A DNA stretch of 64,000 nucleotides, from assembly GCF_029227915.1 (NCBI RefSeq), contig NC_079888.1, positions 18,456,001 through 18,520,000 of the forward strand, written 5' to 3'. The notes below the pieces were generated by a model. The model was not told where the DNA came from and made no database searches. It was given only the letters and a program-made list of their open reading frames with translations. Position numbers and translations under genes: made by a program. The stretch is from Hydractinia symbiolongicarpus (lineage: Eukaryota > Cnidaria > Hydrozoa > Anthoathecata > Hydractiniidae). Of this stretch, positions 1 to 64,000 are shown piece by piece (position 1 is the stretch's first letter; the number at the start of each line of letters is the position of its first letter).

Positions 1-430
1 AGTTAGGTAGTGAGTTTAAGCACTGGATAATGGAGTTTGCATAGCAAGCATTACTTTTATTAAGCAAGCCACTGTTTTTAAGCGTTAGATCTTTCGCAGA
101 CTTTGGTGGCTTGGAAAGTTGTGGGAGTATTGCTAGTTGCTGTGTTGTTTAAGCTCTCTCTGAATGAGGTAGCTACTGAAGGTATGTATCCCAATGAGTC
201 CACTCTCTGACTAACAAAATTAAACAAGTAGTTTAATAGTGCAACGAGTTAACTTAGGTGACAAACCAAGGCGATGTAAACAAGAACGAACAGTTTCTAA
301 GCAGTAGCCGCGAGCGCCCACTTCTATTTTGAAAAACTTTACAGCCCATCCATTATTCTTCATTGTAAAAGCCACTAGACAATACTTATCAGTTTCGGTA
401 TTATGCCTTTTGTTTTCAAACAAAGTACTC
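1..430 (-). pseudogene. Endonuclease-USP fragment of a USP retrotransposon, cut by window edge
   Basis: Read on the minus strand, bases 301-330 encode KIEVGARGYC, the last conserved block of the restriction-like endonuclease in the two intact elements at 8167 and 34938. Downstream on the same strand, bases 22-52 encode NACYANSIIQC, a degenerate USP cysteine box (usually GNTCYxNSxLQ) that still has its catalytic Cys. The order endonuclease, linker, USP start is therefore the family order. No reverse transcriptase is visible, and the reading frame is short and broken. The rest of the USP would lie before base 1. I am confident of the family and less certain of the fragment limits. Confidence 0.75.
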
Positions 431-739
431 TTTTAGAATATGGCGTTAAATTTGAATTGTATAAAACATCTCTAAACACGCACCCTACTCATACTTGTGT
501 TGTATGCCTTTTCTTGTGATGTTAGATTGGCTCCGCTCCAACGCTGCTCCTTTCTCATGAGCAGCATCTGTATGGGCAAGTAAATGTCCCAAAGTATTGT
601 TCACGTAATCTTACGCATGATTGAATATCATACCTTCACCTTTTAAACTTTTTGGTCGAAGGCTATGGTTGTAAAGTGACCATTATTTAAGTTGCCGCAA
701 AAGTTGATAATGGCCCTTAATTGAAAATCTTTACAAAAT
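431..739. other. Spacer between two element fragments, nothing recognised
   Basis: No convincing coding frame in either direction. It separates a USP C-terminal fragment (740-1065) from the endonuclease fragment (1-430), both on the minus strand. Confidence 0.5.
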
Positions 740-1065
740 TTCAGTTCTCCATCTACAATAACAGGTATGGAAATGGTACCAGGGTAAGAAGTAGTACGAG
801 TGGTAATTTTTGACACAAGGCTGTTAGCACAAAAACACCTTTTAGCTGTAAAATGAAATGAGAACCGCAGGACACTACCTCTTTTTCAACTAGAGCAGTT
901 TGATGAGCGTTGCAAACATGACAAAAGTGGGCATCAGTGTCTGGCAGCTCCTCGCTTTCCAAGAAATTATCTGAGGAAGATTGTAATGTTGGGTGCAGAG
1001 AAAGTTGGATGCATGGTGCTATAACCTCTGAGGAACTGGTAATATGACATGAATTTGATCAAAAT
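740..1065 (-). pseudogene. USP C-terminal-half fragment
   Basis: The minus strand encodes a segment with a zinc-ribbon half CHVCNAH, then QTALVEKEVVSCG and a hydrophobic stretch. It matches nearly word for word the segments at 5990-6553 and 7157-7471, which belong to the USP domain of this retrotransposon family. The CxxC pair is one half of the USP zinc ribbon. The catalytic Cys and His boxes are absent, so this is an inactive piece. It ends abruptly near base 1065, where an unrelated AT-rich sequence begins. Confidence 0.75.
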
Positions 1066-2500
1066 TCATCCCCAAAGAAGACCAGATTGAAAAAAGGGGA
1101 GGCCACCCAGGGTAAATAGTAATAATATAATAATAATGGATAAACTATCTACCTTTTTTATAGTCCAGCTTACAATATGGTGAAATATTTACAGAAGTTT
1201 GGATTGCTTTCACTAGACATCCTTTAAAACGATTAAGTGATTTTGCTGGCAAAAAGGTAAATGTCACAACTCATGGTGCTTTATTTAGTTTCAGTTACTT
1301 TCTACTGTGTGGAGATAAAAACTTTTGCTTTAAACTCAGATTCATGGTACTTAAAAGAAAAGAAAATAATTTACAAAGAGGTGGCAAGCCACCGCAATGA
1401 TGAACTCAACCTGTTAGGTCTTTGGAAATAAGCTAGAGGTTGTACTCCTCTAGAGAACATGCCTCATTGAAACCTCTGTGAAGAAGGTACAAACAATAGT
1501 TCTATTGTTTACATTTAAGTCGTTTTAAATGTTTGTCATGCTGGCAATGCTTCCTAGAATGGTTTATGGTTTGTTTTATAATACTCCGTTGGTCAGTTTT
1601 TCTGAAATGTCAGCGTGTTTTTCAGATGTCATGTTTACATGACTGGTTTCCGTTCGATCACAAAATCTATTTTAATTGAAAAAGAGAAATGGTTAATTTT
1701 GATTTAATCAGAAAATAATCAGAAATGCAACTGTTATGCTAAATCAAAGTGTTACGTTTTCTATAAAAAGGGTCCCGCCCACTGGAGTTGTGACTAATTT
1801 TTAGAATCTTTGTATTCTGGTATTTATTAGTGTTTTCAGGTGTGTTAAGCAAGCACCTGTATAAGCTCAAGTAAGACATAATTTTACTTTTGGCAATATT
1901 GTTTAGAAAAAATAGGAAGGATAGACCTTGTTAAACGGTGGATACTCCGAGAAAGTCATCTTTAGTAACTGTTATCATTGTAATAGAAGTGGTTTGTTTG
2001 ATCGTTAAATATCATACAAAACGAGTATGAAGTATGTGTAAAATCGTCACATTTTTTTTCAACGAAAAATAAACAAATCACATATCACTATTCAAACAAT
2101 TGTAAATCTGCACGATGCTTATGTGGGTGGAAGCAATTCGAAAACGTTGCCCAATCAGGTGAAAACAACGAGTGTGTCAAGCCAGCACCAAGCATTTCGA
2201 TAAAGTTATCCGTGTTATGTGAAACCTGAAGGGAAGATAGACACAATACTCAGACTTATATCTTTTTTATACCAGTAAAAGCTAGCATATTAATGAAATC
2301 TGCCTTTAGCTGTTCCAAAAAATTCATTTCCACAAAATTAAATACCATGCCTAAAGAGTAAGGTAAATAGGCAATGAGCTCAATTTCGGTGCAAATACAA
2401 ACCCAATGTTGGTGCAGATAAAAAGTCATTTCTTTTTGTAAGCGAAAAGATGAAGGTATAGTGTTTACAGTCTAGCTTAATAATTAATCGGAATCAAATT
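1066..2500. other. Intergenic AT-rich DNA without a recognisable gene
   Basis: I see no supported coding region here apart from one copy of a short interspersed repeat at 1350-1456. Reading frames are short and unlike any family I know. Confidence 0.5.
1350..1456 (-). repeat. Short interspersed repeat, copy 1 of 3
   Basis: The segment containing GGTGGCAAGCCACC and TAGAGGTTGTACTCCTCTAG recurs in reverse orientation at 23626-23710 and 24070-24175. It holds two small palindromes, one around GGTGGC/GCCACC and one around CTAGAGG/CCTCTAG. It looks like a MITE- or SINE-like family. Confidence 0.7.
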
Positions 2501-2518
2501 CAAGATTTCTCAGTATCG

Positions 2519-3057
2519 GTGAGGGCGGTTAGAAAGAGATTTAAGGTCTTGAAAGTAAAAGATAAAAAAAAAACAATGCTGAAGAAAAAAACTTCGAGAA
2601 TTAATCCTGAACAAACAGCGTTGGATATTTCGCTTAAAGAAATTATATCACAGTCAGTTAAATGTGCAATTCTATTGCTGAAAAGACTGAATGTGAGCAA
2701 ACAGACAAGAAAATAGGGGGAAATTTACGATAACAATCACTGAAAACCTTTAAGGAAACACAGAAAAAAAGTCTGCCGATGGAAATGCATCAACGAAAAT
2801 TAAAAAATCCAGAAATAGTGATACGATTGCTTCTTTGACTGAAAAGATGATCGCAGAGGTTGAAATTTATGTAAGAAAGAGTTAGATTTAAAGAAAATGG
2901 AAAACCAAATCAAGACCCTAGAGCAAGCTGTGGAACAGCAAAATAACATGATGAAATTAACAAGAAATTCAATGACCAAAGTGCAGCAAATGACTAGTTC
3001 GTTTACAGGCACAGCAAACCCAAACCGCAAGCATTGTGTGCTAATTTACAAATATTA
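2519..3057 (+). pseudogene. Myb/SANT-like partner protein of a decayed Harbinger element
   Basis: The frame from 2519 encodes a basic segment beginning MRAVRKRFKVLK, which aligns by eye with SVRERFGILKTRHENKTREE in the Myb/SANT-like protein of the Harbinger element at 54247. A second open piece at 2896-3057 is Gln/Met-rich coiled coil (VEQQNNMMKLTRNSM), like the C-terminus of such partners. Stops separate the two parts. A Harbinger transposase tail lies just downstream on the opposite strand (3405-3660), the same convergent layout as in the better copy. The N-terminal SANT helices are missing. Confidence 0.6.
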
Positions 3058-3404
3058 GCCAAGAAGTAATGAAATAAACTTTCCTTTTTATTCTTTAAAT
3101 TATGTTCAAAACAGCAGTTGTAGAACTGAGGTGAAAACTGTCTGCTGTCTCAAAATTGAATTCTTAGAATTTAGGCGTATGTTGTTGTATGTTTTGGAAA
3201 ATCAATTTTGTGAAGTAACTACATATACAATAGCAAGACATTAGTACTTTTTTCAGGAAAAATGTATATCTACGATAGTTACAATGTTTGTTGCTTTCTT
3301 ACGTTATATAAAAACACTTTAATTAAAAACAAAACTTTGTTGTGTTGATATTTTTAAAATTTGAGATTGTTTGTGCAGAATAATTCCAAGTTTATGTAAA
3401 ATAA

Positions 3405-3660
3405 TCATCTAGTGTCGGGAGGATCAACATCGAAATATAACGATGTAATGTTTTTGTATAAGCAAGCTCCAGCATTATGAAGAAGTGCACAGACTGAATA
3501 CATTTTCCCCACAACACTCTTATACTCTTACTTATCCTTAAATTTTTGTTGAGATTAAAAATTTTAAGTAATTTACAATGTCACCAAATATCCATTCTAC
3601 AGAAATTATCACTGCTCATGGCTTCATTAAACAATCTTTGATAAGTCATATTTCTACCCT
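3405..3660 (-). pseudogene. PIF/Harbinger transposase C-terminal fragment
   Basis: On the minus strand I read VEWIFGDI followed, after stops and a frame change, by VGKMYSVCALLHNAG and a tail ending in PPDTR and a stop. The transposase at 55263-55553 has VEWVFGDI and VGKMYITCALLANAH in the same order. The Glu of VEW is the third acidic residue of the DDE triad in this family. Only the C-terminal sixth is visible and it is broken, so it is inactive. Confidence 0.7.
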
Positions 3661-4161
3661 TAAAGAGACTGGGTGGTGAAAATTATTTATACCTTATATC
3701 AATTCTTCTGCACTTGTTATTAAAGAAAATCCCCTTTATTTGCTTCGTATTTTATTATTATGAAAGTAAAACCTTTTTTCTTTAGTAACTTTCTTTGTGA
3801 AACATGACCTTCTGTTCACCACCATGGGGGAATAAGTCTGCATTGAAAGTTAGGCTGGATAAACATGTTTGCTGTAAGACAATAATTGCAATTAATCGTA
3901 ACAAACTCATTGTATGGAAAGTGAGGTAATAAGTTAACGCCGTATTTATTTATTTGTTCATATTTGTGTATATATTAGACAGTTTGTAGCTAATCCCCCC
4001 CCCCCCCCCCCCGGGGGGATTCCAGACTAAATAATAAATAACGATAAACAACGTGTTTTGAGCATGAGAATAACTTTGTAAAAAAACACGACACATGTGA
4101 AAGGGATATTTCTTTTCATAACAAGTGGGCGGGTTCTTAGGTCGTTCGTATTTTTACAAAC
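3661..4161. other. Non-coding stretch with a C18G6 homopolymer
   Basis: Nothing coding is recognised. It contains the C-run/G-run at 3995-4018. It may hold one end of the decayed Harbinger copy, but no terminal repeat could be paired. Confidence 0.4.
3995..4018. repeat. C18 followed directly by G6
   Basis: Eighteen C are followed immediately by six G and flanked by AAT and ATT, making a short perfect palindrome around the C/G junction. A homopolymer of this length is prone to slippage and assembly error. Confidence 0.9.
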
Positions 4162-5744
4162 ATGTCTTGTGCTGCTTATGGCTGCGACAAAAATAAAAAT
4201 AAAAAGATAAGATGAAACTTTTTTTAGCTTGCTTAAGGGCCCGCTAGTAAAAAAGCTTGCATTGCCACAATAGGGACTACAGATCTCCTATTCAAATTTT
4301 TGTTTGCTCTAATCAATGTGACGAAGGTTGTTATGATCCAAGTTGGGAGCGAGTTTGATAACGATTGACCTTGTAAATAAAGACTTTTGCCGAAATCAGT
4401 ACCCACTATATTCGTTCACAAGCGTTCTTTAAAGGAATGTGTGACTTCAAAATCAAAAGCTAAAAAAAAATATCAAAAAAGATAAATATATTAAATACGT
4501 TTTTTCATTGCTGCTTTGCTCATAATTTCTTCATTAATTTACATTTAAAATACTTAGTAATTATACCTCATTCCCAGTGCTCTTGTTTTTAATTGCTGCA
4601 AAACATAGGCGAAACTTAAAATTAATTTAACTCAATTGGTAACGAGATTACTGCATGAATTAACTTTTATTTTTGTACTTAGTGGAAGCAGCGTTGGCCG
4701 AGAAGCTTCCACAATCCTCCTCCAAGTCATTCAACAATCTTTCTGCATCATATTCAGACGGTGAATTTGAAATTGTAAGGAACTTGCCAATTGGTATACA
4801 AGCTGCAGCTAAAACACACACCACCTTGTATGTATTTTATCGACACAATATAAGGATGCAACTTTTAGAAATGCATCGACACAAACATTTTACTGAATAG
4901 CTGATGCACAAACACAAACGGTGGTCGCTGTTATAATACCAATAGACTTCCTGCTAAACAGAGTTAGAAATTTGTTCGGGTGATGGTACCTTTTTCTCTC
5001 TACTCGTATATGGAGAAGACTTTTTTTCTCCTCGGTGTACATAATGACATGAATTGTCCTATTTTTTTCAGATTCTGATAGCATGGATGAATCACTGGAT
5101 ACCGATTTGGACGATGAGCTAATTAGAGACATAGCACCTGCAGTTTTAAATAGTACATTCAACATATTATACAAAGGTATTTTTTGTAAGACTATTTTGG
5201 TAACGAAGCAATCCCTAATGAACAAGAACAGGTATAGGCACATGTTAGGTACCATTGGCAATACAGCGAACTACTTGGGCTATCTAACTTTGTCGACACA
5301 AATACTGCAGAAGTTCAAAATGCAGGTGTACACAAGGAATGTAGAAAAAGATTGTATTTCCGATGGTTACAATGAAAGGGATGATCAATGGCTCATAAAA
5401 TCTATGGAGAGATAATAATCTTATTTCATGTCAATGTATACCTTTAGGAACGACTAAAAAATTTTTGTTTAAAAAATCAAAATTTAAAAATTTTTATTTT
5501 CCAGACCTGATAAAGGGGACCTTAACTACTCTCTCACGCATGATATTGAGGAAGAAGAAGAAGTGGAGAATGAAGAAGGTGAATTAGAAAGTATTGAAAG
5601 TAAGCGTGTCCATCCTTCTAAAAAAAAAACATTCCTTGTATATGAGTCGTGTATTAAAGAATTGCTACGATATTGTTCCAAGTGTGCTTCAGTTGTTGAT
5701 CAAGAAAACGTCACCATTAATGTACGACATGACATGTTTAAAGG
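4162..5744 (+). pseudogene. Truncated THAP-like multi-exon gene
   Basis: An ATG at 4162 starts MSCAAYGCDKNKNKK, which resembles the first zinc ligands of a THAP DNA-binding domain. Three later blocks have splice-site-like borders. 4683-4774 ends at a GTAAGG donor. About 5072-5176 is acidic (DESLDTDLDDELIRD). 5505-5744 follows a polypyrimidine-CCAG acceptor, is Glu-rich, then reads YESCIKELLRYCSKC with a CxxC, and ends at GTGAGT. The inferred exon phases do not join cleanly and the THAP exon runs into a stop, so the gene is probably broken. It stops just before the minus-strand USP fragments at 5990. The exon chain is inference. Confidence 0.45.
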
Positions 5745-5989
5745 GTGAGTCTAATTGTATAATTAAATCATTCAACCTCGTTCGCAGGACGTTTTTGTAC
5801 GCCTATTGCAAAGTAATATAAATACCTAGTAGTACTCCAGCTTTAGGTTGTCATTACGTTTGGTCAAGTCAACCAAAAGTTAATGATACGAGATTTGCTA
5901 GTAATTTTCATTTACTTGCAGCAATCGAATTAGCTGGTATTACGTCTAATAAAATGCTGAAATTTTGTAATATTTTGAATCTTACCTTA

Positions 5990-7142
5990 TCAAAATCTTA
6001 TCAAAATCCGAAATTTCACTTCTCCATCTACGGTAAAAGGTATGGAAAGGGTACCAGGGTAAGCAGTAATACGAGAGGCAATTTTTGACACAAGGCCGTT
6101 GGCACTGGCAAAACGTTTTAGCTGTAAAATGAGATGGGAACCGCACGACACTACCTCTTCTTCAACTAGAGCAGTTTGATGAGCGTTGCAAACATGGCAG
6201 AAGTAGGCATTGGTGTCTGAGAACTCCTCGCTTTCAAAGAAATTATCTAAGGAAGATTGTAACGTAGGATGCAGAGACAGTTGGATGCATGGTGCTATAA
6301 CTTCTGAGGAGCTGGTAATATGACATGAATGGCAAGTGGTTGATGTCTTGTTGCCAATACTAAAAAGACTTCCAAGAAATGGAAAGTCTAATGACAGACC
6401 AGGTAGGAGATATTCAAGAACCTCGGGGACGTCGTGTTGAGCAAACATATTAAATGCACTTCCCTTCGCAGCTGAGATATGATGTTTCATAGCACGCAAA
6501 AAAACGGAAGGGAACAACTGGACTTCTAGAAACAGCCAAACTTTGAAGAACACCTACAATTGCTTCGCCTAACTTTGAGGTTGTTTTGCTGACAGAAATG
6601 GCTTCTTTATCATTTGGAAGGTTATAAAAACATTGTAAGATGGAGTTTGCATAACATGTGTTTCCCAAGTTTTTTAGACCGCTATTCCTAAAATCAGGGT
6701 TAGATGGCAATGCGACTGTTGTTTTGGAAGACCTTGTAGCAAGTTTTTCGGGTTTTTTGATTTTACAAGATTTTGTGTGATTTGCGGAAGATTTCTCAGG
6801 GGTTTTTGATTTCTTACATTCCATATTTGTAACAGAAGAAACTTCAGGATTGATTGGGGCCTTATCAGGCTCAACCCAAGTGGTAGAATTTCGAGACATC
6901 CAGATGTAAAAAGAAGCACTCATGGAGGTAAAAGTTAGGGATTTTAATAGGGAACGTAAAGGCTTGTTAGGGAAACCAAGGCGACGAAAACAGGTCCTTA
7001 CTGATTCACCCACCTCAATGGCAAAGAAATGCACGATCCATCCATTGTTTTTCATAGCATAACAAAGTGAAGAATATTTGTTAAGCTTTCGTTTGTGCCA
7101 ATATTCCGTGTTCTCTTCACATGGACAAGTCAGTTCTAACAT
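5990..7142 (-). pseudogene. Endonuclease-linker-USP fragment of a USP retrotransposon
   Basis: The minus strand begins MLELTCPCEEN, the ELT block of the restriction-like endonuclease, then NGWIVHFFAIEVG. A Lys/Ser-rich linker follows, then GLKNLGNTCYANSILQC, an almost canonical USP cysteine box. A frame change near 6480 leads into the frame containing RAMKHHISAAKGSAFNMF, two CxxC zinc-ribbon halves (CHSCH and CHVCN) and a last open segment to 5990. The reverse transcriptase and the USP His box are missing. It is a truncated copy of a subfamily distinct from both intact elements. Confidence 0.8.
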
Positions 7143-7156
7143 AATTACTGAAAATT

Positions 7157-7750
7157 TTAAAGATATTTCACTTCTCCATCTACGGTAAAAAGTATTGAAA
7201 GGGTACCAGGGTAAGCAGAAATACGAGAACCAATTTTTGACACAAGGCCATTGGCTCTAGCAAAACGTTTTAGCTGTAAAATGAGATAGGAACCGCATGA
7301 CACTACCTCTTTTTCAACTAGAGCAGTTTGACGAGCGTTGCAAACACGGCAGAAGTTGTTGTCTGACAACTCCTCGGTTTTAAAGAAATTATCCAATGAA
7401 GATTTAACGTTGGGTGCAGGCAAAGTTGGATGCATGGTGGTATAACTTCTGAGGAGCTGGTAATATGACATGAATTTTAAGTGGTTGATGTCTTGATGCC
7501 AATACGAAAAAAACTTCCAAGAAATGGAAAGTCTAATGACAGACCAGGTAGATATTCAAGAACCTCGGGTACCTCGTGCTGAGCAAAGATATTAAAAGCA
7601 CTTCCCTTCGCAGCGGAGATATGACGTTTCATAGCACGCAAAAAATGGGAGGGATCAACTGGACTTCTAGAAACATCCAAACTTTGAAGAACACCTACAA
7701 ATGCTTCGCCTAACTTTGAGGTTGTTTTGTTGACAGAAATGGCTTCTTTA
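7157..7750 (-). pseudogene. Second USP fragment directly upstream of the previous copy
   Basis: Minus-strand frames at 7477-7680 and 7157-7471 encode the middle and zinc-ribbon part of the USP (HISAAKGSAFNIF, CRVCNARQTALVEKEVVSCG). They are nearly identical to 5990-6553. The break between the two frames is a small shift. The piece lies immediately 5' of the endonuclease of the next copy, so the order on the minus strand is USP part, then endonuclease-USP. The same order occurs at 1-1065. Catalytic Cys and His boxes are absent. Confidence 0.75.
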
Positions 7751-8166
7751 ACTTTCTATCTGTATGACACATTTTCTAAAATTACAAGTCTTTTGTGTAA
7801 AGTTTGTCCCATTGTTTGAGTTTGTCCCATCCGATGTCACGATTTTTAAAAGCGGGAGATACCTTTGATGATGATGTGGCAAAACAGTTGGCTGTGATGA
7901 TAATACTTGTCTTATGTCAAACGGTAGTAAAATGTAGATGTCCAACCCTCTAAAGGTATTGCATCAGTCAATAGTTCACGGCTGTTTCGCTACGGTCAAA
8001 CCGCGGACAAAATTAAAATGGCTTCCACAATTTTTTTTAAAAAATTGTAATTTTATCAATTTTTAAATTATTGTAACTTTTTTTGTAATATTTTAATTTT
8101 ACTGAAATAAAAAATATTAGAACGGTCTACCTTTCTTCTTTACAATAAAATAAATATTTTTCATAT
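7751..8166. other. AT-rich spacer upstream of USP retrotransposon copy 1
   Basis: No recognised gene. The stretch 8020-8160 is very T/A-rich. Confidence 0.5.
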
Positions 8167-11100
8167 GTGTGCTGGGTATTTCAAGTACTTTCGTCGACCA
8201 AAACACATAAAATTCGAAAAACATTATTTTTCCGCAAAAAGTATGCCATCTATCCAACCTTGTGCCAACGCCGCGGTGATAGCTACCAACCTAAAATTTG
8301 GCACAGGGATCCTGGTGACGTGGTAGTATCGGCCTGTACTGTGCACCGTCCGTCTTGCAAACGTCACTCAGTTCATAAGGGTGGCAGAAAGCTGTCAGGA
8401 AAAAGCCGAAGAACTATTCAATCCATCAATCTAATTAAAGAGAAAAATTCCCTAACTAGTCAAATACAGTCATCCTGCTACCTAAGTCAAAGGAAGGAAT
8501 TACACCAACTTCTTACGGATGTAAAAGGTCGAATAACTTTATTGCGCCGAGCTGAAAGGTCTAGAAAAAAACGCCACCAATTCAAAAAAGCCCAGACCGC
8601 CTTTAAGAACAATCCATACAAGGCAGGAAAAGACCTTCTTGACCCGAAGTGCAAATCAGTTTTAAGGGTCGAACAAGAAACGCTGGATAACTTTAAACTT
8701 GAATCAGTTAAAGACAAATTGTATGATGTACCTTTAGGTAATCTAGATGGGTTATCATCCACTCCACCTCTTTTGAAATCGTTTCCAGTTTCTCTCTTTA
8801 AATATGAAGATTTTATGAAAGTTCTTGGCACTCGGCGAAATGGCTCTTCCCCAGGTATCAATGGGATACCTTATAAAGTTTATAAAAAATGTAATAAAGT
8901 AAATACTGTTTTGTTTAATGTTTTTAAGTCTTGTTTCAAAAATTGTGTTGTCCCTATTCAATGGCGTTGTGCTCGTGAAGTTTATATTCCCAAATCAAAA
9001 ACTCCTATGGAGTCTAATATTAAAGACTTTCGACCTATCGCATTATTAAATGTCGAAGGCAAGCTTCTATTTAGCCTTGTATCAAGGCGATTAGAAGCTC
9101 ACATTATACATAATAACAAATTCATTAACACGTCGGTTCAGAAGGGTTGTATGGAGAAAGTCCCAGGATGCTGGGAACACATGTCAATGGTTTGGTCTGC
9201 ACTTAAAGAGGCCCGGGCCAACAAATCACACCTTGCAAATATATGGCTGGATATTGCAAATGCATATCCTTCAATTCCACACAAGCTTATATTTTTTGCA
9301 CTGGAAAGGTATGGAGTCCCTCAGAGTTGGATATTATTCATTAAGTCATACTACGTTGGTTTATATAGCAAATCGTTTTCTTTGTCTGCACCAAGCAACT
9401 GGCACAAGCATATGCGAGGTATTTTTGCAGGTTGCACTCTTTCCATCATTTTGTTTCTTGCTGGTATAAACATTATTCTTGAATACACTATTGCGGCACC
9501 GGCCCCAAATTATATTACTTCTAAAAACGTGCCCCTTCCTTTAGTCAGAGCTTTTATGGATGATATCAACCTAATGTCATCCTCTGTCTGTGGAGCTCAA
9601 AGCCTCCTTTCCAGGTGCGTCACTGCTTTAAAATGGGCTGCCATGAGTTTTTGCCCTCGTAAGTCAAGGAGCATAATCCTTATAAAAGGTAGATCTGTAA
9701 ACTCCACACCTTTTTCTGTGTCTCACATCTCGTCACAAACCGACTTCTCTTCATTCATCCCGTCAATCCATTCATCGCCAGTTCGTTTTCTCGGTCGCAT
9801 TATTGATGGTACGATTTCAGATGCTAAAGCAATCGACGAGCTAGATAATAAGCTAATAACCGGTCTTACAATCATAAACGGTTCGTGTTTCAAAGGGACC
9901 CAAAAACTATGGATTTTGCAAAACCTTCTAATTCCTCGAATCCAATGGCCAATTCTTATTTATGAAGTTCCAATATCTCGGGCTACAAGGCTGGAGCAGA
10001 AGATATCAACTTTCATTAGAAAATGGCTATCTCTGCACAATTCCACGTCAAATATTTGCCTATATAGCTCCTGCTCGCCTTGTCCAATGCCAATTAAGAG
10101 CTTGACGTCATTGCTTACATGCTCTAAAATAAGTGGTCATTTACTTTTACGCGACTCCAAAGATCCTCTTGTGTCTAACAGTGCACCTACTTTGAAAGTT
10201 GGCATGTGGAAAGTGGACAACGCAGTAAGAACAGCAGAGGCAGAGGTGAAAATAAAGTCAGTCGTGGGAACTCCCCAGTATGGAAAAGCAGGCCTAGGGA
10301 TCAACAAATCTTTCAAAATTCCGATTTCAAAACAGTGCTATGCGTATCGTAAATTAATATCGAACACAGCTAAAGATATCGATGAGGAAGGCAACATGGG
10401 TAGAGCATTGCAGTCGCAAGTGCAGGGTCAGTGGACGAGATGGGAAAATTACACAAAAAACGATCTATCTTGGAAGTCCATTTTTGCCATGTCCCCACAC
10501 TTGCTTTCCTTCTGTCTTGCTTCTACTTACGATGTTCTTCCCTCACCTAGCAATTTAAAGCGCTGGAACGTTTGTACTGAATCTGCTTGTGCCTTATGTT
10601 CCAAACAAGTATGTACAACAGCGCATGTTTTAGGCGCTTGCAAGGTTGCTCTATCACAAGGAAGGTTCACTTTCCGACACGATGCTGTGCTTCGCGGGCT
10701 CCTGTTAAGTCTACAGCGTTTTTCATCTGAAGTTGTCCCGGAAACGAAAAAGCACCTTAAAGTGTCATTTGTAAAAGCAGGTAGCTATTCCTCCGCTAAA
10801 AGATCAAAACCAACTGGTCTATTCCACCATGCTAGTGACTGGGTGTTAGCAGATCTGAATGAAGGATTTGTGTTTCCTGGCCATATTGCGATCACATCCC
10901 TCAGGCCAGACATTGTAATATACTCAAATTGTTCTAAGCGCATCATCATTATTGAACTTACTTGTCCTTGTGAGGAAAACATGGGATCCTGGCATTCCAC
11001 CAAGCTTTCCAAATACTTCCCTTTGGTCGAGGTAATACGTAGCAACGGGTGGTTTCCGCATCTTTTTGCAGTAGAAGTGGGTGCTAGGGGCTACTCTTCA

Positions 11101-12288
11101 AGGTCTCTAACTTGCTGTCTAAAAAGCCTCGGTTTCGCTAGCAAATCTGCGTTTTTAACCGCCCGCAAGCTTGGCGATATAAGCATGAAAGCATCCTTTT
11201 GCATTTGGATTGCACGAGACTCACCACATTGGTCACAAGATCTTACGCACTGCAGTCCGCCAACATTGCCACGACCAAAGGATAGTATACCTCATGAAAA
11301 ATCCTCGTCTGTTACCAAATCCATTAAAAGTCCATCTTCGGCCATCTCTGACATGCCAAAACCCACGGAACACCATAACCTTAGCCAGGAACTTAAACAA
11401 AAGGTGAGCATCGTTCACGCTGGTTTGATAAACAAGGGGAACATATGCTACGCAAACTCCATTTTGCAAGCATTACCGGTTCTTCCAAGACTTTGGTCTC
11501 AATTACCATCAGAGTCCTCTTTGTCATCTCCTCTAGTAAAGTCTATAGTCCTAAATATGTCACTACTGAATCGTTCTCGTTCACCAATTGATCCTTCCAA
11601 TTTCTTACGAGCACTGCAAAACAGAATGCATGCTCTTAACAATAACGCGTTTTATCACAATCACCAACAAGATGTGCCCGAGATCCTTCAAGTTGTTTTT
11701 GACGAAATTATTGGATCTTCCCCTTTGGTTGACAATCTACTGTCTGTAACTGTGACCACAACAACGTCATGCAACTCCTGTTGTTTCTCCACTTCCAGGG
11801 AGCAAAAGGATTCAATTTTAATTTTACCAACGTGTAAGTCAATAGCAGACTCTTTTAACAAATTTTTACAACCTCAAGAACTTCTAGGTGACAACAAGTG
11901 GTTCTGCCCCCAGTGTTCATCGCATCAAGAGGCCACAATTGTAACTCAGATTTCTAATTGCGGCGACTTCCTTGTTGTACAATTGTTAAGATACACATCA
12001 GTAAATGGGTCTTCTTTTAAAGACAACAAGTTAGTCAATTGCTTGCCTAAAAAACATCATGTCTTAAAGGTAGCATCTCACCCAACTGACGATGTGTCTT
12101 TCAACAACAAGTATAACTTGGTTGCTACCATTAACCACTCAGGTACATTAAAAGCAGATCATTACTGGGCCTTCATTAAGGACCAACAAAACACCTGGTT
12201 CAAATGCAACGATCGCTGTATTTCTCAAGTAGACACATTCCACTTGAATAATTCTTCGTCATACATACTTTTCTTTTCCAGAAGTTAG
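8167..12288 (+). CDS. Non-LTR retrotransposon polyprotein: reverse transcriptase, restriction-like endonuclease and ubiquitin-specific protease (copy 1)
   Basis: This is one 1373-residue ORF. Residues from about 215 hold the RT, with SSPGINGIPYKVYKK, DFRPIALLN and the catalytic FMDD at about 463-466 (FxDD replaces the usual YADD). Around residues 800-830 a CALC...H...C cluster is the CCHC finger typical of R2/NeSL-type elements. The endonuclease follows, with PD at about 914-915, then ELTCPCE, a K..KY pair and EVGARGY. The tail is a full USP: cysteine box GNICYANSILQ with Cys about 1094, two CxxC zinc pairs, His about 1332 in ADHYWAF and Asp about 1349 in CNDR. The first roughly 65 residues do not match copy 2, so the true element probably starts near 8370 and is 5'-truncated. 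The GHY to DHY change may weaken the protease. Confidence 0.9.
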   Translation: MCWVFQVLSSTKTHKIRKTLFFRKKYAIYPTLCQRRGDSYQPKIWHRDPGDVVVSACTVHRPSCKRHSVHKGGRKLSGKSRRTIQSINLIKEKNSLTSQIQSSCYLSQRKELHQLLTDVKGRITLLRRAERSRKKRHQFKKAQTAFKNNPYKAGKDLLDPKCKSVLRVEQETLDNFKLESVKDKLYDVPLGNLDGLSSTPPLLKSFPVSLFKYEDFMKVLGTRRNGSSPGINGIPYKVYKKCNKVNTVLFNVFKSCFKNCVVPIQWRCAREVYIPKSKTPMESNIKDFRPIALLNVEGKLLFSLVSRRLEAHIIHNNKFINTSVQKGCMEKVPGCWEHMSMVWSALKEARANKSHLANIWLDIANAYPSIPHKLIFFALERYGVPQSWILFIKSYYVGLYSKSFSLSAPSNWHKHMRGIFAGCTLSIILFLAGINIILEYTIAAPAPNYITSKNVPLPLVRAFMDDINLMSSSVCGAQSLLSRCVTALKWAAMSFCPRKSRSIILIKGRSVNSTPFSVSHISSQTDFSSFIPSIHSSPVRFLGRIIDGTISDAKAIDELDNKLITGLTIINGSCFKGTQKLWILQNLLIPRIQWPILIYEVPISRATRLEQKISTFIRKWLSLHNSTSNICLYSSCSPCPMPIKSLTSLLTCSKISGHLLLRDSKDPLVSNSAPTLKVGMWKVDNAVRTAEAEVKIKSVVGTPQYGKAGLGINKSFKIPISKQCYAYRKLISNTAKDIDEEGNMGRALQSQVQGQWTRWENYTKNDLSWKSIFAMSPHLLSFCLASTYDVLPSPSNLKRWNVCTESACALCSKQVCTTAHVLGACKVALSQGRFTFRHDAVLRGLLLSLQRFSSEVVPETKKHLKVSFVKAGSYSSAKRSKPTGLFHHASDWVLADLNEGFVFPGHIAITSLRPDIVIYSNCSKRIIIIELTCPCEENMGSWHSTKLSKYFPLVEVIRSNGWFPHLFAVEVGARGYSSRSLTCCLKSLGFASKSAFLTARKLGDISMKASFCIWIARDSPHWSQDLTHCSPPTLPRPKDSIPHEKSSSVTKSIKSPSSAISDMPKPTEHHNLSQELKQKVSIVHAGLINKGNICYANSILQALPVLPRLWSQLPSESSLSSPLVKSIVLNMSLLNRSRSPIDPSNFLRALQNRMHALNNNAFYHNHQQDVPEILQVVFDEIIGSSPLVDNLLSVTVTTTTSCNSCCFSTSREQKDSILILPTCKSIADSFNKFLQPQELLGDNKWFCPQCSSHQEATIVTQISNCGDFLVVQLLRYTSVNGSSFKDNKLVNCLPKKHHVLKVASHPTDDVSFNNKYNLVATINHSGTLKADHYWAFIKDQQNTWFKCNDRCISQVDTFHLNNSSSYILFFSRS

Positions 12289-12790
12289 CTTATTTGTATG
12301 TCACACAACAAATGGGGGAGGGAATCCATGACCCTAGCGGTTTTATTTACCCCAGCTGATTTATGTTGGTCAGTGCACCGTGAAACCGGATTTTGCTCAC
12401 TCCTCTCTTTGTATAGAGACAATGTAAGAAGCACAGCAAGGGGGCTTGATATCATATCTTGTCTTTGGGTTTAACGATCCCACTTATTACCCCAGTCCAG
12501 TAGGGAGGCAGAGTTTGCTCACTTTGCTTTCAGGATTGACAATCCTGCTGCCCTTAGTCATTTTAGAAGAAGCTTTGCAAGGGGGTTACATTTTCTTATC
12601 TGGTCTTCGTGGTGTTACGCCCACGCATATTACCCCAGTTATGACAGGCTGGTACTGTCATTAGGCAGGTCCACAGCAACAATTATCTGTGTAAGGCTGA
12701 GTGTTGGAGCTCCATAACACATGTGGAAAGCTACAGCCAGGGTCACAAGTCCTGGCGCGCAGATAGTTGTTTGCTTCTTAAACACATTCT
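12289..12790 (+). other. 3' UTR of USP retrotransposon copy 1, with repeated modules
   Basis: After the stop there are three modules each carrying TTACCCCAG (12347, 12487 and 12630), separated by AGCAAGGGGG-like and TTGTCTTTGGG-like blocks. A final block contains AAGGCTGAGTGTTGG and AACACATGTGGAAAGCTACA. Copy 2 has the same blocks in the same order but only two TTACCCCAG modules. Such conserved 3' ends are normally what the RT recognises to prime reverse transcription. That role is inferred from the family. Confidence 0.75.
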
Positions 12791-13650
12791 CTAAAGAATA
12801 ATTTTAAATTTATCCGTTTAAGGATATTCACGTTATGATAAGTTTTATTTGTCTTATTTGTACCTATTCAATTCATTTTGAATTGCTTTAATATTTATTT
12901 TTTAGTGTTGTGTTCTGTCGCTGTTGTATTTTTCTGCCTTTTACGGTCAATGTTTTTAGGAAATCCTTGCAAAAAGGGGGATTTTGCTTTTTTGAAAAAT
13001 CTCTAGAGGGTTGCAACCTCAAACTATAGTAGAACCAGCTGTCATTAGACAAGAAATATCATTACAGCTAGCTGTTTTGTCACCTCATCATCAACTTAAG
13101 TTAAAGTCTTTGTTTAGCGCTAAAAAAGAGTGGATAAAGTTGGAAAAGTGGTGCACGGCAATACAATGTAATATGATCCCTTTTTTGTTCAAATAAGTAG
13201 TATCTATAGCTATAATAGATCCAGACTGTTGGCATCAAATGATTTGTTGTTATGGTTTTCGTTACAGAATTACGGAAACACCGTGTTTATCACGTCCTCG
13301 ATAGCCCAAAATGGAGACACAGTTCCGAGTACGGATAAAAATAAAAATGGCAGAACAATCGAGACAGCGTTGCTATATACAAACGCACGCTGTTAATATA
13401 ATTCTTTTTGAGCGGGACGGCAGATCAAAACCAGCTAAGTGATTCTTCTTTTTTATTGGGAATATCCCTGTTTAATTCCTCAAACTTTGAAGGTGCCTGT
13501 CTTTTTTGAATTGTCGTAAATATTTAGTTACGTGTTATTCTCGTTGTTTTTATCATCTGTTGTTTATATTGTTATTGTTGTGTGTTCTTTTTGTGTGTGT
13601 GAAGTTTGTCTTTTTTTCCCTTCAAAGTTCTTTTTAACTAACAACTGGGT
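12791..13650. other. Spacer between the retrotransposon and the PHD ORF
   Basis: No supported gene. Reading frames here are short. The 13440-13640 part is T-rich and may be the 5' leader or promoter of the ORF starting at 13651. No terminal inverted repeat was found. Confidence 0.45.
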
Positions 13651-16600
13651 ATGGGATCTCAACAGAAGGAATACTTGAGTTCCATTGGGTGGGAGGATTC
13701 CTGGATTTTTAAGGAAAATTTTCCTTCTGTAACTAGGGTGGGGGATCCAAAAAAAATTACAAATGGTGTAATTTTTGCTTTACTTAATAAATTTAGCCAG
13801 AGTTTTTTAGTTTTGTATAGTTTTGTACAGCTTTTGCTCCCAGTAGGTTTTGATTTGCCTCCTTTTAATACATTTAAAAATTTGGCTAAGATGTGTAGAA
13901 AAAACATGTTAAAAAAAGATTCAAAAATCAGAAACAAAGATTTGCCTTTTTTCCCGACCGTACAACTGTCGCGCGCGCCAAATCCACCATCTCCCGATCC
14001 CTTCGCTACTGAAAGAATCAGATATGAAACAAGGCTTCAAGATTTTTTAAATAGGAATCAGCAGTTATCTGCTGAAAATGGCCAGTTGGTGGAAAAAATT
14101 GATGACTTAACGTCTCGGTTAAGTAAACTTGAAGCTGAGTTTCAGACTTTGCGGGATAGGAATGAGACCTTGCAGTCTCATTTAGGCCAGGTTAGTGGCA
14201 CTTTGAAGGGTAAGGACGTGTATCTCACGGAAATTTCTAATAAGTTAGCATCCACGCAAAAAAAGTTCGCGACAGCCTCAAAAACTATCAAGGGTCTACG
14301 TCAGTCTACTTTTCAGGCTAAAGCTTCTTTGTGTCGTTGTAGTGGGAGAGATGACCACGATCTCATTTTTGTTAAGTCGTATGAGGCCGAAAATTCCTCC
14401 ATATTTGAAGGTATTTTTATAACAAAAGATGGAGGTCCCCTTAAACATAAGACTACTTTTGTCAACTTAGGCAGGCGTGGTAAGTCCAACTCAGAATTGT
14501 CACAACGCGAGCTGCGTAGGAGATCCAACCTGTGCATGCGCGTGCTTAGTTTCGTTTCAGGTGATGGGAAGGTGGAAGAAGTTTCGATGCTTTTGATGAA
14601 TCTGCTGCAGAAGATCCCGTCTCTTGCACATATAGCTGCAGAGATGTCAGGTATTATCAAACCTCTGTCTCCCTCTGATGCTGTCCAACTAAGGTGCCTT
14701 TTAAGGATGCCCACTGCTGCATTTCGTAGGTTAAGGTGTGTTTTAACAAATCTTGGTGCTCCTATTTTGCCATCTGAGCCCAAGATGAGAGTTGAGCAAG
14801 TGAAGCTGACAAAACATGCAAATGAGAACACTGTTTCTGTGAAGCTAGTTGATCTCTTTGCTAGTGCGGATGATTCTTCCTGCTCGCCTACTCCTGTACT
14901 AAGGGTCACTGACTTGAAACAATATGTTACTGATGTTTTTGTAGATCTTAAGACACGTAATCATGTGCGTTTTGATGACTTTGGTGGAGATATTTGGATT
15001 GTTTTTGGAGGGGACAAAGGTGGTAAGCACATGAAATTTTACTTTGAATTTGTTAATAGTGTTTCTTCTGGTTCTGTTTATGATGTACATATGTTTTGTT
15101 TGTATCAGGCTTCAGATTGTCGTCAGAACATGGCCCGTGTTCTACGACCCTTTCGTGATGTGATTATAGAAATGCAGCAGTCAGAATTCCGTATGGATAG
15201 GCATAAGGTTAAGGTTTTTCTTGGAGGTGATTTTCATTTCATCGATGATGTTCTTGGTCACCAGGGTTCGTCTGCTTCGTACCCTAGTGTAAAGGACTAT
15301 GTTGAATTAACTCACCTTCAAAACCACCGTGGGTTACCTCACACGCCTTTTCATTGTGACATAGCTCGTAGAACTGTTAAAGATCTTGAGGCTAGTTACT
15401 TTGAAAACTTGGCCGAGGATCGCACTGGTGGTTTAAGAAAAACTGGTAAGTATCATGAATCTATTGTGGGTGATGTCATTTTTCCTATTACGGATCTAAG
15501 CAGAGTCGTTCCACCCGTTTTGCATATTGTATTAGGCATCACCCTTAAGCTGTATGAGCTGTTGTTGAAGTGTGTGCGCAGGTTGGATGCATGCGACGAT
15601 ATGCCCAGCGATAGGTCCGATAATATTGAATGGGTGACGAAAAGCGTAGAGCTGCGGGAGAGCGAACAATCCTTAAGGCAATTAGGGGGTGAATACGTAG
15701 ACCTGGCCAATTTGACAGACAGGTTAAGTGCAGGGCTAAGACATGATTTTGGTGAACTTGAAAACATCTCTAAAAACTCCTCAGGAAAAAAAAGGTTTGC
15801 AGTAAATAAAGATTTTGGATCGTGCGCTGCAGAGGTTTGCTTAATAACAAGGTTTGATACTGATGTTAATTGGGTATTATGTGACACATGTGAAAAATGG
15901 TCACATCAAGTTTGTGAATTGTTTGGGGAATCTGAAGAGATAACTCTTGAGAGATTTACGTGCCTAAAATGTTCAGGAATAGGTCGATTAGATCTTCATC
16001 CACATTTGGAAAAGAGAATTGATGATCTAAGGGAACGCCGTGTTACTCTTGACGATTCCATTTTAGAATTGGAACTTAGGTGTAAGGTCCTTCAGACTAA
16101 GTGTGAAGAAACCATGGGACATCGGGAGAAGCAACTTCTCCAATGCCTTGATGACATCAAGGTTGCACGACAAGCATACCATGGTAATGTATTTGTTGGC
16201 AATCATTGCAAAGTTGTTCTGAGAAATCATGCTCGACTTTGTGAGGTGATTGCTGACAATGCAGATCTTCACGAACGATTTCTCTGTGTGTTTGGTTTAT
16301 TTAATCAGATTCAACCACTTCTTTTTTGTAAACGATTTTTAACCGATCCCGAAATAGATGCCTTAGAGAGATTTTGTAATTCATTTGGTGAGGCCTTTCC
16401 AAAACACTTTCCTGAGGAGACTATTACACGCAAACTACATGAGTTAGTTTTTGATGTGCCACGATTTGCAAAAATGCATCGGACTTTAGGACTTTTGAGT
16501 GAAGAGGAGGGTGAGAGCTTGCACAACTCAGTCAATAAGGAAGTAAGACAGTTGTACGGGGTTCGAGATCAGGACCTGAAGCTAACGTTGTTACTGCAAC

Positions 16601-16734
16601 GTCAGGAATTGTGGAGCAAGGCCAATAGGAAGCTTCAGATAGGGGTAGAGCGTGTGTGTGTTCCTTGCAAGGGGAACGGACAGAAAAGTTTTTATAGGAA
16701 GGGTAAGTGTCCTTGTTGTGGCCACTGTAAATAA
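13651..16734 (+). CDS. 1027-aa coiled-coil/PHD-finger protein, possible domesticated or transposon-borne DDE enzyme
   Basis: This is an intact single-exon ORF starting at an ATG in a T-rich leader. Residues about 125-215 are coiled coil (ETRLQDFLNRNQQLSAENG). About 505-560 contain VKVFLGGDFHFIDDVLGHQG, with an acidic residue in a position reminiscent of a DDE transposase. About 735-790 form a PHD-type zinc finger (VLCDTCEKWSHQVC, then FTCLKC), which usually reads histone tails. Near 950-975 lies GLLSEEEGESLHNSVNKEV, resembling the Glu-containing block of KDZ-like transposases. The C-terminus is a CxxC/CPCCGHC zinc ribbon. No terminal inverted repeats were seen, so transposase identity is inference. 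The protein family is repeated in cnidarian-type genomes as far as I recall, but I cannot name it. Confidence 0.75.
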   Translation: MGSQQKEYLSSIGWEDSWIFKENFPSVTRVGDPKKITNGVIFALLNKFSQSFLVLYSFVQLLLPVGFDLPPFNTFKNLAKMCRKNMLKKDSKIRNKDLPFFPTVQLSRAPNPPSPDPFATERIRYETRLQDFLNRNQQLSAENGQLVEKIDDLTSRLSKLEAEFQTLRDRNETLQSHLGQVSGTLKGKDVYLTEISNKLASTQKKFATASKTIKGLRQSTFQAKASLCRCSGRDDHDLIFVKSYEAENSSIFEGIFITKDGGPLKHKTTFVNLGRRGKSNSELSQRELRRRSNLCMRVLSFVSGDGKVEEVSMLLMNLLQKIPSLAHIAAEMSGIIKPLSPSDAVQLRCLLRMPTAAFRRLRCVLTNLGAPILPSEPKMRVEQVKLTKHANENTVSVKLVDLFASADDSSCSPTPVLRVTDLKQYVTDVFVDLKTRNHVRFDDFGGDIWIVFGGDKGGKHMKFYFEFVNSVSSGSVYDVHMFCLYQASDCRQNMARVLRPFRDVIIEMQQSEFRMDRHKVKVFLGGDFHFIDDVLGHQGSSASYPSVKDYVELTHLQNHRGLPHTPFHCDIARRTVKDLEASYFENLAEDRTGGLRKTGKYHESIVGDVIFPITDLSRVVPPVLHIVLGITLKLYELLLKCVRRLDACDDMPSDRSDNIEWVTKSVELRESEQSLRQLGGEYVDLANLTDRLSAGLRHDFGELENISKNSSGKKRFAVNKDFGSCAAEVCLITRFDTDVNWVLCDTCEKWSHQVCELFGESEEITLERFTCLKCSGIGRLDLHPHLEKRIDDLRERRVTLDDSILELELRCKVLQTKCEETMGHREKQLLQCLDDIKVARQAYHGNVFVGNHCKVVLRNHARLCEVIADNADLHERFLCVFGLFNQIQPLLFCKRFLTDPEIDALERFCNSFGEAFPKHFPEETITRKLHELVFDVPRFAKMHRTLGLLSEEEGESLHNSVNKEVRQLYGVRDQDLKLTLLLQRQELWSKANRKLQIGVERVCVPCKGNGQKSFYRKGKCPCCGHCK

Positions 16735-16738
16735 TAAA
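16733..16738 (+). promoter_or_regulatory. Polyadenylation signal overlapping the stop codon
   Basis: AATAAA at 16733-16738 overlaps the TAA stop at 16732-16734 of the PHD ORF. Whether it is used is unknown, since it would leave almost no 3' UTR. Confidence 0.4.
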
Positions 16739-16821
16739 TGTGTAAATTTATGTTCCTGTTTATATTTTATTTAAATGTATATACTATATATATATAAATT
16801 AAGAGAGTTAATATATATCTA

Positions 16822-17112
16822 TTTATATATCATGAAAGATAGTTACAATGATGTAGTTTTTATTCCCTTTAGTTCCAGTAAACAAGTTCAGTTCCTTTTC
16901 AAAGTTTAAAATTAGTATTACGATCAAAGTTTTCTACAAACAGTAAGTGATTTCTACGCTATTAATCCATCTGAAGATATATTTATTTTATATCATAAAA
17001 GATAGTTACAATGATGTAGATTGTATTCTCTTTAGTTCCAGTAAACAAGTTCAGTTCCTTTTACAAAGTTTAGAATTAGTATTATGATCATCAAAGTATT
17101 CTGCACAAGGTA
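16822..17112 (+). repeat. Tandem duplication in the region 3' of the PHD ORF
   Basis: A segment with GATAGTTACAATGATGTAG and CAGTAAACAAGTTCAGTTCC occurs twice, about 170 bp apart (starting near 16838 and 17003), with a few differences. Confidence 0.8.
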
Positions 17113-17349
17113 ACACTATAAATCCATTGGCTGGCTCACTGTTGCTTTTGTACTTGCAAATACTGTCTCTTTATAATCTAGAAATAATTAGACTCTTATT
17201 TTATATTTAGATTTCTGCATGGAAGACTTCGAAGATTAAATTATTACAATGTATATATATTTAGATTGTATAAATTAAAAAATATTTTATTTACAAAAAA
17301 GTTCTGTAAATTTTTGAAAAATTATATATTTTGTACACTATACAAGACT

Positions 17350-18030
17350 AGTACTTTTTCGGACAGTTTCGGACATGTTATATTTTTAACTTAAAAACGC
17401 CTCAGGATTAAAACAATTAGTTCTTTTCACCTGTTAAATTAAGCTTTTCAATTAAATTTGTATGAAAAATAGCGTTTTTCACGTATTTGGTCCCAAAACG
17501 TCAATTCGGACAGTTTTGGACGGATCATAATTTCATTAAAGGCACTCTAGACTGGAAACAATAAGCTTTCCAAACCCAGCAAACGAACTTATAACAGTAA
17601 CCGTGGTCCTAAATGGTTTTTTTCCTAAGATTTCTGATAATTGGCCCAAAAAGGCCCAAAATATCAATTTGGACACTTTCGGACACATCATAATTTCATT
17701 TAGTACACTTTAGAATGTCTCAGGGCTAGAAACGATAAGGATTCTCGCCAAATTGAACCGACCTTTAAGTTGAAATATGGCACTGTTAGCTGTTTTTCGT
17801 AAATTTAGCTTATTTGGCCCCAAAAAATACCTTTGGACGATTTCGGACAGTATAAAAATTTAATTACTTTTATCCTGAATATTCCCTCTAACCTATGGAT
17901 CGTAAAAAACATCTTATCCTGCCCTAATTTTCCAAATATTGTGGAAGAAGTCTCTTTAAGTTACGATTTTGGGGACGTTTTTTGACATTTTGGCCCAAAT
18001 TGAGCAATTTCGGACAAGTGTCCGAAAAAA
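17350..18030 (+). repeat. Degenerate satellite with roughly 160-170 bp period
   Basis: Units carry TTCGGACA followed by a T/A-rich block such as CATAATTTCATT, at about 17370, 17515, 17690, 17845 and 18010. TTGGCCC(C/A)AAA also recurs between them. The units have diverged by substitutions and small indels. No ORF is present. Confidence 0.6.
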
Positions 18031-18321
18031 AATTTTATTGCTAATATGGACAATTTATCCAAGATTAATATCCTTTTTACAGAATGTAAAAATCTTATTT
18101 CGTTCTTGAGATATCCTGTTTTTGCTGACGGGGTATATTGTTTTTTTTCCGCAGGCCATTTTTGTCCGCGCTGAAACAGCCGTGAGTTGGTCCTGTACCA
18201 ACTTAAGACGGGTTTGCATACAATTGTGCAAAGTTGGTCCTGGGCCGTCAATAGATGTGTCATCCCAACTGCGAACGCACCGACCTGTCTTCTGACGTGC
18301 CGTGCCGTCTTAAGATGGGTC

Positions 18322-18408
18322 ATTTCATTGCATAAAATCTCCGCCCGATCTAATACTGGATAAACGCCCTTTCAGGCCTTGAGGCTGAAAGTCATTACTG
18401 AGGACCTC
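18322..18408 (+). repeat. Left inverted terminal repeat of the DIRS element
   Basis: It matches the reverse complement of 22387-22473 with only one or two mismatches. The core is CGATCTAATACTGGATAAAC followed by CCCTTTCAGGCCTTGAGGC. Confidence 0.9.
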
Positions 18409-18571
18409 TTTCGCCAATTCACGCTAATTAAGATGGACGCTTCAAGTTTCTTTCATATTTTGAATTTTAAATCCACAAATATCTCTTCATTCATTCCGTG
18501 TTTGGTAAGAGATAGTACTATTTTGTTATCCTCGGCTATAAGAGGAATGCATATCGTCATAATTTCCGATT

Positions 18572-19467
18572 TTGATGATGTTTAAACGTTTGTATCATAG
18601 AATTGATCACGACAACACTGTGGATCCCGAGGTTCCGCCCGGTGATACCCAGAGAGATGAAGAGCATGTCGAGGAACCCTCTGCTAAAAGAGCACGGTTC
18701 GAGCTCGACGATGATTCCCATGATTCATGGGAGTTACCAGCTGCTTTGTGCGACTACGTCCACAAATACATGAAATCCCACATACCAGACAAGGATGTGA
18801 AGGAAAAAGTTCTTGCTCAAAACCCAGTGCCTTCAAATATACGGAAGGTACCAGAATTGGATTCCTACATAAAGATACTATTACAGGACAATTCTAAGTA
18901 TTCCACATTAAAGATGGAAAAAGCATTCAAAAATGTCCACCACAAATTGCATTTGGTTTTTGGACCGCTGTCCAAAATTTGGGCCATGATGGATTCAGAA
19001 AGAGAGCAGAATCCCAAAGACGAGGCTCTGAAAGAAGTGTCGAACTTATTTGAACAAACGATTCTTCTATTGGCTTAAACCCACAATTCTATGGCTTACC
19101 ACAGAAGGGAGAATGTGTTATCGACTTTGATTGATTCAACTACTAAAGTGAAGGATATCTTGAAAAACCAATCTAAAGAATTAGATGCGGCAGACAATGA
19201 TTGTTTGTTCGGTGACGCTTTTGAATCAAAAATGATCAAAGATAGCAAAGCCTTAAAAAAAAATCTGAAGGCATTTTCACCGGATTAAAATCACCACGGA
19301 CATCAACTTCTTCCTCCAGAGGAGCTTCATCATCATCAGGTTTCTCAGGCAATCGGCCCTTTCGGAAAGGCCCCCTGTTTCAAGGGCGAGGCAGGGGGAA
19401 CAACCTGTGGAAAGGAAGCAACCAAAACAGAGGTAAAACTACTTCCTTCAATTTCAGTACCTGTTGT
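18572..19467 (+). pseudogene. DIRS gag-like ORF, broken
   Basis: The frame encodes an acidic start, then an AKRARFELDDDS nuclear-signal-like patch, DKDVKEKVLAQNPVPSNI and MAYHRRENVLSTLID. The last parallels YERRRNVLMASSKMSK in the second DIRS copy at 51473. A stop near 19076 interrupts the frame. A run of nine A near 19257-19265 then shifts it, after which a Ser- and Gly/Arg-rich tail (GRGRGNNLWKGSNQNRG) continues in another frame. It would be the nucleic-acid-binding structural protein of the element. It runs into the pol frame at its 3' end. Confidence 0.8.
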
Positions 19468-21450
19468 GTGTTCAAAGGTCGAGGAGCCTCTTTTCTTGAC
19501 AAAGGTTCATCCTTTAGTAAGAGACTTGTTTCCACAAGTACTGCAACCGAATTTATCTCAGGCAGGGAGGCTAAGCTTTTATATTCAGAATTGGGAGGTT
19601 CTGACTCAGGATCCAGAGATTCTTTAATGGGTCCAAGGGTACCAAGTGCCTTTTCTGTCAGTTCCTCAACAAACTCATCCTCCTCGTCCTCCCAAGTTAA
19701 CAGCAGAGGAGGAGACTCTAGTAGAAAAAGAGGTTCAGGAAATGTTAGCCAAAGGGGCCATAAAGAGGGTTGCTTCCCCAGGTCGGAACCAGTTTCTAAG
19801 CTCGCTATTTCTGGTTCCCAAGAAGGATGGGGGTACAGACCGGTCATAAATCTAAAAAAATTGAATCAGAACATTCCATACGAGCACTTCAAGATGGAAA
19901 CCTTGGGTCTGTTGAAGGAGCTCTTGAAGAAAGGGGACTACATGTGCAAAATAGACCTGAAAGATGCTTATTTTTCAGTTCCTCTTCACCAACGCTCTCA
20001 GAAATATGTAAGGTTTCAATGGAGACAAAAGATTTACCAGTTTGTGTGCCTCTGTTTCGGTCTAGGACCTGCTCCAAGAATTTTTTTAAAATTGATGAAG
20101 GTTCCAATAGCAATGTTGAGACGACTAAATGTCCGCCTCATCATTTATCTAGACGATTGTTTAATCCTGGCCGAGACAGCCCAAAAGGCAGAGATGGCAC
20201 GCGACACTTTGATTTTCATTCTTCAACATCTAGGATTCTCAATAAATCTGAAAAAATCCGTGTTACAACCAACACATTTAATTCAATTTCTGGGAGTAGA
20301 GGTGGAATCCGACAATTTGAAACTGGGTTTACCTCGGGAGAAGATGGAAAAAATATTGTCCAAGTGCAAAGGTCTATTGTCTGCATCAAAGGTCTCAGTA
20401 AGGGATCTGATGAAGGTGATAGGTCTTCTTTCTTCATCAGCAGTGGCGGTACTTCCAGCACCCCTGCAATACAGAGCTATGCAAAGACAAACAAATTTTA
20501 GAGCTGTCTGCCAAGGGAAGTTACGACTCTTTGATAACACTGACACAGGACGTGAAAGGGGAGCTCAATTGGTGGTGCCAGAACCTACAGTTGTCAAATG
20601 GGCGGTGTCTGATGTCATGTCCTCCTCAACTCGTAATATCATCGGATGCATCCCTTCAGGGGTGGGGGGCTTACTGCAATGGCAAGAAAACAGGAGGTCA
20701 ATGGTCCGCTTCGGAGAAAAACCTGCATATAAATGTTCTAGAATTGAAAGCGGCAAAACTAGCAATACTTTCATTTCATCGGTTACACCCAGAAGCTCTG
20801 TCCATTCACATTCAGATGGACAACATTGTGGCACTAACCTATCTCAAGAAGATGGGTGGCACTCGAAGCGAACCATTGAACAAAGTGACTCGGGAGATCT
20901 GGAGGTATCTTCTGGACCACCAGATCACGATTACTGTGGAGTACCTCCCAGGAAAGCTCAATGTGGAAGCAGATTTAATGTCACGGAATATGAGAGACTC
21001 AAGCGAATGGATGTTGAATCGGAATGTGTTTCTGGCGCTGTGCAAAGCAAGGGGAACTCCGTGCATAGACCTGTTTGCTTCAAGATTGACTCATCAAGTG
21101 CCCCTGTATTATGCCTGGAAAATAGACCCATACAGCAAGGGACAGGATGCATTTCAGGCATGTTGGAAACATATCCGAGGTTACGCCTTCCCTCCATTTT
21201 GCCTAATAGGAAATGTGTTATGGAAGGTCCAGTACGACTGTGCGACATTAATTGTTATTGATCCAGCCTGGCAAACACAAACCTGGTATCCTCAGTTACT
21301 CCACTTATCTGTACAAAAGCCGATACTTTTACCTCTGAAAAAGGATTTATTGTCAAACCCACAGGGACAAAACCACCCGCTTCTTCAAAATCGAACTCTT
21401 CAGTTAGTGGCTTGGACAGTTTCAGGGGAAGTCTCGAAACAATTGGAATT
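19455..21450 (+). pseudogene. DIRS pol: reverse transcriptase and RNase H, frameshifted
   Basis: The pol frame opens around 19455, has a stop at 19625, and continues through EKEVQEMLAKGAIKRV and FLVPKKDGG. A shift near 19833 moves to the frame reading RPVINLKKLNQNIPYEHFKM, IDLKDAYFSVPLH and the catalytic YLDD (near 20146). A second shift near 20515 leads to RNase H, seen as ISSDASLQGWGAY with the catalytic Asp, VLELKAAKLAI with the Glu, and MDN. The Asp-Glu-Asp RNase H set is intact. Each break is a single-base event or a point stop, so decay is recent to moderate. Confidence 0.9.
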
Positions 21451-22383
21451 TCGCAGAAAGCTTCCAATCTTATCACAGCATCCAGAAGGTCTGGAACAAT
21501 CTCCCATTACCAGTCGGCCTGGAATAAGTGGAGTAGCTGGTGTCGTAGACAACAAGTTGATCCCGTTTGATGTGCTATAAATTTTGTAATCGAATTTTTA
21601 TCTGACTCTTTTCACGAGGGTTTAGAACATAGCACAATTGCTGGGTATAGATCAGCTATTTCTGCTTACCATGAGCCCATAGATGGGGTTGCTGTGGGTA
21701 AACATCCTTTGGTATCTTCTCTTTTGGCAGGTGTTCACAATCAGCGGTTTCCTCAACCTAAATATACTTTCATTTGGGATGTGGAAAGAGTAGTGACATT
21801 TTTGTCATCAATTAGTCTGCAGAACATTTCTGACAAAATGTTAACTTTGAAATTGACAACGCTATTAGCTTTGACTTCCGCTGCTAGGGCTCATGAAGTG
21901 GCCTATTTGGACGTCAGATATTTAGTTAAACACCATTCTGGTTATTCATTTCATTTTGGCAAGCCTACTAAAACAGCCAAGCAACGTAAGCCTCGTCCTC
22001 CCTTGAAGTTTATGCATTTCAAAGAAGATCTTAATTTATGTGTTTGCAATCACATTGATGTTTATCTAGAGAGGAGCTCTCCCTGGAGAGGTGAAAATTT
22101 TCAACTCCTTTTGAGCTTTGTGAAACCTCATAAAGCGGTTAAACCTTGTACAATTTCAAGGTGGATTTTAGAAGTCCTCACTCTATCTGGCATAGATACC
22201 AGTACGTTCAAGGGGCATTCCACTAGATCTGCTTCCTCCTCCAAGGCAGTAGTACAGGGCGTACCTATGACCGAAATATTGAAAAAAGGTCACTGGACTA
22301 CTTCTACAACTTTTGAAAGAAACTATAGAAAGGAGATCCTAGTTGAACCTGAAATATTCGAGTCTGCTGTCTTGACGCTTTGA
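21405..22383 (+). pseudogene. DIRS tyrosine recombinase, one internal stop
   Basis: The frame opens near 21405, overlapping the end of pol in another frame. It reads SRRSGTISHYQSAWNKW, hits a TGA at 21568, and continues to 22383. Catalytic residues can be placed: Arg in SAARAHEV, the HxxR in HSTRSAS, His in GHWTTSTTF and the nucleophile Tyr in NYRKE. The enzyme would join the extrachromosomal DNA to the chromosome. All five key residues survive, and only the point stop obviously disables it. It ends just before the right terminal repeat. Confidence 0.9.
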
Positions 22384-22386
22384 ACA

Positions 22387-22473
22387 GAGGTCCTGAGTAA
22401 TGACTTTCAGCCTCAAGGCCTGAAAGGGCGTTTATCCAGTATTAGATCGGGCGGAGATTTTATGCAATGAAAT
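22387..22473 (-). repeat. Right inverted terminal repeat of the DIRS element
   Basis: Inverted partner of 18322-18408. It abuts directly the first arm of an 82-bp perfect inverted repeat. Confidence 0.9.
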
Positions 22474-22554
22474 TGAGGATTGTGCAAGGGCGCGAAGCGC
22501 CCGCAGTGCAATCCCGATTTTATAAATAAAATCGAAGCCAACGATCTAATACTG
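22473..22554 (+). repeat. Arm 1 of a perfect 82-bp inverted repeat
   Basis: It is the exact reverse complement of 22881-22962. The arm contains AGGGCGCGAAGCGCCC, itself a hairpin, and ends with CGATCTAATACTG, the same end motif as the DIRS terminal repeat. Perfect identity implies recent origin or gene conversion. Confidence 0.95.
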
Positions 22555-22617
22555 CCCACCCACCCAGGCTTCACAGCCACCTCGTCATTTATTTATTTAC
22601 TTTTATTTATATTTCAG

Positions 22618-22673
22618 GCAGAGGTTCTTTTCGTGGTGCATACCGTGGAAATCGTGGTCGCGGCAGTACATAA
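22618..22673 (+). pseudogene. Stranded 3' exon encoding an RGG-rich tail
   Basis: A polypyrimidine tract and TTTCAG acceptor (22616-22617) precede a frame reading GRGSFRGAYRGNRGRGST and a stop at 22671-22673. RGG/RG repeats are typical C-terminal tails of RNA-binding proteins such as GAR1, fibrillarin or LSm relatives. No upstream exon is recognisable nearby. It sits between the two 82-bp arms, so it may be a captured exon rather than part of a live gene. It could also be an unrelated Gly/Arg-rich gag tail, as the DIRS gag also ends in GRG repeats. Confidence 0.4.
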
Positions 22674-22841
22674 TCTGTATACTTTATTTGTGAAAATATA
22701 AACAAACTTTCTTTCATTATGTTCTTTTGCATTCCCATGCCAAAATCAAGTTTCTGAATTGGCTCATAAGCGATTTTATGTTTGTAGTATCAAGTCAACT
22801 CTGATATAAAATAAAATCGAAGGTCCTGCAGTATGTATTCA

Positions 22842-22893
22842 TAATGACTTTCTTACTCAAGGCGTGAAAGGGCGTTTATCCAGTATTAGATCG
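22842..22893 (-). repeat. DIRS-terminal-repeat-like segment with a different outer end
   Basis: It shares TAATGACTTTC, TCAAGG, TGAAAGGGCGTTTATCCAGT and ATTAGATCG with the right terminal repeat at 22390-22450, then continues into the 82-bp arm instead of GGGCGGAG. It therefore belongs to a related but distinct DIRS family. Confidence 0.8.
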
Positions 22894-22962
22894 TTGGCTT
22901 CGATTTTATTTATAAAATCGGGATTGCACTGCGGGCGCTTCGCGCCCTTGCACAATCCTCAA
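22881..22962 (-). repeat. Arm 2 of the perfect 82-bp inverted repeat
   Basis: Exact inverse of 22473-22554. The 326-bp loop between the arms holds the RGG exon. Confidence 0.95.
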
Positions 22963-23625
22963 GTCCCGCGTCCAAACTTGGGCCGGTGTCCATAGTTGGG
23001 TCAGAAAACATTGCCACCACATTTTTCCCTATCCATAGTTACAAGAATTAAAGCAGTTTTCATCTCCGTATTTCAGGCGCTCAAATTGGATGTCTCCAAA
23101 ATCGTTACAACTATATCTAATTTGCCCCTTCTAGTTAATTAGCTGGAAATATGTTTTAATATTTTATTTATTCATCCACTAGTTCCACTGGACTGCTGTC
23201 TCTTTTATTAGAATTGGAAACTTGTAAATAATACACAAAATCGTGTAGCAAAACTGTTTTATTGCGGCTAATGCAAAGTCTAACTGTGTTCTGCATTGGC
23301 GCAACCTATGATACACTTCCTTCTCCTATAGACGGGTTTCCCAATATTCGGTCCTGGGCTTTTGCGCAAACTGGCAGGCAAATCATAAACAAATATGGCG
23401 CACAACTTTATGCGACGTTGTTTATTCCTGCTTCTTAAAAAAGCACGTGGAGAAGATGGCGAGCGAATATTTTGAAAACTTGACGAAGAAAACAAAAAAA
23501 TATGTGATAAAAAACTTATATTAAAAGATGGAAGTAAATCACCCAACCCATGTTCTTTACAAAATTGGGACTGTGATGTTTTTAACCTTCCAAACATGGG
23601 ATGGAGAGATATGGAGCACTATTTA

Positions 23626-23710
23626 GAGTACAACCTCTAGCTTATTTCCAAAGACCTAACAGGTTGAGTTCATCATTGCAGTGGCTAGCCACCTCTTTGT
23701 AAATTATTTC
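23626..23710 (+). repeat. Short interspersed repeat, copy 2 of 3
   Basis: Begins GAGTACAACCTCTAGC and runs through CCTAACAGGTTGAG to GCCACCTC. In direct orientation with 24070-24175 and inverted relative to 1350-1456. Confidence 0.8.
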
Positions 23711-24069
23711 CTCTCTCCCAATGAATTTACTCAAGAGTCTTTGAAAGCGTACAAATCTTTAGAGGCTTATAATTTATTTATTTGTGGGCACGTACAAGAT
23801 GTCTACCACCACATTATTAGTGTTATAGATTTCTGTTTCATAAAATCAGAGATGGTGGAATAAAGTATTTCAATTCATTTATGAAACGACCTCTTCAAGT
23901 TGACCCAGCTAGACATCCAGGGTACTTAGGTTCAGAAATATGGGTCGAAACCTACTTGCCCTTGGTTAAAGTTCTGTTCACCTTTTCAAATGTGTTTTGC
24001 CCTTTATATTTTTTTATTTCTTTAATTTATTCCATGAAAAAGGGAGAATTGGGCTTTTAGAGGCATTTT

Positions 24070-24175
24070 CTCTAGAGGAGTACAACCTCTAGCTTATTTC
24101 CAAAGACCTAACAGGTTAAGTTCATCATTGCGGTGGCTTGCCACCTCACCTGTACCTTACCTGTAAATTATTTTC
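24070..24175 (+). repeat. Short interspersed repeat, copy 3 of 3
   Basis: Carries the same blocks as copy 2, plus the CTCTAGAGGAGTACAACC extension also seen in copy 1. Confidence 0.8.
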
Positions 24176-24576
24176 TTTTCTGCAGATCAGGAGCTTTCGG
24201 AGTTTCAATGAAACATTTGAAACAATCGATTATTTGTGAAACACTTTTGACACGGTCAAATCTTTCTGGTCTAGTGAAGTTTAATTGACCTTCATCTGGG
24301 ACAAAATTAGGCTTATGAAAATACTAGACAGCACTTTGCACCAAGTGATGAATGTACTCGAAGTTAGTTGTGCAGACATTAAACCTGTAAGTCTTGTTCA
24401 GTAAGACCAAGTCTGATTTTCATGGGTGTCAACAGCAGTTGATCTTTAGTAGAGATTTTCGTTTTACGACCGAGTTTAATGGGTGATTTTTTAAATTTAC
24501 ATCTCTTTTTGGCTAAAGTATTTGCTTTGCCCTTCCATGTCCTTTTAAAATGAGGAACTGAAACATTGTGTAAGGT

Positions 24577-24592
24577 GGGGGGGGGGGGGGGG
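24577..24592 (+). repeat. G16 homopolymer
   Basis: Sixteen consecutive G. Its length is uncertain in any sequencing technology. Confidence 0.9.
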
Positions 24593-24957
24593 TTGAACAA
24601 CGGTAGCATCTCAGTAAATTTGCTGCATGTCAGATTTATAAGTAAGCTTTCTACGTTTCAAACGTTCTGAAAACAATCTATTAACTTTCTTGTCTGCATA
24701 TGGGTAGTTTACATTTAAAACTGAATCTGGAAAAAACCTTTGTCAAAATTAGTTGAACAAACTCTTGATTTTAATTTAGGACTCCACAACTTCTTAGATT
24801 TCAGATCCATTAGACTAATTAAATTTTTCCAAGAAATTCTATTCTTTTCATTCTTTACTTGATTAGGGAATTTATATATATATATGCGTATGAACAGTAG
24901 AGTACGACACTGATAATCTAGATATACATTCCAAAACATATGATAAAATCCTATCAT

Positions 24958-25510
24958 ATATCTAAAATAGTATTATCACGTAGCCACGAACGAAAATCAT
25001 CATTAACAGTTCCGGTATTGCCTCGGATATCAATTCTTTGGCATGTCAGTACATGTTGTGGGGTTTGAATTTCACCACAGACGCAATTTGGGCTATCAAC
25101 TAATCCAATTCTATGCATGAAGTTAGCATATCTTCCGTAGCCTGAGCGGATACGATTTAGCAACACCCTATGTCGGCGCTCGAGGTCGTGACCATTAGGC
25201 TTATCCGACGGATCTGGTATGAATTGTTTGAGTCGAAAGTTCGATTCTCGCCACCATGTTTTCCAAGTTGCTGCAGCCCATGATTTTGGAGAACTGGAAT
25301 CGTTTTCAAGGGCTAGTGAGTGCATTCAGGTTGATAGCGGTATTCTACTCTTTATCATGTTGTCCAACAATGGTTGTGTTCTTATGTCGGCAATCATATG
25401 ACCGTCAGAAAGGGTACGTTTGTGGAGTTCAAGAATGTTTCTGTCTCTTCTTATGTCTGCAGGTTCGATTCCACACAGTATCGGTAGAAGTTCTGTCGGT
25501 GTGGCTTAGG
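24958..25510 (-). pseudogene. 3' end of a LINE-type reverse transcriptase ORF
   Basis: The minus strand reads TELLPILCGIEPADIRRDRN, then LSDGHMIADIRTQPLLD, an in-frame stop near 25326, then LLNRIRSGYGRYANFMHRIG, SPNCVCGEIQTPQHVLTC and a tail. The GYGRYANF...CxCG...TPQHVLxC pattern is the C-terminal zinc-knuckle region of Jockey/CR1/RTE-like LINE proteins, downstream of the RT. The RT core itself is missing, as expected for a 5'-truncated LINE insertion. At least one stop is present, so it is dead. The clade cannot be set from this piece. Confidence 0.75.
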
Positions 25511-26730
25511 GAATGTGAATAGTCTAAATAAGATGGAAAAGCGTAAAAATAACCTAAAAATATCCCTGGAGACTTTTTCTACTGTTCAAATTAGCTAGTA
25601 TTAAAAACTAAATTCACCTAAAAGGTTTTTCACATGGACATCAGGAGTGTAGTAAGCCATGTGCAGGACATATCCTCTCTCCATCTATGTAAAGGATATT
25701 CCACATCCGACCACGGTACAATGTATTGACATCACGGAATGTACTAACCAAGTTATACTTATTAATTTATTAATATTTACAAAATGCAAAACACAATCTG
25801 TTCCATGACAGTTTATTTGTTTTGTTGCATCGCTGCTTGGAACAAAGCAAAAATGGTTTGCTTACCTCCCGTTGTTTCAATGATTACGCTTTCAATATGG
25901 GGGTGCATCGATCATCGGAGTTCGTGTAAATGTGTATTATGTCGAAATGACAATAGATGGAAAACGACTGAATAAAAAAACTAATTCTATTCATGTTTTA
26001 TCTTTCAACTTCATAAGTAACCTTCCTATGAATACTTGAGAAAACCAAACATCTCGAAATATTTATAAAAGGACTTGTTTTAAACACAGGCAAATATGTG
26101 CCTGTGTTAAAACTGTGTTAAAAAAACACAGATAAAACTTGATTTTCAACGTTTTTCACTCACAGTTTCAACATATCTCAAAATAGTTCCAATGTTGAAT
26201 AAATGACTTTGTTAAACTTCCTCAGACTCTCATGAGTTGGAAGATATATGAATAAGAAAAATACACAAAACACTTTTTTTAAGTGGTTCTAAAATAAGTT
26301 AACAGACAAAAAATCACTTGAAAACGAGGTTAAGATAACAACAATGTAGCACAATGTAATACGTATTGAAGTTAGACACTCTAGCCAGATACTAGAATTC
26401 AATGTTCATTTTTCACGTTAGAAATATATTAAAGCATAAGGAAATATTATTCAATATTATGTAGAAGAAGTTTTAGTAAAAAATAGCTTATACTTATAAA
26501 TCTTTAATCTGTCTTTCCGACATAATTTTTAATTTTTTCAATTTGCATTTAAACCTAACATAACAAGTTCGTATCAACCATATCAATGTTTAATTGAGTC
26601 GTATGAGTTAATTTGGCCCTTAAAACGTACAAAAGTACATCAGCTGCTAATTGGACAGTAAATCAAAGTGAAATAAAGCGTCATTTTGACACTTTAGCTA
26701 AATGATATCTCTCAATTATATCAAAAGTGT
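25511..26730. other. AT-rich DNA, no gene recognised
   Basis: I found no supported coding sequence. 26080-26150 has short repeated AAACACAG and GTGTTAAA motifs only. Confidence 0.5.
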
Positions 26731-27310
26731 TTAAAACTCGCTCTTCTGGGGCTTGTAAGAAGGCTCTTTGTTTGATGAAGGCTCGAATATTCTTTTTAAG
26801 CCTCTTTCCAGGAGTGTTTTGAGCTGGTTCTCCTTTCTTGGCTTCTCAAGCCTTTCGCAGAAAGAGGAATTACACAACCATTCACAATCCTCTCCCACTT
26901 CCGTAGCTAAGGCTATGTACTCTTTCGACAACGAAGGCTTGATCAGGTCTTGTCTGACCCGATTTAGCATTTGGGAGTCTTACCTGCTAGGTTCATTGCG
27001 TCCTTACATCCTTTAGCGGATCCTTTGTGTCTATGTTGGCCTCACTAGATTTCTCGAGTAACTGATGCGGAGCGCTCGTTTTGTATGTCATGCATCTTGA
27101 CGTCAGTTGACTTGTGAATGTTAGAAGGCATTTTCCAGATTTCGTTGTTCGTTCTTTTGGGAAGTAGGAAGTTGCAGGTCGATGGAATAGCTGTAGTTTC
27201 TAACTCCCTCTTTAGAACATCACCCCGAGGCGTTTTTGCCAAAACACTTTGGCGGCACGTGCCACTAATGGCGTGACATCTGGTCCCGAGGCCTTGCTGT
27301 CTTTTTTGTA
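26731..27310 (-). pseudogene. Gag-like fragment of a tyrosine-recombinase-type retroelement
   Basis: Minus-strand frames encode KASGPDVTPLVARAAKVFWQ, then LPKRTNNEIWKMPSNIHKST and, after frame changes, RVRQDLIKPSLSKEYIALAT. The order of a short helical block, a Pro/Asn-E-I-W block and an R..D.IKPSL.KEY block is what I know from gag-like proteins of cnidarian DIRS/Ngaro-type elements. Zinc knuckles and pol are not visible. At least two shifts are needed, so this is a relic. The assignment rests on recalled family resemblance. Confidence 0.5.
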
Positions 27311-28370
27311 GTCAATAGTTGACTGTTGCCAGTACTCTTGTGCTAGCTCTCTGGTACCCTTTTTGCGCGTGGATCTAAACCACAGGTTTAAACCAGTTAT
27401 GGATATTCTTTCTCCCTCTTGTTGAGTACCTGATTTGTTAGCGAGAGTTCTATCTGGAACATTGGGGCTAGAATTAAGACTAGACTGGGTCCCTCTGGGA
27501 CATTAGGGTCTGTCAAGTGACTAAGTTTTGCCATGTGAGTGTGCATGCTGTCTAGTGTGTCATGTATCAGACTTAGGTCAGCCTTGTGGCGCTCGGGTGC
27601 GATTGATAGGACTTAGTCCACGATACCTGTGCAGGTGACTGGAATAGGAACAGGATTTTCGGGATCCTGTAGTGTTAGCTTGTGGTCACCATTTGTGCTG
27701 TGCTGTGGGAACCTGGGAACAAGCTTTGGTAAGAACGAGGACGCTGGCAGACTAATCAAGGGTGTTTTTAAGTTACGTCCCTCCCTACCAAAGCAAACTG
27801 TGATATATGACCCTTATGTGATATTAAACTACATGGCAACCTTGCTTGGTAATAAAGCCTAGAGTTAGAGTTACTAACAAAAAAACTAGCCACCTTGTGC
27901 CTACTGAGTGGCCAGAAAGCCCAGACAAAAGGTGCCCTAAAGGTTAACTTTTGCCATAAGCAATTTTCATGGAACCGCACAGTGCACAATGATTTTCGTT
28001 ACAATATTTTTTTTTATAAACACATCCAATTTGGTTGCCTTGCGTATGTTATTACTGCATGAAAAACGGTACACGAGCGCACGCGAGTTTATAACACTCA
28101 AGATAAGGGATCTTTTTCTGGTACACCTGACGATTTTGTTAATTTGAAGGGTGTCTGGTATCTGTGGAGCAGAAAAAACACTTCTTCTTTCTGTGGCAAA
28201 TAATGTGTAATGATGCCCTTGATACTATGTATTATAAATACTGAAATTCACGTGCTTCTATCTCTAACGTGATCTCTCTCTGACTCTCATATTTACTTTA
28301 CGTATAATATACATTGTCTCGATTGTTCAACTATACAATATTTTCCCCTTACTTATTCAAATACTAGGGG
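27311..28370. other. No recognised gene
   Basis: Short frames only. The part 27311-27640 may be the continuation of the gag-like relic, but I cannot support it. Confidence 0.4.
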
Positions 28371-29215
28371 TCATCATGGTAATATCTTGGTTTATTACAT
28401 ATTCGTCTTGGGTACGTTTTTCGTTGGTTTTGATTGTTGTTGGGGATCATATTTTCGTTTTGATCGTTTTGATTCGTATCATTGTCTATTATGTCATCAT
28501 CGTCACTGGTATCGTCATCTTCATGGTTAAATATAGTTTGATTTTCTTTGGATACAAATTTGAAATGTTAAATATTTCTGGTGATAGAATGATTAGGACA
28601 AGACACAGCGATCATGGTTCCTTTAATTGAAGTTACTTGATAAGGATGGTAGTTGTAATAAGCAGATAGTTTAATAAGTTTTGGTTGTTTTACTATGATA
28701 TAATTACCCACTGAAATATTATGTGTTTTAGCGTGAGAACAGGTATCTATCTAATGCTTACTTTTCTGCTTTCCTATCAAATCATTACTTTTTAAGTTGT
28801 CTATTAGTTTATTTTGTATAGGCTGATGTGAACTTGGAAATTTAAGGCGTGGTTTACGTTGTAATGAAACTTCAGCTGGACTTGTTTTGGTTGCCATATG
28901 AGGTGTGTTTCGTTATTGTTGCAGAAATCTGTTTAATGCTATCCTCTAGGAAGTTTGTTCTACTTGTGTTGCTCGCAGTCTTTTAAGTTGCGCATAAAGT
29001 TTTCAACAACTGCATTCGCTTTTGGGTGCCAAGGGGGAAATGGATAATGTCCATATAAGAGAGGATGGTCCCCCACCCTCAACGTATTTGAACAAACCTT
29101 TTGACATAAAGGAAAACATCTCCTTCGTGGAAAAAGGGAACCAATTTCGCGATTTGATAACTGCCGTGGTACGAAAACCAGTCGCAGAAATGACACCAAA
29201 TTCATTTTCGGGGAG
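28371..29215 (-). pseudogene. Gypsy-type integrase C-terminal fragment
   Basis: On the minus strand the frames read FPPWHPKANAVVENFMRNLK, the PxHPQxNGxVERxxRxLK block around the catalytic Glu of LTR-retrotransposon integrase. Then RNTPHMATKTSPAEVSLQRK (the usual PHxxTGxSPAELLFGR) and YYNYHPYQVTSIKGTMIAVS, an SH3-like tail, follow. The frame shifts once near 28985 and has stops. The rest of pol is absent. It ends head-to-head with the plus-strand gag fragment that begins at about 29216. Confidence 0.75.
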
Positions 29216-30440
29216 TGATAGGATAAGGTGGTAGATTATCTGGAAAATTTTGAGATGGTAACACATTATAATGGGTGGGATCCTGAAAAGAGACTGCAGG
29301 CGTTGCCCCTCTTTTTAAGAAGCTCTGCACGGATCTTCTACAACGGATTGAACACGCGTACCAAGGCAGATTAGGAAGTTGTAGCGCTTAAGAAGCAATA
29401 CAATTCAAAGGACAAACAATAGACCACCAGGTCCAGACTATAGAGCTTTCGGCAGGAAGGACCCATGGCTGACTACATTGATAGTTAGAAAGACTAAATC
29501 ATCAAATGGTAGTCACAGAGGACACAAAACTCCATCTCTTTATAAAAGGTCTAAAACTGAGACTCAGAAATAGCCTTAGGCTTCAGCAACCGCAACAGTA
29601 CGATGCGGCGGTCAGCTTCGCAAAATTAAAGGAGGCCACGTCCGAGGATACATTCCACTTTGAAGGAGATCTACAACGGTTAGAATAAAGGCTGTTAGTG
29701 CGTTTAGACCTGCTTGCCAAAGCTGCGAGACCAGCGCCCCAACAAACTGTAAATGCCGTTGATGGTATCGACCCGGTAGGCACCTCCCGAAAAATAGCGT
29801 GTCTGTGTGAGGAGGTAAATAGGCTAAAGAAAGTTAGGATGGAACCTTTCTTCCCACCAATGTGGACGAGTAGGTCACATGCAGCGGGTTTATCCCGAAA
29901 GGCGAGGATATCCTTCAAGAGGTAGCCCACCACAACGTTTTGGGAATTCTCATTTTGGCACCCTATCAAAATCGTTACGAAGGGCCACCCTTTGAGCATA
30001 GGCAATTTCAGTCTATTCATAATAATGCAATGGTTCCACACGACAGTCGTGGGAACCAACCACAACATTACGAACCTTACCCTCCACCACCACACCATAG
30101 ATCGAGTGAGAGAGAACCCAGGGAAGACAGAAGCCTTCATCCACCTACTAACCCACATGAACAGCATAGCTCGCTCTACTATGCTAGGAGGTCCAACATC
30201 CCACAGAACCGTCAAGCTAGACCCGTGAATCCTGATCCATTCTCCGAGGATCCTTTTATTCGAGGTAAAGTAAACGACATGCAGTCGCCAATGCTAATAG
30301 ATTCGGGCGCATCTGTCATATTAATAGACTTGGATTTCTATAGTAACAATGGCTTTCCACAATGGAAGGTCAATTGTTACGTGGGATCTGGGTTGATAAG
30401 TGTAACGGATCTCCATTGTCGATTCACGGCGACGTGCTTG
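29216..30440 (+). pseudogene. Gypsy-type gag and protease fragment
   Basis: The plus strand encodes VVDYLENFEMVTHYNGWDPE and LFLRSSARIFYNGL, a Retrotrans_gag-like capsid core. After stops it reads KLHLFIKGLKLRLRNSLRL. At 30290-30400 it reaches MLIDSGASVILIDLDFY, the DSG(A/T) active site of a retropepsin (Asp near 30299). Multiple stops and shifts interrupt the frame. No RT follows, since the homology stops near 30440. The integrase piece upstream is on the other strand, so the two are not one intact element. Confidence 0.7.
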
Positions 30441-30533
30441 TCGACTTTAACCCTATTATACCTGAGCTTTTTTGGCCCTTGTAACCACTGGGGGGACAAA
30501 AATATGTGTTTCACATGAAAAAAGTAATTTTAA

Positions 30534-30562
30534 TGACGTCATTTGGATAAAAGATGACGTCA
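30534..30562. promoter_or_regulatory. Two CRE/ATF sites exactly 21 bp apart
   Basis: TGACGTCA at 30534-30541 and 30555-30562, each followed by TTT. The palindrome is the canonical CREB/ATF site. The 21-bp spacing puts both on the same DNA face. No gene start is evident nearby, so function is unproven. Confidence 0.4.
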
Positions 30563-33320
30563 TTTCTGCAAAAGAAAGTCTTATTTTAACGATAAAAATA
30601 AAAAGACTTGTTCTAACAGAAATATTGATGCTCATGTCATTAAATTTGGCATATATGTAGAACAGGGCATTCAAAGATAATCGGGGTAAGGAAAACAATA
30701 TAATAACGTCATTGTGATCCGAAATGCCGTCAATTTGCTGGATCGATGTTTCCTTCAAATCTCGTCTACATCACCTTAGCAACACCTTGGTTACCACTTA
30801 GTAACCAACATACATGTCAACGGTTTTCAAAGTTCCAAAAAAATTACCCCGCCCAAAGTATGCAATACCCAAAGCAAAGTACAAAATTTTTCCAAAATTT
30901 TTTTTTCATTAGAAACCCTCATAAAAGTTAGGAATGGCCGCGGGCACTTTGTGCCCCCCCCCCAGGTATAATAGGGTTAACCTGGGGGGATTATCCTGTA
31001 ACCACAGTGTGAACTTGGTGGAAGACCTTAAGGTATCGCCCAAACTGAATTGATACACCTCGAACCCATACCTTCCAATCCATACAAATATGTCCAGATG
31101 CCTAGATATTTCACAAATGGCTTCAGCTCCCAATACTTAAATAAAGCATGGTCCCCTAACACCCAAACACCCATTCAAACCCGCTCAACGATATCCTAAA
31201 CGCGGCACCAAACAAAAAGCATGTATGATAGAAATGGCACCCCTTTTGTTTGTAATCACACGCGCCAGTGCACAACGTTTGCACAAGTTTGCTCAGTATA
31301 CTACACGAAAGGGAAGATGTTTGCACAACACCGCGAAGACAGGACGTAAGGTTCACCCGAAGCATCTTGGTCGGTAGGGTCAGTGATTGTAGTTATATTT
31401 TTATATTACTGTTAGGACATTTGTATTCATGTATCAAGAACGTGTATTTAACCAATAATTTGAGTGTTTTGTGAATGCTTTTATGCCCCCACTGCTTGAA
31501 GTGCTTAGCGCTTCTAGGCTTTTCGATAGATCAGAGTAAGGTTGACCATTAGAAATTGAGCGGACATTTAACTAGTGAACCTGGGCGGTGCAGGGAGTTT
31601 GCGTAGTATGTTGTCGTCATATCAGCTGACAATAAACACAACTCCCGCCGGAGCGCAATCAAAATGATAAATCTGTAACAGAAAACATATTTAAGATGTT
31701 AGTTTTTTATATGAAGGTTGCGATTGTTTAAATTTTTCAATGGGAACATGAATCAATAGAAAACAAAAGTTTCAACATCATGCTACAACATGAAATAAAC
31801 ATTTTTCAGATTTAAACACAAAAAAATGATAAATATGTAACTAAAATAAAGTTATTGTTCTATACCCTAAGTATATGTTACTTTATTGATAAATAATTTA
31901 ATGAAAAAATGCTTCTAGAAAATCATCCTTTTAAGAAATTAACTGGGTGAGCTTGTAAAAAGCTTTCTAAGAATAAGTATTGGTGATAAACCTGTAACAT
32001 GTGTAATTGATAAAAATGCAACCTTGATTTATCTGTATATTTGATACTTGATTGCATTTACAGTTACTTATTTATCTATAAATATATAAAGAAGATCATT
32101 TAGAAAAACTATTCTTTCTTACAAACTTGCTGAACTTAAAAGACAATCTGGAGCCAATTCTGCAAAACAAAGGGAAAGATTTTGCAAACAAAAAAATAAA
32201 ATTGTAACTAAATGAATGTGACATTTGTGAAGAATTTGAACAAAAAACAATAAGATAAAAAACTTACAAATCTGTACTACTGAACTTGGCAATACCAACA
32301 AGTTTGATATAAGACAAGTAAAACTAACCGGAAATAAAAACATATAGAGCACTTCAAAAGTAATTAAAAAGTAATCATCAAAGTATCTAAAATACAAAAG
32401 AACTGCTCTATTGACTGTGTCTGACTGTATAAGAATTCAGCAAAACTGTTTTAAATTTCACAATTCAGATCATATCCGAAAGCCACTTGACAGATTATCT
32501 TTCATAGGCACGATTGGTGACATTACTTCTACAAGAAAAATGAAAACATCTTGTTTAATCAACTTATAAAACACATTTTGTTTTCTCTCTTTAATACGTT
32601 TAAGGTATTGGCGTTTTATGAATTTGCTACCTTGCTGTACAACATGGTTAAATCTGTCATTTAGTGTTTTTTAGCAATTCCAAAGTCCAAAATTATACAC
32701 ATGTAAAACAATTTTGCGAGGTTGGTTGGGAAAAGATAGCAATGCAGCTGTTGCATTCAGTTATTTCTAAAATAAAGTCTCCTCAAGTTTCTGCTGTTCC
32801 CATTGCTGAACTTGGTAATCTTCATTCTCATTATTGTCACTTTCAACATCACTTGTCGACTCTAGGTAATTAAAATTAATTTGCTTTCCTGGTTCAAATT
32901 CGCATTTTATTAAGTCACCTTGAAGACACTTATTACATGAGCAAATGTTTAATTTCACTTAGATATTTTCATGAGGAAAAAAAGCGATAATATTGCTGAA
33001 CCAGATACCGAATATATCTCACCTGATGTAAGCTCATAATGCATCCACAGGTTTTCTTAAAGGCCCCTTAACGCCAAATCCACTCTTGCATCAACAAGAC
33101 CTTTTCCTTGACTAGATACGCCACAGTGCCATATAATTGGGACTCCAGTTTTTACTGCCAAATATTTGCATTTACACAATACATGCTTACACTTGTATTG
33201 TGTGCTGCAGAGTACATATAAATGGAATAAAGTTTAAGTTCATTTGGCAAAATGTTACTGTTATTTTTCTCAAAATACATCAAGGCACTTTACTTTAATC
33301 TCAACCCAGTAATATATACA
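30563..33320. other. Long stretch with no supported gene
   Basis: Only short unrecognised frames are seen. One minus-strand frame at 32767-32958 (CSCNKCLQGDLIKCEFEPG) has a Cys pattern and an acidic tail, but no family I can name. 31640-32120 is highly AT-rich. Confidence 0.45.
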
Positions 33321-33333
33321 AAACTAGCCGGGA

Positions 33334-33357
33334 AACCCGGCGTCGAAACGCCGGGTT
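33334..33357. repeat. Perfect 10-bp hairpin with CGAA loop
   Basis: AACCCGGCGT and ACGCCGGGTT pair perfectly around the 4-base loop CGAA, in AT-rich surroundings, directly after ACTAGCCGGGA. It resembles the GC-rich hairpins at ends of Helitron/Helentron-like elements. That assignment is a guess. Confidence 0.6.
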
Positions 33358-33389
33358 AAGCCACAAGTAAAGGTGTTATCCGGCATTGA

Positions 33390-33975
33390 ACACTCTGTGG
33401 AGCGCTTAATAAGAGCCGTAAACTGTCCCACACGATCAGGTGGAGCGCTTTAGTACAGGTATACAGTATGTCGTTAATCTTTTGAAGCGCATACACCATT
33501 ATAGTGTGCGACTGTTACATATTTTTCAAAAAATAACTTTCCCGCAACGATAACTGATATAAAAACAGAGTTTACAAAGTGTTGTTACTCCATCATAGCA
33601 AAAACAATCGTCAATTTTATTTCATTTTGCAGAATAACTTTTTGCGCAAGTTAAAAAATTAATCGTGACACTGGGCTGAGCGCTTAGTACAGTTAAACCG
33701 TGTTGCACAGCGTATAGGAATAATACCCTTTTGAAAAAAACTTTCTCGCAGACACAGGGCTGAGCGGTTAGTCCAGGCGTGATTCCCAAGAAAGTTTAAA
33801 AATTAATTGTCACAGTGGTGGGCTGACCTTAGTATATACAGGTAAACGGTGTTGCACATGCCCATAGGCGTAACAGCCTTTTACAAAAAACAGTCTGTTT
33901 TTAACACTGGGCTAACCGCTTAGTACAGTTAAACACAGTTGAACAGGCGCATAAGGCGTATTACCCTTTTCCAAA
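33390..33975 (+). repeat. Degenerate tandem repeat
   Basis: A block with GAGCGCTTAGTACAG, GTTAAAC(A/C)G and GCATAGGCGTA-like motifs recurs about five times (near 33440, 33680, 33755, 33825 and 33910) with heavy divergence. Confidence 0.6.
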
Positions 33976-34385
33976 AATGTTCATTGCAACTTCGGTTTAA
34001 ATAAAAACACAGGGAACAGCCTGTCGTTACTCGTCCAGCCAAAACAATCGCTCAGCCATTTCATTTGCAGAAAAAGTTTGCAGAAAAATTATAAAATATG
34101 TAGCTATACCTAGCTAGCTAACTGCATTTAGCATAAAAATTATGTATTGCTTAAGAATATTGTTGTAGCCAAACTGCATTTTTATACTTTCACTTTTTAT
34201 ATAGCCACAGCCTCAACATAAAAATAAATGTTGGCTAGGATAAAAAGCTCTTATACCAAACAGAATAGCAATAAGTGAGGCTCTAGCTAGCTAGTAGCTA
34301 TAGCTAGCTAATCTTCGTTCCTAGCCAAACATCCTAAAACTGGTGCGTTTAAGATCTGTACGTGGCTAAAAAACGTGACAATATA

Positions 34386-34588
34386 GTGATTGAAGGATTG
34401 TTTTTTCTCTTTAAGATTTTCTCAGTGAATAGTTATAGGTCCAAGTTGGACAGTACTCATGCTTGTAATAAGCAAGAAAGTGTATTCAGCACCTTCTTCT
34501 GGGAGCCTAATCCCAATTTTATTTACATCCACCGTCCCTGTAGACAAGATACTTCAGTGCAGCTTGCTGTATTGTAAACCTTTTTCAT
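34386..34588 (+). repeat. 203-bp direct repeat, left copy (target-site duplication candidate)
   Basis: Identical along its whole length to 39753-39955, offset 5367 with no indel. It starts GTGATTGAAGG and ends TTTTTCAT. The two copies bracket the USP retrotransposon precisely. Confidence 0.95.
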
Positions 34589-34617
34589 CTTATTGTTGAC
34601 CGCAATGGTTTCAACCT

Positions 34618-34693
34618 GACACTGGGAAAGACTAGTGACACTGGGAAAGACTAGGGACACTGGGAGAGACTAGTGACACTGGGAAAGACCGGT
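34618..34693 (+). repeat. Four 19-bp tandem units in the 5' UTR
   Basis: Units of GACACTGGGAAAGACTAGT follow head to tail, with single changes in units 2 and 3 and three in unit 4. 5' UTR tandem repeats often carry promoter activity in LINEs. That is inference here. Confidence 0.9.
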
Positions 34694-34861
34694 AAACTGT
34701 TTGCAACTGGATCGACATGACCGTTTTAAAGGACTCGATTGTGTATACTGATTTTGATTTTATTATAACCGGACCCTAATCCACGGTACGCGTCAACGGA
34801 TGAATGGCTAATGGGTTAATTAGTCGCTAGCGAATCCTCACAGTCTTGGTGCCGCTGTGAA

Positions 34862-34937
34862 AACTATAGCCTTACCCTGTGCGCCAGGCAACGCAGGGCT
34901 GACAATCTTATCCTGTGCATAATCAACCCCTATAGTT
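34862..34937 (+). promoter_or_regulatory. Predicted RNA stem abutting the start codon
   Basis: AACTATAG (34862-34869) and CTATAGTT (34930-34937) form a perfect 8-bp stem ending immediately before the ATG at 34938. Inside, CCCTGTGCG pairs with CGCAGGG. This could control translation or be part of a 5' end structure. No ribozyme core was identified. Confidence 0.45.
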
Positions 34938-37900
34938 ATGACTTCTTTTATACCCAACTTCGAAAAGAATCATTGCAATAAACAAAATGATACAGTACTC
35001 CAAAAGCACTTGATGAAAAGCTGTAAAGTTGTTTTGGAGGATGTTTGTTCTCTCAGTGGTGCTGAAAAGCTTAAGATCACAATCTCTACTTCGGTTTCAT
35101 CCCACAAAAGTAAATTGTGTCACACGGAAAAAAACAAACTTCAGAACCTCGATGAGAAAGCCCCCATTCTATGGGGTAAGATGAATGATAAGCGTTGGAG
35201 TGACTTAGACAGTGCTGTGCATAGCAAGCTAAAGGCTTGTACCAATCTATCCATTTCTGAGAAAGTTAAAACACTCGAAACTTTAATTTACGAAGAGGCT
35301 TCAAAAATATTTGGTTGCCGCTCCTCAAATAAAACAAAAAACATTGCCAGTATTAACAGGCGTACAATACGTTCCATTAATCTGGTTAAGGAGAAAAATG
35401 TTCTGTTAGCGCAGATTGCCTCATCAACCATCAAGGAGGAACTAACTGCCTTGCAAGAACTGTTGCAACAAGTTCGAATAAAAATAAGGGTGATGCGTCG
35501 AGGTGAGAAACGAAGAAGAAGAAAGTGGAGCTTTAAGAACGCCCAAAAGGTTTTTAGGAATGATCCCTACAAAGCAGGAAAGGACCTGCTTAACCCTAAA
35601 TCAGATATTCGTCTTTGTGTTGAACAGTCTGTTCTGGACAACCATAAATTATCTAGCTTATCTGATAATTTTCACGACTCTTCTCTTCCCCTTCTTCCAG
35701 GTCTTCCACCACCTCCGCAGATCAAGAAAGCTTTCTCAGCCACATCTTTCAAATTTTCTGATTTCGCAAGTGTTTTATATACGCGTAGGAACGCCTCAGC
35801 TCCTGGGCTAAATGGCATATCTTACAAAGTGTACAAAAAATGTACGAAAATTTCATCCTTCTTGTTTAATGTATTTAAGTGTTGTTTAAAAAATTGTGTT
35901 GTGCCTCTTCAATGGCGTCATGCCAAAGAAATTTACATTCCCAAATCCAAAACTCCTGTACCATCTAACCTAAAAGATTTTCGACCTATAGCCCTCCTAA
36001 ATGTCAAAGGAAAATTATTTTTTAGTATTTTTTCAAGGCGACTAGAAACACATGTCATCCATAACAATAAGTTTATTAACACGTCTGTTCAAAAGGGGTG
36101 CATGGCGAATGTTCCTGGCTGTTGGGAACACATGTCGTCAATCTGGGCAGCTTTAAAAGATGCACGCTCTGCAAGAACTGATCTTGCCACCATTTGGTTG
36201 GATATCGCAAGTGCGTATCCCTCAATACCGCACAGATTAATCTTTTTTGCTTTGGAAAGGTATGGTATATCTCCTAGTTGGATTGCCATTGTAAAGGGTT
36301 ACTATTCTGGGCTGTACAGCAAATCATTCTCCAAATCTGCTCCAAGCAATTGGCACCAGCACTTCAGGGGCATCTTCGCTGGCTGCACCCTGTCTATCGT
36401 CCTGTTTTTATCAGGCATAAATGTTATTTTGGAGTATACGCTGGCAACATCTGTGTCATGCTACATCACCTCTAACAGAGTATCCTTACCTTTAATAAGG
36501 GCTTTTATGGACGACATAAACATCATGTCTTCTTCTGTTGCTGGAACACAAGTACTCCTTAACAGGTGCACCACAGCTCTAAGTTGGGCCAATATGACAT
36601 TTCGCGCTGAAAAATCCCGTAGTTTTGTGATCATCAAGGGAAGATCTATCAATAGCACCCCTTTTAGTGTAAGTAGCCCTGAAAACGACATTGATTTCTC
36701 ACAGTATATCCCATCTATTCATGCCTCGCCAGTGCGATTTTTAGGCCGGATTATTGATTGTTCTATCTCAGACAGGAAGTCCATCAACGAATTGGAGGAA
36801 AAGCTGATAGAAGGGCTTGGTGTCATTAATAAGTCCTTATACACTGGAGCGCAAAAACTTTGGATCTTGCAACATCTTTTGATCCCGCGAATTCAGTGGC
36901 CACTGTTAATATACGAGGTCTCGATGTCTGTTGCTGGGCGCCTAGAGCAAAAGGTTTCAGTGTTCATACGAAAATGGCTGAACTTACACCGTTCCATCAC
37001 AAACATTTCCCTATATGCTGACTCCTCTCCTTGCCCTCTGCCCATTAAGAGCCTCACTTCTATTTTAAAATCCGCAAAGATTAGCGGCCACCTACTTTTG
37101 CGTCACTCCAAAGATCCGATTCTGTCAACACTCGATCCATCTTTAAAGGCAGGTTCTTGGAAGGTGAGCGATGCAGTTAACATAGCTGAGGGTGAATTAA
37201 AGTACAAGACCATAAGGGGTCCTGTACAGCGTGGACGAACCGGTCTTGGCATTTGTAAAGTGGAAGTAATACCACCAAAAACCACTCACAAGTACAGAAA
37301 GTTAATCGCAAAAACATCGGCTGAGATTGACGAGGAAAGCTATCTATCTAAGGCACTGCAACTTCAGGTGCAGGGCCAATGGACAAGATGGGAGAACTAC
37401 GTAAAGTTTGATCTTTCATGGAAGAACATCCTAGCAACTCCTCCTAATCTCTTATCTTTCTGCCTGCAATCCACTTACGATGTTCTGCCATCACCAAGTA
37501 ACCTAAGGAGGTGGAAAATAAATACAGAACCATCATGTTTCCTATGTCACAAAGAAATTTGCACTTCTGCTCACATTCTTGGTGCTTGTAAAACTGCTCT
37601 TTCCCAGGGTAGATATACCTTTAGACACGATTCTGTACTTACCCATTTGGTAGAAACTTTAAAAAAGTTCATTTTTGAGCTTCCTTCTGAACCTCCTAAA
37701 AATTGTCAAAAAATAACCTTTCTGAGAGCCGGGTCAAAGGCACATACAAAATCTAAAGTGTCAGGTATACTGCACCTTACCAAAGATTGGAAGATTGTTG
37801 CTGACACACACTCGAACTATGTGTTTCCTAGCCATATTGCCATTTCTGAGCTTAAACCGGACCTTGTGTTATATTCAAATGACCTTAAGCGCGTTATTAT

Positions 37901-39203
37901 TGTAGAACTCACTTGCCCATGTGAGGAAAACATGAATGCTTGGCACTCCACAAAAGTTGCCAAATATTCCTGTTTAATGAATGTGATTATGGTTAATGGC
38001 TGGCAAGTTGATTTCTTCGCAGTGGAAGTAGGAGCAAGAGGATATTGTGCAAGAACCACCACTGCCTGTTTAAAAAGAATGGGTTTCACCAACAAACTTG
38101 CTTATTCCACTGCAAATGATCTCGGTAAAATCAGTATGAGGTCTTCTTTTTGTATCTGGCTGGCACGTGAATCCAATGTTTGGTCAACTGACTCCTTAAT
38201 GCAATTGCCCAAATCCAAGCAGGCTTTGCCCATTGTGGAGACCAAGGGTGTTTCATCTCGCCGAAAAGGGCCATCTAAAAAGGTTAGCCAAAATAAAAAT
38301 GACACTCAACCAATTAGTGTCTATAAAAACATCGGTTTTTTAAACAAAGGCAACACTTGTTACGCCAACGCCATTTTGCAAGTATTAAGTACCATTCCAA
38401 CACTCTGGTGCCAGAGTGGGTCAGAATCGTTTCATTTATCACCTATTGCGAGGTCTATTTCGCTTAACATGGCGAAGCTGAAGCAATCATTGTCACCTGT
38501 TGACCCTTCGAATTTTCTCTGGGCCCTTGAACGTCAAATGCACTCTGATGGGAAACTGGACTTCCAATTTAATACTCAGCAAGATGTAGCAGAGATTTTG
38601 TTTGTGGTTTTGGACGCCCTTAAGGGATTTTCCCCGATTGCTGCAGATAAAATCTCAACTGAAATCTCAATGTCCGTAAGCTGTAACACCTGCCTGTGCA
38701 CCTCGGTAAATGTCGAAATGCAGGACATTTTAACACTGCCAATGACATCTAAAATCCAATCTTGTGTCAGCAAATTTTTAGAACCGGAAATTCTAACTGA
38801 TGGAAACAAGTGGTTTTGTCCGCAATGCTTTGCACATAGAGAGAGTACTAGAGAAACGCAAATCAGCAGGAGTAGTGAAATCTTATTCCTGCATCTTAAA
38901 AGGTTTTTAAAACATGGTGAACATCTGGTAAAAGACAACAGAGTTGTTGAATGTGTTTCTTTACGTGACTCTCTCCTGCAACTACCTCTCGTCAGTGATA
39001 CGGACACAATGTTTAATCAGAACTACTCATTGTTAGCAACAATTAATCACTCCGGTACATTAACCGCAGGTCATTATTGGGCTTATGTTAAGGATCCTGC
39101 CACAAATTCTTGGTACCACTGCAATGATAGAGCGGTTTGCAAATGCTCTCCACCTATTCTCAACAACAATTCATGTTATATTCTTTGTTACGTTCGCTGT
39201 TGA
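34938..39203 (+). CDS. Non-LTR retrotransposon polyprotein: reverse transcriptase, restriction-like endonuclease and ubiquitin-specific protease (copy 2)
   Basis: 1421 residues in one uninterrupted frame, starting at the ATG after the stem. Residues 1-130 have no zinc finger that I can see, unlike R2. The RT follows (SAPGLNGISYKVYKK, DFRPIALLN, FMDD with Asp 525-526). A CCHC finger begins near 866 (CFLCHKEICTSAHILGAC). The endonuclease has Asp975, Glu990 in ELTCPCE, Lys1006/1009 and EVGARGY. The USP runs from about 1130 to the end: GNTCYANAILQ with Cys1141, zinc pairs CNTC and CPQC, His1379 in AGHYWAY and Asp1397 in CNDR. Every catalytic residue expected of RT, nuclease and protease is present, so the protein is plausibly active. 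Cellular role of the protease is unknown. Confidence 0.95.
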   Translation: MTSFIPNFEKNHCNKQNDTVLQKHLMKSCKVVLEDVCSLSGAEKLKITISTSVSSHKSKLCHTEKNKLQNLDEKAPILWGKMNDKRWSDLDSAVHSKLKACTNLSISEKVKTLETLIYEEASKIFGCRSSNKTKNIASINRRTIRSINLVKEKNVLLAQIASSTIKEELTALQELLQQVRIKIRVMRRGEKRRRRKWSFKNAQKVFRNDPYKAGKDLLNPKSDIRLCVEQSVLDNHKLSSLSDNFHDSSLPLLPGLPPPPQIKKAFSATSFKFSDFASVLYTRRNASAPGLNGISYKVYKKCTKISSFLFNVFKCCLKNCVVPLQWRHAKEIYIPKSKTPVPSNLKDFRPIALLNVKGKLFFSIFSRRLETHVIHNNKFINTSVQKGCMANVPGCWEHMSSIWAALKDARSARTDLATIWLDIASAYPSIPHRLIFFALERYGISPSWIAIVKGYYSGLYSKSFSKSAPSNWHQHFRGIFAGCTLSIVLFLSGINVILEYTLATSVSCYITSNRVSLPLIRAFMDDINIMSSSVAGTQVLLNRCTTALSWANMTFRAEKSRSFVIIKGRSINSTPFSVSSPENDIDFSQYIPSIHASPVRFLGRIIDCSISDRKSINELEEKLIEGLGVINKSLYTGAQKLWILQHLLIPRIQWPLLIYEVSMSVAGRLEQKVSVFIRKWLNLHRSITNISLYADSSPCPLPIKSLTSILKSAKISGHLLLRHSKDPILSTLDPSLKAGSWKVSDAVNIAEGELKYKTIRGPVQRGRTGLGICKVEVIPPKTTHKYRKLIAKTSAEIDEESYLSKALQLQVQGQWTRWENYVKFDLSWKNILATPPNLLSFCLQSTYDVLPSPSNLRRWKINTEPSCFLCHKEICTSAHILGACKTALSQGRYTFRHDSVLTHLVETLKKFIFELPSEPPKNCQKITFLRAGSKAHTKSKVSGILHLTKDWKIVADTHSNYVFPSHIAISELKPDLVLYSNDLKRVIIVELTCPCEENMNAWHSTKVAKYSCLMNVIMVNGWQVDFFAVEVGARGYCARTTTACLKRMGFTNKLAYSTANDLGKISMRSSFCIWLARESNVWSTDSLMQLPKSKQALPIVETKGVSSRRKGPSKKVSQNKNDTQPISVYKNIGFLNKGNTCYANAILQVLSTIPTLWCQSGSESFHLSPIARSISLNMAKLKQSLSPVDPSNFLWALERQMHSDGKLDFQFNTQQDVAEILFVVLDALKGFSPIAADKISTEISMSVSCNTCLCTSVNVEMQDILTLPMTSKIQSCVSKFLEPEILTDGNKWFCPQCFAHRESTRETQISRSSEILFLHLKRFLKHGEHLVKDNRVVECVSLRDSLLQLPLVSDTDTMFNQNYSLLATINHSGTLTAGHYWAYVKDPATNSWYHCNDRAVCKCSPPILNNNSCYILCYVRC

Positions 39204-39752
39204 TCCGCTTTTTCTTTCTTTCTTATACATTTATCATTACGTTTATAAAACCTGTACTTCCAGGGTCATGGGGGAGGAAAATGTAAATCCGAGCGGTTTT
39301 ATATTACCCCAGCTAGTTCATTCGAACCAGTTTGCCGTCAATACCCAGAGGGTAAAGAGTTCAGCTCACTCTTCTCTGGTAACTTAAAAGAAGCTTAGCA
39401 AGGGGGTTAGCTTTCAGCTTGTCTTTGGGTGTAACGACCCCACTTTTTACCCCAGTTCAGTAAGGTGCCCAAGTTTACTAACTTGGTCTTCAGGCTTGAC
39501 AACCCTGCTGTCCTTAGTCAAAATATGTACAGGCTGGTCCTGTCATGACAACCTCCTGTGTAAGGCTGAGTGTTGGGGCCCTGTAACACATGTGGAAAGC
39601 TACAGCCAGAGTCACAAGTTCTGGCGCACAGGAGGGTTTTATATAATTCTTTTTTTATATTATATATTTTTGACATATACATTTTTTCCATTGGTGTTTG
39701 TTCTGTAACCAGTCCGTTTATGTTGTTAGATCTGTCTTGTGTCGTATTGTTT
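39204..39752 (+). other. 3' UTR of USP retrotransposon copy 2
   Basis: It shares with copy 1 the blocks GGGGGAGG, TTACCCCAG (39304 and 39447), AGCAAGGGGGTTAG, TGTCTTTGGGTGTAACGA and AACACATGTGGAAAGCTACA in the same order. One TTACCCCAG module of copy 1 is missing. The last 110 bases before the flanking repeat are T-rich and not shared. Confidence 0.75.
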
Positions 39753-39955
39753 GTGATTGAAGGATTGTTTTTTCTCTTTAAGATTTTCTCAGTGAATAGT
39801 TATAGGTCCAAGTTGGACAGTACTCATGCTTGTAATAAGCAAGAAAGTGTATTCAGCACCTTCTTCTGGGAGCCTAATCCCAATTTTATTTACATCCACC
39901 GTCCCTGTAGACAAGATACTTCAGTGCAGCTTGCTGTATTGTAAACCTTTTTCAT
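39753..39955 (+). repeat. 203-bp direct repeat, right copy
   Basis: Perfect copy of 34386-34588 immediately after the retrotransposon. Confidence 0.95.
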
Positions 39956-41549
39956 TTATCCTAACATTGAAAACAAACAGAAAACAAATATTACAAATAT
40001 ATAAGGCTTTTAGAAGATAAAAAAGTCAAACAGGTCTACAAACCTCACACACTGACCACAAACACGACCATTATCAAAATGGCCTTCGTTCCGCGAAGAT
40101 CTTGGATTCTTTCTGGTCGCGAAAATCTTGTTGTTTTTTTAAAGAATCAGGCGTTATGAATGGTATTCTACGCGCGAGCGGTCAAAACAAAGTCGGTAAA
40201 AATATATCGCATTTGGTATCGGCGCGTAATTTACAAAATTTCGTGTTTCCGTTACGGGACGCGGCTTTCGCGGACACACAGACAGACGGAATACGGCTAT
40301 TATTAAAGAGACTTGGTGTCTATTTAATAATTGAACATGTAGCTTTGGAACAGGAATTACAAAGATAGAGGCGTAACATTAAAGTCATTCAAAAAGTTTA
40401 AGTTGCAGCTAGAATATGATATCAGTAGGAATATTTCTTCATGTATTATATAGAACTTTGCAAAGAATTACACTACATGATTTGTTTGCAAATACTATGA
40501 AGTGCAACATTTTAATATTAATAGGTTATGCAATATGGGATAAATTTAAAAATTGTAATAAACTGAAGAAAAGAAGCAGAAATTATACATTCGTAACAAC
40601 GTTTTGGCAATTTTGTGCGAAAGGTTTTCTTTCTTTTTTCTTATTAAAATATTGCTTGAACTAATAGTAACAAATAAAACTAAAATTAGTGTCCCCTTTA
40701 TTCAGAATTGGTTAAAATTTTCTAATAGAAAAATTCTTTGGATATTTCGCAACATCAGTAACTCCTGTATGCAACTATATTATGCAACTCTGGGATTAGG
40801 TGAAATTTTAAAAATGCAATAAACAAACAAAACTATAAACTCAACTCAAAATTTCAACTTTAAACCTACTGAGTATAAGAAAGCACTATACACAATCAGA
40901 TAAAAATTGATACTCTGTCAATTTCATCTTAAAAATTACTTGAAAGACTAACACATGGACAGAACACTTGCTCTGGCAAAATTAACACTTCTGCTAATAA
41001 CCTTACTGTATGTTTCCTCTGCCTCCTTCAACTTCTCCAAGAATTTGCATGTTAAATATTTTTGCATACAGCACAAGGCACCCTTAATCTTCTAGTTCTA
41101 GTGTGTGCCTTATAGTTCTATAACCACCTGAAGAAGCAGGACCGTTGATTAATTCCATCATACGATTTCTCACAATTCCAAATGTGAAAATTGAATTTCT
41201 ATTTCTTTGCTTTATTCTAAATATGTCTAATCTGCGCAAGAGGGTACGTTTACTGATGTTGAATTCATGATATTTTGCAATAAATAATCGAGTTTCGGTA
41301 TATCTAAAAACTTACTTGTTCTTCTTCAAAATTTTCATCGCTTTTCGATGTTTCAGCTTCACTACTTAATTAATGAGCTTGATTAACTATTTCTGAAAAA
41401 AAAAAACATAAGCTAAAGATTTAAGAAGACAGAAAAATTTCATACCTTAACTACACACCAGGCACGTTATATTGGTGGATGTTGCTAATATTGATTCACA
41501 TTTAGGACAAATTTATAGAATAACAACAATATTTTTCTCGAGAGTGCTT
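39956..41549. other. Region without a recognised gene
   Basis: An ATG at 40079 and an overlapping frame (40102-40368) read through a GC-richer patch ending in RLLLKRLGVYLIIEHVALEQ. The frames differ around a T7 run, so a small broken gene is possible. No family is recognised. The remainder is AT-rich. Confidence 0.4.
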
Positions 41550-41643
41550 GTTTTGCTGTGGCCTTTTTTTGTTTTGCCGTGGCCTTCTTTGTTTTGTCGT
41601 GGCCTTCTTTGTTTTGTCGTGGCCTTCTTTGTTTTGTTGTGGC
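41550..41643 (+). repeat. 20-bp minisatellite, about 4.7 units
   Basis: GTTTTGTCGTGGCCTTCTTT is repeated head to tail, with small changes in the first and last units. Confidence 0.95.
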
Positions 41644-41982
41644 ACTTGTGGACCACCGTACATTTCCATACACAGTTTCGGTAAAAATAGTTCTCAAGAA
41701 AATTTAGAAAGAGTAAACGTTGTTATTAATGCGGAAAGTGTTAACATTGAGACATCATGCTTTGTGAAAGAAGATGTTCGCCCATTGCTTATGTAAAGAT
41801 CAGTTATGCCGAAGGACACTACCATAATTAAAAAATTTAAAACTTGCAAACACTAACCCGGAAAGCTCAATGTTCGAATTCGAGAAGGCGTGGCCTGCGA
41901 TCAAAGAAGATGACGTAAACGATTTTACTACAATTCGATTTTAATTATGCTGATTATGAGAAGTGTATTATTTTTTTGCTAG

Positions 41983-42460
41983 CTCACACCGATATAAAAA
42001 GGCCTTCTTGCAAATATCTCTTTCTCCTGAGCACAGAGATTACGTTCGATTTATATGGTATAACAATATTCATAATTCGGATGCGTCGAATGTAACAAAT
42101 AAAACCATCGTATCGTATGTGTTGTGTTCTATTGGGAGTAACTTCGTCTCCATTTCTCTTGGCAGCTACCTTAATTGAACACATACAACCATACCGATCC
42201 TGAGTTTGTCGCTAAATTTCTAAATTCTTTACACGTCGACGATCTTGATTCAGGAGCTAATAATGTCACCGCGACGTTTAAATTTTTTAATAAACCAATT
42301 TTGGTGCGTCGCATGCAACAATCAGAGATGGTCCATCACAACCAGGATAGGGTTGTCTAAAATCGATGCGCATTCTGGATGCCCAAACAAAAATCAATTG
42401 ATGAACGTATTAAAATTCACAAAGCACGAGTCTAGAATTTTACACTTCTCCTAACAGCAA
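41983..42460 (+). pseudogene. Bel-Pao-type reverse transcriptase fragment
   Basis: The frame near 42000 reads KAFLQISLSPEHRDYVRFIW, the first RT core block of Bel-Pao elements. After a shift near 42170, DPEFVAKFLNSLHVDDLDSG supplies the second, with the VDD catalytic pair (usually YVDD). The connecting block normally found between them is partly out of frame. No gag, protease or integrase is seen, and there are no LTRs nearby. It is a short, dead piece. Confidence 0.75.
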
Positions 42461-43536
42461 AAAACAAAACCACTAAACGTTATCTTTGAATTTATGACAC
42501 AGTCAACGAACTCCCACCCTAAATAAAAAATATCATTGGTAAGTACCATTCTCGAAATCACAAATTGATAAGAAAAAAACCATTCAGGTTCTTACCCAGC
42601 TCATACCAAGCGCTTGTGCTATTCCACAGTTAGAATACTGAGTCATTTGCACCATTGTTGCACTATTGTTTGAGGAGTTCCTGACCAAACAAATATGCGT
42701 TGTACTAGACCTTTTCGCACACCTCTGTCAGTGAATAGATTGCTGACATGTGATAATATAACTTTCCCGTCTGTATTTTTGAAAGATGTCTAGCCAGCCT
42801 TTAATGACAGAAAACCAATTACACTTGTTTTAGTAGTACAGTAAAGTGTTATTTAAATTAGTACACACTCAACACTGAAAAATATAAACTTTGACGTCTC
42901 AATAGCAATGTACCCCACAGTTGCATTGTTATGAATTAATATCTGGAAAAAACATCGGGTCCAATAATGCTGTGCTCCATCTTTGTCGTACGTTGTTGAC
43001 ATATACCTCGCTGAAACGATCTGCATCAACAGTCGCTTGACTTAGAGAAGATGGTGCAAAATTCCAAAGCTTAGTTTTGACATAAATACTTTTTCCCACT
43101 AAAAGTGAAAAACTATGGCTATAATTGAAAAAATAATTAAAAAATAAAACAGTTTTTGAAGGTACTCCTGTTAACTTTAGTCTCTCATTTAAGTTTTTTT
43201 TTTCCCTAATCCTGTATTTACAGGTTTACACGACTGTTATATTTTAAACATAGTTGACCAACGAATTCAAATAATAAGAACTTACCTCATCTGCCATGAG
43301 TGTACAATACTTTTCTTCTAAACTGTCACTCGTGTCGTCCTTATCTTCGTTATTTAATTTAGAAGCAAGTTGCAAGACTTCTACTTGGTGCAACCGTTTC
43401 ACATCCTCAACTTTTGACATATTTATGAAAAAGTGACGAAATTTCGTTGCGCGTGATCTCCTTACTCGTGATCTCCTTCTACAGTCTGCAATGACAGCAA
43501 GGGGATATTGAACCATCATAAGGTGATAGGTTCGTT
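42461..43536. other. No recognised gene
   Basis: AT-rich with short frames only. A minus-strand frame at 43244-43519 is basic then acidic but has no recognisable domain. Confidence 0.45.
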
Positions 43537-44082
43537 CTCATCGATGAGGTTGACAGACACGCGAACAAACACATAAGGCTAAACAAATAGAAGTAACACT
43601 ATAGAACATAATATGAATTGTACATGAATTGATATTGACTGATCTTTACAAAAACAGTATGCTTACCAAAAAATCTCCAAATTTTCAATGATATGCATTC
43701 ATTAGCACTACTGATTCCAATTGTTCCACGTCTGAACCATTTCACCACAAAAATAGGCGTAAAGTGACTGCCGGAGTTGGGCAACTAAATTTACTTTATT
43801 CTAAAAATGTAGATAATCCGTTATTAGATTGTACTACAACTGAGTCATTGAAATTTTCAGTTGAAACTCGACTTACCTAAAAAACAAAAAATATTAATAC
43901 CTATCAATGTATCACTCACATACCTATCAATGTGCATGTTGTTCAAATAAATAGAAAAATATTATAAGTTGGTTCTCCAATTCCCTATCGTGGTTGTTGT
44001 TTACAACATCAGCAGAAAGCTGTAGATTCGTTTACATTCTCAACCTAATAATCAAATTACATCACACAATATCATAACATAT
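43537..44082 (+). repeat. Interspersed repeat of about 0.5 kb, copy 1
   Basis: Direct repeat of 57014-57521, starting with the palindrome CTCATCGATGAG and ending ATCATAACATAT. The copies differ by scattered substitutions and an internal indel near 43885-43930. It contains no ORF of note. Confidence 0.9.
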
Positions 44083-44451
44083 CGAAAATCACAAGAGCAA
44101 GTCAAGTTTTCTTTTTAAATGAATGAAACATACTTGATTATCTAGATCACTGTCACTACTTGCATCCATACGATTCACATTCACATTCTAATGAAAAAAA
44201 ATGAATTCGAAATAATATTACTAAACTCCGAATGAATATAATGAACTTTTAATTGTCTTGGTTATTTAGTAAAAACACACTTATTAATCGAGAATATTGT
44301 GTTGGCTCAATTTCAGTATACAACATCATACGCATGGAACGCAATATTTAAATTTGGAGATAATAGATCGGGATGCCGGGTAAGAAAATAATTGAGTAGG
44401 GCAGGACAGATAACGCATAATGCTAGTAATTATAAGGTAATTAAAACCAAA

Positions 44452-44532
44452 ATGCTTGCCCAAGGCAAAGATGGTAATATGCTTGCCCAAGGCAAAGATG
44501 GTAATATGCTTGCCCAAGGCAAAGATGGTAAT
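44452..44532 (+). repeat. Three perfect 27-bp tandem units
   Basis: The unit begins ATGCTTGCCCAAGGC and ends GATGGTAAT. Three copies are identical and end-to-end, keeping one frame open in both directions. Confidence 0.95.
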
Positions 44533-45028
44533 TTCCTAAGAGTATGCATGTTTCGGTTGCCCCTCAAAAGCTTATGTCCTCGTGGATCATAATATTGTGA
44601 ATGGTTTTCAAGGCATGACCCAGATCTCTTCATGCATGAATTAAATACTCATTTCCTCTATTCACAAGGTACTTTTCACAACTAATTATACATTTATCCA
44701 TCGCTTGTTATTTAATGATTAATTATTTAGTTTATTAATTACATACTTATTTAATAATTTATTCTCATGCATGAAGGATATTTGTTTCTCTTCCACATCA
44801 ATCATGAAGGTACACTTGCACTTCACTATAAACCAATAATCGCATATTTCTTCTGCATAAAAGTGGCGTAGAGCAGAAAGTTGGATTCAATGAGCGGAAA
44901 CATCCGGATAGAGGCGTGGTGCCAAAACATTCTGTAGGATGAGAGTCCGGAGCGGTAGGTAAGTCAGGTGTTTGGCGACAAAGCAGCATCGAAGAAGTAA
45001 TTTATTGTTACACTGAGCATTTGGAGAT
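44533..45028. other. AT-rich spacer, nothing recognised
   Basis: The recombinase gene expected downstream of the RNase H of the next element is not recognisable here. Confidence 0.4.
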
Positions 45029-46172
45029 TCATGAGGGGATAGAAGTTGGAAGCTCTTCGGCATATGGGAACTGCTCTTTCAACTTTTCGACCTGTAAACG
45101 CGAAAGTAAGTCTGTATAAATATTAGAAGTGCCACAAATGTGGCGAATCAGAATATTTATATTGTGATTTGCTGTATAATAAAACAACAAGCGAACAAGT
45201 TTCATGATGTGCTCACGTTTGCTGAGCATGTACTTCATATGCGGACATTGGCCTCAGACCACTTCTCACATGAATGTACCGCTGTGCAACCGCAAGCAAT
45301 TCAAGCAAGGTAATACTGTAATAGTTGGTGTTGTGAAAAGGGATGGAAAACATTTCCCATTTTAAAAACCGCCTAAACCACTCATGGAAGCATCCGTAAA
45401 CATATTTAAACTTTCTGATGTGAGGGATGTTGTTTGGATGACCGCCATCCCGTTCCAACTAGGTAAAAAATTCAGTCACCACTCAATGTCCTTGCAGGAT
45501 TCTGATGTAATGGAAATGTGATAGTAAAGGCTATGTGATGGTTAAGGCTACTTGCAGTAGTAGAAAGGCCAATTAACCTGTGCAAAACATAACGAATTCA
45601 GAGATCTCAATTTCAATGCCTAAATAGGTCAGAACGCGGGATGGACCAACAATTTTATTTGGATCTAAAGGAACTCCCAGGCAGTTAAAGACATGCTGAA
45701 TTAAATTGATGATATTTTGGCAGACCGCTTTAGAGGAATTACCTGTAATAAAGTATCTAGATAATGAAGTAGCTGCCGAATAGCGGCAAGGCACTAAAAA
45801 TCCAGTGAAGTTAGGTCGGCAAAGTGATTTAAAGTAAACCGTGACGACCGTCCACCGAAGGGATAAAAAAGTATCTTCCCTGCCATCTGGGTGAACTGGC
45901 CATAACTGGGAGGCATGTTTGATATCCACTTCTGCTAGAAAGCAGTAACGGCCAAGTTCACGTACCATATCAATGGCATCTACAAATGATGAGTATGTAA
46001 CTGAATAAGAGTCCTTAGAAATGCCATCGTTAACCGAGAATCCTTGTGGTGATGAGAGGTCTAAAGTTACCTGAATGGAACCATCTTTTTTAGGCCCTGC
46101 ACCCAATGGGGAGCAATGAAAACTAGAAAGAGGAGGGTAATCAAAGAGGCCAACTGTATGTCCTCTGTTCAA
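45029..46172 (-). pseudogene. RT and RNase H of the Ngaro/DIRS-like element
   Basis: RT blocks are FHCSPLGAGPKKDGSIQVTL, GRYCFLAEVDIKHA and GPSRVLTYLGIEIEI. The catalytic YxDD block falls in a damaged part around 45740-45850 and cannot be read. RNase H follows in two frames: ITLLELLAVAQR with the Glu block and HNINILIRHICGTSNIYTDL near the last Asp, ending LLSRLQVEKLKEQFP. Several shifts and stops are needed, so it is dead. The blocks closely follow what I know from cnidarian and sponge Ngaro/DIRS-type pol proteins. Confidence 0.7.
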
Positions 46173-46196
46173 CTCTTTTAAAATAGCCTCATCGAC

Positions 46197-47069
46197 TTAG
46201 CTTGCATGTTCCATAGAGGATTTGTTTGTTAGTAGTTGATGGGGAAGTTGTCCATGTTGGTACCCAAGTTTAAAACCATGGCTAAAGCCTGGAAGGATAA
46301 AGAAGACCTGATTGGGATGTGAAACTAATAATTTGCCCAATAATAAGATATTTACAGGAGTGGAAACAAAGGACTTAATCGGAAAAAAATATTGGGTACT
46401 TGGCTGAGAGGGCCTATGAACAACGGTGCCCTTGGTGGTTCTTAAAGCAATGGTGGCACTTGTTTGGAAAAGGACATGTATTGGAACATGACATGCCTCT
46501 ATTGAACTGCCAGCACACCCTGGGAGTGGATGGCCTGGTGACCTGGTGGAAGCTGCTTGCGGGAAGATACTGGAAAGCATTTTGAAACGCTGGGCCTAAC
46601 CCACCTGCACTTAAAGACCGGGGGCAATTTGTAGCAAAGTGTCCACGCTGACCACAACTGAAACATGGGTAAGAACTTCTTGTAGAGGTGGAGGTGGTAG
46701 AGGTGTACAACTTAGGTAACAATGGAGCCCCTCTCAAGTTGGGTAACGACCAAATCGTGACGTTTGTGCCATCTCCGCAAAGAATCATTAGCTAACTGCA
46801 GCTGATGCAGTTTGTCGAAGGCTCACACAACGGAGAAGACGTATTGGTTAGCAAACTGGGTGACTACAGCTTGCTGTCTTTGTATCTCATAATAATTGAT
46901 AGGTGACCAACTGTGTGGCATTGCTCCATGCCAGGCACCAGGAGGCAAAGTCGAGACATTCCTGCTTAGCGAGAGTCGTAGGACGCCATCTGTAGTTCTT
47001 ACATTGAGATCGTACTCACAAACAACGAATTTAAGGATGGTGGGAGGAGTAGTTCTAAATTAACATACC
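46197..47069 (-). pseudogene. Gag-like protein with zinc knuckles, C-terminal part
   Basis: Minus-strand frames include NVTIWSLPNLRGAPLLPKLY, a CCHC knuckle CFSCGQRGHFATNCP, then a second Cys/His cluster CWQFNRGMSCSNTCPF with CHHC and HRC following. Two different zinc modules in one gag are typical of these tyrosine-recombinase retroelements. Upstream, frames reading ECLDFASWCLAWSNATQLV are broken by shifts. The reading stops at 47069, where the TTAA element begins, and resumes beyond 48334. Confidence 0.7.
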
Positions 47070-47073
47070 TTAA
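47070..47073. repeat. TTAA target duplication, left
   Basis: TTAA precedes GGGAACTTATTTTGGCGG. The same tetranucleotide follows the mirrored end at 48330. The palindrome CCTTAAGG makes the exact edge ambiguous. Confidence 0.65.
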
Positions 47074-47290
47074 GGGAACTTATTTTGGCGGGAACTAATT
47101 TTGGCGGACGAAGGAAATCTAAAAAAAATTTAATTTTGGCGGGAACTAATTTTGGCGGATCAACGAAATTTTTAATTTTGGCGGGAACTTATTTTGGCGG
47201 GTGGCGGTTTTTTTTAATTTTGGCGGGAACTTATTTTGGCGGGTCAGCGGATTTTTTAATTTTGGCGGGAACTAATTTTGGCGAGTGAAG
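47074..47290 (+). repeat. Left array of E2F-like sites
   Basis: TTTTGGCGGGAA starts at 47083, 47134, 47176, 47218 and 47260. The last four are exactly 42 bp apart. Each is followed by CTWATTTTGGCG(G/A). The core fits the E2F/DP consensus WTTSSCSS. The array lies about 120 bp upstream of the HIRAN-PIP start codon, as a promoter would. Confidence 0.85.
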
Positions 47291-47413
47291 GATTTTTTCA
47301 AATTTCAACGAAAATTTTCTTTGGTAAAGATGTAGAAATAAGCATTACAAAGCAAAGAATTTTAAAACAAATACTAAAAATCTACTCTTCTTCATCGTCT
47401 ATGATAATGTCAA

Positions 47414-48019
47414 ATGCATTATTATAAAACTTATTGGAAACCTGAGGAAAATCAATCACTGGACTGCTTTCATGAGAACAACAATGTTTTCGATAGATTT
47501 GCAATCAAAGTTTGTGAATTCGGAAATGACAAACCAGTTGGCCATTTACCCAAAGAAATCTCAAGGGTTACAAAATTTCTTCTGGACAGAGGAGCGTCTA
47601 TGAAATCCACGTTGACAAGTGTACACTATCGAAGATCACCTCTCGTTCAAGGAGGCTTGGAGATCCCCTGTAAAATAACTGTTACTTTACCAGGGACAGT
47701 AAACAATCTTTTGGTTCTTGCAAGATACCAACAACTTGTAGAAGCCTTGTATACAGAGCCGAAAGAGGAATTGATTCTTGGTTCGTTCTTACATATTGCA
47801 GTTATTTTAGATGTCGTGGTTCCAACCGAAGAGAGACCAAAGCGTAAAAAAAATACAGCCAAAAGCCAAAGCAAAGAGACGAAAAAGCAAAAAGATATTC
47901 GAAACTTTTTTGGAAACACCTCAGCTGCACCAGCCCCAAAAAGGCAAAAAGTTAACAACAAACCTAAAAAGTCGTCACCATCGTCAAGCAAGGACTTAGA
48001 AATCATAAATATTGATTAA
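47414..48019 (+). CDS. HIRAN-like protein with a C-terminal PIP box
   Basis: 201 residues from the ATG at 47414. An in-frame stop lies at 47402, just upstream. Residues 1-100 match the HIRAN pattern by eye: HENNNVFDRFAIKV, PVGHLPKEISRV and QGGLEIPC. HIRAN in HLTF binds free 3' DNA ends. Residues 140-190 are Lys-rich and contain QKDIRNFF at 159-166, an exact PCNA-interacting PIP box (QxxIxxFF). The tail DLEIINID (194-201) is SUMO-interaction-like. There is no helicase or RING domain, unlike HLTF. The frame is intact although surrounding gag is decayed, so selection or recent insertion is likely. Alternative: a captured host gene with no current role. Confidence 0.75.
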   Translation: MHYYKTYWKPEENQSLDCFHENNNVFDRFAIKVCEFGNDKPVGHLPKEISRVTKFLLDRGASMKSTLTSVHYRRSPLVQGGLEIPCKITVTLPGTVNNLLVLARYQQLVEALYTEPKEELILGSFLHIAVILDVVVPTEERPKRKKNTAKSQSKETKKQKDIRNFFGNTSAAPAPKRQKVNNKPKKSSPSSSKDLEIINID

Positions 48020-48128
48020 AAATTATCTTGTATTAGAGGTTTATTATGACATAATATTTCTAGCGCAAAGGTATATTTCTAAAAGATATAAAAAATTGAA
48101 AAAAAGTTGATTTTTGTCGATTTTTTAA

Positions 48129-48329
48129 GGGGAACTTATTTTGGCGGATCAACGAAATTTTTAATTTTGGCGGGAACTTATTTTGGCGGGTGGCGATTTT
48201 TTTTAATTTTGGCGGGAACTAATTTTGGCGGGTGAGTAAAATATTTAATTTTGGCGGGAACTAATTTTGGCGGATTTTGCCCCAATCCGCCAAATCCGCC
48301 AAAATTAGTTCCCGCCAAAATAAGTTCCC
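48129..48329 (+). repeat. Right array of E2F-like sites with inverted terminus
   Basis: TTTTGGCGGGAA starts at 48165, 48207 and 48249, again 42 bp apart. One inverted copy (TTCCCGCCAAAA) lies at 48309-48320 in the terminal repeat. Confidence 0.85.
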
Positions 48330-48333
48330 TTAA
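48330..48333. repeat. TTAA target duplication, right
   Basis: Partner of 47070-47073. Confidence 0.65.
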
Positions 48334-48560
48334 GGTACTGGGGCATCGAAGTTACAGAACATTGGGCCTGTTGGATGTGAGAAGACAACAAAGGGGCCTC
48401 AAATGGGCACAGCTTCATCTGTAGGCTGAAGAACCGCAACAGCATCCACGCCATTTTGATCAAGAATTTCATCCAAAGAGCCGGTGGGCCGAACACAAGA
48501 GCGAGAGGAAGACAAAGATAGCGCAGTTTTGTTTCCAGGTGTGCTGCTTTTCATTCTTTG
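48334..48560 (-). pseudogene. N-terminal part of the split gag
   Basis: The minus strand reads MKSSTPGNKTALSLSSSRSC then RPTGSLDEILDQNGVDAVAV and QPTDEAVP, followed by a stop. This is the side of the gag that lies upstream of the inserted TTAA element, and its start Met is near 48553. It has no zinc motifs, which are on the other side of the insertion. Assignment rests mainly on position and strand. Confidence 0.5.
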
Positions 48561-49120
48561 TCACAACCTTTCTAAGGGTTAAGTTTCAAGTCTACATTTC
48601 TTTGCCGTGGGCTCTGTGTCAGTAGGTAAATGTAACAACGATACGATTTGTAGTTGTCGACTTTTCTTTTTCCAACGTTTAACAAAAGTTCTTGGTTTTG
48701 GCGGATAGTGTCAATGAATGTGGTTAGTGTCTTGCAGGAGGCAGGTGATGCTTACTCAAGGGCCCGCACCAGATCCCAAGCATAAGTGAATTTCACCAAT
48801 CCTCATGTTTCCACATTCATACGTGTTTGTTTCAGTACAGCCGAAATCCATTAGCTTTTCGATCATCCCTGTAAAGGGGAGAATACAGAAGTTTTACAGT
48901 TGCTTCCTAGTCTTTGGAGAGAAACCTACTTTTTTCATTAACATCTCTGTCTTAAAAGGCTAGTTATATCTGCATTGCGATGTAGTTACTCCTATTCTCT
49001 TTCCCCAATGACGTGGTTGGTTCAGTTAAATTAAAATTATTTAAATGGTTATCCTCTAGTTGGCTACTAATTTCCGTGCGGACAAAATCAAATAGGTCCT
49101 TTTTTAAATTGTCAAAAGTT
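48561..49120. other. Spacer between two nested retroelements
   Basis: Nothing recognised. The DIRS element on the right should continue here with RNase H and recombinase, but I cannot read them, so it is probably truncated at about 49120. Confidence 0.45.
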
Positions 49121-49727
49121 TTATTTTGCGTTTGAACAGGACTCGTTTATTCGAGGCTTTATGAACTTTAGAAGATGGTATGGTTTTGGGCAAAGGATTT
49201 TGCTCACCAGAGGCATTGCTGATGTCGGCATTGTCAGAGGATAATTCAGGTACCACGTGTTGCTGGGGAAGGCCTGGTCTAATACGCGTTTCACTAGTAA
49301 AATCGAAGCATTACGTGAGGGTGCCAACATTCCTAAGAACTCTATTTTCTGGGTTGGCTCCAGGACAGATTTTTTCAAATTTATTAGAAATCCCAAATTT
49401 TGTAACAGGAAAATCAAAGTGTCTCGTGCCATAAGAACTTTTCTCTGGACCGTAAACTAACATATCGATTAAGTAAATTATAATTCGTATCATTAACTGA
49501 CGAAGTATAGCCATGGGGATTTTCAGTAACTTTGTAAAATTCCGTGGAGCTGGACCCTAGCCAAAACAAAGACAGAGGAATTCGTATAGGTTGCCTGACC
49601 ATTCGAGCCTCACAAATATTTTGGAAGAATCTTGCAATGAAACACTGAAGTAAGCAATCCTACAGGTCTAACTTGCACATCCAATCGCCTCTGTTTAATA
49701 GAAATTTGAATGAGCACAAACGTTCCA
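49121..49727 (-). pseudogene. DIRS reverse transcriptase fragment
   Basis: Frames on the minus strand give MAILRQLMIRIIIYLIDMLV, where the catalytic YLDD has become YLID, then MARDTLIFLLQNLGFLINLK. The same text, MARDTLIFILQHLGFSINLK, occurs in the copy at 18322. Upstream, shifted frames carry the remnants of the KLDLKDAYFSV block. Several indels and the Asp to Ile change at the active site show it is dead. It begins directly at the pogo-like element border. Confidence 0.85.
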
Positions 49728-50688
49728 CAGTTGAACTCATGTAATTCGAATTCTCAAGGGACCGAGAATTTTGTTCGAATTACATGAGTTTCGAACTAGA
49801 TGAGTTTTCATATTTTTGACCTAATTCGATGAAAAAAAGTCTTTCCCAGGTTTACTTTCGAACTATTTTTTGTATTTTCGAGTTAGAATAATGAAATACT
49901 AAATTCATAATTTTTCGAAAAAGTCTTTGATTGTTGATTTTTTCATTTTCTGCTCTCGTTTCTTGGAAATCTCTTCGGAGATCTTCTGAATCAATGGGAT
50001 GACGTTCGATGATTCGAAAAGGGTCATCTTTTTGAGAGTCTCGATTGCGTCGTCAATCTCATTTTGCGATGGGGGTGGAATTGGTTCATCATCAGGACAC
50101 TCTGCACTTTCGTCGTCTGAAGAGCCGTCATCGATGACTTCTACTTCCGGATTTTTATTTCGTACTTGTCAGTCTTAACTCTCTGGCGTTTTAGTGACGA
50201 GTTTTTGAAAGCAAGGAATATCTTCTCTTTATTGTTCTTCCATGTTGACAAGGTGCTGCTTGGAACGGAGTACTTGATGGATGCGTCTTTATTGGACATA
50301 CCATCCTCCAAGTCACGGAGAGCTTCATATTTTGTTTTTAAAGTGAGTTCTTTATGCTTTCTTTTCCCCATCTTGTCTTGATAAGAAATGGAAGCCAAAA
50401 GCAGTGGACGAGCTCCAATCGAATGTAAAAAAAAAACATTCGATTGCAAATTATCGAGTTGGTAAGCTTCAAAAACTCAAAAAATTCGAAAATTCGAATT
50501 ACATGATTAAAATTTCTTGATGGGACCGGAAAATCTGTTCGATTTACATGATTTTTCGAATTACATGGGTTCGAATTATAGGAGTTTTCTTGTAAGGTTT
50601 TCAAGGTAAATTCTGAGGGGACCACAGAATCTGTTCGAATTAAGTGAGTTTTCGAATTATAGGAGTTCGAATTACATGAGTTCAACTG
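49728..50688 (-). mobile_element. Internally deleted pogo/Tigger-like DNA transposon
   Basis: Inverted ends CAGTTGAACTCATGTAATTC and its complement match over at least 23 bp. Further subterminal copies of TTCGAATTACATGAG occur on both sides. It is flanked by CA on both sides rather than the TA usual for this superfamily. It splits the DIRS pol coding region between HFKM and the next RT block. Confidence 0.85.
49905..50371 (-). pseudogene. Pogo-like transposase reduced to DNA-binding HTH and acidic PIP-like tail
   Basis: From the ATG at 50371 the minus strand encodes MGKRKHKELTLKTKYEALRD and SIKYSVPSSTLSTWKNNKEK, the Psq/CENP-B N-terminal HTH of Tigger/jerky transposases. The HTH runs to KTDKYE. 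After a one-base shift near 50150 comes an acidic C-terminus, DDGSSDDESAEC, ending STIKDFFEKL and a stop. The second HTH and the whole DDE catalytic domain (about 300 residues) are missing. STIKDFF resembles the PIP box reported for the Drosophila pogo transposase, though the Gln position is Lys. It cannot catalyse transposition but might bind its ends. Confidence 0.8.
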
Positions 50689-51764
50689 CATTTTGAAGTG
50701 CTCGTAAGGAACAAATTTGTTTAAATGCTTGAGTTTTATTACAGGTAGATTTCCTCAATCTTTTTTTCCTACTAAAAATATTGTGCTCAGAAATTGTCCT
50801 TCTGATGGAGGGACTTTCAAAATGGCTCCTTTTCTCAACATCTCCACTTCTAAATCTATTAATTTTTTGTCTGACAGACTGGGAACTGGCACATGTTGCG
50901 TTTGAATTTGTGTTGGGTCTGAGAGAAATGGGATTCGAAAACCTTGTACTGCTGACAAGAGATTTTGGTCCTCTCCCAAACTGGGAGAAATTATTTTAAG
51001 CGTCCTGCTAACGGTGCAGTCAATATTTGCCACCCTGCAAAAAGACGTTTTATGGTGGGATGAACTTGAGTAAGATCCTCCAAGTTCACCCAATTTTCCA
51101 TCAGTAGAAGTGGTACTGGAAGTTCTGTTGAGAAAAGGATCCCTTTTTAATTTTTGAAAAGGAGTTACCTTTGCTATAGTATTGTTGCTTTGAAGGTAAG
51201 TATTGATTTCGCCCCTCACTTCTTCGTTGATGTAGGGGCTGCCACGAAATGGCCTCGTTGGCCACCTTCGACCACTGGTGGGGCGACGACCAGAAACAGC
51301 CAATGTAGTTTCTTGTTTCATGGATTTGGATACCTCGGCCATGTGGTCTCTATAAGATTTCCCCAACAGCTCGTTCTCATGTTTTTGTAAATATGAAGCT
51401 TGGTCTCCAAGTGTAGCAGCTGCTTGGGCCTTAGACATTTTCGACGATGCCATTAAAACATTGCGTCTTCTCTCATATGTGATGAATTTCATTGACTGAC
51501 CCACCATTGTGACTGCTCTTTCCACCTCTGAGGACATGCCTCTGGTGATAGAAGATCATAGTCCTCATTGGTAGACGTGCGAACTTGCTCGACCATCCCT
51601 TTGATAAAGGTCCCATAATATCTCCTACTTTCTCCTGAATCTTTTTTAAGCATATTTCGTAGTCCATACTACTATTACTGCTTTTCATGAGACTCGCCAA
51701 CGTCTCGTCTAACGTTTTTATGGGATCCAAGTTCGTAGGTCTAAGAGTCTGAACCATAACTTGC
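50689..51764 (-). pseudogene. DIRS gag C-terminal part and start of pol
   Basis: From 51764 the minus strand reads LRPTNLDPIKTLDETLASLM and KKIQEKVGDIMGPLSK (gag). After a shift near 51540 it reads FITYERRRNVLMASSKMSKA and a Ser/Arg-rich tail, then the pol start RIPFLSDPTQ and FLSTIFLVGKKD. MAYHRRENVL and FLVPKKDGG hold the same places in the other DIRS copy. The ends coincide with the Ginger insertion on one side and the pogo-like insertion on the other. Confidence 0.8.
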
Positions 51765-51769
51765 TCCTT
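51765..51769. repeat. TCCTT target duplication, left
   Basis: TCCTT directly precedes TGTTATGCCCC. The same five bases follow GGGGCATAACA at 56469-56473. Confidence 0.85.
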
Positions 51770-51774
51770 TGTTA

Positions 51775-51918
51775 TGCCCCACTTTGTAATAATTGCCCCA
51801 CTTTGTAATATCTGCCCCACTTTGTAATTATCTTGCCCCACTTTGTAATAACTTTTGCCCCACTTTGTAATTTCGGAGCTGCTCCACTTCGTAATTCATC
51901 GTTGCTCCACTTTGTAAT
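51775..51918. repeat. Left terminal array of TGCCCCACTTTGTAAT
   Basis: Seven units separated by 3-8 bp. The last two are variants with GCTCC. It is probably the transposase binding region. Confidence 0.9.
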
Positions 51919-52299
51919 TTTCGATTTTTCGCATGCTGACCAATATGCAATTTTCATGACGTCATCTTTTGTTATGTTATCGGTGTTCTGGATGCTCTGT
52001 CTTGTTATTTGCAATGAAACGCGTGTCACACGTTAGTAGAGTGATTACTTTTAATTTTTATTAGCAAGCGTTGTAACATTACATGCACTGGCTTTCTTTT
52101 TGTGAAAAAATGTACTAGCTAAAGTGTTTTCAAACCATAACATAACAGAAATATAATACAAACAGTTGGTAATGTGTTTTTTGCATAACATAACATAAGA
52201 AATAAACTTGTAGCAATCTTAACATAACATGCAGACTAATCAGTTCGAGGATTTCAATGTGACCTGTTTTACAGCAAGCAACGTGCCACCTCGGGTATA

Positions 52300-53191
52300 T
52301 CTACAAATCAAACTCAGTTTTGAACTGATCCATAAAACTCTTTACCCTGGTCACTTTGTAAAATACTAGGGGTCCCATGTATATTGTAAATTTTCTCAAG
52401 CTCCATTCTAACCTTGCTTGCATGTTTTGAAGTCAGTGGTACTAACCAGTGAAAGCGGGAAAAGACACATCGAGTAAGGACAGTACATAACGATACGTTT
52501 TTCTTTGATATTCAACTTGCATATTTTCATGTCGACCAGATCGATTTGATGGATATGATGAACCTGGAAAGCAAACAATACTTTTTTTAAATTGTGTCAT
52601 TATCTAGCCTAATTAACACAAGTCAACTGTCGATAACGATAAAGGTAATACAAAAATACAAAGTAACGTCATTTCACAATTATGTAAATCAATTCAGCAA
52701 CCTTGATCACAGTCTTCTTAAGTTTTGATGATAAGAAAGGGGGACCCAACGTCGCAAAAAAACTAGAGGGCGAGGTTTTCTTCCCCATGCCTTTACATTT
52801 AATTTAAAATGATCACAGTATGCATAGAACTTGCCTCATTTGCAGTGACTGGTTTAGGAACTGCTTTGTTGCTGAATTTCACAGTAAATTTTTTTTTCTG
52901 CCACTGATTCCCGCATATCCGTCCGCAGCTCTGTTCCTTAGTTTTTGATATCCAGCGGATTTACTTTTTTTTGAATGTTTTCGCTACCACTTTATTTAAT
53001 TCCTCTTTTTTCAAAACTCGTTTACCTTGAAAAAAAATTAATCCATTCGAATCTATTTTCAGATCATTTTTTAATCTCCAGTATTTGTTGTACGCGCTTC
53101 TGTGAGTGGCAGTCCTGTCTTTCACTGGGATTTTGGATTTTCCATCGTTCATTATTAACTCCGCCATTATCTTATACTCGTCTTTTCGCAT
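52300..53191 (-). pseudogene. Ginger-type integrase (KRBA2-like), decayed
   Basis: From MRKDEYKIMAELI at 53191 the minus strand gives KIPVKDRTATHRSAYNKYWR, then after a shift KLRNRAADGYAGISGRK, a short domain usually just before the integrase zinc region. IHQIDLVDMK near 52540 carries the first catalytic Asp, and LQSDQGKEFYG near 52350 the second. The catalytic Glu block is not found. Frameshifts separate all parts. These blocks are what I know from KRAB-A-domain-protein-2-like Ginger integrases. Confidence 0.65.
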
Positions 53192-54246
53192 TGGATAAAT
53201 GTAACTTAACAATGTGAACCTTAACTTCCATAACATAATCAAAATAAGAAATTTGCGAAACATATCTGGTCCAAAAACTATTCCTAAAATCAAAATCCGT
53301 TAAATTAAGTATATGCGGATGTCCAAAATCTTATCCTATCCAGTATCGTCCAGAAAACCAAGTTTATTTGATGTAAGTAATAAATTATCTTTTATGCTAA
53401 TAATATGCTATAAACCTCTCTATAACCTGCTACAACACAACTAATTTTATCAAAACTCACAACAGCTTGATGATTATTATTCAGAAGTTATTTCATTGTT
53501 TTGACACCTTGATAATAATGGTGACGCGTGTCGCTGCAGAACTCATGAGAGAATACTAGCTGGTGATGATAAAATTTTCAAAATACAAATACAAAAAAAC
53601 AACACTTTTACTCATTTTTTACTTTTTTACTTTTACTTGTTTTCTGAGTTTTTTTTTTTCCAAAAAGAATCCAACTGCAGCTATAATATTTTGATATACT
53701 TTATCACGTGTACAATGTACCTGCAAGCATATATTCACTTTATCATTTTTACTAACTTCCAGTTTGAGTACCCTTTCAAGTGTGCTTCGTTTTGAATTTA
53801 TATCGCCCAACCTCCTTCTAAAGCTTTTTTATACGGGAGCGTCTGAAAGGCTATTAGTGACCTTAAGAAATAAGGACGGGAAGTTTTAAGGACGGGAATT
53901 TCCTAGAATTACGTAATTTTTAAACACTGCGCATGTTTAGAACAAAGGTGATTCCACCTATTCAGCCGTCTAGCGAAAGTTCACAACGTGAAGACACATG
54001 GTTTCACGTCGTGAAATAAAGGTGACAACAAAGTTTTTCTTTTTCGCTTTACTTGATAAAAATGGACGAAGAAATTGCAAAGAGTGTCAAAAAAAGGGAA
54101 AAATCATCATTATGGATATACTTTTCTCCAAATTTGTTACATAAATGCAATATAAGTGTATAGCTAATCTGTGAAAAAACAAAATTGTGTGTACGAAAGT
54201 GAAAGCTACTTTTTCTACTATTTTTTTAAAATTTTCAAGGTCACAT

Positions 54247-54963
54247 ATGGTTTGGAACGATCGTAAAGACGAACTGTTGTTAAGAGAAGTGCTTCTTTTT
54301 GAACCCTACAAATATAAAGCACGAACAAAAGAGAGAGGGGATGCTTGGAAAGTTATTGCTGAAAACTTAAATCAGCTGGATTCGGAACAATTTAAAGCGG
54401 ATCAAAGATCTGTTCGTGAAAGATTTGGAATTTTAAAAACACGTCACGAAAATAAAACTCGAGAAGAATTGAAAGCTAGTGGTATTGCTCCTGAGTTTGA
54501 TGAAATTATGGATGCGATGGAAGATATTTCAGAGAAAATTAAGGAGTATGAAAAGGTACATGCTGAACAAGATAGCTAGCAATCAGAGAAAAATGAAAAA
54601 GAAGCTAATGCAGCATCCGACATGAGAATGAAAGCTTTAAAAACGTTCAGTGAAAGTAAAAAAAGAAAGGACCTAACCACAGAGGCTGGAGGTGAAGATA
54701 CTGAGAAAAAAGCAAAAAAAACTAGAAGTTCTGGAACTGATACCATACAATACTTGAGGGAAAAAGGTGAGAGAGAACAGAGTCTGAGAAAAGATGAGTT
54801 GGAATTGAAAAAACAAAAATATGAAATGCAAGCAGCACAGCAAACATCTGCTGAAAATCAACAACAGGAGATGATCCAAGTTATTAGAGAACAGATGGAG
54901 TCACAGCGACAACAGACACAGCAGATGTTAATGTTTATGGCCAATATAATGCAAAGAAAGTAG
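54247..54963 (+). pseudogene. Harbinger Myb/SANT-like partner protein, one stop
   Basis: From ATG 54247 the frame reads MVWNDRKDELLLREVLLFEP and DAWKVIAENLNQLDS, a Myb/SANT-like DNA-binding fold, then RSVRERFGILKTRHENKTRE. A TAG at 54577-54579 interrupts. The same frame continues with a basic patch KKAKKTRSSGTD and a Gln/Met-rich coiled coil to 54963. In Harbinger elements this partner brings the transposase to the nucleus and the element ends. Apart from the stop, it looks complete. Confidence 0.85.
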
Positions 54964-55262
54964 TGATTTTTGAAGCAGGGGATTGTTGATATTGGTTCTT
55001 AAGTTTTGTTTAACACTAAAAGTTTTATTGATTTGATTGCTCCTAACAAACCTTTTTAAACTCAGCAGAGAATATTCAGCATATATTTCTAAGAAAAACT
55101 GTTTTTTTTTATTATTTTCAATAGAAATCCAAGAAACAACATTGATGAAAATAATTTTCTCAGAATTTATTTTGTTTATGTATATATATTTTGTTGAGTA
55201 TGTTTTTACAAAGATATCACAAAAATGTCTAGACAACTGTATTTATTCAAAACAACTGTTGT

Positions 55263-56261
55263 TCACAAAAAATAATCCTCCAAATGTGGTGGCTCTATTC
55301 CAAAATACGTTGAGGTCATAGATTTATACAAGCAGGTGTGAGCATTTGCTAGCAATGCACAAGTGATATACATTTTCCCAACAGCGCTGAGTTGTATCTT
55401 CAAATTTTTTTTGAAGTCAATAAAAGCAAAATATTTTGAAATATCTCCAAATACCCATTCAACGGAGGTGCGAACTTGGCTCATTGCTTTGTTGTAATCT
55501 TTTTGGTGTTGGTTCAAGTTACCTTTAAATGGACCTTGCAGCTGTACTCGCAATGGATATGCAGGATCCCCATATACACAAAGTGGATTACCATTGGGCG
55601 ATCGTGAGTGTAACTGAAGTTGTTGCAGACATTGCTAGCATTCCACTATCATGCCTTCTTCCTTCACTCTTTTGTGGCCATTATACAAAACACGTTGATT
55701 TCTACCTGGGCGACACACAGGTCTGACGGTTCCGTCGATGAATCCCCAACAGTGATCCAATGGTGCTCCTTTATTCGAAATAGCAGCTGCAAAAATTTCC
55801 AGTTGCTGTGGTGCCAACCAGGGTTGATTAAATGTATGTAGAAGCGTTCCATATGTGTTGTATAAAAAATCCACCATATAATTACTCATGAGTGATAGCT
55901 CTGGTACAGGTCGACCAAAGATGGGAACCATATCTGCATACCTACATGGGTAAGCAAATCGTTTGAGAAGCGCACAAAATGCTTCTAAACCACTGAACAC
56001 TGACCCATTGTAACACGTTATTTCTTCAGGTATAGGTAACTTTTCGTTCAATAAATAGACATCGTTTCTGTAAAATCGGAAATATGTTCGACACTCGTCG
56101 TCACTCAATAAATTCAAATCAAAAGGCTGATACTTCCAGTAAGGATAATCCAAATTCTTACTACTGTTCAAATCAAACAACAACAGAAATTCTTCGTCGT
56201 TTATGAGGTTATCGTCATAAGCGAAAAGCAAACTTTCTCGAACGTCTCGAAAATACACCAT
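55263..56261 (-). pseudogene. Harbinger DDE transposase with internal deletion
   Basis: The minus strand from 56261 carries a helical N-terminus, then CWGFIDGTVRPVCRPG with the first Asp and VLYNGHKRV. Normally about 25-30 residues follow before the RHDSGML block, but here the two are almost fused and a frameshift follows. PNGNPLCVYGDPAYPLRVQL holds the second Asp and SVEWVFGDISKYF the Glu, ending at 55263. All three catalytic acids survive, but deletion and shift make it inactive. Family: PIF/Harbinger, HARBI1-related. Confidence 0.85.
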
Positions 56262-56424
56262 GTTTGCTGTCTTGTTTCACCCCGTCTGACATTGTTTTTC
56301 TTAAGGTGATTATTCACGTACTAGATTAGTGTACTCGATCCAGTCTTTCTTCATTTTGTCCCGTCCTCAAAACTTCCTGTCCTTATTTCTTAAGGTGCCT
56401 AATGATGAGCAAAATAAACCAAAA

Positions 56425-56463
56425 ATTACAAAGTGGGGCAAGGCATTATTACAAAGTGGGGCA
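56425..56463. repeat. Right terminal array, two inverted units of the Ginger end motif
   Basis: ATTACAAAGTGGGGCA occurs twice, 7 bp apart, inverted relative to the seven units at the left end. Confidence 0.9.
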
Positions 56464-56468
56464 TAACA

Positions 56469-56473
56469 TCCTT
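56469..56473. repeat. TCCTT target duplication, right
   Basis: Partner of 51765-51769. Confidence 0.85.
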
Positions 56474-56763
56474 TACTTCCTTGTCTGAGATAAACTCCTC
56501 AGACGCCTCATTTGCATAGGAGGCCAAAAGGCATCTTCTTTCTTGACAAATTTAAATCGTTTGTAACTTATGGGAACATTGATCTCTGAGGTTCCACATT
56601 TTTCACCGATCGTAGTATCTGTGTCTTCATTGACCACAGAATGATCGTTTATATCTCCGTTACGCTCGCTGTCAACAGAAATATTTGATGTTATAGGTGT
56701 CGAAGCCATAACTGTGTAAATTGAAGTATGTATTATACAATATCTTGACAATAAAATGATCAT
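56474..56763 (-). pseudogene. DIRS gag N-terminal part
   Basis: The minus strand reads MASTPITSNISVDSERNGDI, an acidic stretch and NVPISYKRFKFVKKEDAFW. In a shifted frame it then gives EASEEFISDKEVKD, parallel to MKSHIPDKDVKE in the DIRS copy at 18572. It stops at the Ginger insertion, and the gag resumes at 51764. The start Met is near 56709. Confidence 0.75.
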
Positions 56764-56877
56764 ATAAACTTGATATAATAATCTTGAGCTCCTTTCTCGA
56801 TCGCGAAGAAATTGAAAGAGGAAGGAGGTCAGGGCTCCACTAGCTTAATGTAGTGGAGCTGGTTGGGTTGTAAGAAT

Positions 56878-56916
56878 GCACTATTAGATTGATTGAGATT
56901 TTATGAAATAAAATGA
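56878..56916. repeat. DIRS terminal-repeat relic
   Basis: GCACTATTAGATTGATTGAG followed by ATTTTATGAAAT resembles CAGTATTAGATCGGGCGGAG and ATTTTATGCAATGAAAT at the DIRS end 22437-22473. It marks the 5' limit of the minus-strand DIRS copy. Confidence 0.6.
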
Positions 56917-57013
56917 TCCATCAAAAGCTTAACAATATTCAAAAGAGATTTCCCTCTTGTGTGGATGTTCAAGGAGTTGGCCAGTAGAAGAATGTGCAAC
57001 TGTACACGTATTG

Positions 57014-57521
57014 CTCATCGATGAGGTTGACAGACACTTGAACAAACACATACGGTTAAACAAATAGAAATAACACTATAAAACATAATATGAATAGTAC
57101 ATGAATTGATATTGACTGATCTTTACACAAACAGTATACTTACCAAAAAATCTCCAACTTTACATTAATATGCATTTATTAGCACTACTGATTCCGGTTG
57201 TTCCACGTCTGAACAATTCACCACAAAAGTAGGCGTAAAGTAACTGCCTGAGTTATGCAACTAAATTTACTTCTTTCTAAAAATGTAGATAATCCGTTAC
57301 CAGATTGTGCTTCAACTGAGTCATTGAAATTTTCAGTTGAAACTCGGCCTACCTATCAAATACCTATCAATGTGCATGTTGTTCAAATAAATATAAAAAT
57401 ATTATAATTTGGTTCTCCAATTCCCTATCGTGGTTCTTGTTTACAACATCAGCAGAAGCTGTAGATTCGTTTAGATTGTTAACCTAATAATCAAATTACA
57501 TCACACAATATCATAACATAT
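57014..57521 (+). repeat. Interspersed repeat of about 0.5 kb, copy 2
   Basis: Direct copy of 43537-44082. Together they bracket the 13-kb nest of insertions. Confidence 0.9.
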
Positions 57522-57639
57522 ACATTAGCAAAAAACTGTAAATAAGGGTTTGACAGTAACAAAAATTCAAATCTTTTAACTTCGTACTTTGCAGAGGGAT
57601 TATATTCTTAGAAGGGATGAAACAACTGTACATTACAGA

Positions 57640-58010
57640 TATCGAGAACCCCACGATATTTGAGGCTTCGTGTCGGCGATGGGTATACGGTGGTGATTAA
57701 CAGACCCCTACAGGAGCTTTTGGGCCTACCTTACGACCCCGCAAAAAAATACTACACGAGCGGTGAATATGATAGCTTATACATGACATAGGTAAAGTCA
57801 AAAATTCTCGCTTTACTCCCCACCAAAGAGTTAAACGTCTGGGGGGGGGGACATGCTGACCTGGAGTTTTACCTTCCACTTAGGGCTTAACTGATTGTTT
57901 GGAGTTTATGCTGACGGACGTCTACCATCATGAAAAGAACGTCACGTTCACCGGCCTCACGATACATATTCTCATAGAATGAATGAATGATGTAGCTAAG
58001 CTGTATCCAA
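57640..58010 (+). pseudogene. Broken small ORF of unknown family
   Basis: The frame around 57675 reads DGYTVVINRPLQELLGLPYD and YYTSGEYDSLYMT, then a stop. Further pieces such as LMLTDVYHHEKNVTFTGLTI follow in another frame after a G10 run. I do not recognise the family. With the next two ORFs it forms a compact cluster reminiscent of small genes in large virus-like elements. Confidence 0.35.
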
Positions 58011-58019
58011 ATTTACCGA

Positions 58020-58403
58020 GTGCAACCGTACAAGGCGATATGCAGGATGAAGGACAGGTCTTTAGGGCAAGCTGGTCTCCGGAACGCCTCTAAACGGTTA
58101 CGTCTTAAATCCAAAAAACTTAAGAGTATAAGACTGCTTGCAGAAGCGAAATTAAACTCTATCGTCGATCTTATTTCGAAGGCAATGGAGAATGGTATAA
58201 TCAGCGAATAGGAATATAGCCTGATTAGCCGGGAAAAGGAGAGGTATATGCTGCTGAAGGAACAGATGCGGCAGCGCTTTAATAGGATAGTAAATAGTAT
58301 TAACGAACAAGAGCGTGCCCAACTAGTTGCCAGAGGTGGAGAGGAAGGGAGACAGGACGTTTTCAAAAAACTTCAATCTGTGCAGTATGCGAGCGGTACC
58401 TAG
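58020..58403 (+). pseudogene. Basic helical ORF, one internal stop, unknown family
   Basis: The frame encodes SLGQAGLRNASKRLRLKSKK, then AEAKLNSIVDLISKAMENGI. It has a TAG near 58209 and continues with REKERYMLLKEQMRQRFNRI to a stop near 58401. It is highly charged, probably all helical. The ATG at 58047 is the likely start. I recall similar sequences in cnidarian genomes in repetitive virus-like or Polinton-like contexts, but cannot name the function. Confidence 0.4.
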
Positions 58404-58472
58404 AGTCCCCACCTGAGTATGAGCCTTAAATATATTTCATAGGCCTATAAGACCTATAAATTATATGGTTTT

Positions 58473-58867
58473 TTAATCCTCACCCAGCAACCATTCCTTT
58501 TTGAATTCCTTGTATCGACATTCTGTAATATGTACCTGAGGGTAGTAGTTTTTGCCTTGTACATAGACCGATGAAATAGCCAGAATGGCACTGGCTTGGC
58601 AAGGTTCATCATACGGTATCGGCATACCGTAAAATTTTGTCGTGATTTTGTCCTTGTAACATTTGAGTTTAGCGTTCACATAACTAGAGCTACCACAAGG
58701 TCCCATGTATGGTAGCCTATAATATACCGTTGATCCTTACCCCCGTTAGCAGGAATGACACCCGACACTGTCAGGTAGTCCACGTTGATGTCGTTGATGT
58801 CTGTAAAGGTAGTAGCAAATGAGTAGAATAATTTAGGTTTGACAAGCTCATTTTCAAATTTCAGCAT
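58473..58867 (-). pseudogene. Small ORF with one frameshift, unknown family
   Basis: Starting at MLKFENELVKPKLFYSFATT (58867), the minus strand reads VDYLTVSGVIPANGGKDQRY. It shifts near 58690 and continues with NAKLKCYKDKITTKFYGMPI and YYPQVHITECRYKEF to 58473. It looks like a single protein of roughly 130 residues broken by one indel. It is convergent with the ORF ending at 58403. Confidence 0.4.
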
Positions 58868-59629
58868 TTTGTTTATTGTATATTTCGAACGACGTCAGAG
58901 AATTACATGTCATTGTACATACGCAACCTCCCCATTATATGTGATATATTTATGGTAGCAGTACCAGCAAAGCGTCTTATCCCTTACAACGAACCTCCGA
59001 CCACAGGTGCATCTATCGTACGCATCCAATATACTTTCACAGTCGTTACAATATTCCATTTATTTATCACAGCTACAAGGACGATCATCTTCTAGGGCAT
59101 TAAGATGATCACATGGGTCTTGAATCCTCTGCTTATTATACTTTTCTCTCTCCAATTCTTGTACGCGTGATAAGGCTAAAGTGGCAGAGAGAAACTGGTA
59201 CCGGGTAGGAAGGTCATGAATACCATACTTTTAAAGCTATATTGACAGTTATAGTATCTTACAACCAGGGATGTAATATAACGTTTCAAACCAACCCTAA
59301 AAATTCCTCTTGCGTCAGATCAACCCCAAATCTTTTGAGACGTCTCCAGTCCGGGGCAGGCCTTCCTTTATAAGGTTATTGTTAACGCTGTAGAGCAAGT
59401 CAAACTCATAGATAATTCTTCCCATAGAGGCGTTCACAAAGTTAGCGACAGCCATCCAGAAGTTCTTATTCAATTATGAGCCAGCAAAACCATATAGATG
59501 TCATAAAATATCCTTTGTTCCAGCTAGTAAACGTCTTCCCACCAAAAAGTGTTAAAAAATTCAAGGAATCCTTAACCTGGCCTTTTATTGGAGATTATTG
59601 TCAGACTTAGATACCTTATCTTGCTGTAA
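58868..59629. other. No recognised gene
   Basis: Short frames only. The right edge is where the plus-strand USP retrotransposon fragment starts. Confidence 0.45.
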
Positions 59630-60335
59630 CTCAACTTTATGTTGAAGTAGGAGCTAGGGGATTTTGTTCCGAAACAGTTAGAATCTGCCTCCGTCGCCTC
59701 GGCTTTTCTAACATGTCTGTGCGTTCCACTCTAAAATCTCTTACTGAGTCATCTATGCGATCGTCGTTGTACATCTGGCTATCTCGAGATTCTTTGTCTT
59801 GGATTCATCCTGGCAGGGATCCACAGCATACCGCTCAATTTATACCAACTGTTTCAAAGAAATCAACAAGTCACAAGCAACTTCGACCAGTAGCTTTAAG
59901 GACACGAATCCCCAAGGCGTAACAAAGAGCTCCACTACCTTGCCTGCACAAGAATCACTAGGCAGCAACAGCGGCTTGCTAAATTTGGGCAACACATGTT
60001 ACATCAATTCCATCTTGCAATGTTTTTATGTGTTACCCGCAGTCGCTACAGCCATCTCTGCAAATGATTCCAATATGGCGATAGGTAAAAGTTTTGTAAG
60101 TATTCTCCGCCAATTATCCTCCTCCAAGGTTCCAGTGAACACTTCTTCATTTCTAAATGCATTAAAAGGCCATGTTTCTAATGCAAGGGGCGCTGCTTTT
60201 AATCAGTTCTCTCAGCAAGATGCCCTAGAGATTCTTGAGTATCTCATGCCAGAGTTGGCCACAGCCTTTCCTTACTTTACTAGATTATTCAACACTGGTG
60301 TAAAAATCTCACCCTATTCGGTAAACTGTATATGA
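59630..60335 (+). pseudogene. Endonuclease end, linker and USP start of a further USP retrotransposon subfamily
   Basis: VEVGARGFCSETV at 59641 is the endonuclease end block. SSLYIWLSRDSLSW follows, as in the intact ORFs (SSFCIWLARES). A frame change near 59900 leads to SGLLNLGNTCYINSILQCFY, an excellent USP cysteine box, and ARGAAFNQFSQQDALEILEY. The reading stops at 60335 before the zinc and His parts. RT is missing. The text is closer to the minus-strand fragments at 5990-7142 than to the two intact copies. Confidence 0.8.
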
Positions 60336-60461
60336 TAGTTATCCCGCTCCGCTGTAAAACGGAGAACGATAAACGGCGCACTCCGTTGTTGCGCTGTTGC
60401 TCCAGCGATAGCGGAGAGCGATGCTTATCGAAGGTTTTGCTATTTGCCTATGAAATAAAAA
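60336..60461. other. GC-richer imperfect palindromic segment
   Basis: Contains mirrored CCGCTCCGCTG, ACGGAGAACGATAA and AGCGATAGCGGAGAGCG motifs, suggesting the end of a small inverted-repeat element. It abuts the truncated USP fragment. Confidence 0.35.
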
Positions 60462-62053
60462 ATGGCGGCGTCGTTGCGAGAAAAAGAATTCAACGTTGAT
60501 ATTTTTACTATTTTAAATCATCAAAATGAACACGATGGTAATAATAAAAAGGAAGATATGGATGCTGGAGTCAATGCAAAAGAAATGTACAAGCTTAAAT
60601 TTGAAGGTCTTGTGCGAATTTGTTTTTTTTAGCTTGCTTTTTCTGTTTGCTAGCTAGCTAGCAGCTAGAGCTACATATCCTAGCCATAATAGCTAGCTGT
60701 GAGCCCTTATCCTCCTTATTCCACGATATCTAATCAGCTGCAATGTGACATGGTTACAGCCCTTTTTAGCTGGTCAGCTGACTAGCTATGCTATATAGAT
60801 GAGTTCCAGCAGTGTGACGTCATTTGTTTACTTTTTGGCGGTAAAGCTCTAGGGCTCTGGCATTCAGAGCTTGCTGAAGAGAGGTTTTTTCCTGTGCATT
60901 TCTTCTCGCGGAAACGTCATTGAGGTTTTCAACTACTATCGAGTGTAGATTGATGCCTTCTGATTGAATAAAAATAACCTCGCTTCACCTAGCGTCCCCA
61001 TCCTTTTTCCTGCCACCCAAATGGAAAGCCAAAGAACTTCCTGCTGAAAATGTAAGCAATGGAATTCATCTAGCTATAGCTATATCATCAGTCAAAGGCT
61101 TGACTGTTCTGCATCAGCCAGAGGACATATCCCCAGTAGTATATTGATTTAGGAGCCTTCAAAAATTTATCTTGGGCCCCATTAACAAGATTTTGTCCGT
61201 TAAGGTCTTCACCTCTTAACGGATCCTCCCCCAAAAAACTGAAATGATTCGCTGGTTTACGACAATATGCTCTTCCTACTAGCTCGTGATGTTGAGACTG
61301 TGCTGCCATCTTGATGCCTTCTAAAACATTTTGGGGTTGATTATAATGCTCTGACATTTTCAGTCAAGTTATAGAACAATAAAAAATGGTTTTTAATGGA
61401 CAATATCCTATTATCAGGGCCCAAAATATTTTTAGAAGGCCCCTTTGCTAAAGCGCAGGTATCAATAGGTAGTAGCTATAGCTAGCTAGCTATAGCTATG
61501 CTGATAGTTGTGGAAGTCATTTTTGAAGCAGTCTGTTTTGCAGGGAATTAATCAAATTTAAAACATATATAGCTATACCTTCCGCTCCCAAATAAGTTAA
61601 TCTCAAAACGTTCATAACATTATTACTACTGAACAAAAAATCATTTGTTTCGCAAATCAAATTGTAAAAACTAGAAATTTAACCTTAAAGATAGTGTGTT
61701 TCCCAACTTCGTTCAGTTCTCCACCATATCGAAATGGTTATATACTTGTTCAAACTTATTTAGGATATATATATTTATATATACTCCAATTGTGACCAAT
61801 TTTGACGATGTTACTACGTTGCTCAGGGGTGCGCTACATATATGAAAAATCGGAGCTATAGGGGTTTTAACACGCTATATATGCCCCTGTATATGCTTTT
61901 AGTAACTTTATTTCAGATTTAGCATTAAATCCAACGACAAAACCTGAAATGTTACTGGCGTTGACAAAAAACTTCCCTATGAGTCCCCTATTAAAATTTC
62001 CCTATGACTCCCCTATTAAAATTTCATCATTGTCCGACGAGGAACAAAGTGAG
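60462..62053 (+). CDS. Possible first two exons of the spliced gene at the window end
   Basis: ATG 60462 begins MAASLREKEFNVDIFTILNH, acidic thereafter. A donor-like GAAG/GTCTTG after 60606 leaves one base. An acceptor TTTCAG before 61917 supplies two bases that complete a codon (Asp), and the frame continues LALNPTTKPEMLLALTKNFP to GAG/GTCAAA at 62053. The phases agree, which is the main support. The join to the next exon at 62706 does not fit in phase, so an exon may be missing or the model is wrong. Intron 1 holds TAGCTAGC-rich simple sequence. Confidence 0.35.
61088..61357 (-). CDS. 89-aa ORF inside the putative intron, unknown
   Basis: Starts MSEHYNQPQNVLEGIKMAAQ and continues with polar and aromatic residues (YYWGYVLWLMQ). 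No family is recognised. It could be a small gene, an exon or chance. Confidence 0.25.
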   Translation of the reverse strand: MSEHYNQPQNVLEGIKMAAQSQHHELVGRAYCRKPANHFSFLGEDPLRGEDLNGQNLVNGAQDKFLKAPKSIYYWGYVLWLMQNSQAFD

Positions 62054-62705
62054 GTCAAAATTACTTTGATGTTTGCCGCTTTTCACTCTAGCTCTTTTTC
62101 AAGATAGTGATCGAATTTGCATTCAAGTTTTATTTTTTATATGCTCTCTTATAAATGCAAATGGGAAAAAGGGATATATTTTCTTAAACTATGTTATAAG
62201 TAAAGTCAATGAGCTATATCAGGACAAGATAGAGAAACTATCACAAGAACAAATTCACCATTAATAATCATGAAATGATGGTCTTTTTAATATTTCAGAA
62301 TAAATTGCATAAGTCTAACAGCTAATTAAGAAATTACTAATTATAACCTGAGAAAATTAAATGCAGTCTCAAAGAAATACTTAATTTCTAATTTTACTAG
62401 GCAGAGTGGTTGCTGTACTTGGACATTGAAGTGCTATATTTAGACTCTGTTGGCTGCTTTTTCCCCTTATTCTTTTAGATACTTGGCTTGAACGTTTGTT
62501 GAACTCAGTGGATAACTATTTCGTACTTTAAAAGACAGTAAGGCAGTATTTCCTCATGTTAGGTTATCCTGTAGGTTAGGTTTTCAATTCATTTCACCAT
62601 TTTTTGCCTAAAATTTGTAATGAATCAACTTACATCGACTTTTATAGGTACATAATTCTTTTTCATGATATGTCAAGTAATCCAGCAAATATTTATTTTG
62701 TGTAG
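61358..62705. other. Mostly intronic or intergenic DNA
   Basis: Apart from the possible exon 61917-62053, I see a frame at 62073-62264 (KVNELYQDKIEKLSQEQ) that overlaps it by one frame and may be an alternative continuation. A 26-bp block (TTCCCTATGA to ATT) is duplicated at 61972-62023. Confidence 0.4.
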
Positions 62706-64000
62706 ATGTTTGGAATCATATCAGGTGCACAGTTGCTCCAGTTTTAAGTGGAAAATCTCAAAGGAAAAGAAAGGTTCTGAAAAAAGTAAAGGAGGGTATT
62801 CAGGTGGGTTTTTATAAAGATTGCTGTTTTTAGCAAACCTTTTTTAAAAGTATTTATTTGTACAACTGGCTGCTGTATAACTATATTGCATTTTTTTCTG
62901 CAGAAAAAAGTGGAGAAAATGTTTGAAACTGACGTAGATGGAAGTGAGACGATCAAACATATTGAGAGTGACCTATACGAACGATTTCAGGTGTGTAAGC
63001 AGATCTTCAGATATGTTATAATATGATTTAAGAATTTTATTAGACATAGAACCTCAGGTTTTACAAGTAGCATGCGTTTAAATATAGCTGTGCTTTAGGT
63101 TCGGTTGGAGTTGATAAAGTACATGAAAGGACAAGAGGGAAGTGAATCTGTTGTCAGCGGCTGCTATCCCTTACCGGAAAGAAATAAAGTAATGTTTTTT
63201 CTGTGATATAGTATTTATCTTTTTACATTTTCTTAACTTACAGTTTAAAGTACATTCTTCTTAGCTTGATGGACAAGATGAATGTGATGCCGATAGTCAA
63301 GAAACAAAAAGCTCTGAAACTGATGAAGTAAATAAATTATTTCCTTTGGTTATTTTTGGGTCTCTTGCCATTTACCTTAAATGTGCCTCGAGATTTCCCT
63401 TGTGTGTATATGCTTACAAACCTTAAAATATGGCAAAAAATATAAATAAAGACCTTGAAAAAAAATTTAATTTAATAAAATTTTATAAAAATTGACACAC
63501 ACAAATTAAATTGTTCTGTCTATCATAAGGTATAGGTCTTGTGTTATTTTTAGCTTTCCAATGATGTCCCACTAAGAAAGAAGAAAAAATGGTCGTACAT
63601 GCCTACAAAACAAGACGAACTGGTAGAAAAACTGGATGGCGCCAATAAGCGGTTGACGAGACTAGAAAATTTAACATCAACATTGAGCTATCGGATCCAC
63701 GAATTGAAAGAAAAAAATGCGTCGCTGCTGCTAAGAAATGCCGAATTCACAAGGTTAAAGCTGGTAGAACAATTAGGCATGAATCGATCAGTACAAATGG
63801 TTGATGCGTCCTTGTTTGCGAGTCGCTTTCATACAGGAGATCCACTATTGCAAGAGGAAACCCCTTGCATTCTAGATTCAGCGTTCATTTCTACGCTGAA
63901 AATAACAGATTTTTGTGAAGGTGTTTTTGCTTCTACTAAAAGGGCTATGTTCGATGACGGAGATACTGTGATATTGAAAACGTTTTCAAAAGATTGTCGT
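62706..64000 (+). CDS. Spliced host-type gene with five visible exons, nuclear coiled-coil protein, truncated by window end
   Basis: Five open blocks have matching AG/GT borders: 62706-62803, 62904-62990, 63099-63188, 63265-63327 and 63554 to the window end. All internal introns are phase 0, and exon lengths of 87, 90 and 63 are multiples of three. Exon 1 has a basic nuclear-signal-like stretch GKSQRKRKVLKKVKE. The last exon has RKKKKW then a coiled coil (NKRLTRLENLTSTLSYRIHE). The visible tail, FISTLKITDFCEGVFA, has no domain I recognise. BEN-domain proteins share the layout of basic patch and coiled coil, but this is only a guess. It is the least repeat-like coding sequence of the window. 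Confidence 0.65.

Follow-up and report, generated by a model that had tools for sequence, protein, structure and literature searches.

The question raised by this locus is whether a retrotransposon can encode its own ubiquitin-specific protease (USP). The window, which is the whole stretch of 64,000 nucleotides of Hydractinia symbiolongicarpus DNA that was analysed, contains a single open reading frame (ORF; 34938..39203, plus strand, as are all features below unless stated) of 1421 amino acids without internal stop, in a frame open from 34923. An earlier note had described it as one intact ORF joining a reverse transcriptase (RT), a CCHC finger, a PD-(D/E)xK endonuclease and a USP, and through Pfam and reading of the sequence we confirmed this composition. 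The RT (35937..36749) matched RVT_1 at residues 334-604 (E=5.7e-16), with D422 and F523-M-D-D526, and a sequence search with residues 284-717 gave R2 proteins as the top PDB matches. The CCHC knuckle C867-C870-H879-C884 (37536..37589) was read from the sequence, and in an alignment of 74 sequences each of its positions is conserved in 72 of the 72 having a residue there; zf-RVT was matched at residues 823-887 (E=5.3e-5), under its Pfam cut-off. The catalytic core of the RLE (PD-(D/E)xK) endonuclease was read at residues P974-Y1010 (37857..37967), comprising P974-D975, E990, K1006 and Y1010, and R2 proteins were the first matches in fold comparison of the predicted structure of residues 716-1125.

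The C-terminal domain (38331..39191, residues 1132-1418) is a USP of peptidase family C19 by profile, triad, zinc pairs and predicted fold. The UCH profile matched with E=5e-32 over the whole Pfam model, the triad Cys1141, His1379 and Asp1397 carries exactly the residue numbers first given for it, and the two CxxC zinc pairs were found at C1249/C1252 and C1294/C1297. The catalytic residues are near-invariant in the 74-sequence alignment. Fold, triad and zinc pairs are those of cellular USPs (USP2, USP8, USP15 and USP36), but the solved USPs listed in the structure comparison share 20-30% identity with the domain. By Pfam, UCH was the sole protease match in the ORF. An APG12 (ubiquitin-like) match at residues 671-725 (E=0.042), repeated at the same place in a second copy (E=0.0042), was under the Pfam cut-off both times and was judged to be chance.

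The retrotransposon unit is 5367 bp long (34589..39955) and ends with ...CCTTTTTCAT, with no poly(A) at its 3' junction. Its 5' UTR (34589..34937) holds a 19-bp minisatellite (34618-34689), and the last 203 bp of its 3' UTR (39204..39955) repeat an upstream pseudo-LTR (34386..34588), which is a 5'-truncated copy of the 3' end of the element itself, covering unit positions 5165-5367. These direct repeats (34386-34588 and 39753-39955) are 100% identical; neither they nor the other RT-USP copies in the window had been mentioned in the earlier note. The upstream pieces of other copies stop at the same joint, and among those listed, all same-family copies reaching the 5' boundary run into an upstream 3' end. 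Insert lengths range from below to above one unit, always through this joint, and one locus holds two full units together with 755 bp. Such tandem or partial-tandem arrangements with a pseudo-LTR are characteristic of Penelope-like elements. A true LTR element was rejected, since the flanking repeats vary from 110 to 2448 bp between copies and derive from an upstream copy, and no integrase domain was found in the ORF by Pfam.

The 15 outer 3' ends from 16 loci agree, one of them with a changed base among its last five, while the 5' ends are scattered, and this constancy of the 3' end with variable truncation at the 5' end, together with one ORF in which an R2-like RT is followed by CCHC and PD-(D/E)xK endonuclease, places the element among the RLE-type non-LTR retrotransposons. 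No common flank indicating a fixed target (28S, U2 or spliced-leader) was found among the insertions studied, and the window gave no match to rRNA, U2 or any Rfam family. No target-site duplication was seen at 15 loci: the longest stretch common to an insertion's own 5' and 3' flanks had a mean length of 5.2 bases, and mismatched flanks gave 5.29. The only signal of a target motif was an excess of C (9/15) directly after the 3' end, which may belong to the element.

The genome contains nine full-length copies on six chromosomes; two of them make up a tandem, giving eight sites in all, and the outer flanks of these sites are unrelated. The ORF is uninterrupted in seven of the nine, which speaks for RT and USP being carried on one putative mRNA. 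The window itself contains a second RT-USP element of 56% identity (8363..13093), a 5'-truncated member of subfamily B whose ORF runs to 12288; positions 8167-8362 of this ORF fall outside the stretch common to other copies. Relics are located on the minus strand at 6008..7800 (RLE and USP pieces in broken frames) and 154..1055, and a relic of another RT-USP lineage lies at 59360..60332, with UCH at E=5.9e-14 in ORF 59799-60335. The family in Hydractinia consists of recently active RLE-type non-LTR retrotransposons, with a single ORF ending in a complete USP. Singleton N and S changes in the USP among near-identical copies numbered 6:2, against a neutral site ratio of 3.67, a count uninformative on selection.

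A search for the same architecture elsewhere found both RVT_1 and UCH in 51 of 86 listed database matches, and dozens of distant relatives retain RT, endonuclease and USP, an indication that certain mobile elements edit the host ubiquitin system. With nine full-length copies, the second copy in the window, these 51 matches and the near-invariant catalytic residues, the fusion is not a product of chance, and the claim of a retrotransposon encoding its own USP is borne out by profile, predicted structure and a conserved family. The USP is absent or partial in 10 of 67 core-clade tips, whose records might be cut short. Seven sister-clade relatives (P0219-P0225) end 8-34 residues past the RLE, so the USP is not required by the whole clade. 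An N-terminal C2H2 pattern occurred in all 15 sister-clade proteins and in none of 37 N termini from the core clade, one of them that of P0001; a degenerate finger could escape this pattern, and a looser one gave one poor core-clade match, P0024. For this comparison P0231, in which Pfam found no UCH, was not counted among the USP-bearing proteins.

The RT and USP trees have 22 of 44 splits in common, with six conflicting pairs at support of at least 0.95, so that some exchange of USPs is possible. In a USP tree with 14 cellular USPs, 66 element USPs cluster (support 0.859) and P0212 and P0215-P0218 form a second group (support 0.927), whose placement among the cellular USPs is not fixed. Accordingly, the USP may have been captured once or twice. 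No cellular donor gene was identified in this tree. The USP part had no phage match, and DNA of relatives was absent from viral contigs and from genome contigs, in which none of 35 pattern-matching stretches encoded a relative.

The former designation as "R2/NeSL-type" holds in part. For the RT and the endonuclease, the best PDB matches by sequence and predicted fold are R2 proteins (Bombyx, Taeniopygia and Platysternon), whose single ORF likewise combines an RT with a CCHC knuckle and an RLE. However, the R2 clade inserts in the 28S rRNA gene, whereas the Hydractinia element has no 28S or other fixed target, lacks the N-terminal C2H2 pattern, and possesses a C-terminal USP and partial tandems. 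For the HDV-like ribozyme of the R2 clade, Rfam and a crude scan gave no match at the 5' end. NeSL/Utopia are also RLE-type non-LTR elements and carry a cysteine protease belonging to the ubiquitin/SUMO systems, but according to PMC4640811 that protease, in nematode families, is an N-terminal Ulp1-like one, and the targets are spliced-leader or U2 genes. The NeSL part of the name therefore does not suit the Hydractinia element with its C-terminal USP. Penelope-like elements share the tandem or partial-tandem copies with pseudo-LTRs, but the one described in PMC11167929 combines a GIY-YIG endonuclease with a hammerhead motif; GIY-YIG had no match in our element by Pfam or predicted-structure comparison. 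A USP-type domain fused to a mobile-element enzyme is found in the Trichomonas vaginalis protein XP_001314237.1 (transposase plus peptidase C19, according to PMC2836005), although that enzyme is a DNA transposase (transposase_11) and not a reverse transcriptase. Ginger1, Mutator and Helitron carry Ulp1 and OTU, which are protease families other than USP. In the literature searched (without Repbase and most subscription journals) we found neither an RT-USP fusion nor an RLE element with pseudo-LTRs.

How the element moves, and what the USP does, may be explained together. Partial tandems would give RNA longer than one unit, which the ORF product would bind in cis; the RLE would show little sequence selectivity in cutting DNA, and the RT would begin copying the RNA at a fixed 3' position (...CTTTTTCAT), resulting in variably 5'-truncated insertions often exceeding unit length. 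The USP would travel with the RNP as an active deubiquitinase, strip host-placed ubiquitin from the element's own protein or insertion complex, and so give it a longer life against proteasomal or repair-linked removal. We give this whole explanation, multimer RNA and RNP-shielding USP together, an even chance. Against it stand the USP-less P0219-P0225, the changes among near-identical copies, which show no constraint on the USP, and the RT/USP tree conflicts. Ubiquitin is used by hosts against mobile elements, and a conserved USP in the same polypeptide as RT would make this conflict testable by one active-site mutation, in a laboratory animal with near-identical open-frame copies.

Tentatively, the USP may instead work at the cut site, with chromatin or repair proteins (H2A/H2B-Ub, PCNA, FANCD2) as its substrates, opening the target or aiding second-strand synthesis and repair. 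The missing C2H2 pattern in the core clade and the lack of a fixed target make another way of handling chromatin plausible, and PMC2836005 suggests a ubiquitin role in transposition via repair for the Ulp1 and OTU of DNA transposons; but Pfam found no histone- or repair-factor-binding module in the element protein, and the USP fold cannot tell substrates apart. That the head-to-tail joints arise by rolling reverse transcription of circular RNA, and not from partial tandems read through into linear RNA, appears unlikely. Insert lengths on both sides of one unit through the same joint would fit such a circle, but searches for a ribozyme or other circularising motif (Rfam at relaxed threshold; simple hammerhead and HDV-like scans) gave nothing, and linear multi-copy RNA, as proposed for the Penelope element in PMC11167929, fits the same data. 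Partial tandems with a different endonuclease from that of Penelope elements bear on how tandems form. Combining these lines, we might speculate, with some doubt, on a widespread RLE lineage with a permanent deubiquitinase module, which lost finger-guided site choice, makes Penelope-like partial tandems from multimeric, possibly circular, RNA, and edits ubiquitin on RNP or target chromatin to enable non-specific insertion.

It is improbable that the domain is no ubiquitin protease in vivo and instead serves a structural purpose, or that what it binds or cuts is a ubiquitin-like protein. Structures of USP18-ISG15 and USP36-Fubi do occur in the list of structural matches, which also counts against our preferred explanation, and identity to solved USPs is low; but the six best matches are all USP2, with titles naming ubiquitin or a ubiquitin variant (6/6), and the near-invariant catalytic residues speak against a purely structural role. 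The possibility that faulty assembly or annotation placed a host USP gene beside a retrotransposon, as the NCBI name of P0088 ("ubiquitin carboxyl-terminal hydrolase 2-like") might imply, is refuted by the full-length copies on six chromosomes with unrelated flanks and by the relatives with both domains, and P0088 itself matches the element with 100% identity along the 327-aa query. Gene catalogues already name pieces of the element as host deubiquitinases ("USP2-like", "USP51-like"), so that USP gene numbers can come out too high through the inclusion of TE-derived copies.

The window, at C14:18456001-18520000 in the 480.9-Mb genome, contained the RT-USP ORF at 34938-39203 (+), encoding 1421 aa. 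In this ORF, Pfam revealed RVT_1 at residues 334-604 and UCH at residues 1132-1418 (E=5e-32); zf-RVT matched weakly. The PDB sequence matches to the RT part were R2 proteins, and those to the C terminus included USP8, USP15, USP2 and USP36. The proposal of the earlier note, that a retrotransposon here encodes its own ubiquitin-specific protease, was thus borne out by RVT_1 and UCH in one ORF, by further copies and by a conserved family. The element is real, belongs to this conserved family, and is a new variant of the RLE non-LTR retrotransposons. Passages of published papers describe NeSL/Utopia as RLE elements with an N-terminal, Ulp1-like protease (PMC4640811), DNA transposons with Ulp1 and OTU domains, and one Trichomonas protein in which a transposase is joined to peptidase C19 (PMC2836005). 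We found no report of an RT joined to a USP in the literature searched, which did not include Repbase, where an entry may exist.

One whole-protein search gave 86 relatives, and 51 of these 86 rows showed both UCH and RVT_1. Conservation was scored on 74 sequences (database proteins P0001-P0073 and the second window copy), counting at each site the sequences with a residue there: the catalytic Cys was kept in 67/67, the His in 62/63, the Asp in 61/61 and each zinc Cys in 63/63. USP identity with the window protein was 23-50%, except for P0031 (63% over only 54 residues). For 47 RT-USP proteins, the RT and USP trees were correlated (r=0.84, reached by 0 of 2000 permutations) and had 22 of 44 splits in common, with six well-supported conflicting pairs; both parts were thus mostly inherited together. 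Two RT-USP proteins, P0032 and P0061, are filed under a "Pseudomonadales bacterium" MAG; their short contigs (~4 kb) suggest that eukaryotic sequence contaminates this bin.

A profile search gave at least 110 matches among 7978 candidates scored, bringing in relatives from Branchiostoma, Mytilus and Dreissena that lacked a UCH match; several of these were partial. In the RT tree of 102 proteins, every USP-labelled member was inside one clade of 85 (support 1.0). The core clade had 67 members (support 0.898), 57 with a USP, and the sister clade 18 (support 0.951), six with a USP, P0231 excluded; seven sister-clade members (P0219-P0225) ended 8-34 residues past the RLE. The USP capture could be either one event or two. 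The strict C2H2 pattern was scored on N termini, those of the sister clade being longer than 200 aa, and was present in 15/15 sister-clade versus 0/37 core-clade N termini; it was not found in two outer groups (4 and 5 N termini). A looser pattern (67 N termini) matched P0083 and P0236, both of outer groups, P0246 and P0251, both outside the RT tree, and a single core-clade protein, P0024, poorly. By these patterns the core clade is without C2H2 fingers, and their distribution over the clades indicates that the fingers are probably ancestral, or else a sister-clade gain.

The RT and RLE of such families perform target-primed reverse transcription. Beyond what gene structure, conservation, predicted fold, copies and joints establish, the intact triad makes the USP a predicted deubiquitinase. 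As a single chain contains both RT and USP, the protease would first act on contacts of the RNP, either the element's own protein or the insertion complex. The main rival is that its substrates are chromatin or repair factors; the finger-less core clade fits, without proving, a move away from site choice towards general access.

At least nine genome copies matched residues 1-1421 at 99-100%, seven of the nine without a stop (33 of 3466 candidates scored, copy counts being lower bounds). The ORFs of full-length copies were 99.6-100% identical to the window copy in DNA, and the 3' UTR search found at least 40 copies at 98-100%. With so many near-identical copies, we conclude that the family is recently active. 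Divergent subfamilies also existed in the genome (protein identity 47-58%). The second RT-USP copy of the window (8363-13093), 5'-truncated and of subfamily B, was 99.4% identical to locus L031; RT-USP relics lay on both strands of the window. The Hydractinia genome paper puts LINEs at 4% of each genome, and its main text, by word search, contains neither "ubiquitin" nor "Penelope" (PMC11067881). Two Hydractinia NCBI gene models are really pieces of RT-USP elements: P0088, named "ubiquitin carboxyl-terminal hydrolase 2-like" ("USP2-like"), matched the window USP at 100% over 327 aa, and P0119 ("USP51-like") the second window copy at 97% over 524 aa. A head-to-tail array of degenerate units, ~5.3 kb each, was located at G000:C13:23677500-23703708; its frames were broken, five of its joints were among the matches listed, and 6 kb of it was retrieved.

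Of 20 loci retrieved, 16 were of the window copy's family, with L021 and L022 forming one tandem. The 15 outer 3' ends of these 16 loci all read ...CCTTTTTCAT, one with TTCAA, followed by unrelated DNA without poly(A). No target-site duplication was seen at 15 loci, since own 5' and 3' flanks shared 5.2 bases versus 5.29 for mismatched flanks. The joint TTCAT|CTTATTG, between an upstream 3' end and the next 5' start, was upstream of 10/10 listed copies retaining the ORF start (L001-L009, L011). The upstream 3'-end pieces measured 110, 203 (window, 34386-34588), 275, 285, 478, 755, 1029, 2024 and 2448 bp, and one of the ten copies had a full copy upstream at the same joint. In a genome search with the joint sequence (40 of 371 candidates scored, 41 rows), all 11 listed rows of the window copy's family that reach the boundary (95-100%) spanned the joint from query base 1, and one further row (99%) began well inside the 5' UTR. 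The tandem C13 subfamily rows (87%) spanned it too (5/5), and 0/41 matches listed started at the unit boundary. Subfamily B (L031) had a comparable joint, and sub-unit-length copies began at unit positions 600-2188. These data are most simply explained if a longer-than-unit RNA is copied by target priming from a fixed 3' position. For a Penelope-like element, in vitro initiation within the template is described in a passage of PMC11167929, and no report of an RLE element with pseudo-LTRs was found in the literature searched. A circular RNA could also supply the template; neither Rfam at a relaxed threshold nor simple hammerhead and HDV-like scans found a ribozyme, so this is only a possibility. 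The 5' UTR contained a 19-bp tandem repeat (34618-34689) with small predicted hairpins, and two genome copies differed in length by about one repeat at this minisatellite.

Other features were found in the window. An RT ORF at 19468-21261 (RVT_1, E=1.1e-19) was within 18322-22962, together with a weak, below cut-off tyrosine-recombinase match (21694-22383) and inverted repeats (18322-18412/22382-22473 and 22473-22554/22881-22962); we take this region to resemble a DIRS-type element. Immediately downstream of the second RT-USP copy, a 1027-aa ORF (13651-16734) matched DUF1280 (E=1.6e-13) and, weakly, a PHD finger; it is perhaps another mobile-element gene. An ORF with a HIRAN domain (47414-48019, E=2.9e-6) adjoined a local repeat cluster at 47082-48337.
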